From the NCBI GenBank assembly GCA_001247695.2, contig LGRX02025955.1, positions 1 to 64,000 of the forward strand: a stretch of DNA of 64,000 nucleotides, read 5' to 3'. Under the pieces are notes generated by a model, which was not told the DNA's origin, searched no databases, and was given only the letters and a program-made list of their open reading frames with translations. Position 1 is the first letter of the stretch. Each line of letters begins with the position of its first letter. Of the stretch, positions 1-64,000 are shown piece by piece. The position numbers and the translations under genes are program-made. The DNA is from Cymbomonas tetramitiformis (lineage: Eukaryota; Chlorophyta; Pyramimonadophyceae; Pyramimonadales; Pyramimonadaceae).

Positions 1-153
1 CCATAGGACTCCTAGGGAAAAACCCAAAGCTTCACCTTGTAATTCCCGGCGGTTTCCAAAGGCTTGGAATTTTACCAAATATTTTCAGGACGGTTCCGGG
101 CGCCCGGAATGGTGCCGACCAAGCCTTTGGAATAATCCCTATTTTGTAGGGTT

Positions 154-338
154 AGGTTTCCCTAAACATCTAGCCAATAGCAAAGCACAGTGCATAGGGT
201 TTCCTAAACATTGGGCCAATAACATAGCTGCATATTAGGTTTCCCTACACATATAGCCAATAGCGAAGCACAATGCCTAGGGTTTCCTAAACATTGGGCC
301 AATAAAATAGCAGCATATTAGGTTTTCCTAAACATCTA
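154..338. repeat. ~83-bp tandem repeat, interrupted by an inserted element
   Basis: Two and a half copies of an AT-rich unit containing CTAAACAT and AGCCAATAGC blocks run from about 154 to 338. The repeat resumes at 1418-1490, after the element at 339-1417. The uninterrupted copies supply the empty site that proves the insertion. No gene is visible in 1-338. Confidence 0.7.
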
Positions 339-1417
339 TGGCTACTGCCCGACGGTCCTTGTCATAGGACCGGAAATCGCGTCCGGTCCTATCACAAGGA
401 CCGGAGCTTCGGGAATTTTTTTGGGCGTTCTCTTGACGGTCGGAGACCCTATCTTCCGTATGGTAGTACCCTTAGGACCTAAACTTAGTGCCAATATGCG
501 CCACGTACCTTATATCGTCATATAATGCATACTGTATATCCAATGCATTTGTACAAGGCACCCTACCATTTTTGGGTTGCAACTCTTGAAGGACGGTGAT
601 AAATACCTCTTCTTTTTTCATAATTTTTATCCAATCGAATTTGGCGTCTGACAAGCTTGTCAACCTACCAATTTGAACCCTGACATAATATCCAATCATG
701 AGCAAAAGATTGTGCACGTTTTCGATACATATTGGTTCATATATACACCTTGAAGTTTGGGTTTGGGGTTGAAACCCTATCTTTTTGCTAGATTTCACAC
801 CTTATTTCTAGGAAGGGAATCTGCCCTTGATGTGCAAATACGAGTGAGGATATACGAGAATTTTCATCCTGCACGTAAAAGTCTTATTCCAGATATATAT
901 AATGAATTTTTGAACGCTTTACATAACTAAAAGACGGGCTGATATGACTTGTATGCATCGACAAAGTTAAAGAGGTGCGGGTTTTTTTCATCACCGATTT
1001 TCAGGAATTCTCATATTTCTTCTATGTGTGGACTTAGTGAGCTATATTTGTGGGCATATTATGGGTTTCCAAGGTAGCGCTCATGATATATATCATAAAC
1101 AGGTCCCAAATATGTTAGGTTTGAGCGCTATAAGCATTCTAAAGCCATTTGACGAGTGAACGAAGCTCCGCCCTTTCCGGTCCTTGTGATAGGACCGGTC
1201 ATTTTAATTAATTTCAAGCGATGCTACCCCCACTAGTTCCACCATCTCCCCACATGCCCAAATCGAGTATACCGCCCAAACCACGTCCAAGATAAATTCT
1301 TTGACACCTAAAAATGATGCCCAAGCACTCATATATCAAGTATATCTAAAAAACGCACTTGCTAGCCCGAATTCACTACGGTCCTTGTCATAGGACCGGA
1401 CCGTCGGGCAGTAGCCA
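339..1417. mobile_element. Hairpin-ended non-autonomous DNA element (TGGCTACTGCCC family), copy 1
   Basis: A 1079-bp element with inverted ends TGGCTACTGCCCGACGGTCC at 339 and its complement ending at 1417. It is flanked by TCTA at 335-338 and 1418-1421. The neighbouring 83-bp repeat shows the empty site with a single TCTA. Just inside the left end lies a near-perfect hairpin (354-374 pairing with 382-402). The same GGTCCTTGT..AGGACC palindrome recurs near 1178-1198 and 1379-1400. A 108-codon minus-strand frame at 472-798 is unrecognised and probably not a gene. No transposase is visible. The superfamily is not assigned. Confidence 0.75.
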
Positions 1418-1421
1418 TCTA

Positions 1422-2252
1422 GCCAATAGCAAAGCACGATGCCTAGGGTTTCCTAAACATTGGACCAATAACATAGCTGCGTATTTAAATATGACATCGG
1501 TTTATATTGTGTCATGTTCCTAACTTTTGAATTATACTAAGTTTATATATACATTCGTCCAATCACTAATTACCCAACTTTAGGAGAACCCAATGTTAAC
1601 ATACAGTACGAGTTTATACTTAAGTATGTGTTCATATGACATGTTTAGGAGATTTTTAGGGGATTCTTAGGAATATTTAGGTATACTTAGGAGAATAGTC
1701 GTCATAGTGACGATGACTCGAAAATTACGTCAGACACTGTGTATAAAGTAATTTTCGATCTGACGGTGCATTTACATGTACACAGTCATCGGACGCAGAT
1801 AAATCGGTGTTGGGAAGCTCGAGACAGTCTGAAACTGTTTCTTAACTTAATCACTTTCGACTACCGTTCATCACTTCAAAATACACCGCTGCGGCTGACC
1901 CAGGTCACACAGTAGCAGTGGTATATTTTTTTAATCATATATTATTGCACTGCATACCATACAGCATATCACATTGCATATATGCATACACTCTGCACTT
2001 GCAAACTCATGTCTACGTGCACGTGATCATCTTCGCCTCCATTGCGCGAAGATTATCACGTGAGGGTAGCCATCCGCACAACGCACCCGCACGAACTTAA
2101 GAATCACAAACCTGTATTCAAGTCCCCCGTATCACGCATAATAAACAAGGTTCTAGTATGCAAGGTTTGTGCATTTCGCTTGAGTGGATGAACAATCTAC
2201 GTGACCTAGGCGACTCCCCGGATTGCCGGTGCTCAAGGAATGGTATACATTC
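1422..2252. other. AT-rich stretch without recognisable genes
   Basis: Only the tail of the 83-bp repeat (to about 1490) and a short run of TTAGG-like words near 1648-1693 are visible. The small open frames here resemble no family I know. Confidence 0.5.
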
Positions 2253-2256
2253 CTTG

Positions 2257-2924
2257 TGGCTACTGCCCCGTGGTACTTGAGATAGTACCGAAACGCGTTT
2301 CGGTACTATCTCAAGTACCGAAACGCCGGATTTTTTTTCGATGCCCTCCTTTGATATGGAGATGCTACCCTTCATATATTTTCGTCCCAGGCACCCAAAC
2401 TGAGTTGCGTTATGCGCCATTGGTCTATAACACACGTATATTGGGCGCACGAGGGCGTCGAATGCCGTTGGGTAGCAAAATTTTGGCCTTCAATTTTCGC
2501 TTAGTTTTGCAAATACCCAGATTTTCTATACCCCCGCGACTTCAACCGCAAATTTTGGCATCAAGATGAGGCCGGATGGAAAATCTGACGAGACACTGCA
2601 GATCGGGCAACTCGCGAACTTGTCAACATAGGTCTCCGAATCTTCATCCGGAGCGTGTAGCGGGAGTTATGCGGCGAAACATGCGGGTACTTGTAATAGT
2701 ACCCAAACTTTTAATTAATTTTATGGTCTTTCACCCCCCGAAAGCATGCCGCGCATACACATACCTAAAGTCGATGGGAGTAAATTTCAGCAACAACAAT
2801 AAATCAAAAGGGTCCTAAATGACTTTTCGAAACCTTCATGGGACACATACACCCCCTCTAGTGCCCATAATGAAGCATACGGCTTGGTACTTGTGATAGT
2901 ACCGAACCACGGGGCAGTAGCCAC
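2257..2924. mobile_element. Hairpin-ended non-autonomous DNA element (TGGCTACTGCCC family), copy 2
   Basis: A 668-bp element with inverted ends TGGCTACTGCCCCGTGGT, flanked by CTTG at 2253-2256 and 2925-2928. A perfect 48-bp palindrome sits at 2272-2319, immediately inside the left end. Its half-motif GGTACTTG..ATAGTACCG recurs near the right end (2887-2905). The terminal 12 bp and the layout match the copy at 339-1417, although the palindrome sequence differs. Open frames inside are short and unrecognised. Confidence 0.75.
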
Positions 2925-3173
2925 TTGACGCGACCATAGTACCGTGCTTGCTTAAAGCCCGTTAAGCAAGCATAGATAGTGCAAGGCATGCGATAAGTTC
3001 CAGATAAGTTCAACCGTGCGAAACGCGCATGGCTGCAGATTTCAGCGCTCTCCGCAAACCCAAACCCGATGGCGGCATCCTACCCTACCGGATGCTGGAA
3101 AGCGACTGTCCGGACACCGCAGGAGGGTCAAAGGCATACATAAGTCCTCTACATATGCCTTTTTAAAACCACA

Positions 3174-3299
3174 TATGGTGTCCGAATTTCCCATGATGTT
3201 GTATTTCACTGATTTTCAGAGGCCGCGGCATCATCCGCTTAGCCGGTGACCCCCGCAGTCCTACGTGTCGGTGGCCTCCGGGGGAATTCGGACACCATA
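3174..3299. repeat. Small inverted-repeat (hairpin) element
   Basis: TATGGTGTCCGAATT at 3174-3188 is repeated in inverted orientation at 3285-3299, about 126 bp end to end. This is consistent with a very small MITE. No convincing target duplication was seen. The rest of 2929-3715 holds no recognised gene; GGGTCC-type repeats begin at about 3426. Confidence 0.4.
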
Positions 3300-3425
3300 C
3301 GTCGACGTGCAAGGTCCTAATTGGTGGGTATTGTATGTCGCCGTATCCCGGCGCATGCCGCGCGGTGGTCGAAAACGGCATAGGGTTTATTAGGGTTGCG
3401 GCGTCTTGCTGCGGTGGATTCCGAA

Positions 3426-3560
3426 CGGGTCCGTGTGGGGTCCGTGTGGGGTCCAAGGCATGGTACCGACGGGTCCATGTGGGGTCCCAGACATGGTACC
3501 GACGGGTCCGTGTGGGGTCCAAGGCATGGTTCCTACGGGTCCGGGGTTCGGGACCGGTTA
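3426..3560. repeat. GGGTCCGTGTGGGGTCC repeats upstream of the CACTA gene
   Basis: Short direct repeats built on GGGTCCGTGTGGGG and GGTACCGACGGGTCC lie 150-290 bp before the transposase gene. They resemble the larger array downstream (8688-10365), so this may be the left subterminal region of the CACTA element. The outer terminus itself was not found. Confidence 0.5.
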
Positions 3561-3715
3561 TGGACTGAGTGATTCCTATCGGTCCGAGACCCCGCCCCCG
3601 TATAGTACTGCTCGCTTTAAACACTTACTCACCCCAGCGTGTACGACCTTTTGCAGGCGTTCTACCTGCAACCATGCTGGATAAAATGGTTTGGCACTTG
3701 TCTATGTGACGATAG

Positions 3716-6700
3716 ATGGCGACTCCACAGGGCATACAAGGAAGCCGCCCTGGACGCTACGTTTCAGAGTATGGCATTTGTCCGTGTAATCAATGCCACC
3801 ACCGAGGGCTTACGACACGTGAACTTGGCCGCCGTCAAATTCTCCGACATGTCAAACAATATGGTGTATACATTCCGCAACAGGAGTTCGAAGAAGAGAA
3901 TGAGCGATCATCTCCCCGAGATGATGAGATGGGCGGTGCGGATCGTGACCATACCCCTCGGGAAGCCGAGGTGATATCCAACTTTGAAGCGTTGGCGAAA
4001 CACATCGAGGACTTGGGGTTTGGGAAACAACTACATGATGATGATGGCGAATCGTCATCCGGAGACGACAGCGGCGACGGGGAAGGCGGTGGCGAGGAGG
4101 ATGAAGATGCCGAAGAGCTTACCGACGACTCTGCGGATGATTCCGATGGCGAAGGCGATGTGGTGAGTGCGGTGTTCAGGATGTGGTACCCATTGGGAAC
4201 ATGTGGGGGAACTATCGGTACGGGACGTGGTACCGGTCTAGGACCAGTACATACCGCCTCGTACGGTTACAGTAGTGAGTGCTGCTTGCAAGTTAAGGTA
4301 CCCACATGGGACCGATATGGGACCTGTGTGAACGGCCCGGTCCCATGTATGGTACCGGATGGGGACCCATATTGCCCCATGACTTTACACATGCATCCTT
4401 CTAGTACCAAGCGCGGATGGACTGATGAAGTGTTGGCGCCCTGCAGGACATTACCAAGATCAACGGACTGTTACTTGACCTTTTGGAGATGCAGGTCGAG
4501 CACAACGGGACTCAGTCCATCTTTGCATCTATTCTCGACATCGTCCGGGGAAGGCTCCTTAACAACGAAGAACGGCAAGTCCTTCCTCTCACGTTCCCCG
4601 AGACATTGAAGCGGTTTAAACCCTTCTACGGAGCGTACAATGAGGTGCACGTGTGCATCAAGGGCTGCATCATGTACAAGGGTGAACACAGCGAGCTCGA
4701 CAAATGTCCAAAGTGTAAGACTTCGAGGTATCGGTTGGGAAAAGAACACGACGGGGTGAGAACGAACGGTCGAGCAAGATCTATTTTCAGATACTGGCCT
4801 TTGGAATCACTGCTGGAGTACATCTTCCTCTGTCCAGAATATGCCGCGATGGTGCGGAGCTTTGATGCGACCAAGCTTCCTGACGAACAACCAGACAAAG
4901 TCACCGGGATACATGGTGCGAATCATGTAAAATTGCTCAGCCCTGTTGAGTGTCCCATAGTACCTTTCCCGTCCCTATCGGTCCCTTATCCCGCCCTGTA
5001 TAGGGAAACCTATGGGACCCATCTCTCGTCATCCTAGCTCAATCAGCGATTAGTTTGATATTATAGTTGGTTCGGTATGTGGTACATTTGAGGGCGAATT
5101 GCCGGACCCATGGGGAAATGACATTGGACCCGGCCTTGCGAATGCAGATTCTCCTGCTCTCCGAGCTTTGGTCCAGAAGTTCCCCAGATTCTTCGCGGAC
5201 CGCCGGAATCTATGGATTATTCTTTGCGCGGATGGAATCAACCCGTTCAACGATCAGCTATCCAGCATCATGCCCATTTGCTTCACGATTGGCAACATGC
5301 CCGGGGAAGAACGACACAAGCACGTGTTCACGTATGGTATTGCGGAGGGCAAGCCCAAGGACACTTCGCTCTTTTACGACCACCTGGTGGATGAGCTAGA
5401 GGTATTGTGGTCCACTGGTCATACGGTTTTCGACGTCATCGAGAAAGAACCATTTACAGTTCGATGCATGGTGTACGCGGTACTCATGGATTACGTTGGC
5501 CTTGTGGACGCATCCCGACGAATGGCTGCGACTGCCATTATGGGATGCTTGAAGTGCCTGATCAACGGCATTGGAAAGGGGAAAAGCAAGATGGGGAAAA
5601 CGATATTTCTGGAGAAGTACCAAAAGCGACGAGGTCCGCCCATTCTTGGATGTACAATCATACTCATATAGATCGGTCCTATGTTGGTCCCATGTCGGTC
5701 CGGTATTTGGGCCCCATACCGCCCCCGTCTTGTAACTGTCGCGTTTACCGAGAAGTTTGTGATAGGAGCGTTGGTGCTTACTAAGCACTGTCCGAGTCCC
5801 GCCCTGGCCCCGCCCCTGTTTCGCCCTTATCCTGCCCCCGTACCGCCAACAACCCGCCCCCAATCTGCCCCAATTCATTATGGATTGTACACTTACTTAC
5901 CCAGGTGGCGATACCGAGACTGACCTCCACACCGATGAACGTGTCCGACAAATACAGCAGTTGCACAAAGGCATGGCGAAGAACGGCGCTTCCAAAGAGC
6001 AGTTACAAGATAGTTTCAAGAAGTTTGGTGTGAAAACTCCTTGCGCGTTCTCCAGATTGGTGTACTTCCACGTCATACACATGTACCTTTTGGACTTGAT
6101 GCACGTATTGAGCAACTTGGTCCAACGCTTACACAAATCGATTTGTGGTGGCAACTGGTCAGCGCATTGTCGGAATTTTGCAAGAGAGTTTAAGGTCAAT
6201 CGGGCCTGGCTTGTTGCGCCTCCGCAACCTCGCAATGCTACACGTGTTCGAACAGCAGCTCAGCGACTTGCTGGTAAGTAGCCAATCTGGGGGAGGGGGG
6301 GGGGTACCACATGTGGGAACCATGTCGACCCAGGCTAGCCCCAACGGGTACGGGGGCGGGACCCAAGTAGGGGCCAAGGGGCGCAATCCTGCCCTGTCGC
6401 TTTGTGCCCACGGCAGGTAAACCTTCTCCGTGGGCACCGTCGAAGCCGTCGAGGGAAGCCATGACCGTGTGGTTACGTGACAATCTGAGCGCACCAAAAT
6501 CATGGGGGCCACTGGCTCAGCAGCTTATGCAACTGAAGGCTAACGAGAATTTCATTCCTCGAAGATTGAAGGCGGCATTGGGCATCACGGCGATGACTTC
6601 AGGAGTTTTGCCTGTTCTCTCGAGCTGGTCCGGTCGGGATGGGCTCGTGGAAAGGCCTTTGCACGCGGATTATGTTGGGGAGATATGCTCCATCGTTCGT

Positions 6701-8528
6701 GAGGTTGTCAGCCCTACAATTCTTCTGAAGGTAAACCTCTCCCTACAATTCTTTTGAAGGTCCAACACCCCGCCCCGACGGGGGCGGGGTGATTCCCTGA
6801 TTTAGTACCCACGTGGCCATAGTAGGTCCGCATTTATATTGTACCCATACGATTTCTTTTTGAGATCTGATATTTGCCTTTTCCAGGAAATGCCAGGTCT
6901 CATTGAGAGAGTGAAAGTGGTCCTAAAGCTTGGTGAAGATCATATGTCACCAGCCGATTTGGTGATGATGCGGCATCTCCTTACTCATGTCGTGCCGCAG
7001 CTCATGATGTACGGTCCAGCACGTGAGCTATGGATGTTTTGCTTCGAGGACTACTTTGGCCGAATGAAGCGTGCGGTCAAAACGCGATCGAGTCCGGTGG
7101 CCAGCATCATGAAGAATATAGAGTTGGAGCGCCTCGTAAACCTTTGTCGCGGGTTGAGCGATTTGGCGCGAGGGTCGAGGCCACCTGTATATCCACTCCC
7201 CGAACCTTCGCGGGTTTCAATGATGCTGAAATCAGGAGTGGAGCGTCAAGGCAGGAACACACTGCTATCAGAAGGTATGTGATACCGTGCCGCCCCTGTT
7301 GAGTCAACATGCCGGACCCGTCGGTCCTGGATCCCGCCCCGGCCCCGCCCCATGTATTGCAGTTCGATTTCATGCTAGCTACAAGCTTAAAATAAAGTTC
7401 GATATTTTGGGCTTCAGATACCATTAAGGACATCAAATCCTGGCTGCTGCTTCATTTCGATTGGTTTGCCGAACTTCGACATCAGTTTGAATTGGCTGCA
7501 GCACGCATCAGGGCGGAAAATCAGCGATCTCGACGGTTTGTACCCACACTTGCATCACTTTTACAGCCTGTCGCGCTCGCTACTCGTCCTTTGTTGGAAC
7601 CATCGGACGTCCCCGTGGGGGCGGGACGTTGGACCGGCACGGGACCCGCATCGGACTAATGTCTTCACCTGATTCACAAAACTACAGGTTACATCAACAA
7701 CGTGTCCGTCGGCAACGACTTGCTGGAAACCCCGTTGTCCCGTTGCGTCTGGTAGATCCTACCTTCGAGGACGCCAGCACGTGGAGGAAGGAGCCGAACC
7801 CCCATGGCGAAGGAATGGTCGTGAAACAATTTTCCACGGAAGAGATCAACTTCATTACCTCGCCACCGCCACGACTTTTGCGGTACAGTTATGTAAAGGT
7901 TGGACGTAGCATGTTCAGAGCTCGTGATCTGGACCATGATAAGGCGAGTATGCAGCGATACATGCTTGTGAAGTTCAGAGATATCTTTGTTGGACACAAA
8001 ATGGTTGACGGCATTCGCACTCCCCAATACGAAAACCAGGACTGGTGCGTGCCCCCATCCCGCCCTCACCCCGGCCTAATGGGGACCACATGTTGCCCTT
8101 GTTGTATTCGTTCAGTTTATTTAGGCGATCTCCATTTTCACCCAGAATTATACTGATGAATCAGGTACGCGGAGTTGCTGGATGTCTTCAAGATGTCGAT
8201 CCACGGCCACGACCCATTCATTTTTGTGAAAGTCAGGTGGTTTCCTCAAGAGGCCGCTGTCGCTGACCCCATCAGCCAGACCGTATTTCTACGTACCGAC
8301 TTGCCATGGGCCACGAAGGATTCTATTATCCGAGCTGAAGAAATTGAGTCCCAGGTTTGCATCGTGCCAATACCGTGGCTGCCTAAGCGGTTAGCAATCA
8401 CACCCTCGAACCGCCGCCGACTGCCTATGGGAATCAGAGAGAAGCCCGGTATATTGGCGGTGGTTCTGGACCGGACCGTTGACTTTGTTGGTGAAGTTGC
8501 TGACGATGAAGACAATCACGCCGCTTGA
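3716..8528 (+). CDS. CACTA (En/Spm-type) transposase, about nine exons
   Basis: Proposed exons are 3716-4162, 4447-4915, 5067-5633, 5905-6273, 6417-6730, 6887-7274, 7418-~7592, 7688-8044 and 8165-8528. Phases agree at every junction and total 1149 codons. Strong donors (GTGAGT at 4163, GTAAGT at 6274, GTATGT at 7275) and CAG acceptors support most of them; the ends of exons 3 and 7 are provisional. In order the product shows a CPCNQC zinc motif (transposase-associated domain), an acidic stretch, a CPKC zinc motif with RYWPL, the Tnp2 core (LCADGINPF; LMDYVG; HMYLLDLMHVL), a DUF4218-like block (GPARELWMFCFEDYFGRMKR) and a C-terminal DUF4216-like block (FVKVRWFP). This is the usual order for autonomous CACTA elements, which move by cut and paste. 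Introns are filled with GGTCC and CCCCGCCC words. The start codon and activity are uncertain. Confidence 0.85.
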
Positions 8529-8687
8529 AGCATGGACCTCGAGCGTACCCACGCTGGACCCGTCGTGGACCCGCCCTGGACCCGCACTGGACCCGCTTTG
8601 GACCTATCGGGGATGATATTACTAGTATGCTAGCAACCGTTTCTTACCGACAAAACTTGTAACATATGTACAGTGTAAATATTTTTA

Positions 8688-8998
8688 CGGGTCCGTGCGG
8701 GGTCCATGCGAGGTCCACGCATCACCTTCCCCGTGCGGTCATTTTGTCACATGCACTTCCTTAATGACCGCATGGACCCGTCGAATAATCGTATGGACCC
8801 CCAAAGTAACCACACGGACCCGCTGAATAACCGTATGGACCCACACAATAGTCGCATGGACCCGCTTATTACCACCCACATGGACCGGCGGAATAATCGT
8901 ATGGACCCGCAAGATAAGCATACGGACCCGCTTAATAATTACATGGACTCCACTTAATAAGCGCATGGCCCCGGCGAATAATCGCATGGACTCGATTT
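8688..8998. repeat. ~27-bp tandem repeat (ATGGACCCG...AATAA)
   Basis: About ten imperfect copies of a unit containing ATGGACCCGC and GAATAATCG. It lies just past the transposase stop and grades into the next array. This is likely part of the right subterminal repeats of the CACTA element. Confidence 0.75.
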
Positions 8999-9057
8999 CC
9001 GCTGAGGCCGCTGTCGCTGACCCAGCAGTCAGACCGTATTTCTGATCGCGCGCCACC

Positions 9058-10365
9058 CCAGCCACGGGTCCATGCGGGGTCCACGTATCGCCTCCCCCGT
9101 GTAGTACATCTCGGGTGCGCCACCCACTGGTCCATGCGGGGTCCATGCGAGGTCCACGCATCGCCTTCACCACGCAACCCATGCCGGGTGCGCCACCCCA
9201 CGGGTCCATGCGAGGTCCACGCATCACCTTCCCCGCGCACCCCATCTCGGGTGCTCCACCCCACGGGTCCATGCGAGGTCCACGCATCGTCTTCCCCGTG
9301 CAGTCCATCTCGGGTGCTCCACCCCACGGGTCCATGCGGGGTCCATGCGAGGTCCACGCATCGCATTCACCACGCAACACATGCCGGGTGCGCCACCCCA
9401 CGGGTCCATGCGAGGTCCACACATCGCCTTCCCCGCGCAGTCTATCTCGGGTGCGCCACCCCACGGGTCCATGCGAGGTCCACGCATCGCCTTCCCCGTG
9501 CAGTCCATCTTGGGTGCGCCCCCACTGGTCCATGCGGGGTCCATGCGGGGTCCACGCATCGCCTTCACCACGCAACCCATGCTGGGTGCGCCACACCACG
9601 GGTCCATGCGAGGTCCACGCATCGCCTTCCCCGCGCAGTTTATCTCGGGTGTGCCACCCTACGGGTCCATGCGGGGCCCATGCTGGGTCCATGCGAGGTC
9701 CACGCATCGCCTTCACCACGCACCCCATCTTGGGTGCGCCACTCCCGGGTCCATGCGAGGTCCATGCGAGGTCCACGCATCGCCTCCCCCGTGCAGTCCA
9801 TCTCGAGTGCTCCACCCATGGGTCCATGCGGGGTCCACGCGGGGTCCACGCGAGGTCCATATATGGTCCGTACGGTTGGGCGCCTATCGGAGGTTTGGTC
9901 CGTGCTGGTCCAACCTGGGTCCGAGCGATCATGTTTGGTCCAGGGTCGGTCCGGGGTCGGTCCAGGGTCGGCCCGGGGTCGGTCCAGGGTCGGTCCATGC
10001 ACCACATGCTGCCTTAAAGCATGGCCATACGGGTCCATGCGAGGTCCCCCACGCCAGCGGCGAGGAATCCGTGGTGAGATTTCGATGGACACATGGACCC
10101 CACATGGACCGACGAAACACCGCATGGACCCATGGTGAAATGTCGCATGGACCGAGAAATCAGTGGTACCAAGTGTGGGACCCACCCCGGACCGATAGGA
10201 ACTTTTGGACCAATCTAGTGGTAAAAACCCGAAGGCTTCATCGACGGGTCCATGTGATCCATTTTTCACGGGTCCATGTGAGGTCCATGTGGTCCATACG
10301 GGTCCATATGGGGTCCATGATGGGTCCCTATTGGTCCCGGGACCGCATGGACCCGGCCTTATTTG
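9058..10365. repeat. GGTCC-rich subterminal repeat array
   Basis: From 9058 to about 9830 there are roughly a dozen copies of a ~65-90-bp unit containing GGGTCCATGCGAGGTCCACG, TCGCCTTCCCC and GGGTGCGCCACCCC. After that come shorter GGTCC, GGTCGGTCC and ATGGACC repeats to 10365. Because the repeats are GC-rich with lengths near multiples of three, long frames stay open on both strands; I do not regard them as genes. CACTA elements commonly carry such arrays as transposase-binding regions. No CACTA/CACTG terminus was found at the right edge. Confidence 0.7.
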
Positions 10366-10391
10366 GTAGGGTCGCATACAACCCAAACTTT

Positions 10392-11257
10392 TACCTCACA
10401 GATTTTGCAGCCGCAGCTGCATGTCTACTTTGCGCCAGCGTGCGCGCATGGGCGCGCTGGGAGCTGCGCTTCAACTACTTCGACAACGACAATTTACCCC
10501 TGGTTACAACCTGGTGGTGCCTGGTGGTGCTTATACCCCAGACAGCAAGCCTCTCTTCGACAATTTCACCATCGACGAGTACGAGAGCTCTGTCCCTGAC
10601 GACTTCGACTCTCCGCATTTTTCACCGCTCACATCTGCGTCTTTTGCGCCCCCTGGTCGCCATCTAGTGGTGGTTGGGGGTGCCGCCGCACTCCCCCCAC
10701 CTTGCCCTACCGCTGGTTTTACCTTGAGGCTGGAGAATTGCGCGCTGTCTGGCCGCATTTTTCACGCTCGCCCCCCTTGCATGGGCACACTTGCTCTGGT
10801 GGTGCCCGGCCGTTTTTGGCTTTGGCATCGCACAGGCATTGGTTGAACACTGACTTTTTGGCGCTCGACACCGCTCACCATCAGGAATGACGCCGCCACC
10901 GTTTGAACCCTGCTTGGAATTTAGTAGCCTACCCCGCGGGAGTAGAGATCCCCGCGGCACATGCATGGGCGTAAGCCCCTAGAGCACAGCACAAGATTAG
11001 CGCAGGCGGATGCCACACTAGCTGGGCTGAAAAAGGCCCCTTGAATCTTGTGGTGTGTTTAGTTAGGTTTGCTCTGGTTGTGTATCGAGATCCTGCGTGT
11101 GGCACCTCATACCTTCGGGATGAGGTGGTGTCACGGGGAGACTGACTCCCCCCCCCTGTATGGTGGGGTTGAGCAGCCTCTCTTGCTTCACCCCTCGCCC
11201 CGAGGTGCCATGTAGGCAGTCACCATTTCACAGTCCACCGATAATAAAACAACCCAG
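10392..11257 (+). mobile_element. Retroposon-like repeat family R, copy 1
   Basis: This ~870-bp sequence matches the reverse complement of about 53135-54035. Shared blocks are CAGATTTT.CAG, CGTAAGCCCCTAGAGCA, ACCTTCGGG.TGAGGTGGTGTCA.GGGGAGAC and a GATAATAAAACA tail. The tail originally ran into TTATTTTATTTTCTCATCTT and was split by the Mutator-like insertion, resuming at 19581. A one-sided 3' tail with no inverted termini suggests retroposition, but no polymerase is present. Confidence 0.6.
10421..10846 (+). CDS. Unrecognised R-family ORF
   Basis: A 141-codon frame starting at ATG. Its N-terminal ~40 residues match the R copy on the other strand at 53710-54060; both share a basic start, then TPGY.LVV.GGAY.PD.K, and further on a VVV.GG.AAL block. 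Conservation of the frame in two diverged copies suggests it was translated, for example as an ORF1-like protein or part of a larger captured gene. The C-terminal parts differ in frame. No known domain was recognised. Confidence 0.4.
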   Translation: MSTLRQRARMGALGAALQLLRQRQFTPGYNLVVPGGAYTPDSKPLFDNFTIDEYESSVPDDFDSPHFSPLTSASFAPPGRHLVVVGGAAALPPPCPTAGFTLRLENCALSGRIFHARPPCMGTLALVVPGRFWLWHRTGIG

Positions 11258-11266
11258 TTATTTTAT
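11258..11266. repeat. 9-bp target duplication (left) of the Mutator-like element
   Basis: TTATTTTAT here is repeated at 19581-19589, directly outside the matching inverted ends. A nine-base duplication is characteristic of Mutator-like elements. Confidence 0.85.
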
Positions 11267-11603
11267 ATAACGCACCCGTGCGCCCGTCCTAAGCATCCCG
11301 TCCTAAGCGCTCGACGGTCGCGACAGCTCGCGATCCTGAATCTGACCTGCTCGTCGGTTTTCAGAATTACAGAGCTCCGCGATTTAATCGGGCATTTCTG
11401 ACAGCATTTTTAATGCCGCGGTAAATTCGGCCGCCATTCGTTTCCCCGTAAAATCTGTCATACTGAGACACATTATTACGTCTGTATGATAGCGCTTGAC
11501 ACACACTCGTGTTACAGTACCAGTGAGACACTTTACGTCCAGAGAGACACTTTACGTCTGTTAATGAAGGGAAAGGGAAAGGCAAAGGGTTTAAGATTTA
11601 GCG

Positions 11604-11765
11604 GCAGTAGGAATAGTTTTCAGAAGCATATGAAAAGTATTCTAGTGCTTCTGAAAACTATTCCTACTTCTTCTATATCCTAAACCCTTTGCCTTGCCTT
11701 TTACTGCTGCACGCGACCGGCAAGCATCTTTGAAACTTCCGAATTTCAAAGATGCGTTTTGTATT
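11604..11765. repeat. Two internal hairpins in the left Mutator arm
   Basis: AGTAGGAATAGTTTTCAGAAGCA is followed 17 bp later by its exact complement (to about 11670). CATCTTTGAAA...TTTCAAAGATG forms a second hairpin near 11727-11757. Both are repeated in the right arm near 14570-14720. They make the arm itself fold back. Confidence 0.65.
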
Positions 11766-12296
11766 TTGGGTGCACCCTAAAATTACATGATTCAAGTTAA
11801 GTGTTGAATATTCATTATAATATGAGTTAGCATGCGAGGTTGCGAAGGCATCGGGACAGAATCTACGAAACTGTCCTATGCCTTTGCCTTTGGGTTTGGG
11901 TTCGAACGTACCCAAACCCAAAGATGGCAAAACAGCCGAGGGCTTCCCGTGCGTCCTAGCGCACGAAACTTGGCACAAATACTGCCAAGATACATATCTT
12001 TAAGTTACCTGAAGCTCAAGGCTTCAAGTTACTTGTGCGCGAAACGCACAATTTGTTTCTAAGGCAGATGTTTTGGGTTTGGGTTCGAACCCAAACCCAA
12101 AGATGCCAAACAGCCGAGGGCTTCCCGTGCGTCCTAGAGCACGAAACTTGGCCCAAATACTGCCAAGATACTTATTTTTAAGTTACCTGAAGCTCAAGGC
12201 TTCAAGTTACTTGTGCGCGAAACGCGCAATTTATTTCTAAGGCAGATGTTTTGGGTTTGGGTTTGGGTTCGAACCCAAACACAAAGATGCCAAACA

Positions 12297-14246
12297 TGTT
12301 GGAAACACTGTGCCGACAGTGGGAAACGCTCGCGACGGTGAACGAACGGATCGAGCTAAACTGTGATAACACAAATAAATACCCTGAGTCTGTGACACTA
12401 GCTGACCACCGAGGATGATCAACCGGATATGACACGTGACTGTATGACTAGTCACTGTGACATTTCCAGCACACCACCTCAACAGAGGTGGACAGCTTGT
12501 GAGACTAGACACCACCCTAGCTACTAGAGTTACATCTAATGAGAATGTTAGTCTAGTTAGCTAGCAACAGCACAAGTGTTAAGTGAAAAAAAATGCTCAA
12601 GTGATAAGAAATAATGTGAGATGCTTTGTAGGCTGCACGTTTCTAACTTTCAATGTTAGGTTACAATCTCAGCTAATGGTCAGCCGCGCTAGGCTCTCCT
12701 GCCGGCCTGCATGCCGAAAACAACACGTTCTCATAGAAGTCCTGCCGGTCGGCTCAACGAGTAAATACTGCACGTAATAGGATCCCTGCCCGTGACTGTG
12801 CTCAAGAGTCTCGTTCTCCGCAATTGGTCAGCAACTAAAATAATCGGACGTGTCAAGAAAATATTTCAGCTACAGCAAGTGGTCAAAAGAAATAATCCAA
12901 CGCCCTGGCTGTCTGTACAAAATAACTTAATCATCGGAATAAGAATCGTCAGTGCCCTCATAGTAATCATAAGAATCGTCAAAATAAGCACCACCTGTCG
13001 AGTCGCCCTCATACTGGTCGGCTTCCCAAGCCGCCCATTCTGCTGGGGTGTAAGAGTCATCGAGAACCTCGTCATCTAGCTCCGCTCCAGAATGTAACTC
13101 TCCAGAGTCGTGAACAATGGAATAATTGGTAACAGAAAATTCTGTTTGCGGTAAAAAGTCATCCCCAAGTGGGGGTTGCAAAACTCCGCCATAGGTCCCC
13201 CCATGGAAACCTGTGTCCACAGGGAGCTCCTGTTCCGACCCGTAAGGAACGTGAGAGTCGACGTCCTCACACTCCTCGTCAGCATCGTCGCTGGAATCAT
13301 CGTAATACCCCACTGGATGGGTACTCGGATTCATCCTCACTGTCACTACCGCGAAAATCTGTCTCCTCTCGCTGATCAGAAGCCAAAAACATCGGCGGAG
13401 AATCCACAGCAGTCTGATAATAGTGATACTCGCTCGGTTCGCACAGGAGGGGCCTGTGGAACGAGTCTGCGTGCATCTGAAGAAAAATGCACGGGTCGCG
13501 TGGTAGAAACTTGAGAATGAACTGAATGAGTAGATAAACTGACGGGGAAATCCCCAACAGCTTTGTCAACCCGCGAAATCTCCGCATGCGTTGAAGGATC
13601 GGATACAGCCTGCAGGAAACACCACCAATTCCAGTGCAAGAGTCGCAAACAGAAATACAAAGAGTGACTGCGGGATTGGTGGCACTAGGCTGCGCACTGC
13701 GGAAATGCGATAATAAAGCTGCCGCTGAGCGACACAACAATACAAGCTGTGTCCGCTTCAGCCCTTCTACCTTTTCAAACTTTTCGTCAAAAGAGTCCAA
13801 AAGAGAGAGAAGCTCCTCTTCCGACAAAATCTCAGCGGTCGCCATGGGTCCCGAAAATAATAAACGCGGGCGAAGAAGCAAGATTGCCGGAGCCACGTCT
13901 AGCTGCCAAAAGTCGATACAGTGACCCAATCAAATAAACGTAGATCCTAGCTCAGCGCAAGCCGCAAGATGCGGACAACGCAAGAAGAATATAAGAGCCG
14001 TATAAAAGAAAAATATACCGGATACTACGTCAAACAGAATCAACACTCGAAGGTGAGTGGGTCCATAACCTGTTGGAAACACTGTGCCAACACGTGGGAA
14101 ACGCTCGCGACGGTGAACGAACGGATCAAGCTAAACTGTGATAACACAAATAAATACCCTGAGTCTGTGACACTAGCTGACCACCGAGGATGATCAACCG
14201 GATATGACACGTGACTGTATGACTAGTCACTGTGACATTTCCAGCA
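12297..14246 (-). mobile_element. Short LTR retrotransposon A
   Basis: Direct terminal repeats of 175-176 bp (12297-12471 and 14071-14246) start TGTTGGAAAC and end TTCCAGCA, and are flanked by AAACA at 12292-12296 and 14247-14251. The tandem-repeat units on either side show the empty site. Reading minus-strand, the sequence after the 5' repeat is GGTTATGGACCCACTC, a candidate tRNA primer site that matches the pattern in element B. At 1.95 kb it lacks room for pol. The two repeats differ at only a few positions, so insertion was relatively recent. Confidence 0.85.
12927..13845 (-). CDS. Unrecognised two-frame ORF of LTR element A
   Basis: A first frame runs from an ATG at 13845 to a stop at 13297 (182 codons). 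A second, acidic frame (12927 to about 13346) overlaps it by some 50 bp, in the +1 phase relative to the first. Together they would make about 310 residues: a leucine-rich N-terminal half with CISVCDSC, then an Asp/Glu/Tyr-rich tail. The join could be a frameshift site, an intron or a disabling indel. I do not recognise the family; by position and strand it takes the place of gag. No protease, integrase or reverse transcriptase is visible. Confidence 0.4.
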
Positions 14247-14748
14247 AAACAGCCGAGGGCTTCCCGTGCGTCCTAGAGCACGAAACTTGGCACAAATACT
14301 GCCAAGGGATATATCTTTAAGTTACCTGAAGCTCAAGGCTTCAAGTTACTTGTGCGCCCAACGCGCAATTTATTTCTAAGGCAGATGTTTTGGGTTTGGG
14401 TTCGAACACAAACCCAAACCCAAAGATGCCAAACAGCCGAGGGTTTCCCCTGCGTGTGCATGTGTGTTAATTCATATGAAATATTCCATGGAATACATGT
14501 GAATATCCCACACAAACGGGAAGCGCTCGGCTGTTTGGTAATTTTAGGGTGTACCCAAAATACAAAACGCATCTTTGAAACTCGGAAGTTTCAAAGATGC
14601 TTGCCGGTCGCGTGCAGCAGTAAAAGGCAAGGCAAAGGGTTTAGGATATAGAAGAAGTAGGAATAGTTTTGAGAAGCACTAGAATACTTTCCATATGCTT
14701 CTGAAAACTATTCCCACTGTCGCTAAATCTTAACACCTTAACACCTTA

Positions 14749-15351
14749 AGGGCGAATTGTCATACTGCTCATACTGATCCTGTTTTCCAGGAACTTATTT
14801 TCACGTTTTCGGCAATAACTCAAGTTCTAGACATCCATTTGCCACGATTCTTCGCATACCTTATATTGCGGAACTAGGTGGATGGTATGGCACTTCATTG
14901 TCACTCGCACGTCGCACCGTATATGTGCACACATGAATATATGTGACCCACCATCACCATACTTAAGGAAATTCTGTTGAGCAGCGGCTGGGGGCATTTT
15001 TGGGCATGCGCCATGAACATGACATCACTATTGACTTGATGTTATGAGTAGGCGATGACGTATCGTGGTGTATACTAATGGGGGAAAATGCCATATCCTT
15101 GGTTTGAAGCCTTTAGAGCACTCTCCATAGAGCACGCTTTTGTCACCTGGTAGCAAAACACCCCTGCACTTTCCACAAAGTCCCCCACTCGATAACCCGA
15201 GTTTGGTGGGCATTGAAGGGTTGAGGGACTTCGCCCAAGTCCCCAGTATGGACACTAATACTTCATAAATATCCAATAGTTGACTACCCTGGCAGTTATG
15301 GATGTTTCCGCCCTCATACTGATCCCATACTGCTAAAAACGAATTCGCCCT
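14749..15351. mobile_element. piggyBac-derived MITE, copy A
   Basis: Its ends are AGGGCGAATT and AATTCGCCCT, preceded on the left by TTAA-containing repeats. The subterminal words CTCATACTGATCC and the right ~400 bp (GGGCAT...CCCCTGCACTTTCC...) match the right end of the 6.5-kb piggyBac-like element at 54644-61189. It is therefore a deletion derivative of a related autonomous element. An 82-codon frame at 15028-15276 is not considered a gene. Confidence 0.7.
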
Positions 15352-15745
15352 TACGGTGTTAAGGGCGAATTGCCATACTGCTCATACTGATCCTGTTTTC
15401 TAGGAACTTATTTTCTCGTTTTCGGCAATAACTCAAGTTCTAGACATCCATTTGCCACGATTCTTCGCATATATTATATTGCGGAACTAGGTGGATGATA
15501 TGACACTTCATTATCACTCGCACCGTATGTGCACACATGAATATATGTGACCCATCATCACCATACTTAAGGAAATTCTGTTGAACAACTGTTGGGGGCA
15601 TTTTTGGGCATGCGCCATGAACATGCCACCACTATTGACTTGATGTTATGAGTGGGCGATGACGTATCATGGTGTATACCAATGGGAGGAAATACCATAT
15701 CCTTGATTTGAAGCCTTTAGAGCACTCTCCATAGAGTACGCTTTT

Positions 15746-18700
15746 TGTTGGATATACCCCTAGGACTCGGGATATATTCACTAAGTGAAGGTTTTCTCAG
15801 AATGTATTAAAGCTGATAAGTTAACCCGATATAACGGGCATAAACAGTTAGGGTTCGGGTTCGGGTGACAGTCATACACACTACTATAGGAAGAGTCACA
15901 AAGCAAGCGGTGTGACTGTTCCAGCACACCACCTAGTGTGGTGACTGGCTAGCCGAAGTGGAAACCTGTGAAGCAACACCATCTACAACGGTGGAAATTG
16001 GGCTCTAAGGGAAGGCCTATCCTTTCTGGCAGGGCGGTTCCCAGTCAAGAGTTGTAAATCTGAAACCGGTCCGTGATCGGACCCCTCTGCACATACAGCT
16101 ACGGTCAATTTCACTGTGCAGGAGCGGCATGATTAACTTGCTAGCCACTAGTTGGCGGTGGCACTGCTGTGCCAGTCCGCAGCACAGCCATGGTGCCGTG
16201 AATTGAAGTTGTCGATGCCGTGTTTGAATCATTCGTGGAGCCAGAAAAGGAATCTGAATTTTGTCGATCGCCGTGCACCGCCGCATGGTCTCCAGAGCTC
16301 TGCTCCTCGTCATCGGACGAGTACGGCGGTGGCGGGTAAGGTGGTGACTGTGGAACATAATCAGGGTCGGGATTATACAGCCATGGCGGCCGCGGGACAT
16401 TGCGGAGAGTGTGGAACCCCTGTCGCAGCTCCCGATACCGCGCCTGCCGATGCGGCGGAATAGCAGCCGGCGCTGCAAAAGTGAATGCAGGCTCGTTGCT
16501 GGTTGTCTCAGCAGCACCACCGACCTCCAGGCCGGTGTGGTCCGGTGCACATGCCTCGCCAGGGGCGGCAGCTGTGAGTGGCGCCGCGGTGGCGCATACA
16601 CAAAAGAACGCACAAAGCATTACCGCAATCGCCGAAGAGCGGGCAAACCCCCAAGGCGGTGCACCGCATCCCGGACGAGATGCTGTAGGGCGCGGGACCG
16701 CATCCCCACCGTAAATAGAGTCACACCCAGCTGCAGAGTCGTCCACGTCGCCGTCGCAAGAGTCGGTCTCCGACTCGGCGTGCATGTACCGCATCGCGAA
16801 GTCCTTGCCCTCAGCCGTGATCGAGAGTCCCCCCATCCGCGCGATCTTGTCCGCAAAGCAGAGGTCGGGCTCGTGCGCGTGCATGGGGTCCACCGGCATC
16901 ATGTCACCGGCGTCGGACGCCTCCGACTCGTCCGGGTAAACATGCGTGATTGCCGCCGGCGGTGGCGCCGGCGGTGCGTCCTCGCGGACATGCGTGCAAG
17001 CGGCAGCCGAGATCCCGCTCTCGACACCACCGACCGTGAAGCCGCCCATGTGGGTGGCAGGCTGGCAGTAGGGCAGGAACTCCTGCAACGCACCGTTTTC
17101 CTGCTCCGGCTCGATCCCGAAGGAACACGCCGAAACGCCGTCGAGCATCTCCGGCTTGCCCCCCGCCAGAAGGCAGAGCGCATCGAACCGCTCGCCGTCG
17201 TGCTCATCCATGGCCGTCTGAAACTGCTCCGCCAGCAAGTCGTTCTCGATGTCACCGAGGGAGAAGCTGTGGAAGCTTCCCCCAGCGCCGTGTTTGCCGC
17301 CGTTCGGGCAGTCGCGGTGCCAGTGGCGGGCATCGTCCTTCTTGCACGTTGAATTTTGGCAGAACGGAATGAAGTCGCCGCTGCCTTTGTGAAAGGCAAC
17401 GCGCTTCCTCACCTGCGACTGCGGCCAGTTTCCTCCCGTTGGGAGGTCACCTGCCGCAGAACGAACACCGGAACGCCTCCCCCGTTGCCGATCTTGTTCT
17501 TGTCCGCCCGCGGGGTAAAACCCCGCCCGTTGACCTTGTCCGTGGGGACCTTTAGCTGCCGCTTCACGTCGAGGATGATGGCCGCGAGGTCGGACAGCTG
17601 CGAGGTGTCGCCGTCAGTGGCCACGGCTGCCGCGGACAAGGTGAACGAGGCAGTGTGCGTACCGGCTGCCACGTGTCGGGCGTAGCACTCGAGGACCCAT
17701 TGCTGGATGGTGAGGAGGTCCACGGCCGCCCGCTGCTGGTGTGTGAAGAGTCGTGACACCACCGGCGCGTAGAATCCCGGGTCCAGCGCCGCGAGGAACA
17801 GCTCCTTCACCTCGTCATCGTCGAGAGTGTTGCGCCTCTTGGCAGACCGCAAGGCCGCGTTGAAGTCCGTGATGGACTCGGACGGGTCGGTGTGGGCCTT
17901 CAAGCGGACGCCAAGGAGGTCCGATGTCCCCTGGAAGGGTGCACCGGAGTCCAGCAGCCGCCGCGCGAGCTCCAGCAGGGCTCGCTTGCCGTCCAGCGGG
18001 TGCAATGTCGCAGAGGCTTCGAGCCAGTCACCCGCTGGAGAGGCGGGACATACGATGAGCTCGAGCGTTGAAAAAAGAAGTTTGTTGGCCTCGGGACGGA
18101 CGGCCAACGCGGAGTCCTCCAAGTCGAACATCGGCGCAAACAAAGGATCCTGCGCCTCGAAAGCCTCCTGGACAGCAGGCACTAGCTTGGAGAGAAGCAC
18201 CTGCGCGTTGGACTCCGTTCCCGTGAATCGCTCATGCTTCTCACGGAAACATTTTCGGATCACGTGCTTCGCCACGCTCTCGTCGAAGCGCTCACGGGTG
18301 AGAGTGCGAACACCCGCCAAGAAAACAGCTTGAGCGGAGTTCGCAGCCGGAACACCAGTAGTTGCCGGCGTAGCCGGCGTGACGGAATTGCGGGCAGCAG
18401 CGGAGTCGAAAATCGTAGCTAAAGAGCGTCGGCGAGACGCCATACTTGAGGTCAATCTAGTCGCAACCATGGTGAAAGAGACTGTAGAGACGAAGTGAGG
18501 GAAAATGGGACGAGGTGCGGAAGGAGCGGCGGCCAAAAGTCGTAATGCGGTTGTCGAGGAAAGCAAGGGAAAGCCGTGGCGTAAAAATCTCCCCACGTGC
18601 ATGTGGATGCAGAGTGACGCGGCCAAGGAAAGTGGTGTCGGATCCGACCAAAATTTCCAACGTCAACCAACGCGAAGCGAGGAAAATGAAGTCCGCCTCG

Positions 18701-19041
18701 TGCACAAGCCTCCCGCAAATCCAATCAACCAGGCATCAGCTAGGCCATACCGCTCCGCCGCGCCTCTAGTGGAGCCCCTCACTCCATCTCAAGCGTCGCT
18801 GTTTAGCCAGACATGGCTAAAATTCGCAGTGTCTAAATAAAGAGTGCGTGGGGCCAAACCTGTTGGATATACCCCTAGGACTCGGGATATATTCACTCAG
18901 TGAAGGTTTTCTCAGAATGTATTAAAGCTGATAAGTTAACCCGATATAACGGGCATAAACAGTTAGGGCTCGGGTTCGGGTGACAGTCATACACACTACT
19001 ATAGGAAGAGTCACAAAGCAAGCGGTGTGACTGTTCCAGCA
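15746..19041 (-). mobile_element. Gag-only LTR retrotransposon B (full-length copy)
   Basis: Direct repeats of 181 bp (15746-15926 and 18861-19041) start TGTTGGATATACC and end GTTCCAGCA, flanked by CTTTT at 15741-15745 and 19042-19046. Coding is on the minus strand, so 18861-19041 is the 5' LTR. Next to it the sequence GGTTTGGCCCCACGCACTC is a candidate primer-binding site. A weak purine run (AGGTGGTG) precedes the 3' LTR. There is a gag plus a second frame but no pol, like the non-autonomous gag-only LTR elements described in plants. Confidence 0.85.
16141..18470 (-). CDS. Retrotransposon Gag and overlapping zinc-knuckle frame (copy 1)
   Basis: The first frame starts at an ATG in good context (18470, CACCATGG) and stops at 17409 (353 residues). 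Its central part (LARRLLDSGAPFQG through LTIQQWVLECYA) resembles retrotransposon gag/UBN2 capsid domains. A second frame, -1 relative to it, is open across the end of gag and continues to 16141. It holds a zinc-knuckle-like motif CQNSTC-X6-H-X4-C, an acidic middle, a hydrophobic segment (AIAVMLCAFFCVCATAAPL) and a proline-rich tail. Joining could be by -1 frameshifting (GGGTTTT at 17517-17523, correctly phased) or by splicing (AG|GTGAGG at the gag stop). Pol motifs are absent. The packaging role is inferred from the gag family. Confidence 0.65.
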
Positions 19042-19263
19042 CTTTTGTCACCTGGCAGCAGAACACCCCTGCACTTTCCACAAAGTCCTCCACTCGATAA
19101 ACCGAGTTTGGTGGGCATTGAAGGGTTGAGGGACCTCGCCCAACTCCCCAATATGGACACTAATACTTCATAAATATCCAATAGTTGACTACCGTGGTAG
19201 TTATGGATGTTTCCGCCCTCATACTGATCCCATACTGCTAAAAACGAATTCGCCCTTACGGTG

Positions 19264-19580
19264 TTAAACCCTTTGCCTTTCCCTTTCCCTTCATTAACAG
19301 ACGTATAGTGTCTCTCTGGACGTAAAGTGTCTCACTGGTAACACGAGTGTGTGTCAAGCGCTATCATACACACGTAATGTGTCTCAGTATGACAGATTTT
19401 ACGGGGAAACGAATGGCGGCCGAATTTACCGCGGCATTAAAAATGCTGGAAATGCCCGATTAAATCGCGGAGCTCTGTAATTCTGAAAACCGACGAGCAG
19501 GTCAGATTCAGGATCGCGAGCTGTCGCGACCGTCGAGCGCTTAGGACGGGATGCTTAGGACGGGCGCACGGGTGCGTTAT
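19264..19580. repeat. Right terminal inverted repeat of the Mutator-like element
   Basis: Reverse complement of about 11267-11590 with few differences; it ends GGGTGCGTTAT. It is carried into every array unit (for example about 22655-22971 and 26046-26362), which means the array formed after the Mutator-like and MITE insertions. Confidence 0.8.
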
Positions 19581-19795
19581 TTATTTTATTTTCTCATCTT
19601 TGATCTTAACCTGAAAGTGCTTCTTTCTAGTCGGACTAGGACGAAAAGTAGGGGAAAGTCCGTGCGATTATATAATTAATAATGTATAGACCATTTTGTG
19701 ACTTGATATTTCTAATGTCGTCTGAATGGCTCTACTGTTCTGTAGGCTGATAGACATAGCTAGGGCTCTGAGATAGGTCGATGCTCTATCATAAC

Positions 19796-19799
19796 AAAA
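19796..19799 (-). terminator. Pol III terminator after the permuted tRNA-Leu
   Basis: A TTTT run on the minus strand, 12 nt past the end of the 5'-half segment. It is the first such run after tRNA-Ile, so it could terminate one transcript carrying both tRNAs. It is present in every unit. Confidence 0.65.
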
Positions 19800-19811
19800 G
19801 ATAAGGCGCTG

Positions 19812-19910
19812 GATCTTAAGTCTACCCCCTTAGACCAACTCGGGCATCCTAGCTTGAAGAGGATGCTAGGAACGGGGTTCGAACCCGTGCGCACATGTGT
19901 ACAGTAGATC
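19812..19910 (-). tRNA. Circularly permuted tRNA-Leu(UAA), copy 1
   Basis: Reading the minus strand, the 3' half comes first (GATCTACTGTACACATGTGC... to TTCCTAGCA, ending at 19864). A 10-nt spacer TCCTCTTCAA follows (19863-19854), then the 5' half (GCTAGGATGCCCGAG...GTAGACTTAAGATC, 19853-19812). Rejoined they give an 85-nt class II tRNA: a perfect 7-bp acceptor stem (GCTAGGA/TCCTAGC), discriminator A, T-arm CGGGTTCGAACCCCG, anticodon stem GTAGA/TCTAC and loop CTTAAGA with anticodon TAA. The order is reversed from a normal gene. The GATC present at both outer edges leaves the exact splice point ambiguous, but the standard 37/38 position fits. Maturation would need circularisation and cleavage in the spacer, as shown for permuted tRNAs of red algae. 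Confidence 0.85.
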
Positions 19911-19928
19911 GCATATCCAACGTTATCA

Positions 19929-20002
19929 TAGTCCCACACGGGCTCGAACCGCGGACCTTGGCGTTATTAGCACCACGCTCTAACCAACTGAGCTATAAGA
20001 CC
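19929..20002 (-). tRNA. tRNA-Ile(AAU), copy 1
   Basis: A 74-nt intronless cloverleaf: acceptor GGTCTTA pairing with TGGGACT (three G-U pairs), D-arm GCTCAGTTGGTTAGAGC, anticodon stem TGGTG/CGCCA with loop CTAATAA, T-arm CGCGGTTCGAGCCCGTG, discriminator A. It lies 18-22 nt upstream of the permuted tRNA-Leu on the same strand, with no TTTT run between them. A TATATATA at -32 and CAA just before the start resemble plant tRNA promoters. The wobble-rich acceptor leaves some doubt about function. Confidence 0.85.
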
Positions 20003-20030
20003 ATGTTGATGACGAGTTGCACAACTACAA

Positions 20031-20044
20031 TTGTATATATACAA
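20031..20044 (-). promoter_or_regulatory. TATA-like element upstream of tRNA-Ile
   Basis: TGTATATATACAA lies 32-39 nt upstream of the tRNA-Ile 5' end, and CAACAT directly precedes the gene. Plant nuclear tRNA genes often have a TATA-like box near -30 and CAA near the start. It is present in all units. Confidence 0.5.
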
Positions 20045-20224
20045 ACATTTTAACAGCATCAGGGGTCGCCTGCGCCTTTTTCCTGACTCCTCCATCACCA
20101 CGCGCGCACACAGGCGCACACCGTGACGCATGCGATGCAATGATAACATCAAACATGACACGCACAGACCCGATCACATTCGCATCCCCATCCGCACAAG
20201 ACAATACCGAGAAAATGTGTGCAC

Positions 20225-20333
20225 GGTCTCCGCAGAGTCAGCATAATCTAACGATCAGTAATTGTGCATAACCATAATGCCCGCAGCATCAGCACAATGT
20301 CGATCATCAGATTCTGCTGACTCTGCGGAGACC
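20225..20333. repeat. Conserved 109-nt hairpin in each array unit
   Basis: GGTCTCCGCAGAGTCAGCA at 20225-20243 pairs perfectly with 20315-20333, and weaker pairing continues inward (AATCT/AGATT). Repeated at about 23616-23724, 28891-28999, 32282-32390 and 37559-37667. It lies 220 nt upstream of tRNA-Ile. It may be an undetected small RNA or merely the remains of a palindromic insertion. No other gene is visible in 20045-20640. Confidence 0.45.
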
Positions 20334-20798
20334 ATGTTCAACGAACACTGCCCGGTAATATATATCATGCATACGCATACTCGATACTGTGGAACATCAA
20401 TATCGAATATGGCATCACTGTTCACTCTCGCTCATCGTCATGTCTCATCACTCGACTGCACTTTGTAACATGCGATGGAACACGCACGCACGGCTAGTCT
20501 CTGTCGTGTGTGCATGTGTGGGCTATCTCCATCATATGAAAAGCAAGGAGACCCCGTTTGACAGATCGAATGAGTGAAACTTGCCTGTCGAAGGGCGTGG
20601 CGGGGGATTGATCACTCCCTCTGACAATATAGCTGATATCATCACCGAGGGAGAAGCTGTGGAAGCTTCCCCCAGCGCCGTGTTTGCCGCCGTTCGGGCA
20701 GTCGCGGTGCCAGTGGCGGGCCTCGTCCTTCTTGCACGTTGAATTTTGGCAGAACGGAATGAAGTCGCCGCTGCCTTTGTGAAAGGCAACGCGCTTCC

Positions 20799-21860
20799 TC
20801 ACCTGCGACTGCGGCCAGTTTCCTCCCGTCGGGAGGTCACCTGCCGCAAAACGAACACCGGAACGCCTCCCCCGTTGCCGATCTTGTTCTTGTCCGCCCG
20901 CGGGGTAAAACCCCGCCCGTTGACCTTGTCCGTGGGGACCTTTAGCTGCCGCTTCACGTCGAGGATGATGGCCGCGAGGTCGGACAGCTGCGAGGTGTCG
21001 CCGTCAGTGGCCACGGCTGCCGCGGACAAGGTGAACGAGGCAGTGTGCGTACCGGCTGCCACGTGTCGGGCGTAGCACTCGAGGACCCATTGCTGGATGG
21101 TGAGGAGGTCCACGGCCGCCCGCTGCTGGTGTGTGAAGAGTCGTGACACCACCGGCGCGTAGAATCCCGGGTCCAGCGCCGCGAGGAACAGCTCCTTCAC
21201 CTCGTCATCGTCGAGAGTGTTGCGCCTCTTGGCGGACCGTAAGGCCGCGTTGAAGTCCGTGATGGACTCGGACGGGTCGGTGTGGGCCTTCAAGCGGACG
21301 CCAAGGAGGTCCGATGTCCCCTGGAAGGGTGCACCGGAGTCCAGCAGACGCCGTGCGAGCTCCAGCAGGGCTCGCTTGCCGTCCAGAGGGTGCAAGGCCG
21401 CAGACGCCTCGAGCCAGTCACCCGCTGGAGAGGCGGGACATACGATGAGCTCGAGCGTTGAAAAAAGAGGTTTGTTGGCCTCGGGACGGACGGCCAACGC
21501 GGAGTCCTCCAAGTCGAACATCGGCGCAAACAAAGGATCCTGCGCCTCGAAAGCCTCCTGGATAGCAGGCACTAGCTTGGAGAGAAGCACCTGCGCGTTG
21601 GACTCCGTTCCCGTGAATCGCTCATGCTTCTCACGGAAACATTTTCGGATCACGTGCTTCGCCACGCTCTCGTCGAAGCGCTCACGGGTGAGAGTGCGAA
21701 CACCCGCCAAGAAAACAGCTTGAGCGGAGTTCGCAGCCAGAACACCAGTAGTTGCCGGCGTAGCCGGCGTGACGGAATTGCGGGCAGCAGCGGAGTCGAA
21801 AATCGTAGCTAAAGAGCGTCGGCGAGACGCCATACTTGAGGTCAATCTAGTCGCAACCAT
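20799..21860 (-). CDS. Retrotransposon Gag, array copy 2
   Basis: Intact 353-residue gag frame from ATG 21860. It differs from copy 1 by the AIQEAF and ASAALHP markers shared with copies 3-6, plus private changes (GVLAAN, EANKPLF). The overlapping zinc-knuckle frame (20494-20802) keeps the CX4CX6HX4C motif but runs into unrelated sequence after SLGD at the unit junction, so the second product is truncated. The LTR at 22252-22432 lies upstream. Confidence 0.65.
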   Translation of the reverse strand: MVATRLTSSMASRRRSLATIFDSAAARNSVTPATPATTGVLAANSAQAVFLAGVRTLTRERFDESVAKHVIRKCFREKHERFTGTESNAQVLLSKLVPAIQEAFEAQDPLFAPMFDLEDSALAVRPEANKPLFSTLELIVCPASPAGDWLEASAALHPLDGKRALLELARRLLDSGAPFQGTSDLLGVRLKAHTDPSESITDFNAALRSAKRRNTLDDDEVKELFLAALDPGFYAPVVSRLFTHQQRAAVDLLTIQQWVLECYARHVAAGTHTASFTLSAAAVATDGDTSQLSDLAAIILDVKRQLKVPTDKVNGRGFTPRADKNKIGNGGGVPVFVLRQVTSRREETGRSRR

Positions 21861-22251
21861 GGTGAAAGAGACTGTAGAGACGAAGTGAGGGTAAATGGGA
21901 CGAGGTGCGGAAGGAGCGGCGGCCAAAAGTCGTAATGCGGTTGTCGAGGAAAGCAAGGGAAAGCCGTGGCGTAAAAAATCTCCCCACGTGCATGTGGATG
22001 CAGAGTGACGCGGCCAAGGAAAGTGGTGTCGGATCCGACCAAAATTTCCAACGTCAACCAACGCGAAGCGAGGAAAATGAAGTCCGCCTCGTGCACAAGC
22101 CTCCCGCAAATCCAATCAACCAGGCATCAGCTAGGCCATACCGCTCCGCCGCGCCTCTAGTGGAGCCCCTCACTCCATCTCAAGCGTCGCTGTTTAGCCA
22201 GACATGGCTAAAATTCGCGGTGTCTAAATAAAGAGTGCGTGGGGCCAAACC

Positions 22252-22432
22252 TGTTGGATATACCCCTAGGACTCGGGATATATTCACTCAGTGAAGGTTT
22301 TCTCAGAATGTATTAAAGCTGATAAGTTAACCCGATATAACGGGCATAAACAGTTAGGGCTCGGGTTCGGGTGACAGTCATACACACTACTATAGGAAGA
22401 GTCACAAAGCAAGCGGTGTGACTGTTCCAGCA
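22252..22432 (-). repeat. Solo-type LTR of array copy 2
   Basis: Same 181-bp LTR as 18861-19041. Further array LTRs lie at about 25643-25823, 30918-31098, 34309-34489 and (diverged) 39597-39778. Each is followed by CTTTTGTCACC except the last, which abuts CACTA sequence. Confidence 0.85.
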
Positions 22433-23202
22433 CTTTTGTCACCTGGCAGCAGAACACCCCTGCACTTTCCACAAAGTCCTCCACTCGATAAACCGAGTTT
22501 GGTGGGCATTGAAGGGTTGAGGGACCTCGCCCAACTCCCCAATATGGACACTAATACTTCATAAATATCCAATAGTTGACTACCGTGGTAGTTATGGATG
22601 TTTCCGCCCTCATACTGATCCCATACTGCTAAAAACGAATTCGCCCTTACGGTGTTAAACCCTTTGCCTTTCCCTTTCCCTTCATTAACAGACGTATAGT
22701 GTCTCTCTGGACGTAAAGTGTCTCACTGGTAACACGAGTGTGTGTCAAGCGCTATCATACACACGTAATGTGTCTCAGTATGACAGATTTTACGGGGAAA
22801 CGAATGGCGGCCGAATTTACCGCGGCATTAAAAATGCTGGAAATGCCCGATTAAATCGCGGAGCTCTGTAATTCTGAAAACCGACGAGCAGGTCAGATTC
22901 AGGATCGCGAGCTGTCGCGACCGTCGAGCGCTTAGGACGGGATGCTTAGGACGGGCGCACGGGTGCGTTATTTATTTTATTTTCTCATCTTTGATCTTAA
23001 CCTGAAAGTGCTTATTTCTAGTCGGACTAGGACGAAAAGTAGGGGAAAGTCCGTGCGATTATATAATTAATAATGTATAGACCATTTTGTGACTTGATAT
23101 TTCTAATGTCGTCTGAATGGCTCTACTGTTCTGTAGGCTGATAGACATAGCTAGGGCTCTGAGATAGGTCGATGCTCTATCATAACAAAAGATAAGGCGC
23201 TG

Positions 23203-23301
23203 GATCTTAAGTCTACCCCCTTAGACCAACTCGGGCATCCTAGCTTGAAGAGGATGCTAGGAACGGGGTTCGAACCCGTGCGCACATGTGTACAGTAGAT
23301 C
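23203..23301 (-). tRNA. Circularly permuted tRNA-Leu(UAA), copy 2
   Basis: Identical arrangement to 19812-19910: 3' half, 10-nt spacer, 5' half, then a TTTT run. All stems are intact. Confidence 0.85.
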
Positions 23302-23319
23302 GCATATCCAACGTTATCA

Positions 23320-23393
23320 TAGTCCCACACGGGCTCGAACCGCGGACCTTGGCGTTATTAGCACCACGCTCTAACCAACTGAGCTATAAGACC
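23320..23393 (-). tRNA. tRNA-Ile(AAU), copy 2
   Basis: Same sequence as 19929-20002, with the same upstream TATA-like box. Confidence 0.85.
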
Positions 23394-24189
23394 ATGTTGA
23401 TGACGAGTTGCACAACTACAATTGTATATATACAAACATTTTAACAGCATCAGGGGTCGCCTGCGCCTTTTTCCTGACTCCTCCATCACCACGCGCGCAC
23501 ACAGGCGCACACCGTGACGCATGCGATGCAATGATAACATCAAACATGACACGCACAGACCCGATCACATTCGCATCCCCATCCGCACAAGACAATACCG
23601 AGAAAATGTGTGCACGGTCTCCGCAGAGTCAGCATAATCTAACGATCAGTAATTGTGCATAACCATAATGCCCGCAGCATCAGCACAATGTCGATCATCA
23701 GATTCTGCTGACTCTGCGGAGACCATGTTCAACGAACACTGCCCGGTAATATATATCATGCATACGCATACTCGATACTGTGGAACATCAATATCGAATA
23801 TGGCATCACTGTTCACTCTCGCTCATCGTCATGTCTCATCACTCGACTGCACTTTGTAACATGCGATGGAACACGCACGCACGGCTAGTCTCTGTCGTGT
23901 GTGCATGTGTGGGCTATCTCCATCATATGAAAAGCAAGGAGACCCCGTTTGACAGATCGAATGAGTGAAACTTGCCTGTCGAAGGGCGTGGCGGGGGATT
24001 GATCACTCCCTCTGACAATATAGCTGATATCATCACCGAGGGAGAAGCTGTGGAAGCTTCCCCCAGCGCCGTGTTTGCCGCCGTTCGGGCAGTCGCGGTG
24101 CCAGTGGCGGGCCTCGTCCTTCTTGCACGTTGAATTTTGGCAGAACGGAATGAAGTCGCCGCTGCCTTTGTGAAAGGCAACGCGCTTCC

Positions 24190-25251
24190 TCACCTGCGAC
24201 TGCGGCCAGTTTCCTCCCGTCGGGAGGTCACCTGCCGCAAAACGAACACCGGAACGCCTCCCCCGTTGCCGATCTTGTTCTTGTCCGCCCGCGGGGTAAA
24301 ACCCCGCCCGTTGACCTTGTCCGTGGGGACCTTTAGCTGCCGCTTCACGTCGAGGATGATGGCCGCGAGGTCGGACAGCTGCGAGGTGTCGCCGTCAGTG
24401 GCCACGGCTGCCGCGGACAAGGTGAACGAGGCAGTGTGCGTACCGGCTGCCACGTGTCGGGCGTAGCACTCGAGGACCCATTGCTGGATGGTGAGGAGGT
24501 CCACGGCCGCCCGCTGCTGGTGTGTGAAGAGTCGTGACACCACCGGCGCGTAGAATCCCGGGTCCAGCGCCGCGAGGAACAGCTCCTTCACCTCGTCATC
24601 GTCGAGAGTGTTGCGCCTCTTGGCGGACCGTAAGGCCGCGTTGAAGTCCGTGATGGACTCGGACGGGTCGGTGTGGGCCTTCAAGCGGACGCCAAGGAGG
24701 TCCGATGTCCCCTGGAAGGGTGCACCGGAGTCCAGCAGACGCCGTGCGAGCTCCAGCAGGGCTCGCTTGCCGTCCAGAGGGTGCAAGGCCGCAGACGCCT
24801 CGAGCCAGTCACCCGCTGGAGAGGCGGGACATACGATGAGCTCGAGCGTTGAAAAAAGAAGTTTGTTGGCCTCGGGACGGACGGCCAACGCGGAGTCCTC
24901 CAAGTCGAACATCGGCGCAAACAAAGGATCCTGCGCCTCGAAAGCCTCCTGGATAGCAGGCACTAGCTTGGAGAGAAGCACCTGCGCGTTGGACTCCGTT
25001 CCCGTGAATCGCTCATGCTTCTCACGGAAACATTTTCGGATCACGTGCTTCGCCACGCTCTCGTCGAAGCGCTCACGGGTGAGAGTGCGAACACCCGCCA
25101 AGAAAACAGCTTGAGCGGAGTTCGCAGCCGGAACACCAGTAGTTGCCGGCGTAGCCGGCGTGACGGAATTGCGGGCAGCAGCGGAGTCGAAAATCGTAGC
25201 TAAAGAGCGTCGGCGAGACGCCATACTTGAGGTCAATCTAGTCGCAACCAT
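24190..25251 (-). CDS. Retrotransposon Gag, array copy 3
   Basis: Intact 353-residue gag frame from ATG 25251, with the AIQEAF and ASAALHP markers. The overlapping second frame (23885-24193) is truncated at the unit junction as in copy 2. The LTR at about 25643-25823 is upstream. Confidence 0.65.
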   Translation of the reverse strand: MVATRLTSSMASRRRSLATIFDSAAARNSVTPATPATTGVPAANSAQAVFLAGVRTLTRERFDESVAKHVIRKCFREKHERFTGTESNAQVLLSKLVPAIQEAFEAQDPLFAPMFDLEDSALAVRPEANKLLFSTLELIVCPASPAGDWLEASAALHPLDGKRALLELARRLLDSGAPFQGTSDLLGVRLKAHTDPSESITDFNAALRSAKRRNTLDDDEVKELFLAALDPGFYAPVVSRLFTHQQRAAVDLLTIQQWVLECYARHVAAGTHTASFTLSAAAVATDGDTSQLSDLAAIILDVKRQLKVPTDKVNGRGFTPRADKNKIGNGGGVPVFVLRQVTSRREETGRSRR

Positions 25252-26592
25252 GGTGAAAGAGACTGTAGAGACGAAGTGAGGGTAAATGGGACGAGGTGCG
25301 GAAGGAGCGGCGGCCAAAAGTCGTAATGCGGTTGTCGAGGAAAACAAGGGAAAGCCGTGGCGTAAAAATCTCCCCACGTGCATGTGGATGCAGAGTGACG
25401 CGGCCAAGGAAAGTGGTGTCGGATCCGACCAAAATTTCCAACGTCAACCAACGCGAAGCGAGGAAAATGAAGTCCGCCTCGTGCACAAGCTTCCCGCAAA
25501 TCCAATCAACCAGGCATCAGCTAGGCCATACCGCTCCGCCGCGCCTCTAGTGGAGCCCCTCACTCCATCTCAAGCGTCGCTGTTTAGCCAGACATGGCTA
25601 AAATTCGCGGTGTCTAAATAAAGAGTGCGTGGGGCCAAACCTGTTGGATATACCCCTAGGACTCGGGATATATTCACTCAGTGAAGGTTTTCTCAGAATG
25701 TATTAAAGCTGATAAGTTAACCCGATATAACGGGCATAAACAGTTAGGGCTCGGGTTCGGGTGACAGTCATACACACTACTATAGGAAGAGTCACAAAGC
25801 AAGCGGTGTGACTGTTCCAGCACTTTTGTCACCTGGCAGCAGAACACCCCTGCACTTTCCACAAAGTCCTCCACTCGATAAACCGAGTTTGGTGGGCATT
25901 GAAGGGTTGAGGGACCTCGCCCAACTCCCCAATATGGACACTAATACTTCATAAATATCCAATAGTTGACTACCGTGGTAGTTATGGATGTTTCCGCCCT
26001 CATACTGATCCCATACTGCTAAAAACGAATTCGCCCTTACGGTGTTAAACCCTTTGCCTTTCCCTTTCCCTTCATTAACAGACGTATAGTGTCTCTCTGG
26101 ACGTAAAGTGTCTCACTGGTAACACGAGTGTGTGTCAAGCGCTATCATACACACGTAATGTGTCTCAGTATGACAGATTTTACGGGGAAACGAATGGCGG
26201 CCGAATTTACCGCGGCATTAAAAATGCTGGAAATGCCCGATTAAATCGCGGAGCTCTGTAATTCTGAAAACCGACGAGCAGGTCAGATTCAGGATCGCGA
26301 GCTGTCGCGACCGTCGAGCGCTTAGGACGGGATGCTTAGGACGGGCGCACGGGTGCGTTATTTATTTTATTTTCTCATCTTTGATCTTAACCTGAAAGTG
26401 CTTCTTTCTAGTCGGACTAGGACGAAAAGTAGGGGAAAGTCCGTGCGATTATATAATTAATAATGTATAGACCATTTTGTGACTTGATATTTCTAATGTC
26501 GTCTGAATGGCTCTACTGTTCTGTAGGCTGATAGACATAGCTAGGGCTCTGAGATAGGTCGATGCTCTATCATAACAAAAGATAAGGCGCTG

Positions 26593-28576
26593 GATCTTAA
26601 GTCTACCCCCTTAGACCAACTCGGGCATCCTAGCTTGAAGAGGATGCTAGGAACGGGGTTCGAACCCACAACCAACCTATGATCGAGTTTTCGATTCGCG
26701 AATCCATCCTGACGTATTGTGGCTCACGACGAAAAGCGAACGCGACCCCCGACTGACTGCATATGGCATCCTGTCGGAACAGTATCGCGATACCTACGGG
26801 AAACCGGTCAGGAATACGTCGAGACCCAAAAAATCCGACGTGGCTGCAGATGTGGCACGCATTAACCCTCCGATTGAAACCTATGCGACGGTCGACTTTG
26901 CTTTAGGAAATGTTAGATGTTAAGTACGAGACCCCCCCGGATTATATATTCCTCTTTCGTGGATATAACTGGCGATAAGAGCCTGGAGGTATCGAATGTT
27001 GAAAGCCGTTGTCGATGTGGCGCAATACAATTCATAACTTGGATACATTACGTGAGACATTCGTCGGGAGAAATTCGGAATTGTGAACTTATTCATCTAA
27101 ACCGTTCGCTGAAAATATAGTAATATCTCTACTTAATCGTGCGTGCCCGCGAAAAAGATGGTATGTCAAAGACGGCGGATTACACCGACCTGTGCGTGAT
27201 ACGGTAGTGTGGCATCGTAGAAAAGATTTCGTTTTACTTTTCACAGATTCACCTCTCGCGTCTGTCGACAGCCGAGCGACATGGACGATGGAGTTCTCCA
27301 GTGTCGTCTTGTACAGAATCGTGTCCGTTTTTGTAATTCCTGTCGCTTTTTGCAGTTCTTTAACAATATTTTACGTTAAGTCTAATTTGTTAAATATGCA
27401 GTTTTAGCTAAAGACGGAAGGCTTTCTCTCCCGCAGTGCCCCTGTCCAGCGAAGTAAAGATCTCCAGGATTGTATCATAATCTGAGCAATATTTTGCTTC
27501 AAAATATTATCACATATTCCTACTTAGTATGCGGGTACCCGTTTCGCAAAGAATGATGACCCATAGCGCAACTATTGCGGGTTTCAAAATCCTGAAATTC
27601 CGCCCGCTTCCGCCAAATGAACGCGTCAGCCCACAGCGAGATGTGTGGTTGACCGTTCAGTCTGTGCAATTTACTTAGTGAAGACAGCACATATGAAATA
27701 CTATTTTCGCTAACGCTTCCCTCATCCGATGCGCAGGCTCGCTTGCAAGCGAGCGCGCGAATGATGGAAGAAACCCTAGCGGAAACGTGGACGCGGTTGA
27801 CATCCGCGTGTCCGCTAGAGGTGAAATTGCACTGCCAGACGCTCAGTGTGTGTTTATTATGCTTATATGATATGCGTGATATGTTCATGTCGTGCGGTAT
27901 GCGTCCCTGCTGGGCGTGAGTCGAGATGGCTGGCTCGAATCACGTCCATTACCCCCCCTCATAAGAACCGTACAGCATCCGAAATTCTGGACGGATCTTG
28001 CTCGCGCAAAAGATATGTTGTTCCTAACACTTATTATAATGCATATGGAAAGTTATGTTGTGTTCGATATACGTTAGTATGCGGAAATCAACAGCCGCTG
28101 TGCAGTGACTTACGGGTCGAGGTCCCACCGGTACTCTGAGTGCAAGTCATGTTTTTTTTTGTTTTCAATATCTGTTTTGGGTTGGACATGTGACGTGAGG
28201 TCAGACACGTCATCATATTCGGAAATCAAAAGTGACAATATAATTCTGGTATCGACTGATGACGCGGACTTTGCATCGCGGACATTTCATTGGTTTCAAC
28301 TAATTTATAAAGCGTTTATTGGTTCAGTAGTAATGATTTTTGATGACTCGGCATATTTCCCGAGACGCATTTCGAGACGTATCGCGATACCAACGGGGTC
28401 CTGACGTGATCCGTTCGTAAAGGCGTTTCCGAAACTGTCGCATCCCATTCGAGAGAGATTCGCGGACCAGGTCTCGATTCGCATCGTGACACCTTGCACG
28501 TGACATCACGACGTGACGCGATATTAAATTCGATCATAGGTTGGTTGTGCCCGTGCGCACATGTGTACAGTAGATC
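26593..28576 (-). pseudogene. Permuted tRNA-Leu(UAA), copy 3, split by a TIR element
   Basis: The 5' half (26593-26634) and the acceptor/T-stem end (26645-26666) are intact. The rest of the 3' half continues only at 28550, because the 1.88-kb element at 26667-28549 lies within the T-arm. It is presumably non-functional unless the element excises. Confidence 0.8.
26667..28549. mobile_element. 1.88-kb non-autonomous TIR element in tRNA-Leu, copy 1
   Basis: Ends are CACAACCAACCTATGATCGA and its exact complement (20-bp inverted repeats). The flanking C-run gives a 2-bp (CC) or 3-bp (CCC) target duplication; the run of Cs makes this ambiguous. The uninterrupted tRNA-Leu copies show the empty site. 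Interior frames (for example 27520-27888, 27846-28139, 28105-28404) are short, overlap on both strands and match nothing I know. Composition is AT-richer than the surrounding gag. No transposase is visible and the superfamily is unassigned. Confidence 0.8.
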
Positions 28577-28594
28577 GCATATCCAACGTTATCA

Positions 28595-28668
28595 TAGTCC
28601 CACACGGGCTCGAACCGCGGACCTTGGCGTTATTAGCACCACGCTCTAACCAACTGAGCTATAAGACC
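28595..28668 (-). tRNA. tRNA-Ile(AAU), copy 3
   Basis: Same sequence as copy 1. Here the downstream permuted tRNA-Leu is disrupted by the TIR element, so any shared transcript would lack the usual terminator. Confidence 0.8.
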
Positions 28669-29464
28669 ATGTTGATGACGAGTTGCACAACTACAATTGT
28701 ATATATACAAACATTTTAACAGCATCAGGGGTCGCCTGCGCCTTTTTCCTGACTCCTCCATCACCACGCGCGCACACAGGCGCACACCGTGACGCATGCG
28801 ATGCAATGATAACATCAAACATGACACGCACATACCCGATCACATTCGCATCCCCATCCGCACAAGACAATACCGAGAAAATGTGTGCACGGTCTCCGCA
28901 GAGTCAGCATAATCTAACGATCAGTAATTGTGCATAACCATAATGCCCGCAGCATCAGCACAATGTCGATCATCAGATTCTGCTGACTCTGCGGAGACCA
29001 TGTTCAACGAACACTGCCCGGTAATATATATCATGCATACGCATACTCGATACTGTGGAACATCAATATCGAATATGGCATCACTGTTCACTCTCGCTCA
29101 TCGTCATGTCTCATCACTCGACTGCACTTTGTAACATGCGATGGAACACGCACGCACGGCTAGTCTCTGTCGTGTGTGCATGTGTGGGCTATCTCCATCA
29201 TATGAAAAGCAAGGAGACCCCGTTTGACAGATCGAATGAGTGAAACTTGCCTGTCGAAGGGCGTGGCGGGGGATTGATCACTCCCTCTGACAATATAGCT
29301 GATATCATCACCGAGGGAGAAGCTGTGGAAGCTTCCCCCAGCGCCGTGTTTGCCGCCGTTCGGGCAGTCGCGGTGCCAGTGGCGGGCCTCGTCCTTCTTG
29401 CACGTTGAATTTTGGCAGAACGGAATGAAGTCGCCGCTGCCTTTGTGAAAGGCAACGCGCTTCC

Positions 29465-30526
29465 TCACCTGCGACTGCGGCCAGTTTCCTCCCGTCGGGA
29501 GGTCACCTGCCGCAAAACGAACACCGGAACGCCTCCCCCGTTGCCGATCTTGTTCTTGTCCGCCCGCGGGGTAAAACCCCGCCCGTTGACCTTGTCCGTG
29601 GGGACCTTTAGTTGCCGCTTCACGTCGAGGATGATGGCCGCGAGGTCGGACAGCTGCGAGGTGTCGCCGTCAGTGGCCACGGCTGCCGCGGACAAGGTGA
29701 ACGAGGCAGTGTGCGTACCGGCTGCCACGTGTCGGGCGTAGCACTCGAGGACCCATTGCTGGATGGTGAGGAGGTCCACGGCCGCCCGCTGCTGGTGTGT
29801 GAAGAGTCGTGACACCACCGGCGCGTAGAATCCCGGGTCCAGCGCCGCGAGGAACAGCTCCTTCACCTCGTCATCGTCGAGAGTGTTGCGCCTCTTGGCG
29901 GACCGTAAGGCCGCGTTGAAGTCCGTGATGGACTCGGACGGGTCGGTGTGGGCCTTCAAGCGGACGCCAAGGAGGTCCGATGTCCCCTGGAAGGGTGCAC
30001 CGGAGTCCAGCAGACGCCGTGCGAGCTCCAGCAGGGCTCGCTTGCCGTCCAGAGGGTGCAAGGCCGCAGACGCCTCGAGCCAGTCACCCGCTGGAGAGGC
30101 GGGACATACGATGAGCTCGAGCGTTGAAAAAAGAAGTTTGTTGGCCTCGGGACGGACGGCCAACGCGGAGTCCTCCAAGTCGAACATCGGCGCAAACAAA
30201 GGATCCTGCGCCTCGAAAGCCTCCTGGATAGCAGGCACTAGCTTGGAGAGAAGCACCTGCGCGTTGGACTCCGTTCCCGTGAATCGCTCATGCTTCTCAC
30301 GGAAACATTTTCGGATCACGTGCTTCGCCACGCTCTCGTCGAAGCGCTCACGGGTGAGAGTGCGAACACCCGCCAAGAAAACAGCTTGAGCGGAGTTCGC
30401 AGCCGGAACACCAGTAGTTGCCGGCGTAGCCGGCGTGACGGAATTGCGGGCAGCAGCGGAGTCGAAAATCGTAGCTAAAGAGCGTCGGCGAGACGCCATA
30501 CTTGAGGTCAATCTAGTCGCAACCAT
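29465..30526 (-). CDS. Retrotransposon Gag, array copy 4
   Basis: Intact 353-residue gag frame from ATG 30526, closest to copy 3. A one-base difference in an A-run (about 30640) opens a longer upstream frame, but the MVATRL start is conserved in all six copies and preferred. The second frame (29160-29468) is truncated at the junction. Confidence 0.65.
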   Translation of the reverse strand: MVATRLTSSMASRRRSLATIFDSAAARNSVTPATPATTGVPAANSAQAVFLAGVRTLTRERFDESVAKHVIRKCFREKHERFTGTESNAQVLLSKLVPAIQEAFEAQDPLFAPMFDLEDSALAVRPEANKLLFSTLELIVCPASPAGDWLEASAALHPLDGKRALLELARRLLDSGAPFQGTSDLLGVRLKAHTDPSESITDFNAALRSAKRRNTLDDDEVKELFLAALDPGFYAPVVSRLFTHQQRAAVDLLTIQQWVLECYARHVAAGTHTASFTLSAAAVATDGDTSQLSDLAAIILDVKRQLKVPTDKVNGRGFTPRADKNKIGNGGGVPVFVLRQVTSRREETGRSRR

Positions 30527-31868
30527 GGTGAAAGAGACTGTAGAGACGAAGTGAGGGTAAATGGGACGAGGTGCGGAAGGAGCGGCGGCCAAAAGTCGTA
30601 ATGCGGTTGTCGAGGAAAGCAAGGGAAAGCCGTGGCGTAAAAAATCTCCCCACGTGCATGTGGATGCAGAGTGACGCGGCCAAGGAAAGTGGTGTCGGAT
30701 CCGACCAAAATTTCCAACGTCAACCAACGCGAAGCGAGGAAAATGAAGTCCGCCTCGTGCACAAGCCTCCCGCAAATCCAATCAACCAGGCATCAGCTAG
30801 GCCATACCGCTCCGCCGCGCCTCTAGTGGAGCCCCTCACTCCATCTCAAGCGTCGCTGTTTAGCCAGACATGGCTAAAATTCGCGGTGTCTAAATAAAGA
30901 GTGCGTGGGGCCAAACCTGTTGGATATACCCCTAGGACTCGGGATATATTCACTCAGTGAAGGTTTTCTCAGAATGTATTAAAGCTGATAAGTTAACCCG
31001 ATATAACGGGCATAAACAGTTAGGGCTCGGGTTCGGGTGACAGTCATACACACTACTATAGGAAGAGTCACAAAGCAAGCGGTGTGACTGTTCCAGCACT
31101 TTTGTCACCTGGCAGCAGAACACCCCTGCACTTTCCACAAAGTCCTCCACTCGATAAACCGAGTTTGGTGGGCATTGAAGGGTTGAGGGACCTCGCCCAA
31201 CTCCCCAATATGGACACTAATACTTCATAAATATCCAATAGTTGACTACCGTGGTAGTTATGGATGTTTCCGCCCTCATACTGATCCCATACTGCTAAAA
31301 ACGAATTCGCCCTTACGGTGTTAAACCCTTTGCCTTTCCCTTTCCCTTCATTAACAGACGTATAGTGTCTCTCTGGACGTAAAGTGTCTCACTGGTAACA
31401 CGAGTGTGTGTCAAGCGCTATCATACACACGTAATGTGTCTCAGTATGACAGATTTTACGGGGAAACGAATGGCGGCCGAATTTACCGCGGCATTAAAAA
31501 TGCTGGAAATGCCCGATTAAATCGCGGAGCTCTGTAATTCTGAAAACCGACGAGCAGGTCAGATTCAGGATCGCGAGCTGTCGCGACCGTCGAGCGCTTA
31601 GGACGGGATGCTTAGGACGGGCGCACGGGTGCGTTATTTATTTTATTTTCTCATCTTTGATCTTAACCTGAAAGTGCTTCTTTCTAGTCGGACTAGGACG
31701 AAAAGTAGGGGAAAGTCCGTGCGATTATATAATTAATAATGTATAGACCATTTTGTGACTTGATATTTCTAATGTCGTCTGAATGGCTCTACTGTTCTGT
31801 AGGCTGATAGACATAGCTAGGGCTCTGAGATAGGTCGATGCTCTATCATAACAAAAGATAAGGCGCTG

Positions 31869-31967
31869 GATCTTAAGTCTACCCCCTTAGACCAACTCGG
31901 GCATCCTAGCTTGAAGAGGATGCTAGGAACGGGGTTCGAACCCGTGCGCACATGTGTACAGTAGATC
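31869..31967 (-). tRNA. Circularly permuted tRNA-Leu(UAA), copy 4
   Basis: Intact, same structure as copy 1: 5' half 31869-31910, 3' end of the tRNA at 31921, TTTT run downstream on the minus strand. Confidence 0.85.
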
Positions 31968-31985
31968 GCATATCCAACGTTATCA

Positions 31986-32059
31986 TAGTCCCACACGGGC
32001 TCGAACCGCGGACCTTGGCGTTATTAGCACCACGCTCTAACCAACTGAGCTATAAGACC
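31986..32059 (-). tRNA. tRNA-Ile(AAU), copy 4
   Basis: Same sequence and spacing to the permuted tRNA-Leu as copy 1. Confidence 0.85.
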
Positions 32060-32855
32060 ATGTTGATGACGAGTTGCACAACTACAATTGTATATATACA
32101 AACATTTTAACAGCATCAGGGGTCGCCTGCGCCTTTTTCCTGACTCCTCCATCACCACGCGCGCACACAGGCGCACACCGTGACGCATGCGATGCAATGA
32201 TAACATCAAACATGACACGCACAGACCCGATCACATTCGCATCCCCATCCGCACAAGACAATACCGAGAAAATGTGTGCACGGTCTCCGCAGAGTCAGCA
32301 TAATCTAACGATCAGTAATTGTGCATAACCATAATGCCCGCAGCATCAGCACAATGTCGATCATCAGATTCTGCTGACTCTGCGGAGACCATGTTCAACG
32401 AACACTGCCCGGTAATATATATCATGCATACGCATACTCGATACTGTGGAACATCAATATCGAATATGGCATCACTGTTCACTCTCGCTCATCGTCATGT
32501 CTCATCACTCGACTGCACTTTGTAACATGCGATGGAACACGCACGCACGGCTAGTCTCTGTCGTGTGTGCATGTGTGGGCTATCTCCATCATATGAAAAG
32601 CAAGGAGACCCCGTTTGACAGATCGAATGAGTGAAACTTGCCTGTCGAAGGGCGTGGCGGGGGATTGATCACTCCCTCTGACAATATAGCTGATATCATC
32701 ACCGAGGGAGAAGCTGTGGAAGCTTCCCCCAGCGCCGTGTTTGCCGCCGTTCGGGCAGTCGCGGTGCCAGTGGCGGGCCTCGTCCTTCTTGCACGTTGAA
32801 TTTTGGCAGAACGGAATGAAGTCGCCGCTGCCTTTGTGAAAGGCAACGCGCTTCC

Positions 32856-33917
32856 TCACCTGCGACTGCGGCCAGTTTCCTCCCGTCGGGAGGTCACCTG
32901 CCGCAAAACGAACACCGGAACGCCTCCCCCGTTGCCGATCTTGTTCTTGTCCGCCCGCGGGGTAAAACCCCGCCCGTTGACCTTGTCCGTGGGGACCTTT
33001 AGCTGCCGCTTCACGTCGAGGATGATGGCCGCGAGGTCGGACAGCTGCGAGGTGTCGCCGTCAGTGGCCACGGCTGCCGCGGACAAGGTGAACGAGGCAG
33101 TGTGCGTACCGGCTGCCACGTGTCGGGCGTAGCACTCGAGGACCCATTGCTGGATGGTGAGGAGGTCCACGGCCGCCCGCTGCTGGTGTGTGAAGAGTCG
33201 TGACACCACCGGCGCGTAGAATCCCGGGTCCAGCGCCGCGAGGAACAGCTCCTTCACCTCGTCATCGTCGAGAGTGTTGCGCCTCTTGGCGGACCGTAAG
33301 GCCGCGTTGAAGTCCGTGATGGACTCGGACGGGTCGGTGTGGGCCTTCAAGCGGACGCCAAGGAGGTCCGATGTCCCCTGGAAGGGTGCACCGGAGTCCA
33401 GCAGACGCCGTGCGAGCTCCAGCAGGGCTCGCTTGCCGTCCAGAGGGTGCAAGGCCGCAGACGCCTCGAGCCAGTCACCCGCTGGAGAGGCGGGACATAC
33501 GATGAGCTCGAGCGTTGAAAAAAGAAGTTTGTTGGCCTCGGGGCGGACGGCCAACGCGGAGTCCTCCAAGTCGAACATCGGCGCAAACAAAGGACCCTGC
33601 GCCTCGAAAGCCTCCTGGATAGCAGGCACTAGCTTGGAGAGAAGCACCTGCGCGTTGGACTCCGTTCCCGTGAATCGCTCATGCTTCTCACGGAAACATT
33701 TTCGGATCACGTGCTTCGCCACGCTCTCGTCGAAGCGCTCACGGGTGAGAGTGCGAACACCCGCCAAGAAAACAGCTTGAGCGGAGTTCGCAGCCGGAAC
33801 ACCAGTAGTTGCCGGCGTAGCCGGCGTGACGGAATTGCGGGCAGCAGCGGAGTCGAAAATCGTAGCTAAAGAGCGTCGGCGAGACGCCATACTTGAGGTC
33901 AATCTAGTCGCAACCAT
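32856..33917 (-). CDS. Retrotransposon Gag, array copy 5
   Basis: Intact 353-residue gag frame from ATG 33917, with a private Asp-to-Gly change (EAQGPLF). The second frame (32551-32859) is truncated at the unit junction. The LTR at 34309-34489 is upstream. Confidence 0.65.
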   Translation of the reverse strand: MVATRLTSSMASRRRSLATIFDSAAARNSVTPATPATTGVPAANSAQAVFLAGVRTLTRERFDESVAKHVIRKCFREKHERFTGTESNAQVLLSKLVPAIQEAFEAQGPLFAPMFDLEDSALAVRPEANKLLFSTLELIVCPASPAGDWLEASAALHPLDGKRALLELARRLLDSGAPFQGTSDLLGVRLKAHTDPSESITDFNAALRSAKRRNTLDDDEVKELFLAALDPGFYAPVVSRLFTHQQRAAVDLLTIQQWVLECYARHVAAGTHTASFTLSAAAVATDGDTSQLSDLAAIILDVKRQLKVPTDKVNGRGFTPRADKNKIGNGGGVPVFVLRQVTSRREETGRSRR

Positions 33918-35258
33918 GGTGAAAGAGACTGTAGAGACGAAGTGAGGGTAAATGGGACGAGGTGCGGAAGGAGCGGCGGCCAAAAGTCGTAATGCGGTTG
34001 TCGAGGAAAGCAAGGGAAAGCCGTGGCGTAAAAATCTCCCCACGTGCATGTGGATGCAGAGTGACGCGGCCAAGGAAAGTGGTGTCGGATCCGACCAAAA
34101 TTTCCAACGTCAACCAACGCGAAGCGAGGAAAATGAAGTCCGCCTCGTGCACAAGCCTCCCGCAAATCCAATCAACCAGGCATCAGCTAGGCCATACCGC
34201 TCCGCCGCGCCTCTAGTGGAGCCCCTCACTCCATCTCAAGCGTCGCTGTTTAGCCAGACATGGCTAAAATTCGCGGTGTCTAAATAAAGAGTGCGTGGGG
34301 CCAAACCTGTTGGATATACCCCTAGGACTCGGGATATATTCACTCAGTGAAGGTTTTCTCAGAATGTATTAAAGCTGATAAGTTAACCCGATATAACGGG
34401 CATAAACAGTTAGGGCTCGGGTTCGGGTGACAGTCATACACACTACTATAGGAAGAGTCACAAAGCAAGCGGTGTGACTGTTCCAGCACTTTTGTCACCT
34501 GGCAGCAGAACACCCCTGCACTTTCCACAAAGTCCTCCACTCGATAAACCGAGTTTGGTGGGCATTGAAGGGTTGAGGGACCTCGCCCAACTCCCCAATA
34601 TGGACACTAATACTTCATAAATATCCAATAGTTGACTACCGTGGTAGTTATGGATGTTTCCGCCCTCATACTGATCCCATACTGCTAAAAACGAATTCGC
34701 CCTTACGGTGTTAAACCCTTTGCCTTTCCCTTTCCCTTCATTAACAGACGTATAGTGTCTCTCTGGACGTAAAGTGTCTCACTGGTAACACGAGTGTGTG
34801 TCAAGCGCTATCATACACACGTAATGTGTCTCAGTATGACAGATTTTACGGGGAAACGAATGGCGGCCGAATTTACCGCGGCATTAAAAATGCTGGAAAT
34901 GCCCGATTAAATCGCGGAGCTCTGTAATTCTGAAAACCGACGAGCAGGTCAGATTCAGGATCGCGAGCTGTCGCGACCGTCGAGCGCTTAGGACGGGATG
35001 CTTAGGACGGGCGCACGGGTGCGTTATTTATTTTATTTTCTCATCTTTGATCTTAACCTGAAAGTGCTTCTTTCTAGTCGGACTAGGACGAAAAGTAGGG
35101 GAAAGTCCGTGCGATTATATAATTAATAATGTATAGACCATTTTGTGACTTGATATTTCTAATGTCGTCTGAATGGCTCTACTGTTCTGTAGGCTGATAG
35201 ACATAGCTAGGGCTCTGAGATAGGTCGATGCTCTATCATAACAAAAGATAAGGCGCTG

Positions 35259-37244
35259 GATCTTAAGTCTACCCCCTTAGACCAACTCGGGCATCCTAGC
35301 TTGAAGAGGATGCTAGGAACGGGGTTCGAACCCACAACCAACCTATGATCGAGTTTTCGATTCGCGAATCCATCCTGACGTATTGTGGCTCACGACGAAA
35401 AGCGAACGCGACCCCCGACTGACTGCATATGGCATCCTGTCGGAACAGTATCGCGATACCTACGGGAAACCGGTCAGGAATACGTCGAGACCCAAAAAAT
35501 CCGACGTGGCTGCAGATGTGGCACGCATTAACCCTCCGATTGAAACCTATGCGACGGTCGACTTTGCTTTAGGAAATGTTAGATGTTAAGTACGAGACCC
35601 CCCCGGATTATATATTCCTCTTTCGTGGATATAACTGGCGATAAGAGCCTGGAGGTATCGAATGTTGAAAGCCGTTGTCGATGTGGCGCAATACAATTCA
35701 TAACTTGGATACATTACGTGAGACATTCGTCGGGAGAAATTCGGAATTGTGAACTTATTCATCTAAACCGTTCGCTGAAAATATAGTAATATCTCTACTT
35801 AATCGTGCGTGCCCGCGAAAAAGATGGTATGTCAAAGACGGCGGATTACACCGACCTGTGCGTGATACGGTAGTGTGGCATCGTAGAAAAGATTTCGTTT
35901 TACTTTTCACAGATTCACCTCTCGCGTCTGTCGACAGCCGAGCGACATGGACGATGGAGTTCTCCAGTGTCGTCTTGTACAGAATCGTGTCCGTTTTTGC
36001 AATTCCTGTCGCTTTTTGCAGTTCTTTAACAATATTTTACGTTAAGTCTAATTTGTTAAATATGCAGTTTTAGCTAAAGACGGAAGGCTTTCTCTCCCGC
36101 AGTGTGCCCCTGTCCAGCGAAGTAAAGATCTCCAGGATTGTATCATAATCTGAGCAATATTTTGCTTCAAAATATTATCACATATTCCTACTTAGTATGC
36201 GGGTACCCGTTTCGCAAAGAATGATGACCCATAGCGCAACTATTGCGGGTTTCAAAATCCTGAAATTCCGCCCGCTTCCGCCAAATGAACGCGTCAGCCC
36301 ACAGCGAGATGTGTGGTTGACCGTTCAGTCTGTGCAATTTACTTAGTGAAGACAGCACATATGAAATACTATTTTCGCTAACGCTTCCCTCATCCGATGC
36401 GCAGGCTCGCTTGCAAGCGAGCGCGCGAATGATGGAAGAAACCCTAGCGGAAACGTGGACGCGGTTGACATCCGCGTGTCCGCTAGAGGTGAAATTGCAC
36501 TGCCAGACGCTCAGTGTGTGTTTATTATGCTTATATGATATGCGTGATATGTTCATGTCGTGCGGTATGCGTCCCTGCTGGGCGTGAGTCGAGATGGCTG
36601 GCTCGAATCACGTCCATTACCCCCCCTCATAAGAACCGTACAGCATCCGAAATTCTGGACGGATCTTGCTCGCGCAAAAGATATGTTGTTCCTAACACTT
36701 ATTATAATGCATATGGAAAGTTATGTTGTGTTCGATATACGTTAGTATGCGGAAATCAACAGCCGCTGTGCAGTGACTTACGGGTCGAGGTCCCACCGGT
36801 ACTCTGAGTGCAAGTCATGTTTTTTTTTGTTTTCAATATCTGTTTTGGGTTGGACATGTGACGTGAGGTCAGACACGTCATCATATTCGGAAATCAAAAG
36901 TGACAATATAATTCTGGTATCGACTGATGACGCGGACTTTGCATCGCGGACATTTCATTGGTTTCAACTAATTTATAAAGCGTTTATTGGTTCAGTAGTA
37001 ATGATTTTTGATGACTCGGCATATTTCCCGAGACGCATTTCGAGACGTATCGCGATACCAACGGGGTCCTGACGTGATCCGTTCGTAAAGGCGTTTCCGA
37101 AACTGTCGCATCCCATTCGAGAGAGATTCGCGGACCAGGTCTCGATTCGCATCGTGACACCTTGCACGTGACATCACGACGTGACGCGATATTAAATTCG
37201 ATCATAGGTTGGTTGTGCCCGTGCGCACATGTGTACAGTAGATC
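35259..37244 (-). pseudogene. Permuted tRNA-Leu(UAA), copy 5, split by a TIR element
   Basis: Same disruption as copy 3: 5' half 35259-35300, 3' end from 35311, interrupted after 35332 and resuming at 37218. The identical insertion point shows that it was duplicated with the array rather than inserted twice. Confidence 0.8.
35333..37217. mobile_element. 1.88-kb non-autonomous TIR element in tRNA-Leu, copy 2
   Basis: Nearly identical to 26667-28549, with the same 20-bp inverted ends. Differences include a 2-bp insertion near 36102 (CAGTGTGCCCC against CAGTGCCCC) and a T-to-C change near 36000. Confidence 0.8.
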
Positions 37245-37262
37245 GCATATCCAACGTTATCA

Positions 37263-37336
37263 TAGTCCCACACGGGCTCGAACCGCGGACCTTGGCGTTA
37301 TTAGCACCACGCTCTAACCAACTGAGCTATAAGACC
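37263..37336 (-). tRNA. tRNA-Ile(AAU), copy 5
   Basis: Same sequence as copy 1; the adjacent permuted tRNA-Leu is split. A private 13-bp insertion lies about 390 bp upstream (near 37725-37737). Confidence 0.8.
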
Positions 37337-38145
37337 ATGTTGATGACGAGTTGCACAACTACAATTGTATATATACAAACATTTTAACAGCATCAGGGGT
37401 CGCCTGCGCCTTTTTCCTGACTCCTCCATCACCACGCGCGCACACAGGCGCACACCGTGACGCATGCGATGCAATGATAACATCAAACATGACACGCACA
37501 TACCCGATCACATTCGCATCCCCATCCGCACAAGACAATACCGAGAAAATGTGTGCACGGTCTCCGCAGAGTCAGCATAATCTAACGATCAGTAATTGTG
37601 CATAACCATAATGCCCGCAGCATCAGCACAATGTCGATCATCAGATTCTGCTGACTCTGCGGAGACCATGTTCAACGAACACTGCCCGGTAATATATATC
37701 ATGCATACGCATACTCGATACTGTCTGTCGAAACTGTGGAACATCAATATCGAATATGGCATCACTGTTCACTCTCGCTCATCGTCATGTCTCATCACTC
37801 GACTGCACTTTGTAACATGCGATGGAACACGCACGCACGGCTAGTCTCTGTCGTGTGTGCATGTGTGGGCTATCTCCATCATATGAAAAGCAAGGAGACC
37901 CCGTTTGACAGATCGAATGAGTGAAACTTGCCTGTCGAAGGGCGTGGCGGGGGATTGATCACTCCCTCTGACAATATAGCTGATATCATCACCGAGGGAG
38001 AAGCTGTGGAAGCTTCCCCCAGCGCCGTGTTTGCCGCCGTTCGGGCAGTCGCGGTGCCAGTGGCGGGCCTCGTCCTTCTTGCACGTTGAATTTTGGCAGA
38101 ACGGAATGAAGTCGCCGCTGCCTTTGTGAAAGGCAACGCGCTTCC

Positions 38146-39207
38146 TCACCTGCGACTGCGGCCAGTTTCCTCCCGTCGGGAGGTCACCTGCCGCAAAACG
38201 AACACCGGAACGCCTCCCCCGTTGCCGATCTTGTTCTTGTCCGCCCGCGGGGTAAAACCCCGCCCGTTGACCTTGTCCGTGGGGACCTTTAGTTGCCGCT
38301 TCACGTCGAGGATGATGGCCGCGAGGTCGGACAGCTGCGAGGTGTCGCCGTCAGTGGCCACGGCTGCCGCGGACAAGGTGAACGAGGCAGTGTGCGTACC
38401 GGCTGCCACGTGTCGGGCGTAGCACTCGAGGACCCATTGCTGGATGGTGAGGAGGTCCACGGCCGCCCGCTGCTGGTGTGTGAAGAGTCGTGACACCACC
38501 GGCGCGTAGAATCCCGGGTCCAGCGCCGCGAGGAACAGCTCCTTCACCTCGTCATCGTCGAGAGTGTTGCGCCTCTTGGCGGACCGTAAGGCCGCGTTGA
38601 AGTCCGTGATGGACTCGGACGGGTCGGTGTGGGCCTTCAAGCGGACGCCAAGGAGGTCCGATGTCCCCTGGAAGGGTGCACCGGAGTCCAGCAGACGCCG
38701 TGCGAGCTCCAGCAGGGCTCGCTTGCCGTCCAGAGGGTGCAAGGCCGCAGACGCCTCGAGCCAGTCACCCGTTGGAGAGGCGGGACATACGATGAGCTCG
38801 AGCGTTGAAAAAAGAAGTTTGTTGGCCTCGGGACGGACGGCCAACGCGGAGTCCTCCAAGTCGAACATCGGCGCAAACAGAGGATCCTGCGCCTCGAAAG
38901 CCTCCTGGATAGCAGGCACCAGCTTGGAGAGAAGCACCTGCGCGTTGGACTCCGTCCCCGTGAATCGCTCATGCTTCTCACGGAAACATTTTCGGATCAC
39001 GTGCTTCGCCACGCTCTCGTCGAAGCGCTCACGGGTGAGAGTGCGAACACCCGCCAAGAAAACAGCCTGAGCGGAGTTCGCAGCCGGAACACCAGTAGTT
39101 GCCGGCGTAGCCGGCGTGACGGAATTACGGGCAGCAGCGGAGTCAAAAATCGTAGCTAAAGAGCGTCGGCGAGACGCCATACTTGAGGTCAATCTAGTCG
39201 CAACCAT
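38146..39207 (-). CDS. Retrotransposon Gag, array copy 6 (second parental type)
   Basis: Intact 353-residue gag frame from ATG 39207. It shares AIQEAF and ASAALHP with copies 2-5 but has its own changes (SPTGDW, YPRFVS) and a clearly diverged leader (39210-39460) and LTR (39597-39778). It appears to be the remnant of a second, independent insertion whose 3' part is missing at the unit junction (37992). Confidence 0.65.
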   Translation of the reverse strand: MVATRLTSSMASRRRSLATIFDSAAARNSVTPATPATTGVPAANSAQAVFLAGVRTLTRERFDESVAKHVIRKCFREKHERFTGTESNAQVLLSKLVPAIQEAFEAQDPLFAPMFDLEDSALAVRPEANKLLFSTLELIVCPASPTGDWLEASAALHPLDGKRALLELARRLLDSGAPFQGTSDLLGVRLKAHTDPSESITDFNAALRSAKRRNTLDDDEVKELFLAALDPGFYAPVVSRLFTHQQRAAVDLLTIQQWVLECYARHVAAGTHTASFTLSAAAVATDGDTSQLSDLAAIILDVKRQLKVPTDKVNGRGFTPRADKNKIGNGGGVPVFVLRQVTSRREETGRSRR

Positions 39208-39778
39208 GGTGAAAGAGACTGTAGAGACGAAGCGAGGGTAAATCGGACGAGGTGCGGAAGGGGCGGCGGCCAAAAGTCGTAATGCGGTTGTCGAGGAAGA
39301 CACGGAAAAGCTGCGGCGCAAAGATCTCCCCACGTGCATGTGGATGCAGAGTGACGCGGCCAAGGAAAGTGGTGTCGGATCCGACCAAAATTTCCAACGT
39401 CAACCAACGCGAAGCGAGGAAAATGAGTCCGCCTCGTGCACAAGCCTCCCGCAAATCCAATCAACCAGGCATTAGCTAGGCCATACCGCTCCGCCGCGCC
39501 TCTAGTGGAGCCCCTCACTCCATCTCAAGCGTCGTTGTTTAGCCAGACATGGCTAAAATTCGCAGTGTCTAAATAAAGAGTGCGTGGGGCCAAACCTGTT
39601 GGATATACCCCTAGGACTCGGGATATATTCACTCAGTGATAGGTTTTCTCAGAATGTAATAAAGTTGATAAGTTAACCCGATATAACGGGCATAAACAGT
39701 TAGGGTTCGGGTTCGGGTGACAGTCATACACACTACTATAGGAAGAGTCACAAAGCAAGCGGTGTGACTGTTCCAGCA

Positions 39779-40632
39779 GGTTGTCCCTTTCCCTTTGTCC
39801 CCGTCTCTAGTGCGATAGAAGACACCGCCAATGTTCACCTTGTTGTACTTGGAACACATGGGTTCGGGGCCCATCATGAGCGACTTCTCGTAAGCCGTGT
39901 ATTGACGACCAAGCCATCCTGCAGGGTCCTCTTATGGACCGAACGCGATCGCGGGCACGCCACCCACCTCTGGTCGGTTCCGAAGTGCTTGTTTAGAGCG
40001 CGCGGCATTCTCCTTGTGATGACACCATATTCTTAGTATACTTACAATATATGATAAACATACAGAAACAAGTTGACAACATGTTGTAGGTATACTACAA
40101 ATAGTACATGCGTGCGAGCTTGCAGGTTGCACCTCCGTCGGAACAGGTCGTACTCAGCATGATGTTGAAAAAGCTTTCGGTAAGCGGGAATACTCGCTCG
40201 CATCCAGCGGGTGAGTTGGTCAATCTCCAAGGACGTTAGCTCTAATGGCTTCCCCTTCTCCCCGAAGGTAGTGACCACGATGCCGGGAGCGGGGCCCGCC
40301 ATCAAAGCCCGCGGGACACGGCCGGCAGTAGCTCTTTCTCGGTTCAAAAGCATGGTGAGGATACCTCGTAGGGAGCGCAAGGTTTTCAACCTTAGATAGC
40401 CGTTCATGATGCTTGCCACGGGGTACGCATTATTCTTCACCCACCTAGCTAGCTTGCCATTCATGGACTCGAAGGCATACATCCACCATTCACGCACAGG
40501 TCCGAATCGCAGGAGCAGATCGGCCCAGTGCCAGATTGTATGGGTGTTGATTGCAAGCCGTTGTTGTAATTTCCAAAAATCGCCCCAAAATCGTAAAAAA
40601 TGGCGCCTGCGGCGCCTTGATTTCGGTTTCAC
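39779..40632 (-). pseudogene. CACTA transposase fragment (DUF4218-like) cut by an LTR
   Basis: The frame at 40042-40632 contains FGPVREWWMYAFESMNGKLA and PVASIMNGYL. This matches the DUF4218-like block of the CACTA gene at 6887-7274 (GPARELWMFCFEDYFGRMKR, SPVASIMK), but it is clearly diverged and on the other strand. A further short piece (VNIGGVFYRTRDGDKGKG, about 39785-39860) fits the part that follows in CACTA proteins and ends at the LTR edge at 39778. The Tnp2 core is absent, so this is a remnant. Confidence 0.7.
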
Positions 40633-40844
40633 ATCTGCGCGCGATTGACAATACGGGCCGGACCAGTATCGTCGGATCTGACGGAAGCCCCCCGTCGCCT
40701 GAAAAATGCATGATAAATAATATTGCTACGTACCATACACTACAGCCGAACAGCGAGGGGGCACGTTGACGCAAATACTTACCTATGAAAGGCCGAGGTG
40801 GTGGAAGACTCTTGTTTCAAGCCGAGCGAGCCGAGCGACGCGAA

Positions 40845-40985
40845 TGATGACCAAGACGAGAGAGAGCCAGAGAGGCAGAGAGCCAGAGCCAGAGTCCAAA
40901 GTCCAGAGGTCCATAGCCCAAAGTCCAAAGTCCAGAGTCCAGAGGCCAGAGTCCAGATGCAATCCAGAGAGCAGAGTGGGATGAG
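40845..40985. repeat. Low-complexity CCAGAGTCCAAAG repeat
   Basis: Degenerate tandem 7-14-bp words (CCAGAG, TCCAAAG). Frames in every phase here are artefacts of the repeat. Confidence 0.7.
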
Positions 40986-40999
40986 AGCCAAGATGTTCG

Positions 41000-41741
41000 A
41001 AATTTGAACAAGATTCTAGATTGGCGGGGCAGGGATCGTGTGTCACACGACACGACGACTGGTCACATTGACACTTACAAGTAGCGACTAAATCTTGTAA
41101 TTCGACATCGCTCGACTAACTCAAAATAAATAATTAGCCCCGACTAAATTAAAAATAATTCAGCCTCCGACTAATAATTTCGCCTTTGGCTTGTATGGGT
41201 ATGCATAGGTAAGTTAAACATTACCCCTGATTTACCACACCGCACTTACCCCGTGAACTAAACTGCATGGGTAAGTACGGAAAAGCAAGTTGAAGCACTC
41301 GGCATGGTCTGTGAGTAATCATAGCTTGCATTATGGTTTGCATATGAGTTCTAAGTGCCCAACATCAAGATGCTGAACGAATGATAGGTTCTAATGAGCC
41401 GAACACATACCGAGTCAGCGCCCTTCATGTTTTGGGCCCATTTACGCATATCAGTTATACTTTGGTGCTATGTGCTCATATCAAGCTGCATCTCGTACCG
41501 AGTTCTTTTTACGCAATGCCCCTAAGGTTATGGAAATCATATTTTACCTCGCTGCTTGATAATCATAGGTGCAGCAGGGATCTATTACAATACAATATAT
41601 CCAGTTGTTTATCCGATGCACAAAATACAAATAGAACATGCATATCGATGACCATTCATCAACACAATGTCCAGACTCGACTAAAAAGAAAAACAGGATG
41701 ATCCACGGATAGTTTCACCGCAACAACGAGGATGCGCGCGC
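41000..41741. other. AT-rich spacer with no recognised gene
   Basis: Downstream of the kinase-RING stop codon. A 106-codon plus-strand frame (41381-41701) has no recognisable features. Probably 3' flank. Confidence 0.5.
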
Positions 41742-44506
41742 TCATGCAATGAACACTCGGTGGCATTGCCTAATATCTCCGCGGCAAACGGGACATTTCC
41801 GATACTGCTGCCCCATCCCCATGATCCCGTCTAGGCATGCGCTGCACAGGCACGCGTGCCCACAGTCCATTACCACCCGGTCAATCTCCCTATCCAAGCA
41901 CACCTTGCAGGCCCGCAACTGCTCCACCTCGCGCCTCATGTCCTCCACTCTCCGCGCCTCCATCTCCTGTGCCATCATCTCCTCCATGCGGCGCTGCCGG
42001 CTGGTTAGGTAGGTCTGGTAGTCCGTCAGAGGCAGATGGCGACACAGCTCCGCGTCCGTGTAATCGCAGCTATCACATTCATTTGGATCCTGTGCGAGAA
42101 GCAGGCGCAATCCCCTCAATCTCTCCCACGCCGCGTTTGGGCGAACCTGACCAGCGCACGCGCTCTTTCATCAACGTCGCACGGTGTTATTCTCAAAGAA
42201 CGTGCTTCAGATGATCGGCATTCTCATCGCGATATCGAGGCATGCGCGGCGTGAACATCGCCACACCGACATCACTCTCTTCTTCCGACAGAACGCCGGG
42301 CGTGTGCTTTTCACCTGATGCTTGCACGGGCACCCGATTCGACCGTCGCGCTCCCCGCTCGCCTGCACATGCGCGGCCAGGCAACCGCTGCACACAAAGT
42401 GAGGGCCCGCCGGCAGCCGGCTCGAGCACTCCAGCCCCCCCGTCAGTTGGTGTTGGCGCCCCCCGCACGTCGACTGCTCCGCTACCACACAGCACCGTCG
42501 CGTCTCCTCACGCTGCCACGCCCACACCTCCGAGAAGTACGGGTGCTGGCAGGCCTCTACAGCGGACAGCCGGCGGTCCGGGTGCTGCGCTGTGAGCCCC
42601 TGCAGCAGGTCGCACAGGTCCGCCCCGCGCAGCTCCTCCACGGGCGCGACTTCCCGCAGCGTGACGCCGAAGGCATACATGTCGGTGGCCTTGGTGTGGC
42701 CTGTGCGCGCGACCTCCGGAGCAAGGTAGCCTGTGGATATGCGGGCACGCCGGTCAGAAGCCTCGCACATGTGAAGGACAGACCAGCCGTGGAATGGGAC
42801 GGGTAGGGACTGGTATGGTATGGGACGCGGTATGGTATGGGACTGTAGAACTGCAGATGTCCAGATGGGTTAGCTACGCTTGCGGAGAGCGCTACCGCTG
42901 GAGGGATACCGCTTGAGACCGCAGGGCGCGTGTCGTGCTGCAATGAAACTGGTGTGCAGAGTGGATGCAGCTTACTGAACGAAAACCGTACACATATCCA
43001 CCCTTTGCAATTTCCTCACGCATGCGGGCACGGCCAGGTGGCTCAGACAAACCCAACTTCGTAGCTGGTCCGAGCAGTGATGATGCCCCACCTACCTTCT
43101 GTGCCGTGAACGGCATCGCTTGACAATGCCGTATGACGAGCCGTGGTGGTGCGCGTGGCGGTGCTCATGCTGATGTCGAAGTCCAGCAGATGTGGCCGCC
43201 CGGCGCTGTCGACCAGGATGTTCGCCGGCTTGATATCGCAGTGCACCACCCGTGCGTGGTGCAGGTGGGCCACAGCCTCTAGCACGCGCAGCATCCCGCG
43301 CCGCACCACGGCCTCCTCCGGCTGCTGCGCAGCCTTCCATTGGTCCAGCTGGCCGTGCGCATACCACGGCATCTGGATGCCATAGTCTGTGGCGTTGACT
43401 CCCCTCCGGGACATGAAGATGCCAAGGATGGGCGCGATGGCCGGGTGCCGCATGCGGTGCAGCAGCGAAGCCTCCTTCCAGAACACCTTCAGCGCCTCCG
43501 CGTCACTGTCCGTGATTACAAACTGCTTCACCGCGTAATGCTGACCATCCGCATCCGTCACCTTGGCCACCTGGTGCCGCGCGCCCACCAGCGTGTGTAT
43601 TGCCATACGGACAAAGGTCTCCTCCAGGTCTTGATCCGGCCGCCACAGCGCGAGCAGCTCCGGGGGCACCGCCTGCTGCATGTGCCGCATGAGCTCCGGG
43701 AACTGCCCCTCCAGCGCGGCCATCCCACAAAAAGCGACGTGCACCCGCTCCTGTGCCACCCGCACCTCAGCCTTCGCCTCCTCCACCTTGGCCTGCCTCA
43801 CTGCGACCACTGTCTCATCCGGGGGAGACCCCTCCATCGCCTCCTCGAGGTCGAATCGGCGACGCCCCAGCTGCCGTCGCAGCTGCTTCACGCTCCGGCT
43901 TGCCTCATCCAGCCGCGTCACGGCCTCCTTGGGCTCGCCCCCGACCTGGGCAGCCCCCATCCTTTCCAGCTCCTGATGGTCCCTTCGCATCGCCGTCAGC
44001 TGACTGCTCACCTGCCGCATCACAAGTGCCTCCTGCTCCAGCTGCGCCAGCACCGCCGCCCCCGCGGCTCGCAGGGCATCCACAGGCGGCGCCTCTTGCA
44101 TCCTGTCACACTCCCAGAAGCTGCGCTCCGCATGCACCGCCGCAGTGAGGCGCTCCATGCCAGCCCCCAGGGCTGCGGCAGTGTCACTAGCCGCTGGCCG
44201 GGCCGCGGCGCCACCTGTGAAGAACAGCCTCTGCAGCTGCATGCGCAGGACTCCCACTGCTTCCTCGGTGGCATCCACCCATTGGCTGCGCTCTTGCGCC
44301 CGCTCCCACGTGGCGTACTGCGCCAATGCGCTGTCTCGAGCAGCGGCCGCGCTGGCGCGGCTCACATCATTTGTTTCCATTCCTGCGTCACCCGGCAGCG
44401 TGGGACCGTCATGCTCTAACACCTCCGCACGGTGTGACTTCTGGTGCACCAGACGCTCTGTCCGTGCAAAGTTCCAACACGCAGCGAGCAGCATGAGGCA
44501 TGCCAA
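41742..44506 (-). CDS. Protein kinase-RING finger protein (three exons)
   Basis: Proposed exons are 44506-43096, 42730-42315 and 42146-41742, 743 residues with consistent phases. The first splice (AAG|GTAGGT to CACAG|GC) restores HGTEGYLAPEV, the kinase activation-segment motif. Residues ~1-270 are alanine/glutamate-rich and probably coiled coil. The kinase domain follows: HYAVKQF lysine, HCDIKPANIL catalytic loop (Cys where Arg is usual), LLDFDIS in place of DFG, then GYLAPEV and DMYAFGV. Exon 2 ends in a Cys-rich stretch (VCSGCLAAHV, CPCKH). Exon 3 holds a helical region and a classic C3HC4 RING (CKVCLDREIDRVVMDCGH ... CPVCRGDI). A role in phosphorylation-linked ubiquitin transfer is inferred. 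The second splice (CAG|GTGAAA to TCAG|GTT) and the start codon are less certain; the N-terminus may come from upstream exons. Confidence 0.75.
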
Positions 44507-45570
44507 CCAAGGTCAGCCCACCATCGCTCCAGCGCATCGGCTCTCGGCGTGTCTGCGTGCACGAGGGAGCAGGGTGGTGGCGTGGCGGCCAGGAGGTGGC
44601 TCAGGCAGCGAAGAGGGTGGAGTTAAACTGACTTCCGCTGCAGAGATCTAGTGCGTAGACACAACAGCCAAACATGCTCGTTGGCGTCACTAAGAGGGTC
44701 CCTTCCTACATAAGCGAGCGCCGGAGAATGCGGGAAACTCTCCCGAAGGGGCGTGATAAATCCATTGGTTCCCGACGTGGGCACCTAGCGCAGCCGTCAT
44801 ATCAGGTGGCACTCTTGTGGCGTGGATACTGGTTCCCGACGTGGGCACCTAGCGCAGCCGTCATATCGGGTGGCACTCTTGTGGCGTGGATACTAGTTCG
44901 GCGTAAGCACCTAGCGCAGCCGACATATTGGGTGGCACTCTTGTGGCGTGGATACTGGTTCCGACGTGGGCACCTAGCGCAGCCGACATATTGGGTGGCA
45001 CTCTTGTGGCGTGGATACTGGTTCCCGACGTGGGCACCTAGCGCAGCCGACATATTGGGTGGCACTCTTGTGGCGTGGATACTGATTGTGAACGATTTCG
45101 GTAAAGCACACCCACCCATCTATATTGTGCCAAATAGTTTGACCCCCCGAGTTAGGTACATTGGCAGCTCTCTATGACGCGGATTTCTTTTTGTATGCAA
45201 TTCGTCACCAAAGAAAGTCCAAGCCCCTTCGCACCAGCCCACCCCCCAAACAGTTCTAAACCCATCATCACACCCACCTTGCGACTTAATGCGTCTGAGG
45301 GGGTCTCGCTCAACGTCCGACCTCCGGAGAATCCGGATGAACCTTCCGAAGTGTGTGCTGAATCCTGTGACCCCCGGCATGGGTACATAGTTCCGCCGAC
45401 ATCCTATGGCATTCCGGTAGCTTGGATGCTGCTTGCCAAAGATTTCGGTCCAAGGATCAGCAAAACCCGGAATGTGTCCTAAAAGCTTTCATCGCGAGCA
45501 TGGGCACATCGTGCATCCAAATTTCTGTTTTCTGTGGCGTGCTACACGCCTGCTGCTCGAGGCCTGAAGG
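44507..45570. other. Spacer between the kinase-RING and kelch genes
   Basis: Contains the 64-bp minisatellite at 44765-45083 and no recognised gene. It could be intergenic, or a large intron if the two genes are one. Confidence 0.5.
44765..45083. repeat. ~64-bp minisatellite, five copies
   Basis: Units read TGGTTCCCGACGTGGGCACC...GTGGCGTGGATAC with 1-2-bp indels. The partial word TAGCGCAGCCGACATAT is shared by the last three units, and a degenerate echo appears near 45385-45430. Confidence 0.85.
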
Positions 45571-45900
45571 CTAGATGCCTGTCAAGAAACCCGTCCAAGG
45601 AGTACGTTTCTGAACCCCCCACCCCCCCCCTAACACACACATGGTCAAACAAGGGCGATGAGCGAGGGTTCTGCTAGCATCCCCCTCACAGGCCCACCTG
45701 GTGCTGCAGCGCCGCTCGAGGCGTGTCCCCCCGAGGCCTCTCCCTGCGGTCACATCCCCCGCACAGCCCGGCGTTACGCACCAAACTGTTTGTTCTACGT
45801 GCTCACAAACGTGCGAAGGTGATCCGCCGCGTGCACTGCAACTCGTCATCGGGCAGTAGGAGGCACGGTCTCGCATCCTTCGACACGGATCTCGACTTAC

Positions 45901-47244
45901 CATCGGGCCCATCACTCCACGCCAGCTGTCCACTTGCTCTTGCAGCCAGGTCGTGCGCTCGGCGATAGTGTCCTCGGGCAGCTGGGTCGCCCACTGCTGC
46001 AGCGCCGCCTGCAGCGCGCACGTGTACTCCTGCCGCACCACGTCTCGCTCTCGTGCGGCCTCTTGCAACGCCGCTGAAGGGCACTCCTGCTGAAGGTTGC
46101 ACTCGCCCGCCGCCACGTCGCGCACTGCCCGCTGAGCTGCGCGCCACGTATCTTGCATCGCGCGCAACGTCCCACCTTCAAGGAGGGCGCTGTCGAGGGG
46201 CAAGGAGGTGCCCTCGAGAAGCGGCGCTTGCTCCTCGCGGCGCTGCAGCTGCTCGAGAAGATGAGCGGCGTCGGCAGGAAGCCGCTGCCTTGGCGCTGCT
46301 GATGACCGCAAACATCGGAGCTGGTGATACAGCTCGTCTAGCTCAGCCAAAGACACCACTGACGGTGTTGAGCCACCCACATCCTCACCAGCAGTGATTA
46401 AGCGCGAGCGCTCTACCAAATGCTCGTTCGTCAGACTGAAAACTGAAGGGCTGCCCCCAAGGGCGTAGACATGCTGCCCCTGCACCACTGCCGCGAACCC
46501 GAAGCGCTTGTTGTGCATGCTCGGCACTGTCTCCCACGTGGCGGTGTTCAGACGCTCCACCGTCTCCAGCAGACCGCTTCCGCCATGCCCGCCGAGCACA
46601 TAGACATACTGCCCCTGCATCAACGCCGCGCACCCGAAGCGCTTGGTGCGCATGCTCGCCACTGCCTCCCACTGGTCCGTGGCGGTGTCCAGACGCTCCA
46701 CCGTATCCAGCGAATCGCTTCCGTCATACCCGCCGATCGCATAGACATGCTGTCCCTGCACCACCGCCGCGAGCCTGGTGCGCTTGGTGCGCATGCTCGG
46801 CACTGCCTCCCATTGGTCCGTGGCGGTGTTCAGACGCTCCACCGTCTCCAGACAACGGCTCCCGTCACGCCCGCCGAGCACATAGACATGCTGCCCCTGC
46901 ACCACCGCCGCGCACATGCTGCGCTTGGTGCGCATGCTCGCCACTGGCTCCCACTGGTCCGTGGCGGTGTCCAGACGCTCCACCGTATCCAGCGTATCTC
47001 TTCCGCCATACCCGCCGATCGCATAGACATGCTGTCCCTGCACCACCGCCGCGCACCCGCCGCGCTTGGTGCGCATGCTCGCCACTGCCTCCCACTGGTC
47101 CGTGGCGGTGTCCAGACGCTCCACCGTCTCCAGCGCACCGCTTCCGCCATACCCGCCGATCGCATAGACATGCTGCCCCTGCACCACCGCCGCGCACTCT
47201 TGGCGCTTGGTGAGCATGCTCGGCACTGTCTCCCACTCTTGCAT
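45901..47244 (-). CDS. Kelch-repeat protein with C-terminal coiled coil (5' exon)
   Basis: An open frame of 448 codons from ATG 47244 to a consensus donor (ATG|GTAAGT) at 45901/45900; without splicing the frame runs on to 45571. Five 47-residue kelch repeats and a partial sixth (WE.V.SMRTKR...AAVVQGQHVYAIGGY.G...L.TVERLDTATDQ) occupy residues ~4-280. Six blades would close one beta-propeller, usually a protein-binding platform. The repeats are nearly identical in DNA, suggesting recent homogenisation. Residues ~290-448 are Leu/Gln/Glu-rich and likely coiled coil. What follows the donor is not resolved; the neighbouring kinase-RING gene on the same strand is a possible continuation. Confidence 0.75.
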
Positions 47245-47274
47245 TTTTTGCTCCCGAAGGGTTATGTATCCCAC

Positions 47275-48640
47275 TCCACCAGTTACCTACCGTACTTCCG
47301 ATCGTCCGCCCACACCGCCGCCGGTCCTCTCAACGCACCAACGCAACGAAGACAGCGCAAGAGGGCGCTATACTTCGTTACAGGGCGCTATACTTTCCCG
47401 AGAGCCCCAAGTCGCGTGAAAGGACTGCTCCGCGTAGTGCCAGCCGCCGCCCTGCGCCGTTGACACAAGAGCCCGCCACGTCAGCCACTCTTCAAGCACA
47501 CAAAGAAGCCAGCCGACTCGAAGCGAAACCCGCCTTCCCTTCCTAGCCAGGTGTCCACGGAAGAGGAGGCTGCACAGACCAGCGTCTGAGCGCCACTGCG
47601 CCTCTTGGCGGCGAAGCCACAGTCGAGCCTTACCGCCCCCCGGTTGCACAAGGGCGCGCATGCCATCGAGCACCACTGACTCGACGCAGCGTCCCGCGTC
47701 AACACCGCTCGCGTTTTGTAGGCCGTGCGTAGAGGAGCTACAGCGCGGCAGCTCGCGTCACACGCTAGAGACCTCAGTCCGCTCCAATACACGTGTGTGG
47801 AACAAGCCTCGTCGGGATTCAGCCCCCCTCACACTGCTGAGACCCCTTGTCATCTCGACGAACTTCGGCCCTCTGCATGGCGTGCGCATGCAAGCGTACG
47901 TGCCAGATTCTTTGCAGCAGCGCACCGCCCAAACCCCTCGGCGTGGTATGCTCGGTGCAACCGACGCTACAGGTACGGGCCTCAGCATAAACCCTGTCCA
48001 TGATAAAGACGGCCATATCAGGCACAAGGGATCTGCCACCTGTTCATTTGCGCTCTGACGCGGGCTTGCGCTTGCGACTACCCTTCGATACTTCCACCTT
48101 CCCACCGCATCAACGAAAGCGGTCGCACAGGTACACCCCGCCGCCCTTTGCAGCAAGCCTCAGCTCTTCTACTCAACCGGATGGGGGACACGCAGAGCAG
48201 CACCAGCCGCTTTTGGATCAGTAATACCCCATGCGCTCTGCCTCTCTGTAGGGTCCGTGGGATCGACGAGAGTCTTTCACGCGACGGCACAGTACTGGAT
48301 GGCTTCAGGTGGGAGTGTTCGCTTGGCCGTGCACGGGCTTCTCATCCTAAAGCATCGCGGGGTGTAACTGACATGCTTGTGTCTTAGCACAGGCGACACT
48401 GCCGCGCAACCTCTACGATCTCAAGGTCTCAGCCACCGCCGTCAGCAGGAGTTGGAGTGTCGCGCATGCGAGGTGCAACCACAAGTGCAGTACATGGAGT
48501 ACGAGGTGCCGCAAAATTATTGAACTCGTGTGCACTTTATCACCGGATCAACAACCGGAAAACTGAAGACACAAACGGGGAAATGGGGCCGGCACTCATA
48601 AGGTAGCGAGGCCTAAAGTCCTCGTGTGTGGGTGTGTGTG
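47275..48640. other. Region upstream of the kelch gene; no recognised gene
   Basis: GC-rich, with overlapping small frames on both strands (for example 47660-48058 plus, 47758-48156 minus) that match nothing I know. It may hold the promoter and untranslated 5' exons of the kelch gene. A short duplication, AGGGCGCTATACTT, is at 47363-47393. Confidence 0.4.
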
Positions 48641-48644
48641 GCGT

Positions 48645-48800
48645 CATGCTCGCCCAGCACACTCTGTTGGTTGCCCGCGCCCGCTTGTGATTCGCCTGCC
48701 CAGTGCACGATGCCGAGTGCCGCAGTCGGGTCGAGATCCAGGACTGCTCAGCAATACCTATCAAGTGCCGCAGCTCTCAGTTTCTGTGTGTGCGCATGCT
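48645..48800 (+). repeat. Dispersed ~155-bp repeat, copy 1
   Basis: Matches 50922-51075 at about 80%: GCTC.CCCAGCACAC.CTGTTG, CCCAGTGCACGA..CGAGTGCCGCAGTCGGGT, and TTTCTGTGTGTGCGC. Both copies flank the decayed Copia sequence, so they may be parts of a mobile element. Confidence 0.6.
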
Positions 48801-49251
48801 TTCCTGGTGGAAGCTGCGCAAACAGTGTGCTGGGGCTGTCTGATCAGTGGCGCATGGTGTTGCACGCTCATGGTGACTCTGCACGTTTGGGCAAGCTGGT
48901 CACCTCTCGGGATCCGTCGGTGCTTGCTCAAGTGAAGACCGAGTTTATGCTCACGGCGCTGGATGCGGAGCATGCGGGGTCCCCCGACTCAGACGGGGGT
49001 GAAGTGGTGATCGGGAGAGGTGCATATCTCCCGGATGGCAGTGATGAGGTGTTGGCTATGCTACAGGTGCATTGTTCAGATCATGTGTGTTCAGATCATG
49101 TGTGTTCACATCATAAGTGTTCAAATCGTGTGTATTGGATGAGCCTTCGGTATGTCCTTTAAAATTCCCCGGCGAGGTACGTATAGCTGGATGCGCCTGC
49201 TGGGAGGGTCAATGAGCGTTCACAGCTGTTCACAGTTGATCTCAGCATGAT

Positions 49252-49396
49252 CTGTGCCAGGGCTGTGGAGGCCCAGGCGTATGCATGACCTGTGCCAGGG
49301 CTGTGGAGGCCCAGGCGTATGCATGATCTGTGCCAGGGCTGTGGAGGCCCAGGCGTATGCATGACCTGTGCCAGGGCTGTGGAGGCCCAGGCGTAT
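49252..49396. repeat. 38-bp minisatellite, four copies
   Basis: CTGTGCCAGGGCTGTGGAGG... units begin at 49252, 49290, 49328 and 49366. Confidence 0.9.
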
Positions 49397-49439
49397 CCCT
49401 GCCGTGATGGTGTCGTTGTGCAACCACAGACGGCTGGAC

Positions 49440-50060
49440 TTGCCCCGGGGAAAGCTGACCTATCCCCTTGAGCAGTTGTGCATGGCGGCTGTTTCGGAGT
49501 CTGCCCTGGCTCGGGGTAGCAGGCTGCCGCCACCGGGGAGGGTCACGGAGCCTCGGGCAAGAAGGCATGGGCTGCACCAGGCTCTATGGACTGGGTGCTG
49601 CCAACAAGGAGATGGAGTCCTTTGTGCAGGTCAAGGTTGCGCTTGATATGCCGGCGCCGGCAGAAGTGCGTGCAGGTGGGCACTTCCTCAACATACCGCG
49701 CGGTCTCAAGGTCGAGCCGGACAAAGCTCTGCTGTTGGAGTGACGGAAGGCTCAATTCTGTGCGCGGGGGAACACGCGAGTATTTGGTGCTGACTGCTAT
49801 GACGCCTTTGCTCCCTGCACTCGACTCTCTCTTCCGTGCCAATCTTAGGACTCAAACCGGGACTCGCTGTGCATCACATGAATGTGGAGACGGCTTTCCT
49901 CAACTCTGAGCTGGACGAGGAGCTTTGTGCGCGCCTCCTGGCTGGGGTTATATGCTATATATGGACGAGGAGCTTTGTGCGCGCCTCCTGGCTGGGGTTA
50001 TATGTTAAATATGGACGAGGAGCTTTGTGTGCGCCTCCTGGCTGGGGTCGAGTTATATCA
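49440..50060 (+). pseudogene. Decayed Copia-type reverse transcriptase
   Basis: In one frame, RKAQFCARGNTRVFGADCYD continuing AFAPCTRLS (about 49743-49840) matches the start of Copia reverse transcriptases (KARLVA.G..Q..G.DY.ETFAPV). After a stop and a frame change, HHMNVETAFLNSELDEELC (about 49870-49930) matches HQMDV.TAFLNG.L.EE. Three direct 50-bp units (49911, 49961, 50011) then repeat the LDEELC region. Stops and shifts rule out function. The upstream part to 49440 is only weakly assignable. Confidence 0.7.
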
Positions 50061-50063
50061 CCG

Positions 50064-50920
50064 ACGCACACGCACTGAATGGCACGAGATCAGCCGACAA
50101 AAGCCAGCCCACCATCATCCCAGTGGACGTGAGAAGCAAATCAGGAGCAGGGCGGGGCCGTGACAAGATACCATCAAATCATACATATTCCCAACCCAGA
50201 TGCAAAGCAGCATGGAAAGATGATACAATGTGACCGATCATCGCCAAACAACTGCTGGTCTCTGGGTAACGGAGTGAGCGGACCCTGCTGGCATGCCCCC
50301 CTGTGGCTCACGATCGATGGATGGGACCCGTTGGTCCATGGTTATGCCATGAATGCAGTCACACCACACAGCATGGACACCCCAGGGTAAAAGGTAAAAC
50401 ATGCGGGAACCTAAGTGCTCCCCACAAAAATCAAGGGAAAACACAGAAGGTGGACTTCACCACCCTCTGCCTCTCCTTGCAGCAAAGGCAGACGAATCCA
50501 CCGAGCTCTCCAAGAGGCAGTGCCCGCCAGAATGGCACCACAGGGACAACCGCCTCCCAAAACCCACTTCCATCCGGCGGCCGTCCCCGTTCACAGCAAT
50601 GCGCCAGTACCCCGCATCAGGGTCAAAGAACAAGTCCCCCGGAACGTGTAATAAGCATGAGTACTGAACACGGAGAGGGAGCAAGCGTCAGACGAATCCA
50701 AGATACTCCCAAATAGCGAGCCGCAGACGCACGCACACACACACACACACATCACAAACCAAATGCAGTATGAACGGATAGAGATATGTACTGATCACTG
50801 CCACACACACGCTTTGAGAGATTGCGCAATTCTACGCAACGTCTGCATGTTAATCTCAGGGCGGTCTGGAGTAAGCAGACCCTGGTGGCTAGGGCTCCCC
50901 GTTGGCTTGTAATACGCCTG
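50064..50920. other. No recognised gene; short CA microsatellite
   Basis: Contains an (AC)n run at about 50727-50750 and mixed unassigned sequence. Open frames are short and overlap on both strands. Confidence 0.4.
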
Positions 50921-50921
50921 T

Positions 50922-51075
50922 TATGCTCACCCAGCACACGCTGTTGATAGCCCCCGCCCGCTTGTGATACGCCTGCCCAGTGCACGAATTCGAGTGCCGC
51001 AGTCGGGTTCGATTCCAGGACTGCCCAGCACCACCTGTCAAATGTCACAGCTCTCTGTTTCTGTGTGTGCGCGCT
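50922..51075 (+). repeat. Dispersed ~155-bp repeat, copy 2
   Basis: Partner of 48645-48800. The following 51080-51890 contains no recognised gene. Confidence 0.6.
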
Positions 51076-51892
51076 GGGTTGTGGTGGCATGCTCGCATAG
51101 TCGGGCATCCGAGGAAGATGCCGGAGCACCTTGCCGTGTGGCGTGGTCGTTGACCAAGAAAAGGAACGGCTGGCTCCCAGGATCCTGCGAGGCAGATATG
51201 CAGCGCGAGTTAACGTTTGTCGCAGGCGTGGGCGCCAGGAGAACACGGTGGTCACACTTACGACGCACATGGAACTTCGAGAGGACGTTTCCGCCTTCAC
51301 CTTCGCGTTGAAGAATCATACCCACGCGAGAGGGTCACCAAACAAGCGAGCGCAGAAGGGTACAGCAGTTATCATACAGGGTGGATTACATATCGTTTCA
51401 GATGTGAGGCAACTGCGAAGGCCGTGCGTGATGCGCGTGTTGGTGACATGAGCCCCACCAAAGCATCCACCGCGCACCTGCTCCAAAAGCCGAAGGTCTT
51501 TTGATGAAATGCTGGCGCAAGTATAGCTTCACGGTATCACAAACAATAGACAACGGAGAACGCTGCGCGCGTTTTTTTGCTGCACATACTAAGTAGTGAC
51601 CAAATCATGACATCTGAGCGGAGGACAACCGCTCGCCTGACGTGAGACACGCAAACAGAAACACGAAAACCATGAACTTCTCATAACAGTCTGTCATGTG
51701 TCGCCCTGTCAATGTCATCCCACTTCGGCTGGAGTACCCCTCTATTATTATTTTCGTTTTTTCGTTTTTTTTCGAACCTCTCTATTATTTATTTTCTTTG
51801 CCATGTTTCTGTATGATACTCATCGGGGTCATCGCCAACCTTTTTCTTGGTTGAAGGCCCTCAAGCTGCGAAAAATTTAGCATTCGCGCGCC

Positions 51893-52696
51893 ATGGCACC
51901 CCTCAGGAGGCAGAAGCCCAAAGCTACCCTCGTCGGTGCCCTCGACAGTCTCAGTGGCGACCTCGGCAGTGGGGGTGCCAAGTGGCATGTCCCGCATAAC
52001 ACTATCCCATTCATCCCATATGGTTATTGGACGGGTGATGACCCCTACGTTCTCCCAGGTGGTGGGTGCTATAAGGATGACTTTTCGGATGTTGTAATTA
52101 TGGCTATAGACAGCGCACCCAGTGACATCCAACCAGCCTTTGACTGGAGGTCTACGCAGAAAAAGATTGCCAGATGGTTTCTCAACGTCCTTCCCAAGTC
52201 TAAGGTCACGAAGAAGAGACTTGAATACACAGGAGTTAGCACTGATATTTGGAAAGAAGTTATGAACGAAAGGGACGAAGTACTTCCCTTTTCACTCCGT
52301 CCATGGCCTACTCAAGACCCTCCTTACCGTCAGAGTGATAATGAGTCCTATTATGGTGGCCACTACGACACGACAATCACCAATGCAAATTCCAAGACCT
52401 TCATGAGCACTGTGAAATGGCCCAAAGCTCTTACACTCATGGGATACCTCCTCCCTCTTTTTGGTTCCGTTCTCAACACGATAGGTGTACCCCGTGGTAA
52501 GATTAAACCACTTCTCAAAAAACTCTCAAGAGTTTGCAGGCAACAAACCAAAAACAGGCGAGACGTGTTTAAATTAAGCACAACCACCACCTTAAACACT
52601 GGCCCACACACAATTGACATTCCAAGCAATGAAACCATGTCAGAAACAGAAGCCGTTCAACAGTCAAACGATTTCCTTCAAACTCTCTTGCAATAA
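51893..52696 (+). CDS. Chimeric ORF ending in a LINE ORF2 tail (5'-truncated copy)
   Basis: A 267-codon frame. From about residue 33 (HNTIPFIPYGYWTGDDPYVL) to the stop it is roughly 85% identical to the C-terminal ~235 residues of the LINE protein encoded on the minus strand at 61611-64000. The first ~30 residues are unrelated, so the insertion broke into other sequence at about 51985. Reverse transcriptase and RNase H are absent. The frame is intact, implying recent insertion. The function of this C-terminal domain is unknown. Confidence 0.6.
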   Translation: MAPLRRQKPKATLVGALDSLSGDLGSGGAKWHVPHNTIPFIPYGYWTGDDPYVLPGGGCYKDDFSDVVIMAIDSAPSDIQPAFDWRSTQKKIARWFLNVLPKSKVTKKRLEYTGVSTDIWKEVMNERDEVLPFSLRPWPTQDPPYRQSDNESYYGGHYDTTITNANSKTFMSTVKWPKALTLMGYLLPLFGSVLNTIGVPRGKIKPLLKKLSRVCRQQTKNRRDVFKLSTTTTLNTGPHTIDIPSNETMSETEAVQQSNDFLQTLLQ

Positions 52697-53065
52697 TTTT
52701 CAAAGAGACTTGCAATATTGGATGGGTTGGGAGCTGGGAGTGTAAACTCCCGGCCCCCAACGAGTCCCCAAGGGGAGGGGCCGTCCCCCCCCTCCCCTCC
52801 CCCACCCCTCCCGGTCCCCCGCCCACCCGACCACCTTTCTCAACGTCTCCAAAACGACCCCCTGAATTCTTCGACTTCCTTCCCCACCACTCAGAATCAG
52901 CCACCCCTCCACTCACCCGGCCATGGCTGCTTCTCCATCTTCTAGAGTTTTTTTTAGCACTTCGTTGCTTTTTCTCTAGATGTCACCCCGCTGACAAGCG
53001 GGCTGAGCCCCTTTTTGTGGGCGCGCTGTAGCACAGTAGCAGAGGGAGTAGCTGATGGAGAACCT
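51985..53065 (+). mobile_element. 5'-truncated LINE, same family as at 61.2-64 kb
   Basis: Besides the coding tail, the 3' untranslated part matches: CGGCCATGGCTGCTTCTCCA, TCTCTAGATGTCACCC.GCTGA and CCCCTTT.TGTGGGCGCGCT. A GC-rich Zn-finger-free leader (52740-52830) is shared with 61500-61590. Truncation at the 5' end is typical of target-primed reverse transcription. An AT dinucleotide run follows at about 53067-53093. Confidence 0.75.
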
Positions 53066-53134
53066 GAAATATATATATCATATATATATATACACAGGTT
53101 GGTCGGGCACTCGCAGAGACATACGGAGACTAAG

Positions 53135-54035
53135 ATGAGATAATAAAATAGCTTAGGTGTTTTATTATCGGACGGAACTGACGGCAGGCAAGATGCAAGT
53201 GACACTACACGGCGAGGGGTGACACAGGAAGAGACAGTCACCCCCATTTTATGGGGGGGCGAAAGTTTGTCTCCCCATGACACCACCTCACCCCGAAGGT
53301 GTGAGGTGCCACGATGCCAACTTGCCAAGCCAGGCCTAAGATGCTACGGCAAGCACAAAGGCGAAACCCTAAGGAAACATACATCTCGTGAGACCCAAAG
53401 GGGTCTTTTTCAACCCAACTAGTGTGGCTCAGCCTGCGTTGGTCTCTAGATGCGTGCTCTAGGGGCTTACGCCCATGCATGTGCTGCGGGGATAAGCTAC
53501 TCCCGCAGGCCAGCCGGCATTCCTAGGCACCAGCGGTCGAGGGTGGATGGCGGCGTAGCTCTCGATGGTGGATGAGGTCGAGCGCCGCCAGGATGCGGTC
53601 AACCAACGCCCACGCGGTGCGGGGCGAGGGTGGGCGGCACCACCAGAGCGCGTGCGGTGACTGGCACTCTGAGAGAGGGGCGAAGGTGGAAAATGCGGTG
53701 CGGCTCCACTCACGCAAGCGCGAAAGCAGAGAGGAGAAGCGGCGGGATGAGGGCTGCAACACCACCAAACACCACCACGCAGTGGCCAAGGGGCACGCAG
53801 GGTGGAGGGAAGAGTGGAGGATGCCGCGGGGTGAGCTCGTAGTGGTCAAAGCTCATGTTGACGATGAGGGTGATGGACTTGACTTTGGTGTCTGGTGCAT
53901 AAGCACCACCAGACACCACCAGATCGTAGCCAGGGGTAAGTCCACGTAGCCGAACCACCTGCAGCGCGGAGGCAACTGCAGAAATGCGCGAACGCTGATG
54001 ATACGAAGCCATGGCAGCTGCAAGCTGGAAAATCT
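53135..54035 (-). mobile_element. Retroposon-like repeat family R, copy 2
   Basis: Matches 10392-11257 in reverse orientation, with the same 3' tail GATAATAAAACA. Its tail meets the end of the LINE copy so that GATAATAAAA...TTTTATTATC forms a palindrome at 53139-53169. A frame at 53710-54060 (116 codons) corresponds to the R ORF at 10421-10846, sharing TPGYDLVVSGGAYAPDTK. Confidence 0.6.
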
Positions 54036-54150
54036 GGAGCCCAAAACCTAGGGTTCCCAAACGAAAACGTAACTTTCGCTAAAAATAACCAAATCGAACG
54101 ATGAAAAAGTCAAATTGGGGTAGATTTTGACGAGGAACACGGCGGTGAGG

Positions 54151-54387
54151 TCAAAAAAATCGTGCGGTAAGCCAATTCTCCGGCAGCAGAGGTGCTGCTG
54201 GCCAGAGTGTCGAAGGCGAAGATGTCGGAATAGAACGTACTGAAGTTGTCCCTACAATTCTACGGCGTCCACGGGATGAAACAGGGGTACTCTGCGAACT
54301 CGAGGGCGATTGTGACGGGGCGGCGGCCTGTTGCGTGCGGGCAGCACGCAGAGCTGAACCAAGCCATTCACGTCGGGTAGAGGCCAT
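54151..54387 (-). CDS. Unrecognised small ORF
   Basis: A 78-codon frame from ATG 54387 (MASTRREWLG start, then Gln/Ser/Pro-rich with a basic RGRRR). It resembles the N-terminus of many algal retroelement proteins but cannot be assigned. It lies between the R copy and the piggyBac-like element. It could be a truncated gag or chance. Confidence 0.25.
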   Translation of the reverse strand: MASTRREWLGSALRAARTQQAAAPSQSPSSSQSTPVSSRGRRRIVGTTSVRSIPTSSPSTLWPAAPLLPENWLTARFF

Positions 54388-54639
54388 TGTGGGGATAAAA
54401 TAACGTTTGTCCAGCGGTAAATTGGAGCACACCGGGTGTGCGGCAAAAAAAAACGGTGGCAGATGTCGAATAGATGTCGGGAGGCGGCTTAATGTTGTGT
54501 CGGCCGGTGCTGATGTAAGGCGGTACGGCGCTGATGTCGGGATGTCGGGAGATGTCGAATAGATGTCGGGTAGAATCACGGGGCGTGAAGCGATCTTGTC
54601 AACGAGTCAACGAGGCACGTAAGAATAAGCGTGTAACAC

Positions 54640-54643
54640 TTAA
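54640..54643. repeat. TTAA target duplication (left) of the piggyBac-like element
   Basis: TTAA here and at 61190-61193 directly flank the AGGGCGAATT ends. TTAA is the target of piggyBac transposases. Confidence 0.85.
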
Positions 54644-55287
54644 AGGGCGAATTGATATACTGCTCATACTGATCCTGTTTTCAGGTTGGTGTCGCATACG
54701 TTTTGGGGCATATCTCGCGTTCTACTTATCCATTCGTGCCCCTACTTCGCGTGCCTAACAAAGCACACACGCAACTATCTACTCCACATCACGGCTTACA
54801 CCTAGAGCACGCGAGCATACATGTATGCCGCTAGGTTGGAGTGCATGCACGCATTCCTCCTACCCGCGCTTTGTCACCGGGTAGGCCTACGTAGCATATA
54901 AAGCACCATATACATCATGAACTATGCATGGTTACACGCATATGCTCTGCTAATATATATGCAATATTCATATCATTAGTAGAGGACTAGAGGTGCGTTT
55001 GCAGTTGTTTTGACCTCCGTGTGTACATCGTGTTACAATCAGACAGGGGGGCTCGACCGACGATCAAGAACCCCCCAGGCAGATATATCGATGTGTGGTC
55101 GACTCAAGGATGATGAATCGAAGACGACGATGAGCCAGGGTAACTAAAAGATGAGAGCATGCGACTTACCCGCAGCACAATTGCGGCTGTACGACTTAGG
55201 GTTTTGCATACTGAAAGTGAGAACTGTGACACGGGATAGATACTACTTTATTTCTCCGTCTGTCGTGCGGTTCCAAGAACTTGAAAA

Positions 55288-58200
55288 ATGACTCAAGGTA
55301 CCAGGACCCCGGGAAATGCGTTGGCCCGTAGAACACGCAGTGAAGTCGCTGAAAACGCCGGGGTTGTTGCAGCACAAAACACCGAGATCCAGATCGGAAC
55401 GAGAATATTCAAACCAGGCCGTGGCAACTCCGGGGGTCACAAAGGACAAGTGCAGTCGATAAAGAAGGGCGTGACGGTTTATCATTTATTGTACGAAGAT
55501 GGTGATGAGGAAGACCTGGATGCCTCGCAGCTACTGCACGTCTTATTTCAGTGTTGTCCTGACGATCCTGATAGCTACACGGAAACTTTCTTTGAAGCGG
55601 TTAGGACACCTACTATCGGCGACAAAATTTCAAAGCGATTCGGAGCCATTTATTCGAGGGGTGCTATTACTTCGAGTTATGTGGAAGCAGAGGTCTTCTG
55701 GGTGAGATGGAATGATAAAAAACTCGAGGACTTCGACCGGGAGACTATTCAGCAATATTTACTCCCCACAGATTCACGTGGAATATTGGTCGAGATCATC
55801 GATATGGACGAGGTCGCTGGCACATGTTCCTGTAGGTGGAAAGGGAAAAGCGGCATCACAATTGAGAAAACTGACTCCTTACCGCCAGCGATTCTTTTCG
55901 AGTTTCAGCAAAAGCGACAGCGTGAAGCACAGGCAGGCACTAGGTATCCTCCTCACCCACACCTTGCTTCACAGAAATCCGCTTGGAGATCTGGAAAGCA
56001 CACGGCGTACTTATCTCAACCCGAACCGAAGCACACGGCTCGCTTGGTGCCTGATGCGCAGCAGGACAAAGAAGAACGCAGAGGGTGGACTCCAACACCT
56101 CCTAGTGTTGATTTTATTGTAACTCCTACGTATGTTCCTGGCACTCTTTATCGCACTGAATCTGGTGAACCAGGGTTTATCCATCTCTTAGGCACAGACG
56201 CTTCCCCTATCGAGTTCGAAAAGCTATATATCCCGAGGAGCATTTATGAGAGTATTGCTGCTCAAGCGACCATATATGCCAAACAGACTATCAAGAAAAA
56301 ACTGGACGCTCGCTTGAAAATAACTGCAGTCGAGTTTTGCTTTTTGAATATTGACCCTACCGCAGATAGCTTCGGGAGACGAGACCATACCGTGAAGTGG
56401 GCAAGTATCAGTGATGAGGAAAAAGATGAGCTCATCGCCTTTTGGCGCTCAAAACTAGATGAACCTGACGTCAAGTTTCTACCTGAGCATATAATTGCGT
56501 GGCGTATGTGCACTTTAGTTGCGTATGGTTTACACGGAATTAAATACGACATTAGGCACTGCTGGTCGAATAGTCTCTTGTACCAGATTCCTATTCTAAA
56601 AGGCTTCATAACGCGCGACCTTTTCAAGTGCATTCAAACTTACGTGCACTTTGAGGATAACGAGCAAAATGCGGTCGATGTGTCTGATTGTAGTTTCAAG
56701 TATAGGAGAATTTGCCAGCAGTTGAAGGTATTCCTTCAACAGAATAAGCAGCTATCTCAAGATTATGACATTGACGAAGGCACCCTTGATACGTCTAGTA
56801 GGAAGGTGCGAAATTCGACACGCAAACGCCACAAACCCAGCGAGAACATGGGAGTTACGATCAATAAGCTGTGTGATAAATCAGGATATTGCTGGAACTG
56901 GGAGGAAGAGCATACCGAGGGTGACGATTCTACTGCTGGTATTTGGAGGCGGCTAGCGCAACCTGCTATTGACCAGGGTTACAGAGGCTTGATTGGTACT
57001 GTAGACTCTCGTTTTCTTGGCCTTGAGATCGTTGAGACTTTGAAAGACCTGGCTGACTTTAGGACCTGCTCAACCTTAGATTCGAAACGCGCTGGAATGC
57101 CCTCTGCGGAAATTACAGCTCTTGACAACGATCTTACGTGGGGTGAGTACTCTTTTCTTTATCGGAACGGTATGGAGATAGCATGCTGGGCTGACCACAA
57201 TGTGGTGCACGTTTTGCAAAATGCTTTTCCGCCGGGTTGGCGCGGGCATGTTATTCGCACGGATATGCAGCAAAAGTCCTCACAGGTTTGGATGGAGGTG
57301 CCGTATTCCGTGCAACACTATAACCAGGAAATGGCGGGCACTGATACTAACAACCAGCGTATGAAAAATAATAGTTCAACAAAGGGGCGAAAGTATGTAA
57401 GACATCCCACGAAAATGGTCTTATATGCTTTGAACATGAACAGCAACGCTGGTCACCTGCAGTATCAAGATGAGCACTGCGGTGAAGCCTGCTCGTCTGC
57501 TTTCCCAAAGTCCGACTATTTGGCGGCTGTGGTTTTGGCGTACATAAAAGAGCTTAATGCGTCTGGAGTGCCCCTGAGGACGTATGGTAAACAGGATCTT
57601 GAGGAAGATGTTGAAGTCAGTGAGTCTGATGACGAGGCGGAGGAAGATGTTGAAGTCAGTGTAGAGTCCGAGGACGAGGATGAGGAAGTAGAGGCAGGCG
57701 GTAGTGAGGGCTTGCTTACACCGCCTGCGCGAACACCCCGGAGACGCCGGTGTGCCGACAACGAGTCAACTGGGGTGCCTTGTGTCTGCGTGTATTGTAA
57801 CCAGGACTTGTTCAACGGCACAGTGAACTCCAAGACCTGCTCAATGTGTGGCACATGCCGGCACGATGTTTGTGCAGGCCAACCTGAGTGCCCGCGTTGT
57901 TTCCTGAGATCTGATACCAATCCTATTCCATTATCTGGTCAAGGCAATGCCCACGTGGTCGGTCCAGTTGTTGAAGAGGTGGGGGCAGCCCGGCCAACGA
58001 AGAAGCGCAAGCCAACGGCAGGCACTATTTCAGAACCACGTGCGCAACAGAGTATTGCAGGTCACTTTCTTCAAAGGGTAGAAACCCGAGGCGGGCGTGA
58101 CTGTGTGGTTTGCAAAAAGTTGTTGAACAAGCGGGTGCAGTGCCAGTGGTTTTGCATGAAATGCAAACAGGTCAACAAAGCAGAACGAACTTGGGGGAGC

Positions 58201-58551
58201 ACGATGCACGAGCAGTGCTTTGCCAAGCATAAAGTGCACGCAGAGCTCTACGAAGGCAACACACAGACACGGTCGAGTGCCGCTGGAGCTGGAAGTAGTG
58301 CAAGTGCAGCGCAAGTGGTGCAGATATCTGAATCCGGAAAGATTTGGCAAGTAGGTGAACATAAGCTAGAGAAAGTGATAGAAAAAACATGCCGTGATTG
58401 TGTGAACTGTGCCAAAAGGAAGCAGGTTCAGACTGCTTGTTTGAAGTGTAGAGAAGTGAATCCGGACACTCGTAGCACGCTATGGTACATGTGTGCTGAG
58501 TGTTTCCCTATTCTGCACTACGATGCGATAGCAAAGGTATTGAGCGGATAA
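55288..58551 (+). CDS. piggyBac-like transposase with Tudor-like N-terminus and two zinc ribbons
   Basis: 1087 residues in a single exon. Residues ~38-88 (GTRIFKPG...YEDGDEEDLDASQL) look like a Tudor-type fold. Residues ~115-160 may be a second, weaker one. The DDE core spans ~290-770. Likely catalytic aspartates are D573 (GTVDSRF), D636 (CWADHNVV) and D686 (EMAGTDTNN), fitting the DDD triad of piggyBac; ITRDLFKCIQTYVHFEDNE is the family's conserved helix region. Residues 770-803 are strongly acidic. The tail has a PHD/RING-like Cys cluster (832-871) and two copies of a DC.-C...C..C...VN...W..CF ribbon (938-980, 1037-1073), like the piggyBac C-terminal zinc ribbon that binds the ends. It is about twice the usual length. 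A chromatin-targeting role for the extra domains is inferred. Confidence 0.85.
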   Translation: MTQGTRTPGNALARRTRSEVAENAGVVAAQNTEIQIGTRIFKPGRGNSGGHKGQVQSIKKGVTVYHLLYEDGDEEDLDASQLLHVLFQCCPDDPDSYTETFFEAVRTPTIGDKISKRFGAIYSRGAITSSYVEAEVFWVRWNDKKLEDFDRETIQQYLLPTDSRGILVEIIDMDEVAGTCSCRWKGKSGITIEKTDSLPPAILFEFQQKRQREAQAGTRYPPHPHLASQKSAWRSGKHTAYLSQPEPKHTARLVPDAQQDKEERRGWTPTPPSVDFIVTPTYVPGTLYRTESGEPGFIHLLGTDASPIEFEKLYIPRSIYESIAAQATIYAKQTIKKKLDARLKITAVEFCFLNIDPTADSFGRRDHTVKWASISDEEKDELIAFWRSKLDEPDVKFLPEHIIAWRMCTLVAYGLHGIKYDIRHCWSNSLLYQIPILKGFITRDLFKCIQTYVHFEDNEQNAVDVSDCSFKYRRICQQLKVFLQQNKQLSQDYDIDEGTLDTSSRKVRNSTRKRHKPSENMGVTINKLCDKSGYCWNWEEEHTEGDDSTAGIWRRLAQPAIDQGYRGLIGTVDSRFLGLEIVETLKDLADFRTCSTLDSKRAGMPSAEITALDNDLTWGEYSFLYRNGMEIACWADHNVVHVLQNAFPPGWRGHVIRTDMQQKSSQVWMEVPYSVQHYNQEMAGTDTNNQRMKNNSSTKGRKYVRHPTKMVLYALNMNSNAGHLQYQDEHCGEACSSAFPKSDYLAAVVLAYIKELNASGVPLRTYGKQDLEEDVEVSESDDEAEEDVEVSVESEDEDEEVEAGGSEGLLTPPARTPRRRRCADNESTGVPCVCVYCNQDLFNGTVNSKTCSMCGTCRHDVCAGQPECPRCFLRSDTNPIPLSGQGNAHVVGPVVEEVGAARPTKKRKPTAGTISEPRAQQSIAGHFLQRVETRGGRDCVVCKKLLNKRVQCQWFCMKCKQVNKAERTWGSTMHEQCFAKHKVHAELYEGNTQTRSSAAGAGSSASAAQVVQISESGKIWQVGEHKLEKVIEKTCRDCVNCAKRKQVQTACLKCREVNPDTRSTLWYMCAECFPILHYDAIAKVLSG

Positions 58552-58569
58552 TAATAATTGGAAGGTTTA

Positions 58570-58812
58570 TGCATATATGTTAGAATGTTACTCTGCACAC
58601 ATATGAATTTTACTCTGCACATATATGAATGTTACTCTGCACATATATGCATGCATGTTATATGTTACTCTGCACATATATATGCATGTTATATGTTACT
58701 CTACACATATATATGCATGTTATATGTTACTCTGCACATATATGAATGTTACTCTGCACATATATGAATGTTACTCTGCACATATATGCATTACTCTGCA
58801 CATATATGAATG
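58570..58812. repeat. TTACTCTGCACATATATG minisatellite
   Basis: About ten copies of a 16-38-bp unit built on GTTACTCTGCACATATATGAAT, starting 20 bp after the transposase stop codon. It could include the 3' UTR and poly(A) signal region. Confidence 0.8.
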
Positions 58813-58949
58813 TTACGCTGGGTGTATCCCTTGTTGCACCCTTTCGCATGTCGTAAAAAAAGGTGCAACGGATAAATCATAATACGTATCGATGATTTAT
58901 CGGATCGTCAACCGCATAAAAATTGGCAACTTATTGTGACTACTCCACG

Positions 58950-60790
58950 CACTATCTACGCACATAGAATGAGCCACGACTCCCACCAATCAACCCACGA
59001 CATGTAGCCTCGATCCCAAGCATCGCAAGGGGTGGCAAATGCCATCTATCCACGCACATAGAATGAGCCACGATACGCATCATGCGCCCACTAAATACGC
59101 CGAGCCATGGGTCGTGATTCGATATTAGGGTTGACGTGTGGCTCAATGCTGCCCGCTGCTGCACTCCCGCCAATCAACCCACGACGACCATGTAACCTCG
59201 ATCCCAAGCATCACGAGGGGTGGCAAATGCCATCACAATATCCACGCACATAGAATGAGCCACGATACGCATCATTCGGCCACCAACACGCCGAGCAATG
59301 AGTCATGATTCGATATTCGGGTTGACGTGTGGCTCTGCGTCGCGCGCTGCTGCACTCCCGCCAATCAACCCACGACCATGTAGCCTCGATCCCAAGCATC
59401 GAAAGGGGTGGCAAATACCATCGCGGTATCCACGCACATAGAATGAGCCACGATACGCATCATTCGTGAATACGTGCGTGAGATATTCGGGTTGTTGAGT
59501 GGCTCTGCGTTGCGCGCTGCTGCACTCCCACCAATCAACCCACGACCATGTAGCCTCGATCCCAAGCATCGCAAGGGGTGGCAAATGCCATCACGATATC
59601 CACGCACATAGAATGAGCCACGATACGCATCATGCGCCCACTAAATACGCCGAGCCATGGGTCATGATTCGATATTCGGGTTGACGTGTGGCTCAATGCT
59701 GCCCGCTGCTGCACTCCCGCCAATCAACCCACGACCATGTAACCTCGATCCCCGAAGCATCGCAAGGGGTGGCAAATGCCATCACAATATCCACGCACAT
59801 AGAATGAGCCACGATACGCATCATTCGGCCACCAATACGCCGACCGATGAGTCGTGACTTGATATTCGGGTTGTTGAGTGGCTCTGCGTTGCGCGCTGCT
59901 GCACTCCCACCAATCAACCCACGACCATGTAGCCTCGATCCCAAGCATCGCAAGGGGTGGCAAATGCCATCGCGATATCCACGCACATAGAATGAGCCAC
60001 GATACGCATCATGCGCCCACTAAATACGCCGAGCCATGGGTCATGATTCGATATTCGGGTTGACGTGTGGCTCAATGCTGCCCGCTGCTGCACTCCCGCC
60101 AATCAACCCACGACCATGTAACCTCGATCCCAAGCATCGCAAGGGGTGGCAAATGCCATCACAATATCCACGCACATAGAATGAGCCACGATACGCATCA
60201 TTCGGCCACTGAATACGCCGAGCAATGAGTCATGATTCGATATTAGGGTTGACGTGTGGCTCTGCGTTGCGCGCTGCTGCACTCCCGCCAATCAACCCAC
60301 GACCATGTAGCCTCGATCCCAAGCATCGAAAGGGGTGGCAAATACCATCGCGGTATCCACGCACATAGAATGAGCCACGATACGCATCATTCGGCCACTA
60401 AATACGCCGTGCCATGGGTCATGACTCAATATTAGGGCTGACGTGTGGCTCAGCGCTGCCCGCTGCTGCACTCCCGCCAATCAACCCACGACCATGTAGC
60501 CTCGATCCCAAGCATCACGAGGGATCGCAAATGTCGTCGCACTATCCACGCACATAGAATGAGCCACGATACGCATCATTCGGCCACTGAATACGCCGTG
60601 CCATGGGTCATGACTCAATATTAGGGTTGACGTGTGGCTCAGCGCTGCCCGCTGCTGCACTCCCGCCAATCAACCCATGACCATGTAGCCTCGATCCCAA
60701 GCATCACGAGGGATCGCAAATGTCGTCGCGCTATCCACGCACATAGAATGAACCACGATACGCATCATTCGGCCACCAATACGCCAAGCA
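58950..60790. repeat. 189-bp satellite inside the piggyBac-like element, about ten copies
   Basis: Units begin CCACGCACATAGAATGAGCC and contain GATACGCATCAT, ATTCGGGTTGACGTGTGGC and CTCGATCCCAAGCATC. The last four are exactly 189 bp apart (starts of the equivalent block at 60103, 60292, 60481). Because 189 is a multiple of three, short minus-strand frames recur in each unit; these are repeat artefacts. Confidence 0.9.
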
Positions 60791-61201
60791 TCGAGTCATG
60801 ATAAGAATTGTCCCTGAACAGCTGCAGGGGACATTTTCGGGCATGTGCCACGAGCATGCTACCATTATTGGTTTCATGCGACATGTGCCCAAGTATGGAT
60901 TATGAGGTATACTAACGAAAAATATCATAATTTGCTACATTTGAAGACCATCGGGGCATTTTGCACTCAACACACTATTATCGTCTACCAGCAGGCCACC
61001 CCTGCACTTTCCAGTAAGTTTTTTGCTCAATATATTGAGTTTGGTGGCCTTTACGGGGTTGGGGGACCTTGCTCAAGTCACAAATATGGATACCAATACT
61101 TCATACATCTCAAGTAGGTGACTAACGTAGAAGTTATGGCACTTTCCGCGCTCATACTGATCCTATACTGCAAAATCTGAATTCGCCCTTTAAGCTTTAC
61201 C

Positions 61202-64000
61202 ATAACCTGATAATAATAATAATAAAACATTTACGCTAGCGGAAGGGACAAAGTCCTGAGAGTGCGGTAACCCTGCAAAGCAGGCTAGTGAAAACACTAG
61301 GGGCTACTCCCTCTACTATAGCGCGCCCACAAAGGGGCTCAACCCACTTTTCAGCAGGGTGACATCTAGAGAAAAGCTAGGTGCTAAGCAAAAAACTCTA
61401 GAAGGTGGAGAAGCAGCCATGGCCGGGTGGTGGAGGGGTGGCTGAATCTGAGCGGTGGGGAGGGAAGTCGAAGAATTAAGGGGGTATTTGGAGACGTTGA
61501 GGAAGGGGGTCAAGGTGGGCGGGGAGAGGGGGTGGTGGGGGAGGGGAGGGGGGGGAGGGCCCCTCCCCTAGGGGACGGGGAACCACCTTATATTGCAAGA
61601 CTTTTGAAAATTACTGCAAAAGAGTTTGAAGAAAGTCGTTTGATTGCTGCACAGCTTCTGTTTCTGTCATGGTCTCACTGCTCGAGATGTCAACTGTATG
61701 CGGGTCAGTGTTTAAGGTGGTGGGGGTGTTTAACAGAAACACGTCTCGCCTATTTCTGGTGTGTTGCCTACAGATTCTTGAAAGTTTTTTAAGGAGAGGT
61801 TTAATCTTGCCACGGGGAACACCTATCGTGTTGAGGACAGTACCGAAAAGAGGAGGGAGGTACCCCATGAGTGTAAGTGCTTTGGGCCATTTCACGGTGC
61901 TAATGAAGGGCTTAGAAGCTACGTTGGTGATTGTCGTGTCATGGTGACCGCCATAATAATGCTCAGCACCATTCTGATGATAGGGGGGGTCTTGAGTGGG
62001 CCATGGGCACAACGAAGAAGGGAGTACGTTGTCCCTTTCGTTCAGAACTTCATTCCAAATATCAGGGCTAACTCCGGTGTATTCTAGTCTCCTCTCCGTG
62101 ACTCTGGACTTAGGAAGGACATTGAGGAACCATCTAGCAATCTTTTTCTGTGTAGGCCTCCAGTCAAAGGCTGGTTGAGTATCGCTGGGTGCACTGTCTA
62201 TAGCTATGATAACGACATCCGAGAAATCATCCTTATAGCATCCGCCACCTGGGAGAACGTAGGGGTCATCACCCGTCCAATAACCATGTGGGATAAATGG
62301 AATAGTGTTATGCGGGAATCTGAAAACAAGTTTAAATCCTTTATCAAACCATCTTTTTTGGTTTTTGGGAGACAGTGGAAGAATCCATGTTCCTGAAAAT
62401 CCGGGTACAGTGTTGGCCGCTTTATGTCCCATTTCCAAGGTAGTCATAACCGCCGAAGATTTGCCCTTATCCTTTCCATCAAAGGGGGGATTTCCGTAAA
62501 CTATTCTGCCAATGCCTGTTAACGGGTCCACGTAGGCATCCCAAGCGAGGCCATCAAAACCGATTTTCCCATGATAACAGAAGGGCCTGAGGGCTTTTTT
62601 CATTCTAGTGGTGGGTATGCATCTTCTCGAGTAAATTCTAGGGTGGGCATTTAGTGGGTTGGAGAAAAGTTCACAGCCGTTTTTGTCAAGGTTTCTGTCA
62701 TCCACCAAAATATCTAAGAGGCTTCTTCTTATTGCATAGCAGTTTTTAGGGTCTCCCGATTCAAACTTACATGCATTGAGGGCTTCATGGATATCGTGTG
62801 CCCTATTCGAGTACTCCGCAAGTGAGCATGGGACTGCTTTGTTGGAAAGGCGGTGCCAAGCCAAAAGTTTCCAAAACTCTTTCTTTTGAACATATTGAAG
62901 TTCGGGATATTTAATTGTTCCCTTAACATGGTCCACTTCAGGCTTTGCGGTCACAGCAATGGTATTCTTTTTTGAACTTGATGGACGGTACATGCTAGCT
63001 TCCGGGAGAGCGTGTAAGTATAATTCCTCATTCATTTCCTGTCTTAGGTCAGCAAGTGGGAAAAGTTTCGATGGTTGTGTTCTGATGTATGTGGTACCCT
63101 TTCCAGGGTTTAGTAGTTTAGGTTTTTCTGAGATTTCTTCAGCGATGATTTTCCTTAGTTCGATATCTTGGGTTGTTCTAAGATTATATAAACTATCATT
63201 ATGCCCTGGGCATTCAAGTTGGATGTGTTCGAAGGTGCATTTTGTATTCTGTTGGCAGTAGGGGCAGTTTTCGGACCCGATTTTCCCCAGTTTAAATAAG
63301 CGTGCAGGAGAGGCTTGAAGACCCAGGAGTTCTCTACTTCTAGAAGCGGTGAAAGCTTTAGGCGTCATTTTGGAAATATCTTTGGTGGGGGCGGTGTTAT
63401 TCTCGTTGAGCATTCTCAGATGCTTCCCTTGGGACTGTAGGGTTCTCCAATTATGATAGTGTGAGAGTCGCTGAATTCTTCTGATGTGACTACGTATATC
63501 GCCTAAAATAGGGACCTCAAAAAAGAATAATGAGAAGGGTAGTTCCTCGGCAGGGTCGTAGCGGGAAATGTCAAAACAGCCCCCTCTGAATGAGGCTCTT
63601 TTAGCAGTACGGTCCACTCTGTCGTGGACTTTGTCATTATTGTGACCCCTGATCCATTTAAGGATGATTTTACTGTGGTCTCCTTCACTGTAGAAGCCAA
63701 GTTCTTCTAGCAGTAGGCGAACAGCCTGCACATCTCTGCGATTAGCTTCACGTAGTTTGTCCCGAGCACTCATGGACCTGCCATCCTTTGTTACCGCAGA
63801 TATTGCTGCCATAGAGTCAATGGCATGTACCATTGGAGTAATAGATTTGAGGAGTTTCTCTTTTTGTTCTGTGAGTAGAAATCGCAGTCCCGCAATTTCA
63901 GCAGATGTGCTACTCGGGTTTTGGATATCCTCCTTGATAAGGAGCCCCTGTGCGGAGAAAGTTCTTGAGGGGGGATATTCATCTTCCGTACAAGTGGCAT
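61202..64000 (-). mobile_element. LINE (non-LTR retrotransposon), 3' part
   Basis: It runs from an (ATT)n-type tail at 61209-61228 through a 3' untranslated region and the end of ORF2, leaving the window at 64000. The tail directly abuts the right side of the piggyBac-like element. The same family supplies 51985-53065. Confidence 0.8.
61611..64000 (-). CDS. LINE ORF2 C-terminal part: RNase H and zinc finger (5' partial)
   Basis: The frame stays open from the window edge (64000) to a stop at 61611, about 796 residues. It starts within an RNase H domain: SSTSAEIAGL supplies the catalytic Glu, HAIDSMAAI an Asp, and KWIRGHNNDKVHDRVDRTAK the His/Asp end. Next comes a zinc-finger-like motif CPYCQQNTKCTFEHIQLECPGH. 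A ~500-residue C-terminal region follows that is unrecognised but conserved in the copy at 51893-52696. The reverse transcriptase would lie upstream, outside this window. No internal stops are seen, so the copy could be intact. Confidence 0.8.
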   Translation of the reverse strand, partial: ATCTEDEYPPSRTFSAQGLLIKEDIQNPSSTSAEIAGLRFLLTEQKEKLLKSITPMVHAIDSMAAISAVTKDGRSMSARDKLREANRRDVQAVRLLLEELGFYSEGDHSKIILKWIRGHNNDKVHDRVDRTAKRASFRGGCFDISRYDPAEELPFSLFFFEVPILGDIRSHIRRIQRLSHYHNWRTLQSQGKHLRMLNENNTAPTKDISKMTPKAFTASRSRELLGLQASPARLFKLGKIGSENCPYCQQNTKCTFEHIQLECPGHNDSLYNLRTTQDIELRKIIAEEISEKPKLLNPGKGTTYIRTQPSKLFPLADLRQEMNEELYLHALPEASMYRPSSSKKNTIAVTAKPEVDHVKGTIKYPELQYVQKKEFWKLLAWHRLSNKAVPCSLAEYSNRAHDIHEALNACKFESGDPKNCYAIRRSLLDILVDDRNLDKNGCELFSNPLNAHPRIYSRRCIPTTRMKKALRPFCYHGKIGFDGLAWDAYVDPLTGIGRIVYGNPPFDGKDKGKSSAVMTTLEMGHKAANTVPGFSGTWILPLSPKNQKRWFDKGFKLVFRFPHNTIPFIPHGYWTGDDPYVLPGGGCYKDDFSDVVIIAIDSAPSDTQPAFDWRPTQKKIARWFLNVLPKSRVTERRLEYTGVSPDIWNEVLNERDNVLPSSLCPWPTQDPPYHQNGAEHYYGGHHDTTITNVASKPFISTVKWPKALTLMGYLPPLFGTVLNTIGVPRGKIKPLLKKLSRICRQHTRNRRDVFLLNTPTTLNTDPHTVDISSSETMTETEAVQQSNDFLQTLLQ

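Follow-up and report, generated by a model that had tools for sequence, protein, structure and literature searches.

The locus at 19815–19909 (minus strand) of the window, by which we mean the whole 64,000-nucleotide stretch of Cymbomonas tetramitiformis DNA analyzed here, is supported by its sequence as a circularly permuted tRNA-Leu(UAA) gene of the 37/38 type. We consider it likely that this gene and its relatives are working nuclear tRNA-Leu(UAA) genes that would be transcribed by Pol III as the downstream member of a dicistron. As the first-pass annotation had described, the halves of the gene are reversed: on the minus strand, the 3′ half (19909–19864, 46 nt, A38 to A73) lies upstream of the 5′ half (19853–19815, 39 nt, G1 to G37), with the 10-nt spacer TCCTCTTCAA (19863–19854) between them. 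The limits it had given, 19812–19910, were accurate to within 3 nt, and the rejoined halves do make an 85-nt class II tRNA, which ARAGORN folded as tRNA-Leu(taa) with perfect cloverleaf stems (acceptor 7/7, T stem 5/5, and anticodon stem 5/5) and with U33, A73, and a long variable arm present. A type II 37/38 permuted gene has its 3′ half before its 5′ half, a spacer of 1–74 bp, and no terminator inside. The genes in the window and on another contig, C2899, show this order with spacers of 10 and 16 nt, respectively, that are free of internal TTTT, and both give the 85-nt cloverleaf with consensus bases and the anticodon taa. Ordinary scans of the window with ARAGORN and Rfam (gathering thresholds) missed the permuted tRNA-Leu and listed only five tRNA-Ile genes.

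The number of copies proposed for the window was borne out, with five permuted copies, three intact and two cut in the T arm. The 5′ halves of the intact copies start at 19815, 23206, and 31872; copies 2 and 3 occupy 23206–23300 and 31872–31966 (minus strand), with partner tRNA-Ile genes at 23320–23393 and 31986–32059, respectively. The copies lie in a tandem array (17252–39778) of 3.39-kb units, five with tRNAs and a sixth, partial one without, and they evidently arose through tandem duplication of this unit, by which the array would have expanded. The five tRNA-bearing units differ in 24 variable columns in their left 2.6 kb and in one substitution and a 13-nt insertion on their right side, neither side's changes touching the tRNA part, which is invariant. 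Because the array copies are this alike, they cannot show selection.

We give particular weight to copies elsewhere in the genome. The assembly searched totals 851.7 Mb over 25,745 contigs, of which contig C17073 contains the window; this assembly is not identical to the published assembly, which is reported as 914.3 Mb in 35,945 scaffolds (PMC10675990). The pattern CCGAGTN{4,10}AAGGN{5,9}CTTAAG, which describes the 5′ half or an ordinary tRNA-Leu, finds only genes with a matching D arm, in an assembly that is incomplete. It matched 20 places (controls, 0 and 2), namely 5 in the window, 3 in contig C411, 2 in C2899, 1 in contig C1, and 9 others. Eleven of the 20 were tRNA-like, comprising 8 intact permuted genes, 2 cut permuted genes, and 1 gene in ordinary order; at the three of the nine other places scanned with ARAGORN (one of the seven with an identical string, and both singles), an ordinary tRNA was absent.

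The strongest evidence for the permuted-gene reading is the second family, on C2899. It consists of a diverged permuted tRNA-Leu(UAA) gene in two copies, which are separated by 29 kb and have 968 bp in common at 99.4%; each is arranged as tRNA-Ile(AAU), a 20-nt leader, the 3′ half, the 16-nt spacer, the 5′ half, and TTTT. Its mature tRNA differs from that of the window at 4 of 85 positions. Two of these positions, 4 and 81, form the pair 4:69, which is A-U in the window and G-C in C2899, a compensatory change; the remaining two differences sit in the variable loop. The leader and trailer of C2899 form a helix (TGCTGCTGG / CCAGCAGCA) of 9 bp with one mismatch at its base, and the sequence of this helix is unlike that in the window. 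In a blastn comparison of the 3-kb loci, similarity between C2899 and the window was restricted to 213 columns (87.8%), spanning from 11 nt before tRNA-Ile to just beyond the 5′ half; the conserved unit is therefore the pair of tRNA-Ile and permuted tRNA-Leu. The two diverged families thus supply covariation that favors the acceptor and junction helices.

Over 390 nt, the three permuted copies in C411 match the window copy exactly, and the transposon that cuts two of the window copies is absent from them. The first 10.5 kb of C411 is collinear with window positions 16146–26667 at 99.4%, and its other flank differs, so that C411 may be either allelic to the window or a separate locus. A search for further permuted class II genes with the pattern GGTTCGANNCCN{20,50}CCGAGNGG matched 12 places, compared with 6 matches in each of the forward and reverse controls; the eight distinct sequences from those 12 places had at most 2 of 7 acceptor pairs when read in one fixed register. 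This is a weak negative, because the pattern also misses the tRNA-Leu genes described here (their D arm is CCGAGTTGG).

All permuted tRNA-Leu copies found adjoin an ordinary tRNA-Ile gene on its 3′ side. The partner of copy 1 is a tRNA-Ile(AAU) in ordinary order (19929–20002, minus strand; RF00005, 57.7 bits), and a 19-nt leader (19910–19928, minus strand) connects it to the 3′ half. The TATA-like element TATATATA, read from the upstream sequence at 20034–20041 (minus strand), sits at −39 to −32 of tRNA-Ile, ahead of that gene and 125–132 nt upstream of the 3′ half. From tRNA-Ile to where the permuted gene ends, copy 1 contains no TTTT. In both the window and C2899, TTTT follows the 5′ half; that of copy 1 (19796–19799, minus strand) is the sole run of four T in the minus strand from 20120 to 19700 and is presumably the Pol III terminator. 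At the level of sequence, the locus has the layout of a dicistronic Pol III gene, with two RNA units, one promoter, and one terminator.

How permuted tRNA genes are transcribed was raised as a question in a review (PMC3978253), which notes that the B box of such a gene precedes its A box; because this order is unsuitable for TFIIIC, an upstream TATA-like element was proposed. Around copy 1, no TATA-like element was found within 50 bp of the 3′ half, a space that tRNA-Ile and the 19-nt leader fill; a TATA-like element this close is a habit of Cyanidioschyzon merolae and not a general criterion. Since the B and A boxes of the permuted gene are misordered and there is no space for a TATA element of its own, we infer that Pol III starts at the tRNA-Ile promoter. 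The tandem behind an ordinary tRNA gene would be a simple and testable answer to the question of transcription.

Alternatively, the permuted gene could be functional and separately transcribed, driven by a cryptic promoter or by an element upstream of it, its place behind tRNA-Ile being incidental. We regard this as unlikely, although not negligibly so. In its favor, most permuted genes of C. merolae possess a TATA-like element of their own within 50 bp (PMC3978253). Against it, the leader and tRNA-Ile itself take up the 50 bp before the 3′ half, and the diverged C2899 copies repeat this tandem order with flanks that are otherwise unlike those of the window over the 3-kb loci compared.

Cleavage after G37 and before A38 would restore the anticodon loop CUUAAGA. 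A bulge-helix-bulge (BHB) motif is cut at a set place in its 3-nt bulges. In the strict BHB register, the window junction reads CTTA-AG^A-TCCAGCG on the 5′ strand and CGTTGGA-TATG-CG^A on the 3′ strand, giving a 7-bp outer helix and three of four central pairs, with both cuts at the expected position of a 3-nt bulge; the central 4-bp helix carries a U-U mismatch, and the BHB-type motif is present in a relaxed form. The outer helix is made by the leader and the trailer (19800–19814, minus strand), which pair over 7 bp in this register and over 8 bp in the predicted fold. The chance of a 7-bp outer helix in that register was P = 0.0030 with shuffled flanks and P = 0.0012 with random window segments. 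For C2899, the predicted fold has a 2-bp pairing within the junction loop in place of the BHB central helix.

Folding energies were less distinctive. The minimum-energy fold of the isolated precursor was the permuted form with the 8-bp outer helix, and the energy of the whole precursor was moderately unusual (z-score −1.74; 10 of 200 shuffles were equally good). When the leader–trailer duplex was scored by energy alone, with no register imposed, it was equaled by 178 of 20,000 shuffles, 845 of 20,000 random segments, and 1,061 of 18,172 natural flanks; as modeled, the stability of this duplex is by itself not rare. Co-folding with tRNA-Ile gave a minimum-energy structure that mispairs both T arms (−75.3 versus −63.2 for the intended fold).

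In C. merolae and green algae, the described pathway starts with a cut at the junction; the ends are then ligated into a circle, the circle is opened at the spacer, and CCA is added. In Cymbomonas, Pol III would begin at the tRNA-Ile promoter, and tRNase Z would release the precursor 3′ of tRNA-Ile. The tRNA splicing endonuclease would then cleave the BHB-like junction at 37/38, and a ligase would seal the cleaved ends into a circular RNA. RNase P and tRNase Z would excise the spacer and so open the circle, after which CCA would be added.

Two of the array copies, in units 3 and 5, are cut by the same insertion at the same place. In the first of them (26596–28575, minus strand), the 5′ half (26596–26634) is whole and the 3′ half is split into 26645–26664 and 28550–28575 by 1883 bp (26667–28549, minus strand) inserted between T-arm positions 53 and 54. 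The insertion ends in 20-bp perfect terminal inverted repeats (CACAACCAACC...) and is accompanied by a 2-bp duplication, GG. The second cut copy (35262–37243, minus strand) holds an insertion of 1885 bp (35333–37217) that is 99.8% identical to the first. The simplest account is a single transposon insertion in the T arm, later duplicated, which would have knocked out both array copies. CACTA/EnSpm elements have CAC termini, a 3-bp duplication, and a tnp2 transposase. The insertion has CACAAC termini and 20-bp inverted repeats, but its duplication is 2 bp, and its longest stop-to-stop frame is at most 139 codons. A stretch of C411 is 86% similar to part of the interior of the insertion. Elsewhere in the window (5054–7282, plus strand), a tnp2-type Transposase_21 piece (5054–5671) and a DUF4218 piece (6806–7282) lie in separate open reading frames (ORFs) and are perhaps a broken CACTA/EnSpm-like element. 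The genome is reported to be 68% interspersed repeats (PMC10675990), and a review relates the proposal that disrupted tRNA genes escape, or are protected against, mobile elements (PMC3978253). A transposon within a permuted tRNA is a counter-example to full protection.

These cut copies bear on the question of whether the loci are dead relics, that is, tandem tRNA-Leu copies that have lost their outer halves and their processing. Duplication followed by loss of the outer halves is indeed a published route to permuted genes, and a transposon has cut two of the window copies. Nevertheless, we find this reading improbable: every stem of the rejoined tRNA is perfect, the acceptor change between the two families is compensatory and the junction helix has been rebuilt between them, and, with the D-arm and anticodon pattern used, a tRNA-Leu(UAA) gene in ordinary order was not found outside a viral contig.

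Each array unit also carries a piece of an ORF that we call gag-like with weak support from modeling; the copy at 24190–25443 (minus strand) is one of six in the array. It belongs to a multicopy family (51 of 52 hits were named CYMTET, at up to 96%), and its predicted structure, built on an alignment from 21 of the 52 hits, is of low confidence (pLDDT 61, pTM 0.39). Of the 50 fold matches listed, 49 were retroviral-type capsids, none of them reaching E 0.001, and the ORF copies tested gave no Pfam, NCBIfam, or PDB sequence match. We considered and rejected a tRNA cassette borne by a retroelement, since the C2899 cassettes share only the tRNA pair with the window and are dissimilar beyond it over the 3-kb loci; a retroelement thus appears unneeded for the cassette.

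Two scans asked how often such genes appear by chance. In the first, the window was cut into doubled tiles, which allow two halves to meet in normal order, and ARAGORN gave eight permuted-type tile hits, seven Leu and one Cys. The seven Leu tiles cover all three intact copies and one of those cut by the transposon, with the anticodon read as aag, not taa, in three of the seven. The tRNA-Cys at 12060 was rejected as an artefact, because its source was a tandem repeat joined across an artificial tile edge. The second, a separate geometric scan (acceptor ≥6/7, T stem ≥4/5, and D-arm consensus), returned exactly the five copies. A chance resemblance or an assembly artefact is hardly credible: the doubled-tile scan gave 0 hits in 30 dinucleotide shuffles and the geometric scan 4 in 100 shuffles, and although the copy number of the array could be mis-assembled in a repeat-rich genome whose published assembly is a hybrid of long and short reads (PMC10675990), the cassette is present on three contigs, and its diverged copies on C2899 contradict an artefact.

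According to the first-pass annotation, a lack of mature reads across the junction, together with a conventional tRNA-Leu(UAA) gene elsewhere that accounts for all expression, would speak against its reading. This holds by half: one ordinary-order gene exists, on C1, but in a contig that fits a giant virus reported to be transcriptionally silent. The gene, at C1:240587, is the only ordinary-order tRNA-Leu(UAA) that matched the pattern; it is intronless and lies within a cluster of eight tRNAs (Leu-taa, Ile-tat, Asn, Ser, Ser, Arg, Thr, and Asn, around 240587; L133 1491–2309). Compared with the permuted genes, its D, anticodon, and T arms agree nearly letter for letter, and its acceptor stem and variable arm differ. 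At 418,321 bp, C1 fits the 418-kb scaffold reported as a giant endogenous virus, which is described as transcriptionally silent (PMC10675990). Two 10-kb pieces around the C1 tRNA-Leu have 31–32% G+C and contain 13 ORFs of at least 180 amino acids (aa). Of the 10 scanned, 7 had a Pfam match, and the matches include mRNA capping enzyme beta chain, dUTPase, DUF5871, and DUF5901 proteins.

An ordinary host tRNA-Leu(UAA) gene was not found by the same pattern in the incomplete assembly. It is conceivable, although we would sooner doubt it, that the host obtains its tRNA-Leu(UAA) solely from permuted genes behind tRNA-Ile and needs a circular RNA to decode UUA, and that the virus carries a linear, intronless version. 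If so, the virus would bypass the circularization step of its host, and the viral gene may have its origin in a mature tRNA of the host, a natural un-permutation. The linear version on the viral contig would allow the permuted and linear forms of one tRNA to be compared.

In the IMG/VR viral collection, the permuted pattern specific for tRNA-Leu had no match, and a looser permuted pattern matched at least 120 stretches. Of the 122 matches tested, 106 had an ordinary tRNA nearby and 4 had 7/7 acceptor pairing, 2 of these without an ordinary tRNA; follow-up patterns in the same collection returned the same two loci only. These loci (L096, 4189–4238, plus strand; L040, 5502–5549, minus strand) are permuted-tRNA-like, with 7/7 acceptor complementarity over a short spacer and a paired T stem, and have no ordinary tRNA at either place; by eye, their contigs are bacteriophage-like. 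L096 has its entire anticodon arm in the 5′ half and was accepted by the doubled ARAGORN test, and L040 was rejected by that test and has no cloverleaf fold. Bacterial phages are not expected to use BHB splicing.

The window holds several further features. An ORF of 1087 aa at 55288–58551 (plus strand) encodes a piggyBac-type transposase with an N-terminal PTM/DIR17-type Tudor domain and matches two CYMTET proteins at 90–92%. A satellite-like array of ∼189-bp units occupies 58979–60802, and inverted arms of 715 nt, 85% complementary and 8.9 kb apart, lie at 51990–52704 and 61603–62317. ORFs of 267 and 740 aa that overlap these arms had no match in Pfam or NCBIfam, and the 740-aa ORF had no PDB sequence match. 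At 42207–44506 and 45571–47274, protein kinase pieces are found in two ORFs together with a kelch-repeat ORF, which overlies a tandem repeat with a 141-bp unit (87% matches). Among named proteins, those that match the larger kinase ORF best are CYMTET proteins; a kinase ORF matched C. tetramitiformis at 89% over 76% of its length.

The first-pass annotation had stated that permuted tRNAs are known only from a few red algae, prasinophytes, nucleomorphs, and archaea. The restriction to those groups does not hold, as permuted tRNAs are also reported in the green alga Auxenochlorella (PMC12633428). A permuted tRNA-Leu(UAA) of this type is itself already known; the unusual parts are the tandem with tRNA-Ile, the transposon hit, and the linear version on a viral contig. 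Among the titles and abstract openings returned by searches of the open literature, none concerned a permuted tRNA that follows another tRNA or is interrupted by a transposon, or one from Cymbomonas. The Cymbomonas paper that reports the use of tRNAscan-SE does not contain the word “permuted” in its main text (PMC10675990), nor does the main text of the 2015 genome paper (PMC5741210).

The closest known genes are the permuted tRNA-Leu(TAA) genes of type II 37/38 in Ostreococcus lucimarinus and Micromonas pusilla (Maruyama 2010, tabulated in PMC3978253). Like those of Cymbomonas, they belong to prasinophyte green algae, have the 37/38 junction, and lack an intron, and their spacers are similarly short (25 and 20 bp, respectively, compared with 10 and 16 in Cymbomonas). 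In contrast to these Mamiellales, Cymbomonas (Pyramimonadales) has multiple copies, partly cut by a transposon. The Cymbomonas copies lie directly behind tRNA-Ile(AAU). The permuted tRNA-Leu(TAA) of C. merolae shares the anticodon and a 10-bp spacer but is of type I 20/21, with its junction in the D loop and an intron at 37/38, and most permuted genes of that alga, unlike those of Cymbomonas, have their own upstream TATA-like element (PMC3978253). Auxenochlorella is likewise a green alga, in which permuted genes were found after tRNAscan-SE had given an incomplete set (PMC12633428). The precedent for a dicistronic arrangement is the plant tRNA-snoRNA genes (Kruszka 2003, cited in PMC8351944), in which a tRNA also heads a Pol III transcript with a second RNA aboard and, according to the cited title, RNase Z carries out the processing. 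Unlike the plant snoRNA, the passenger in Cymbomonas is a permuted tRNA, which would also require splicing and circularization.
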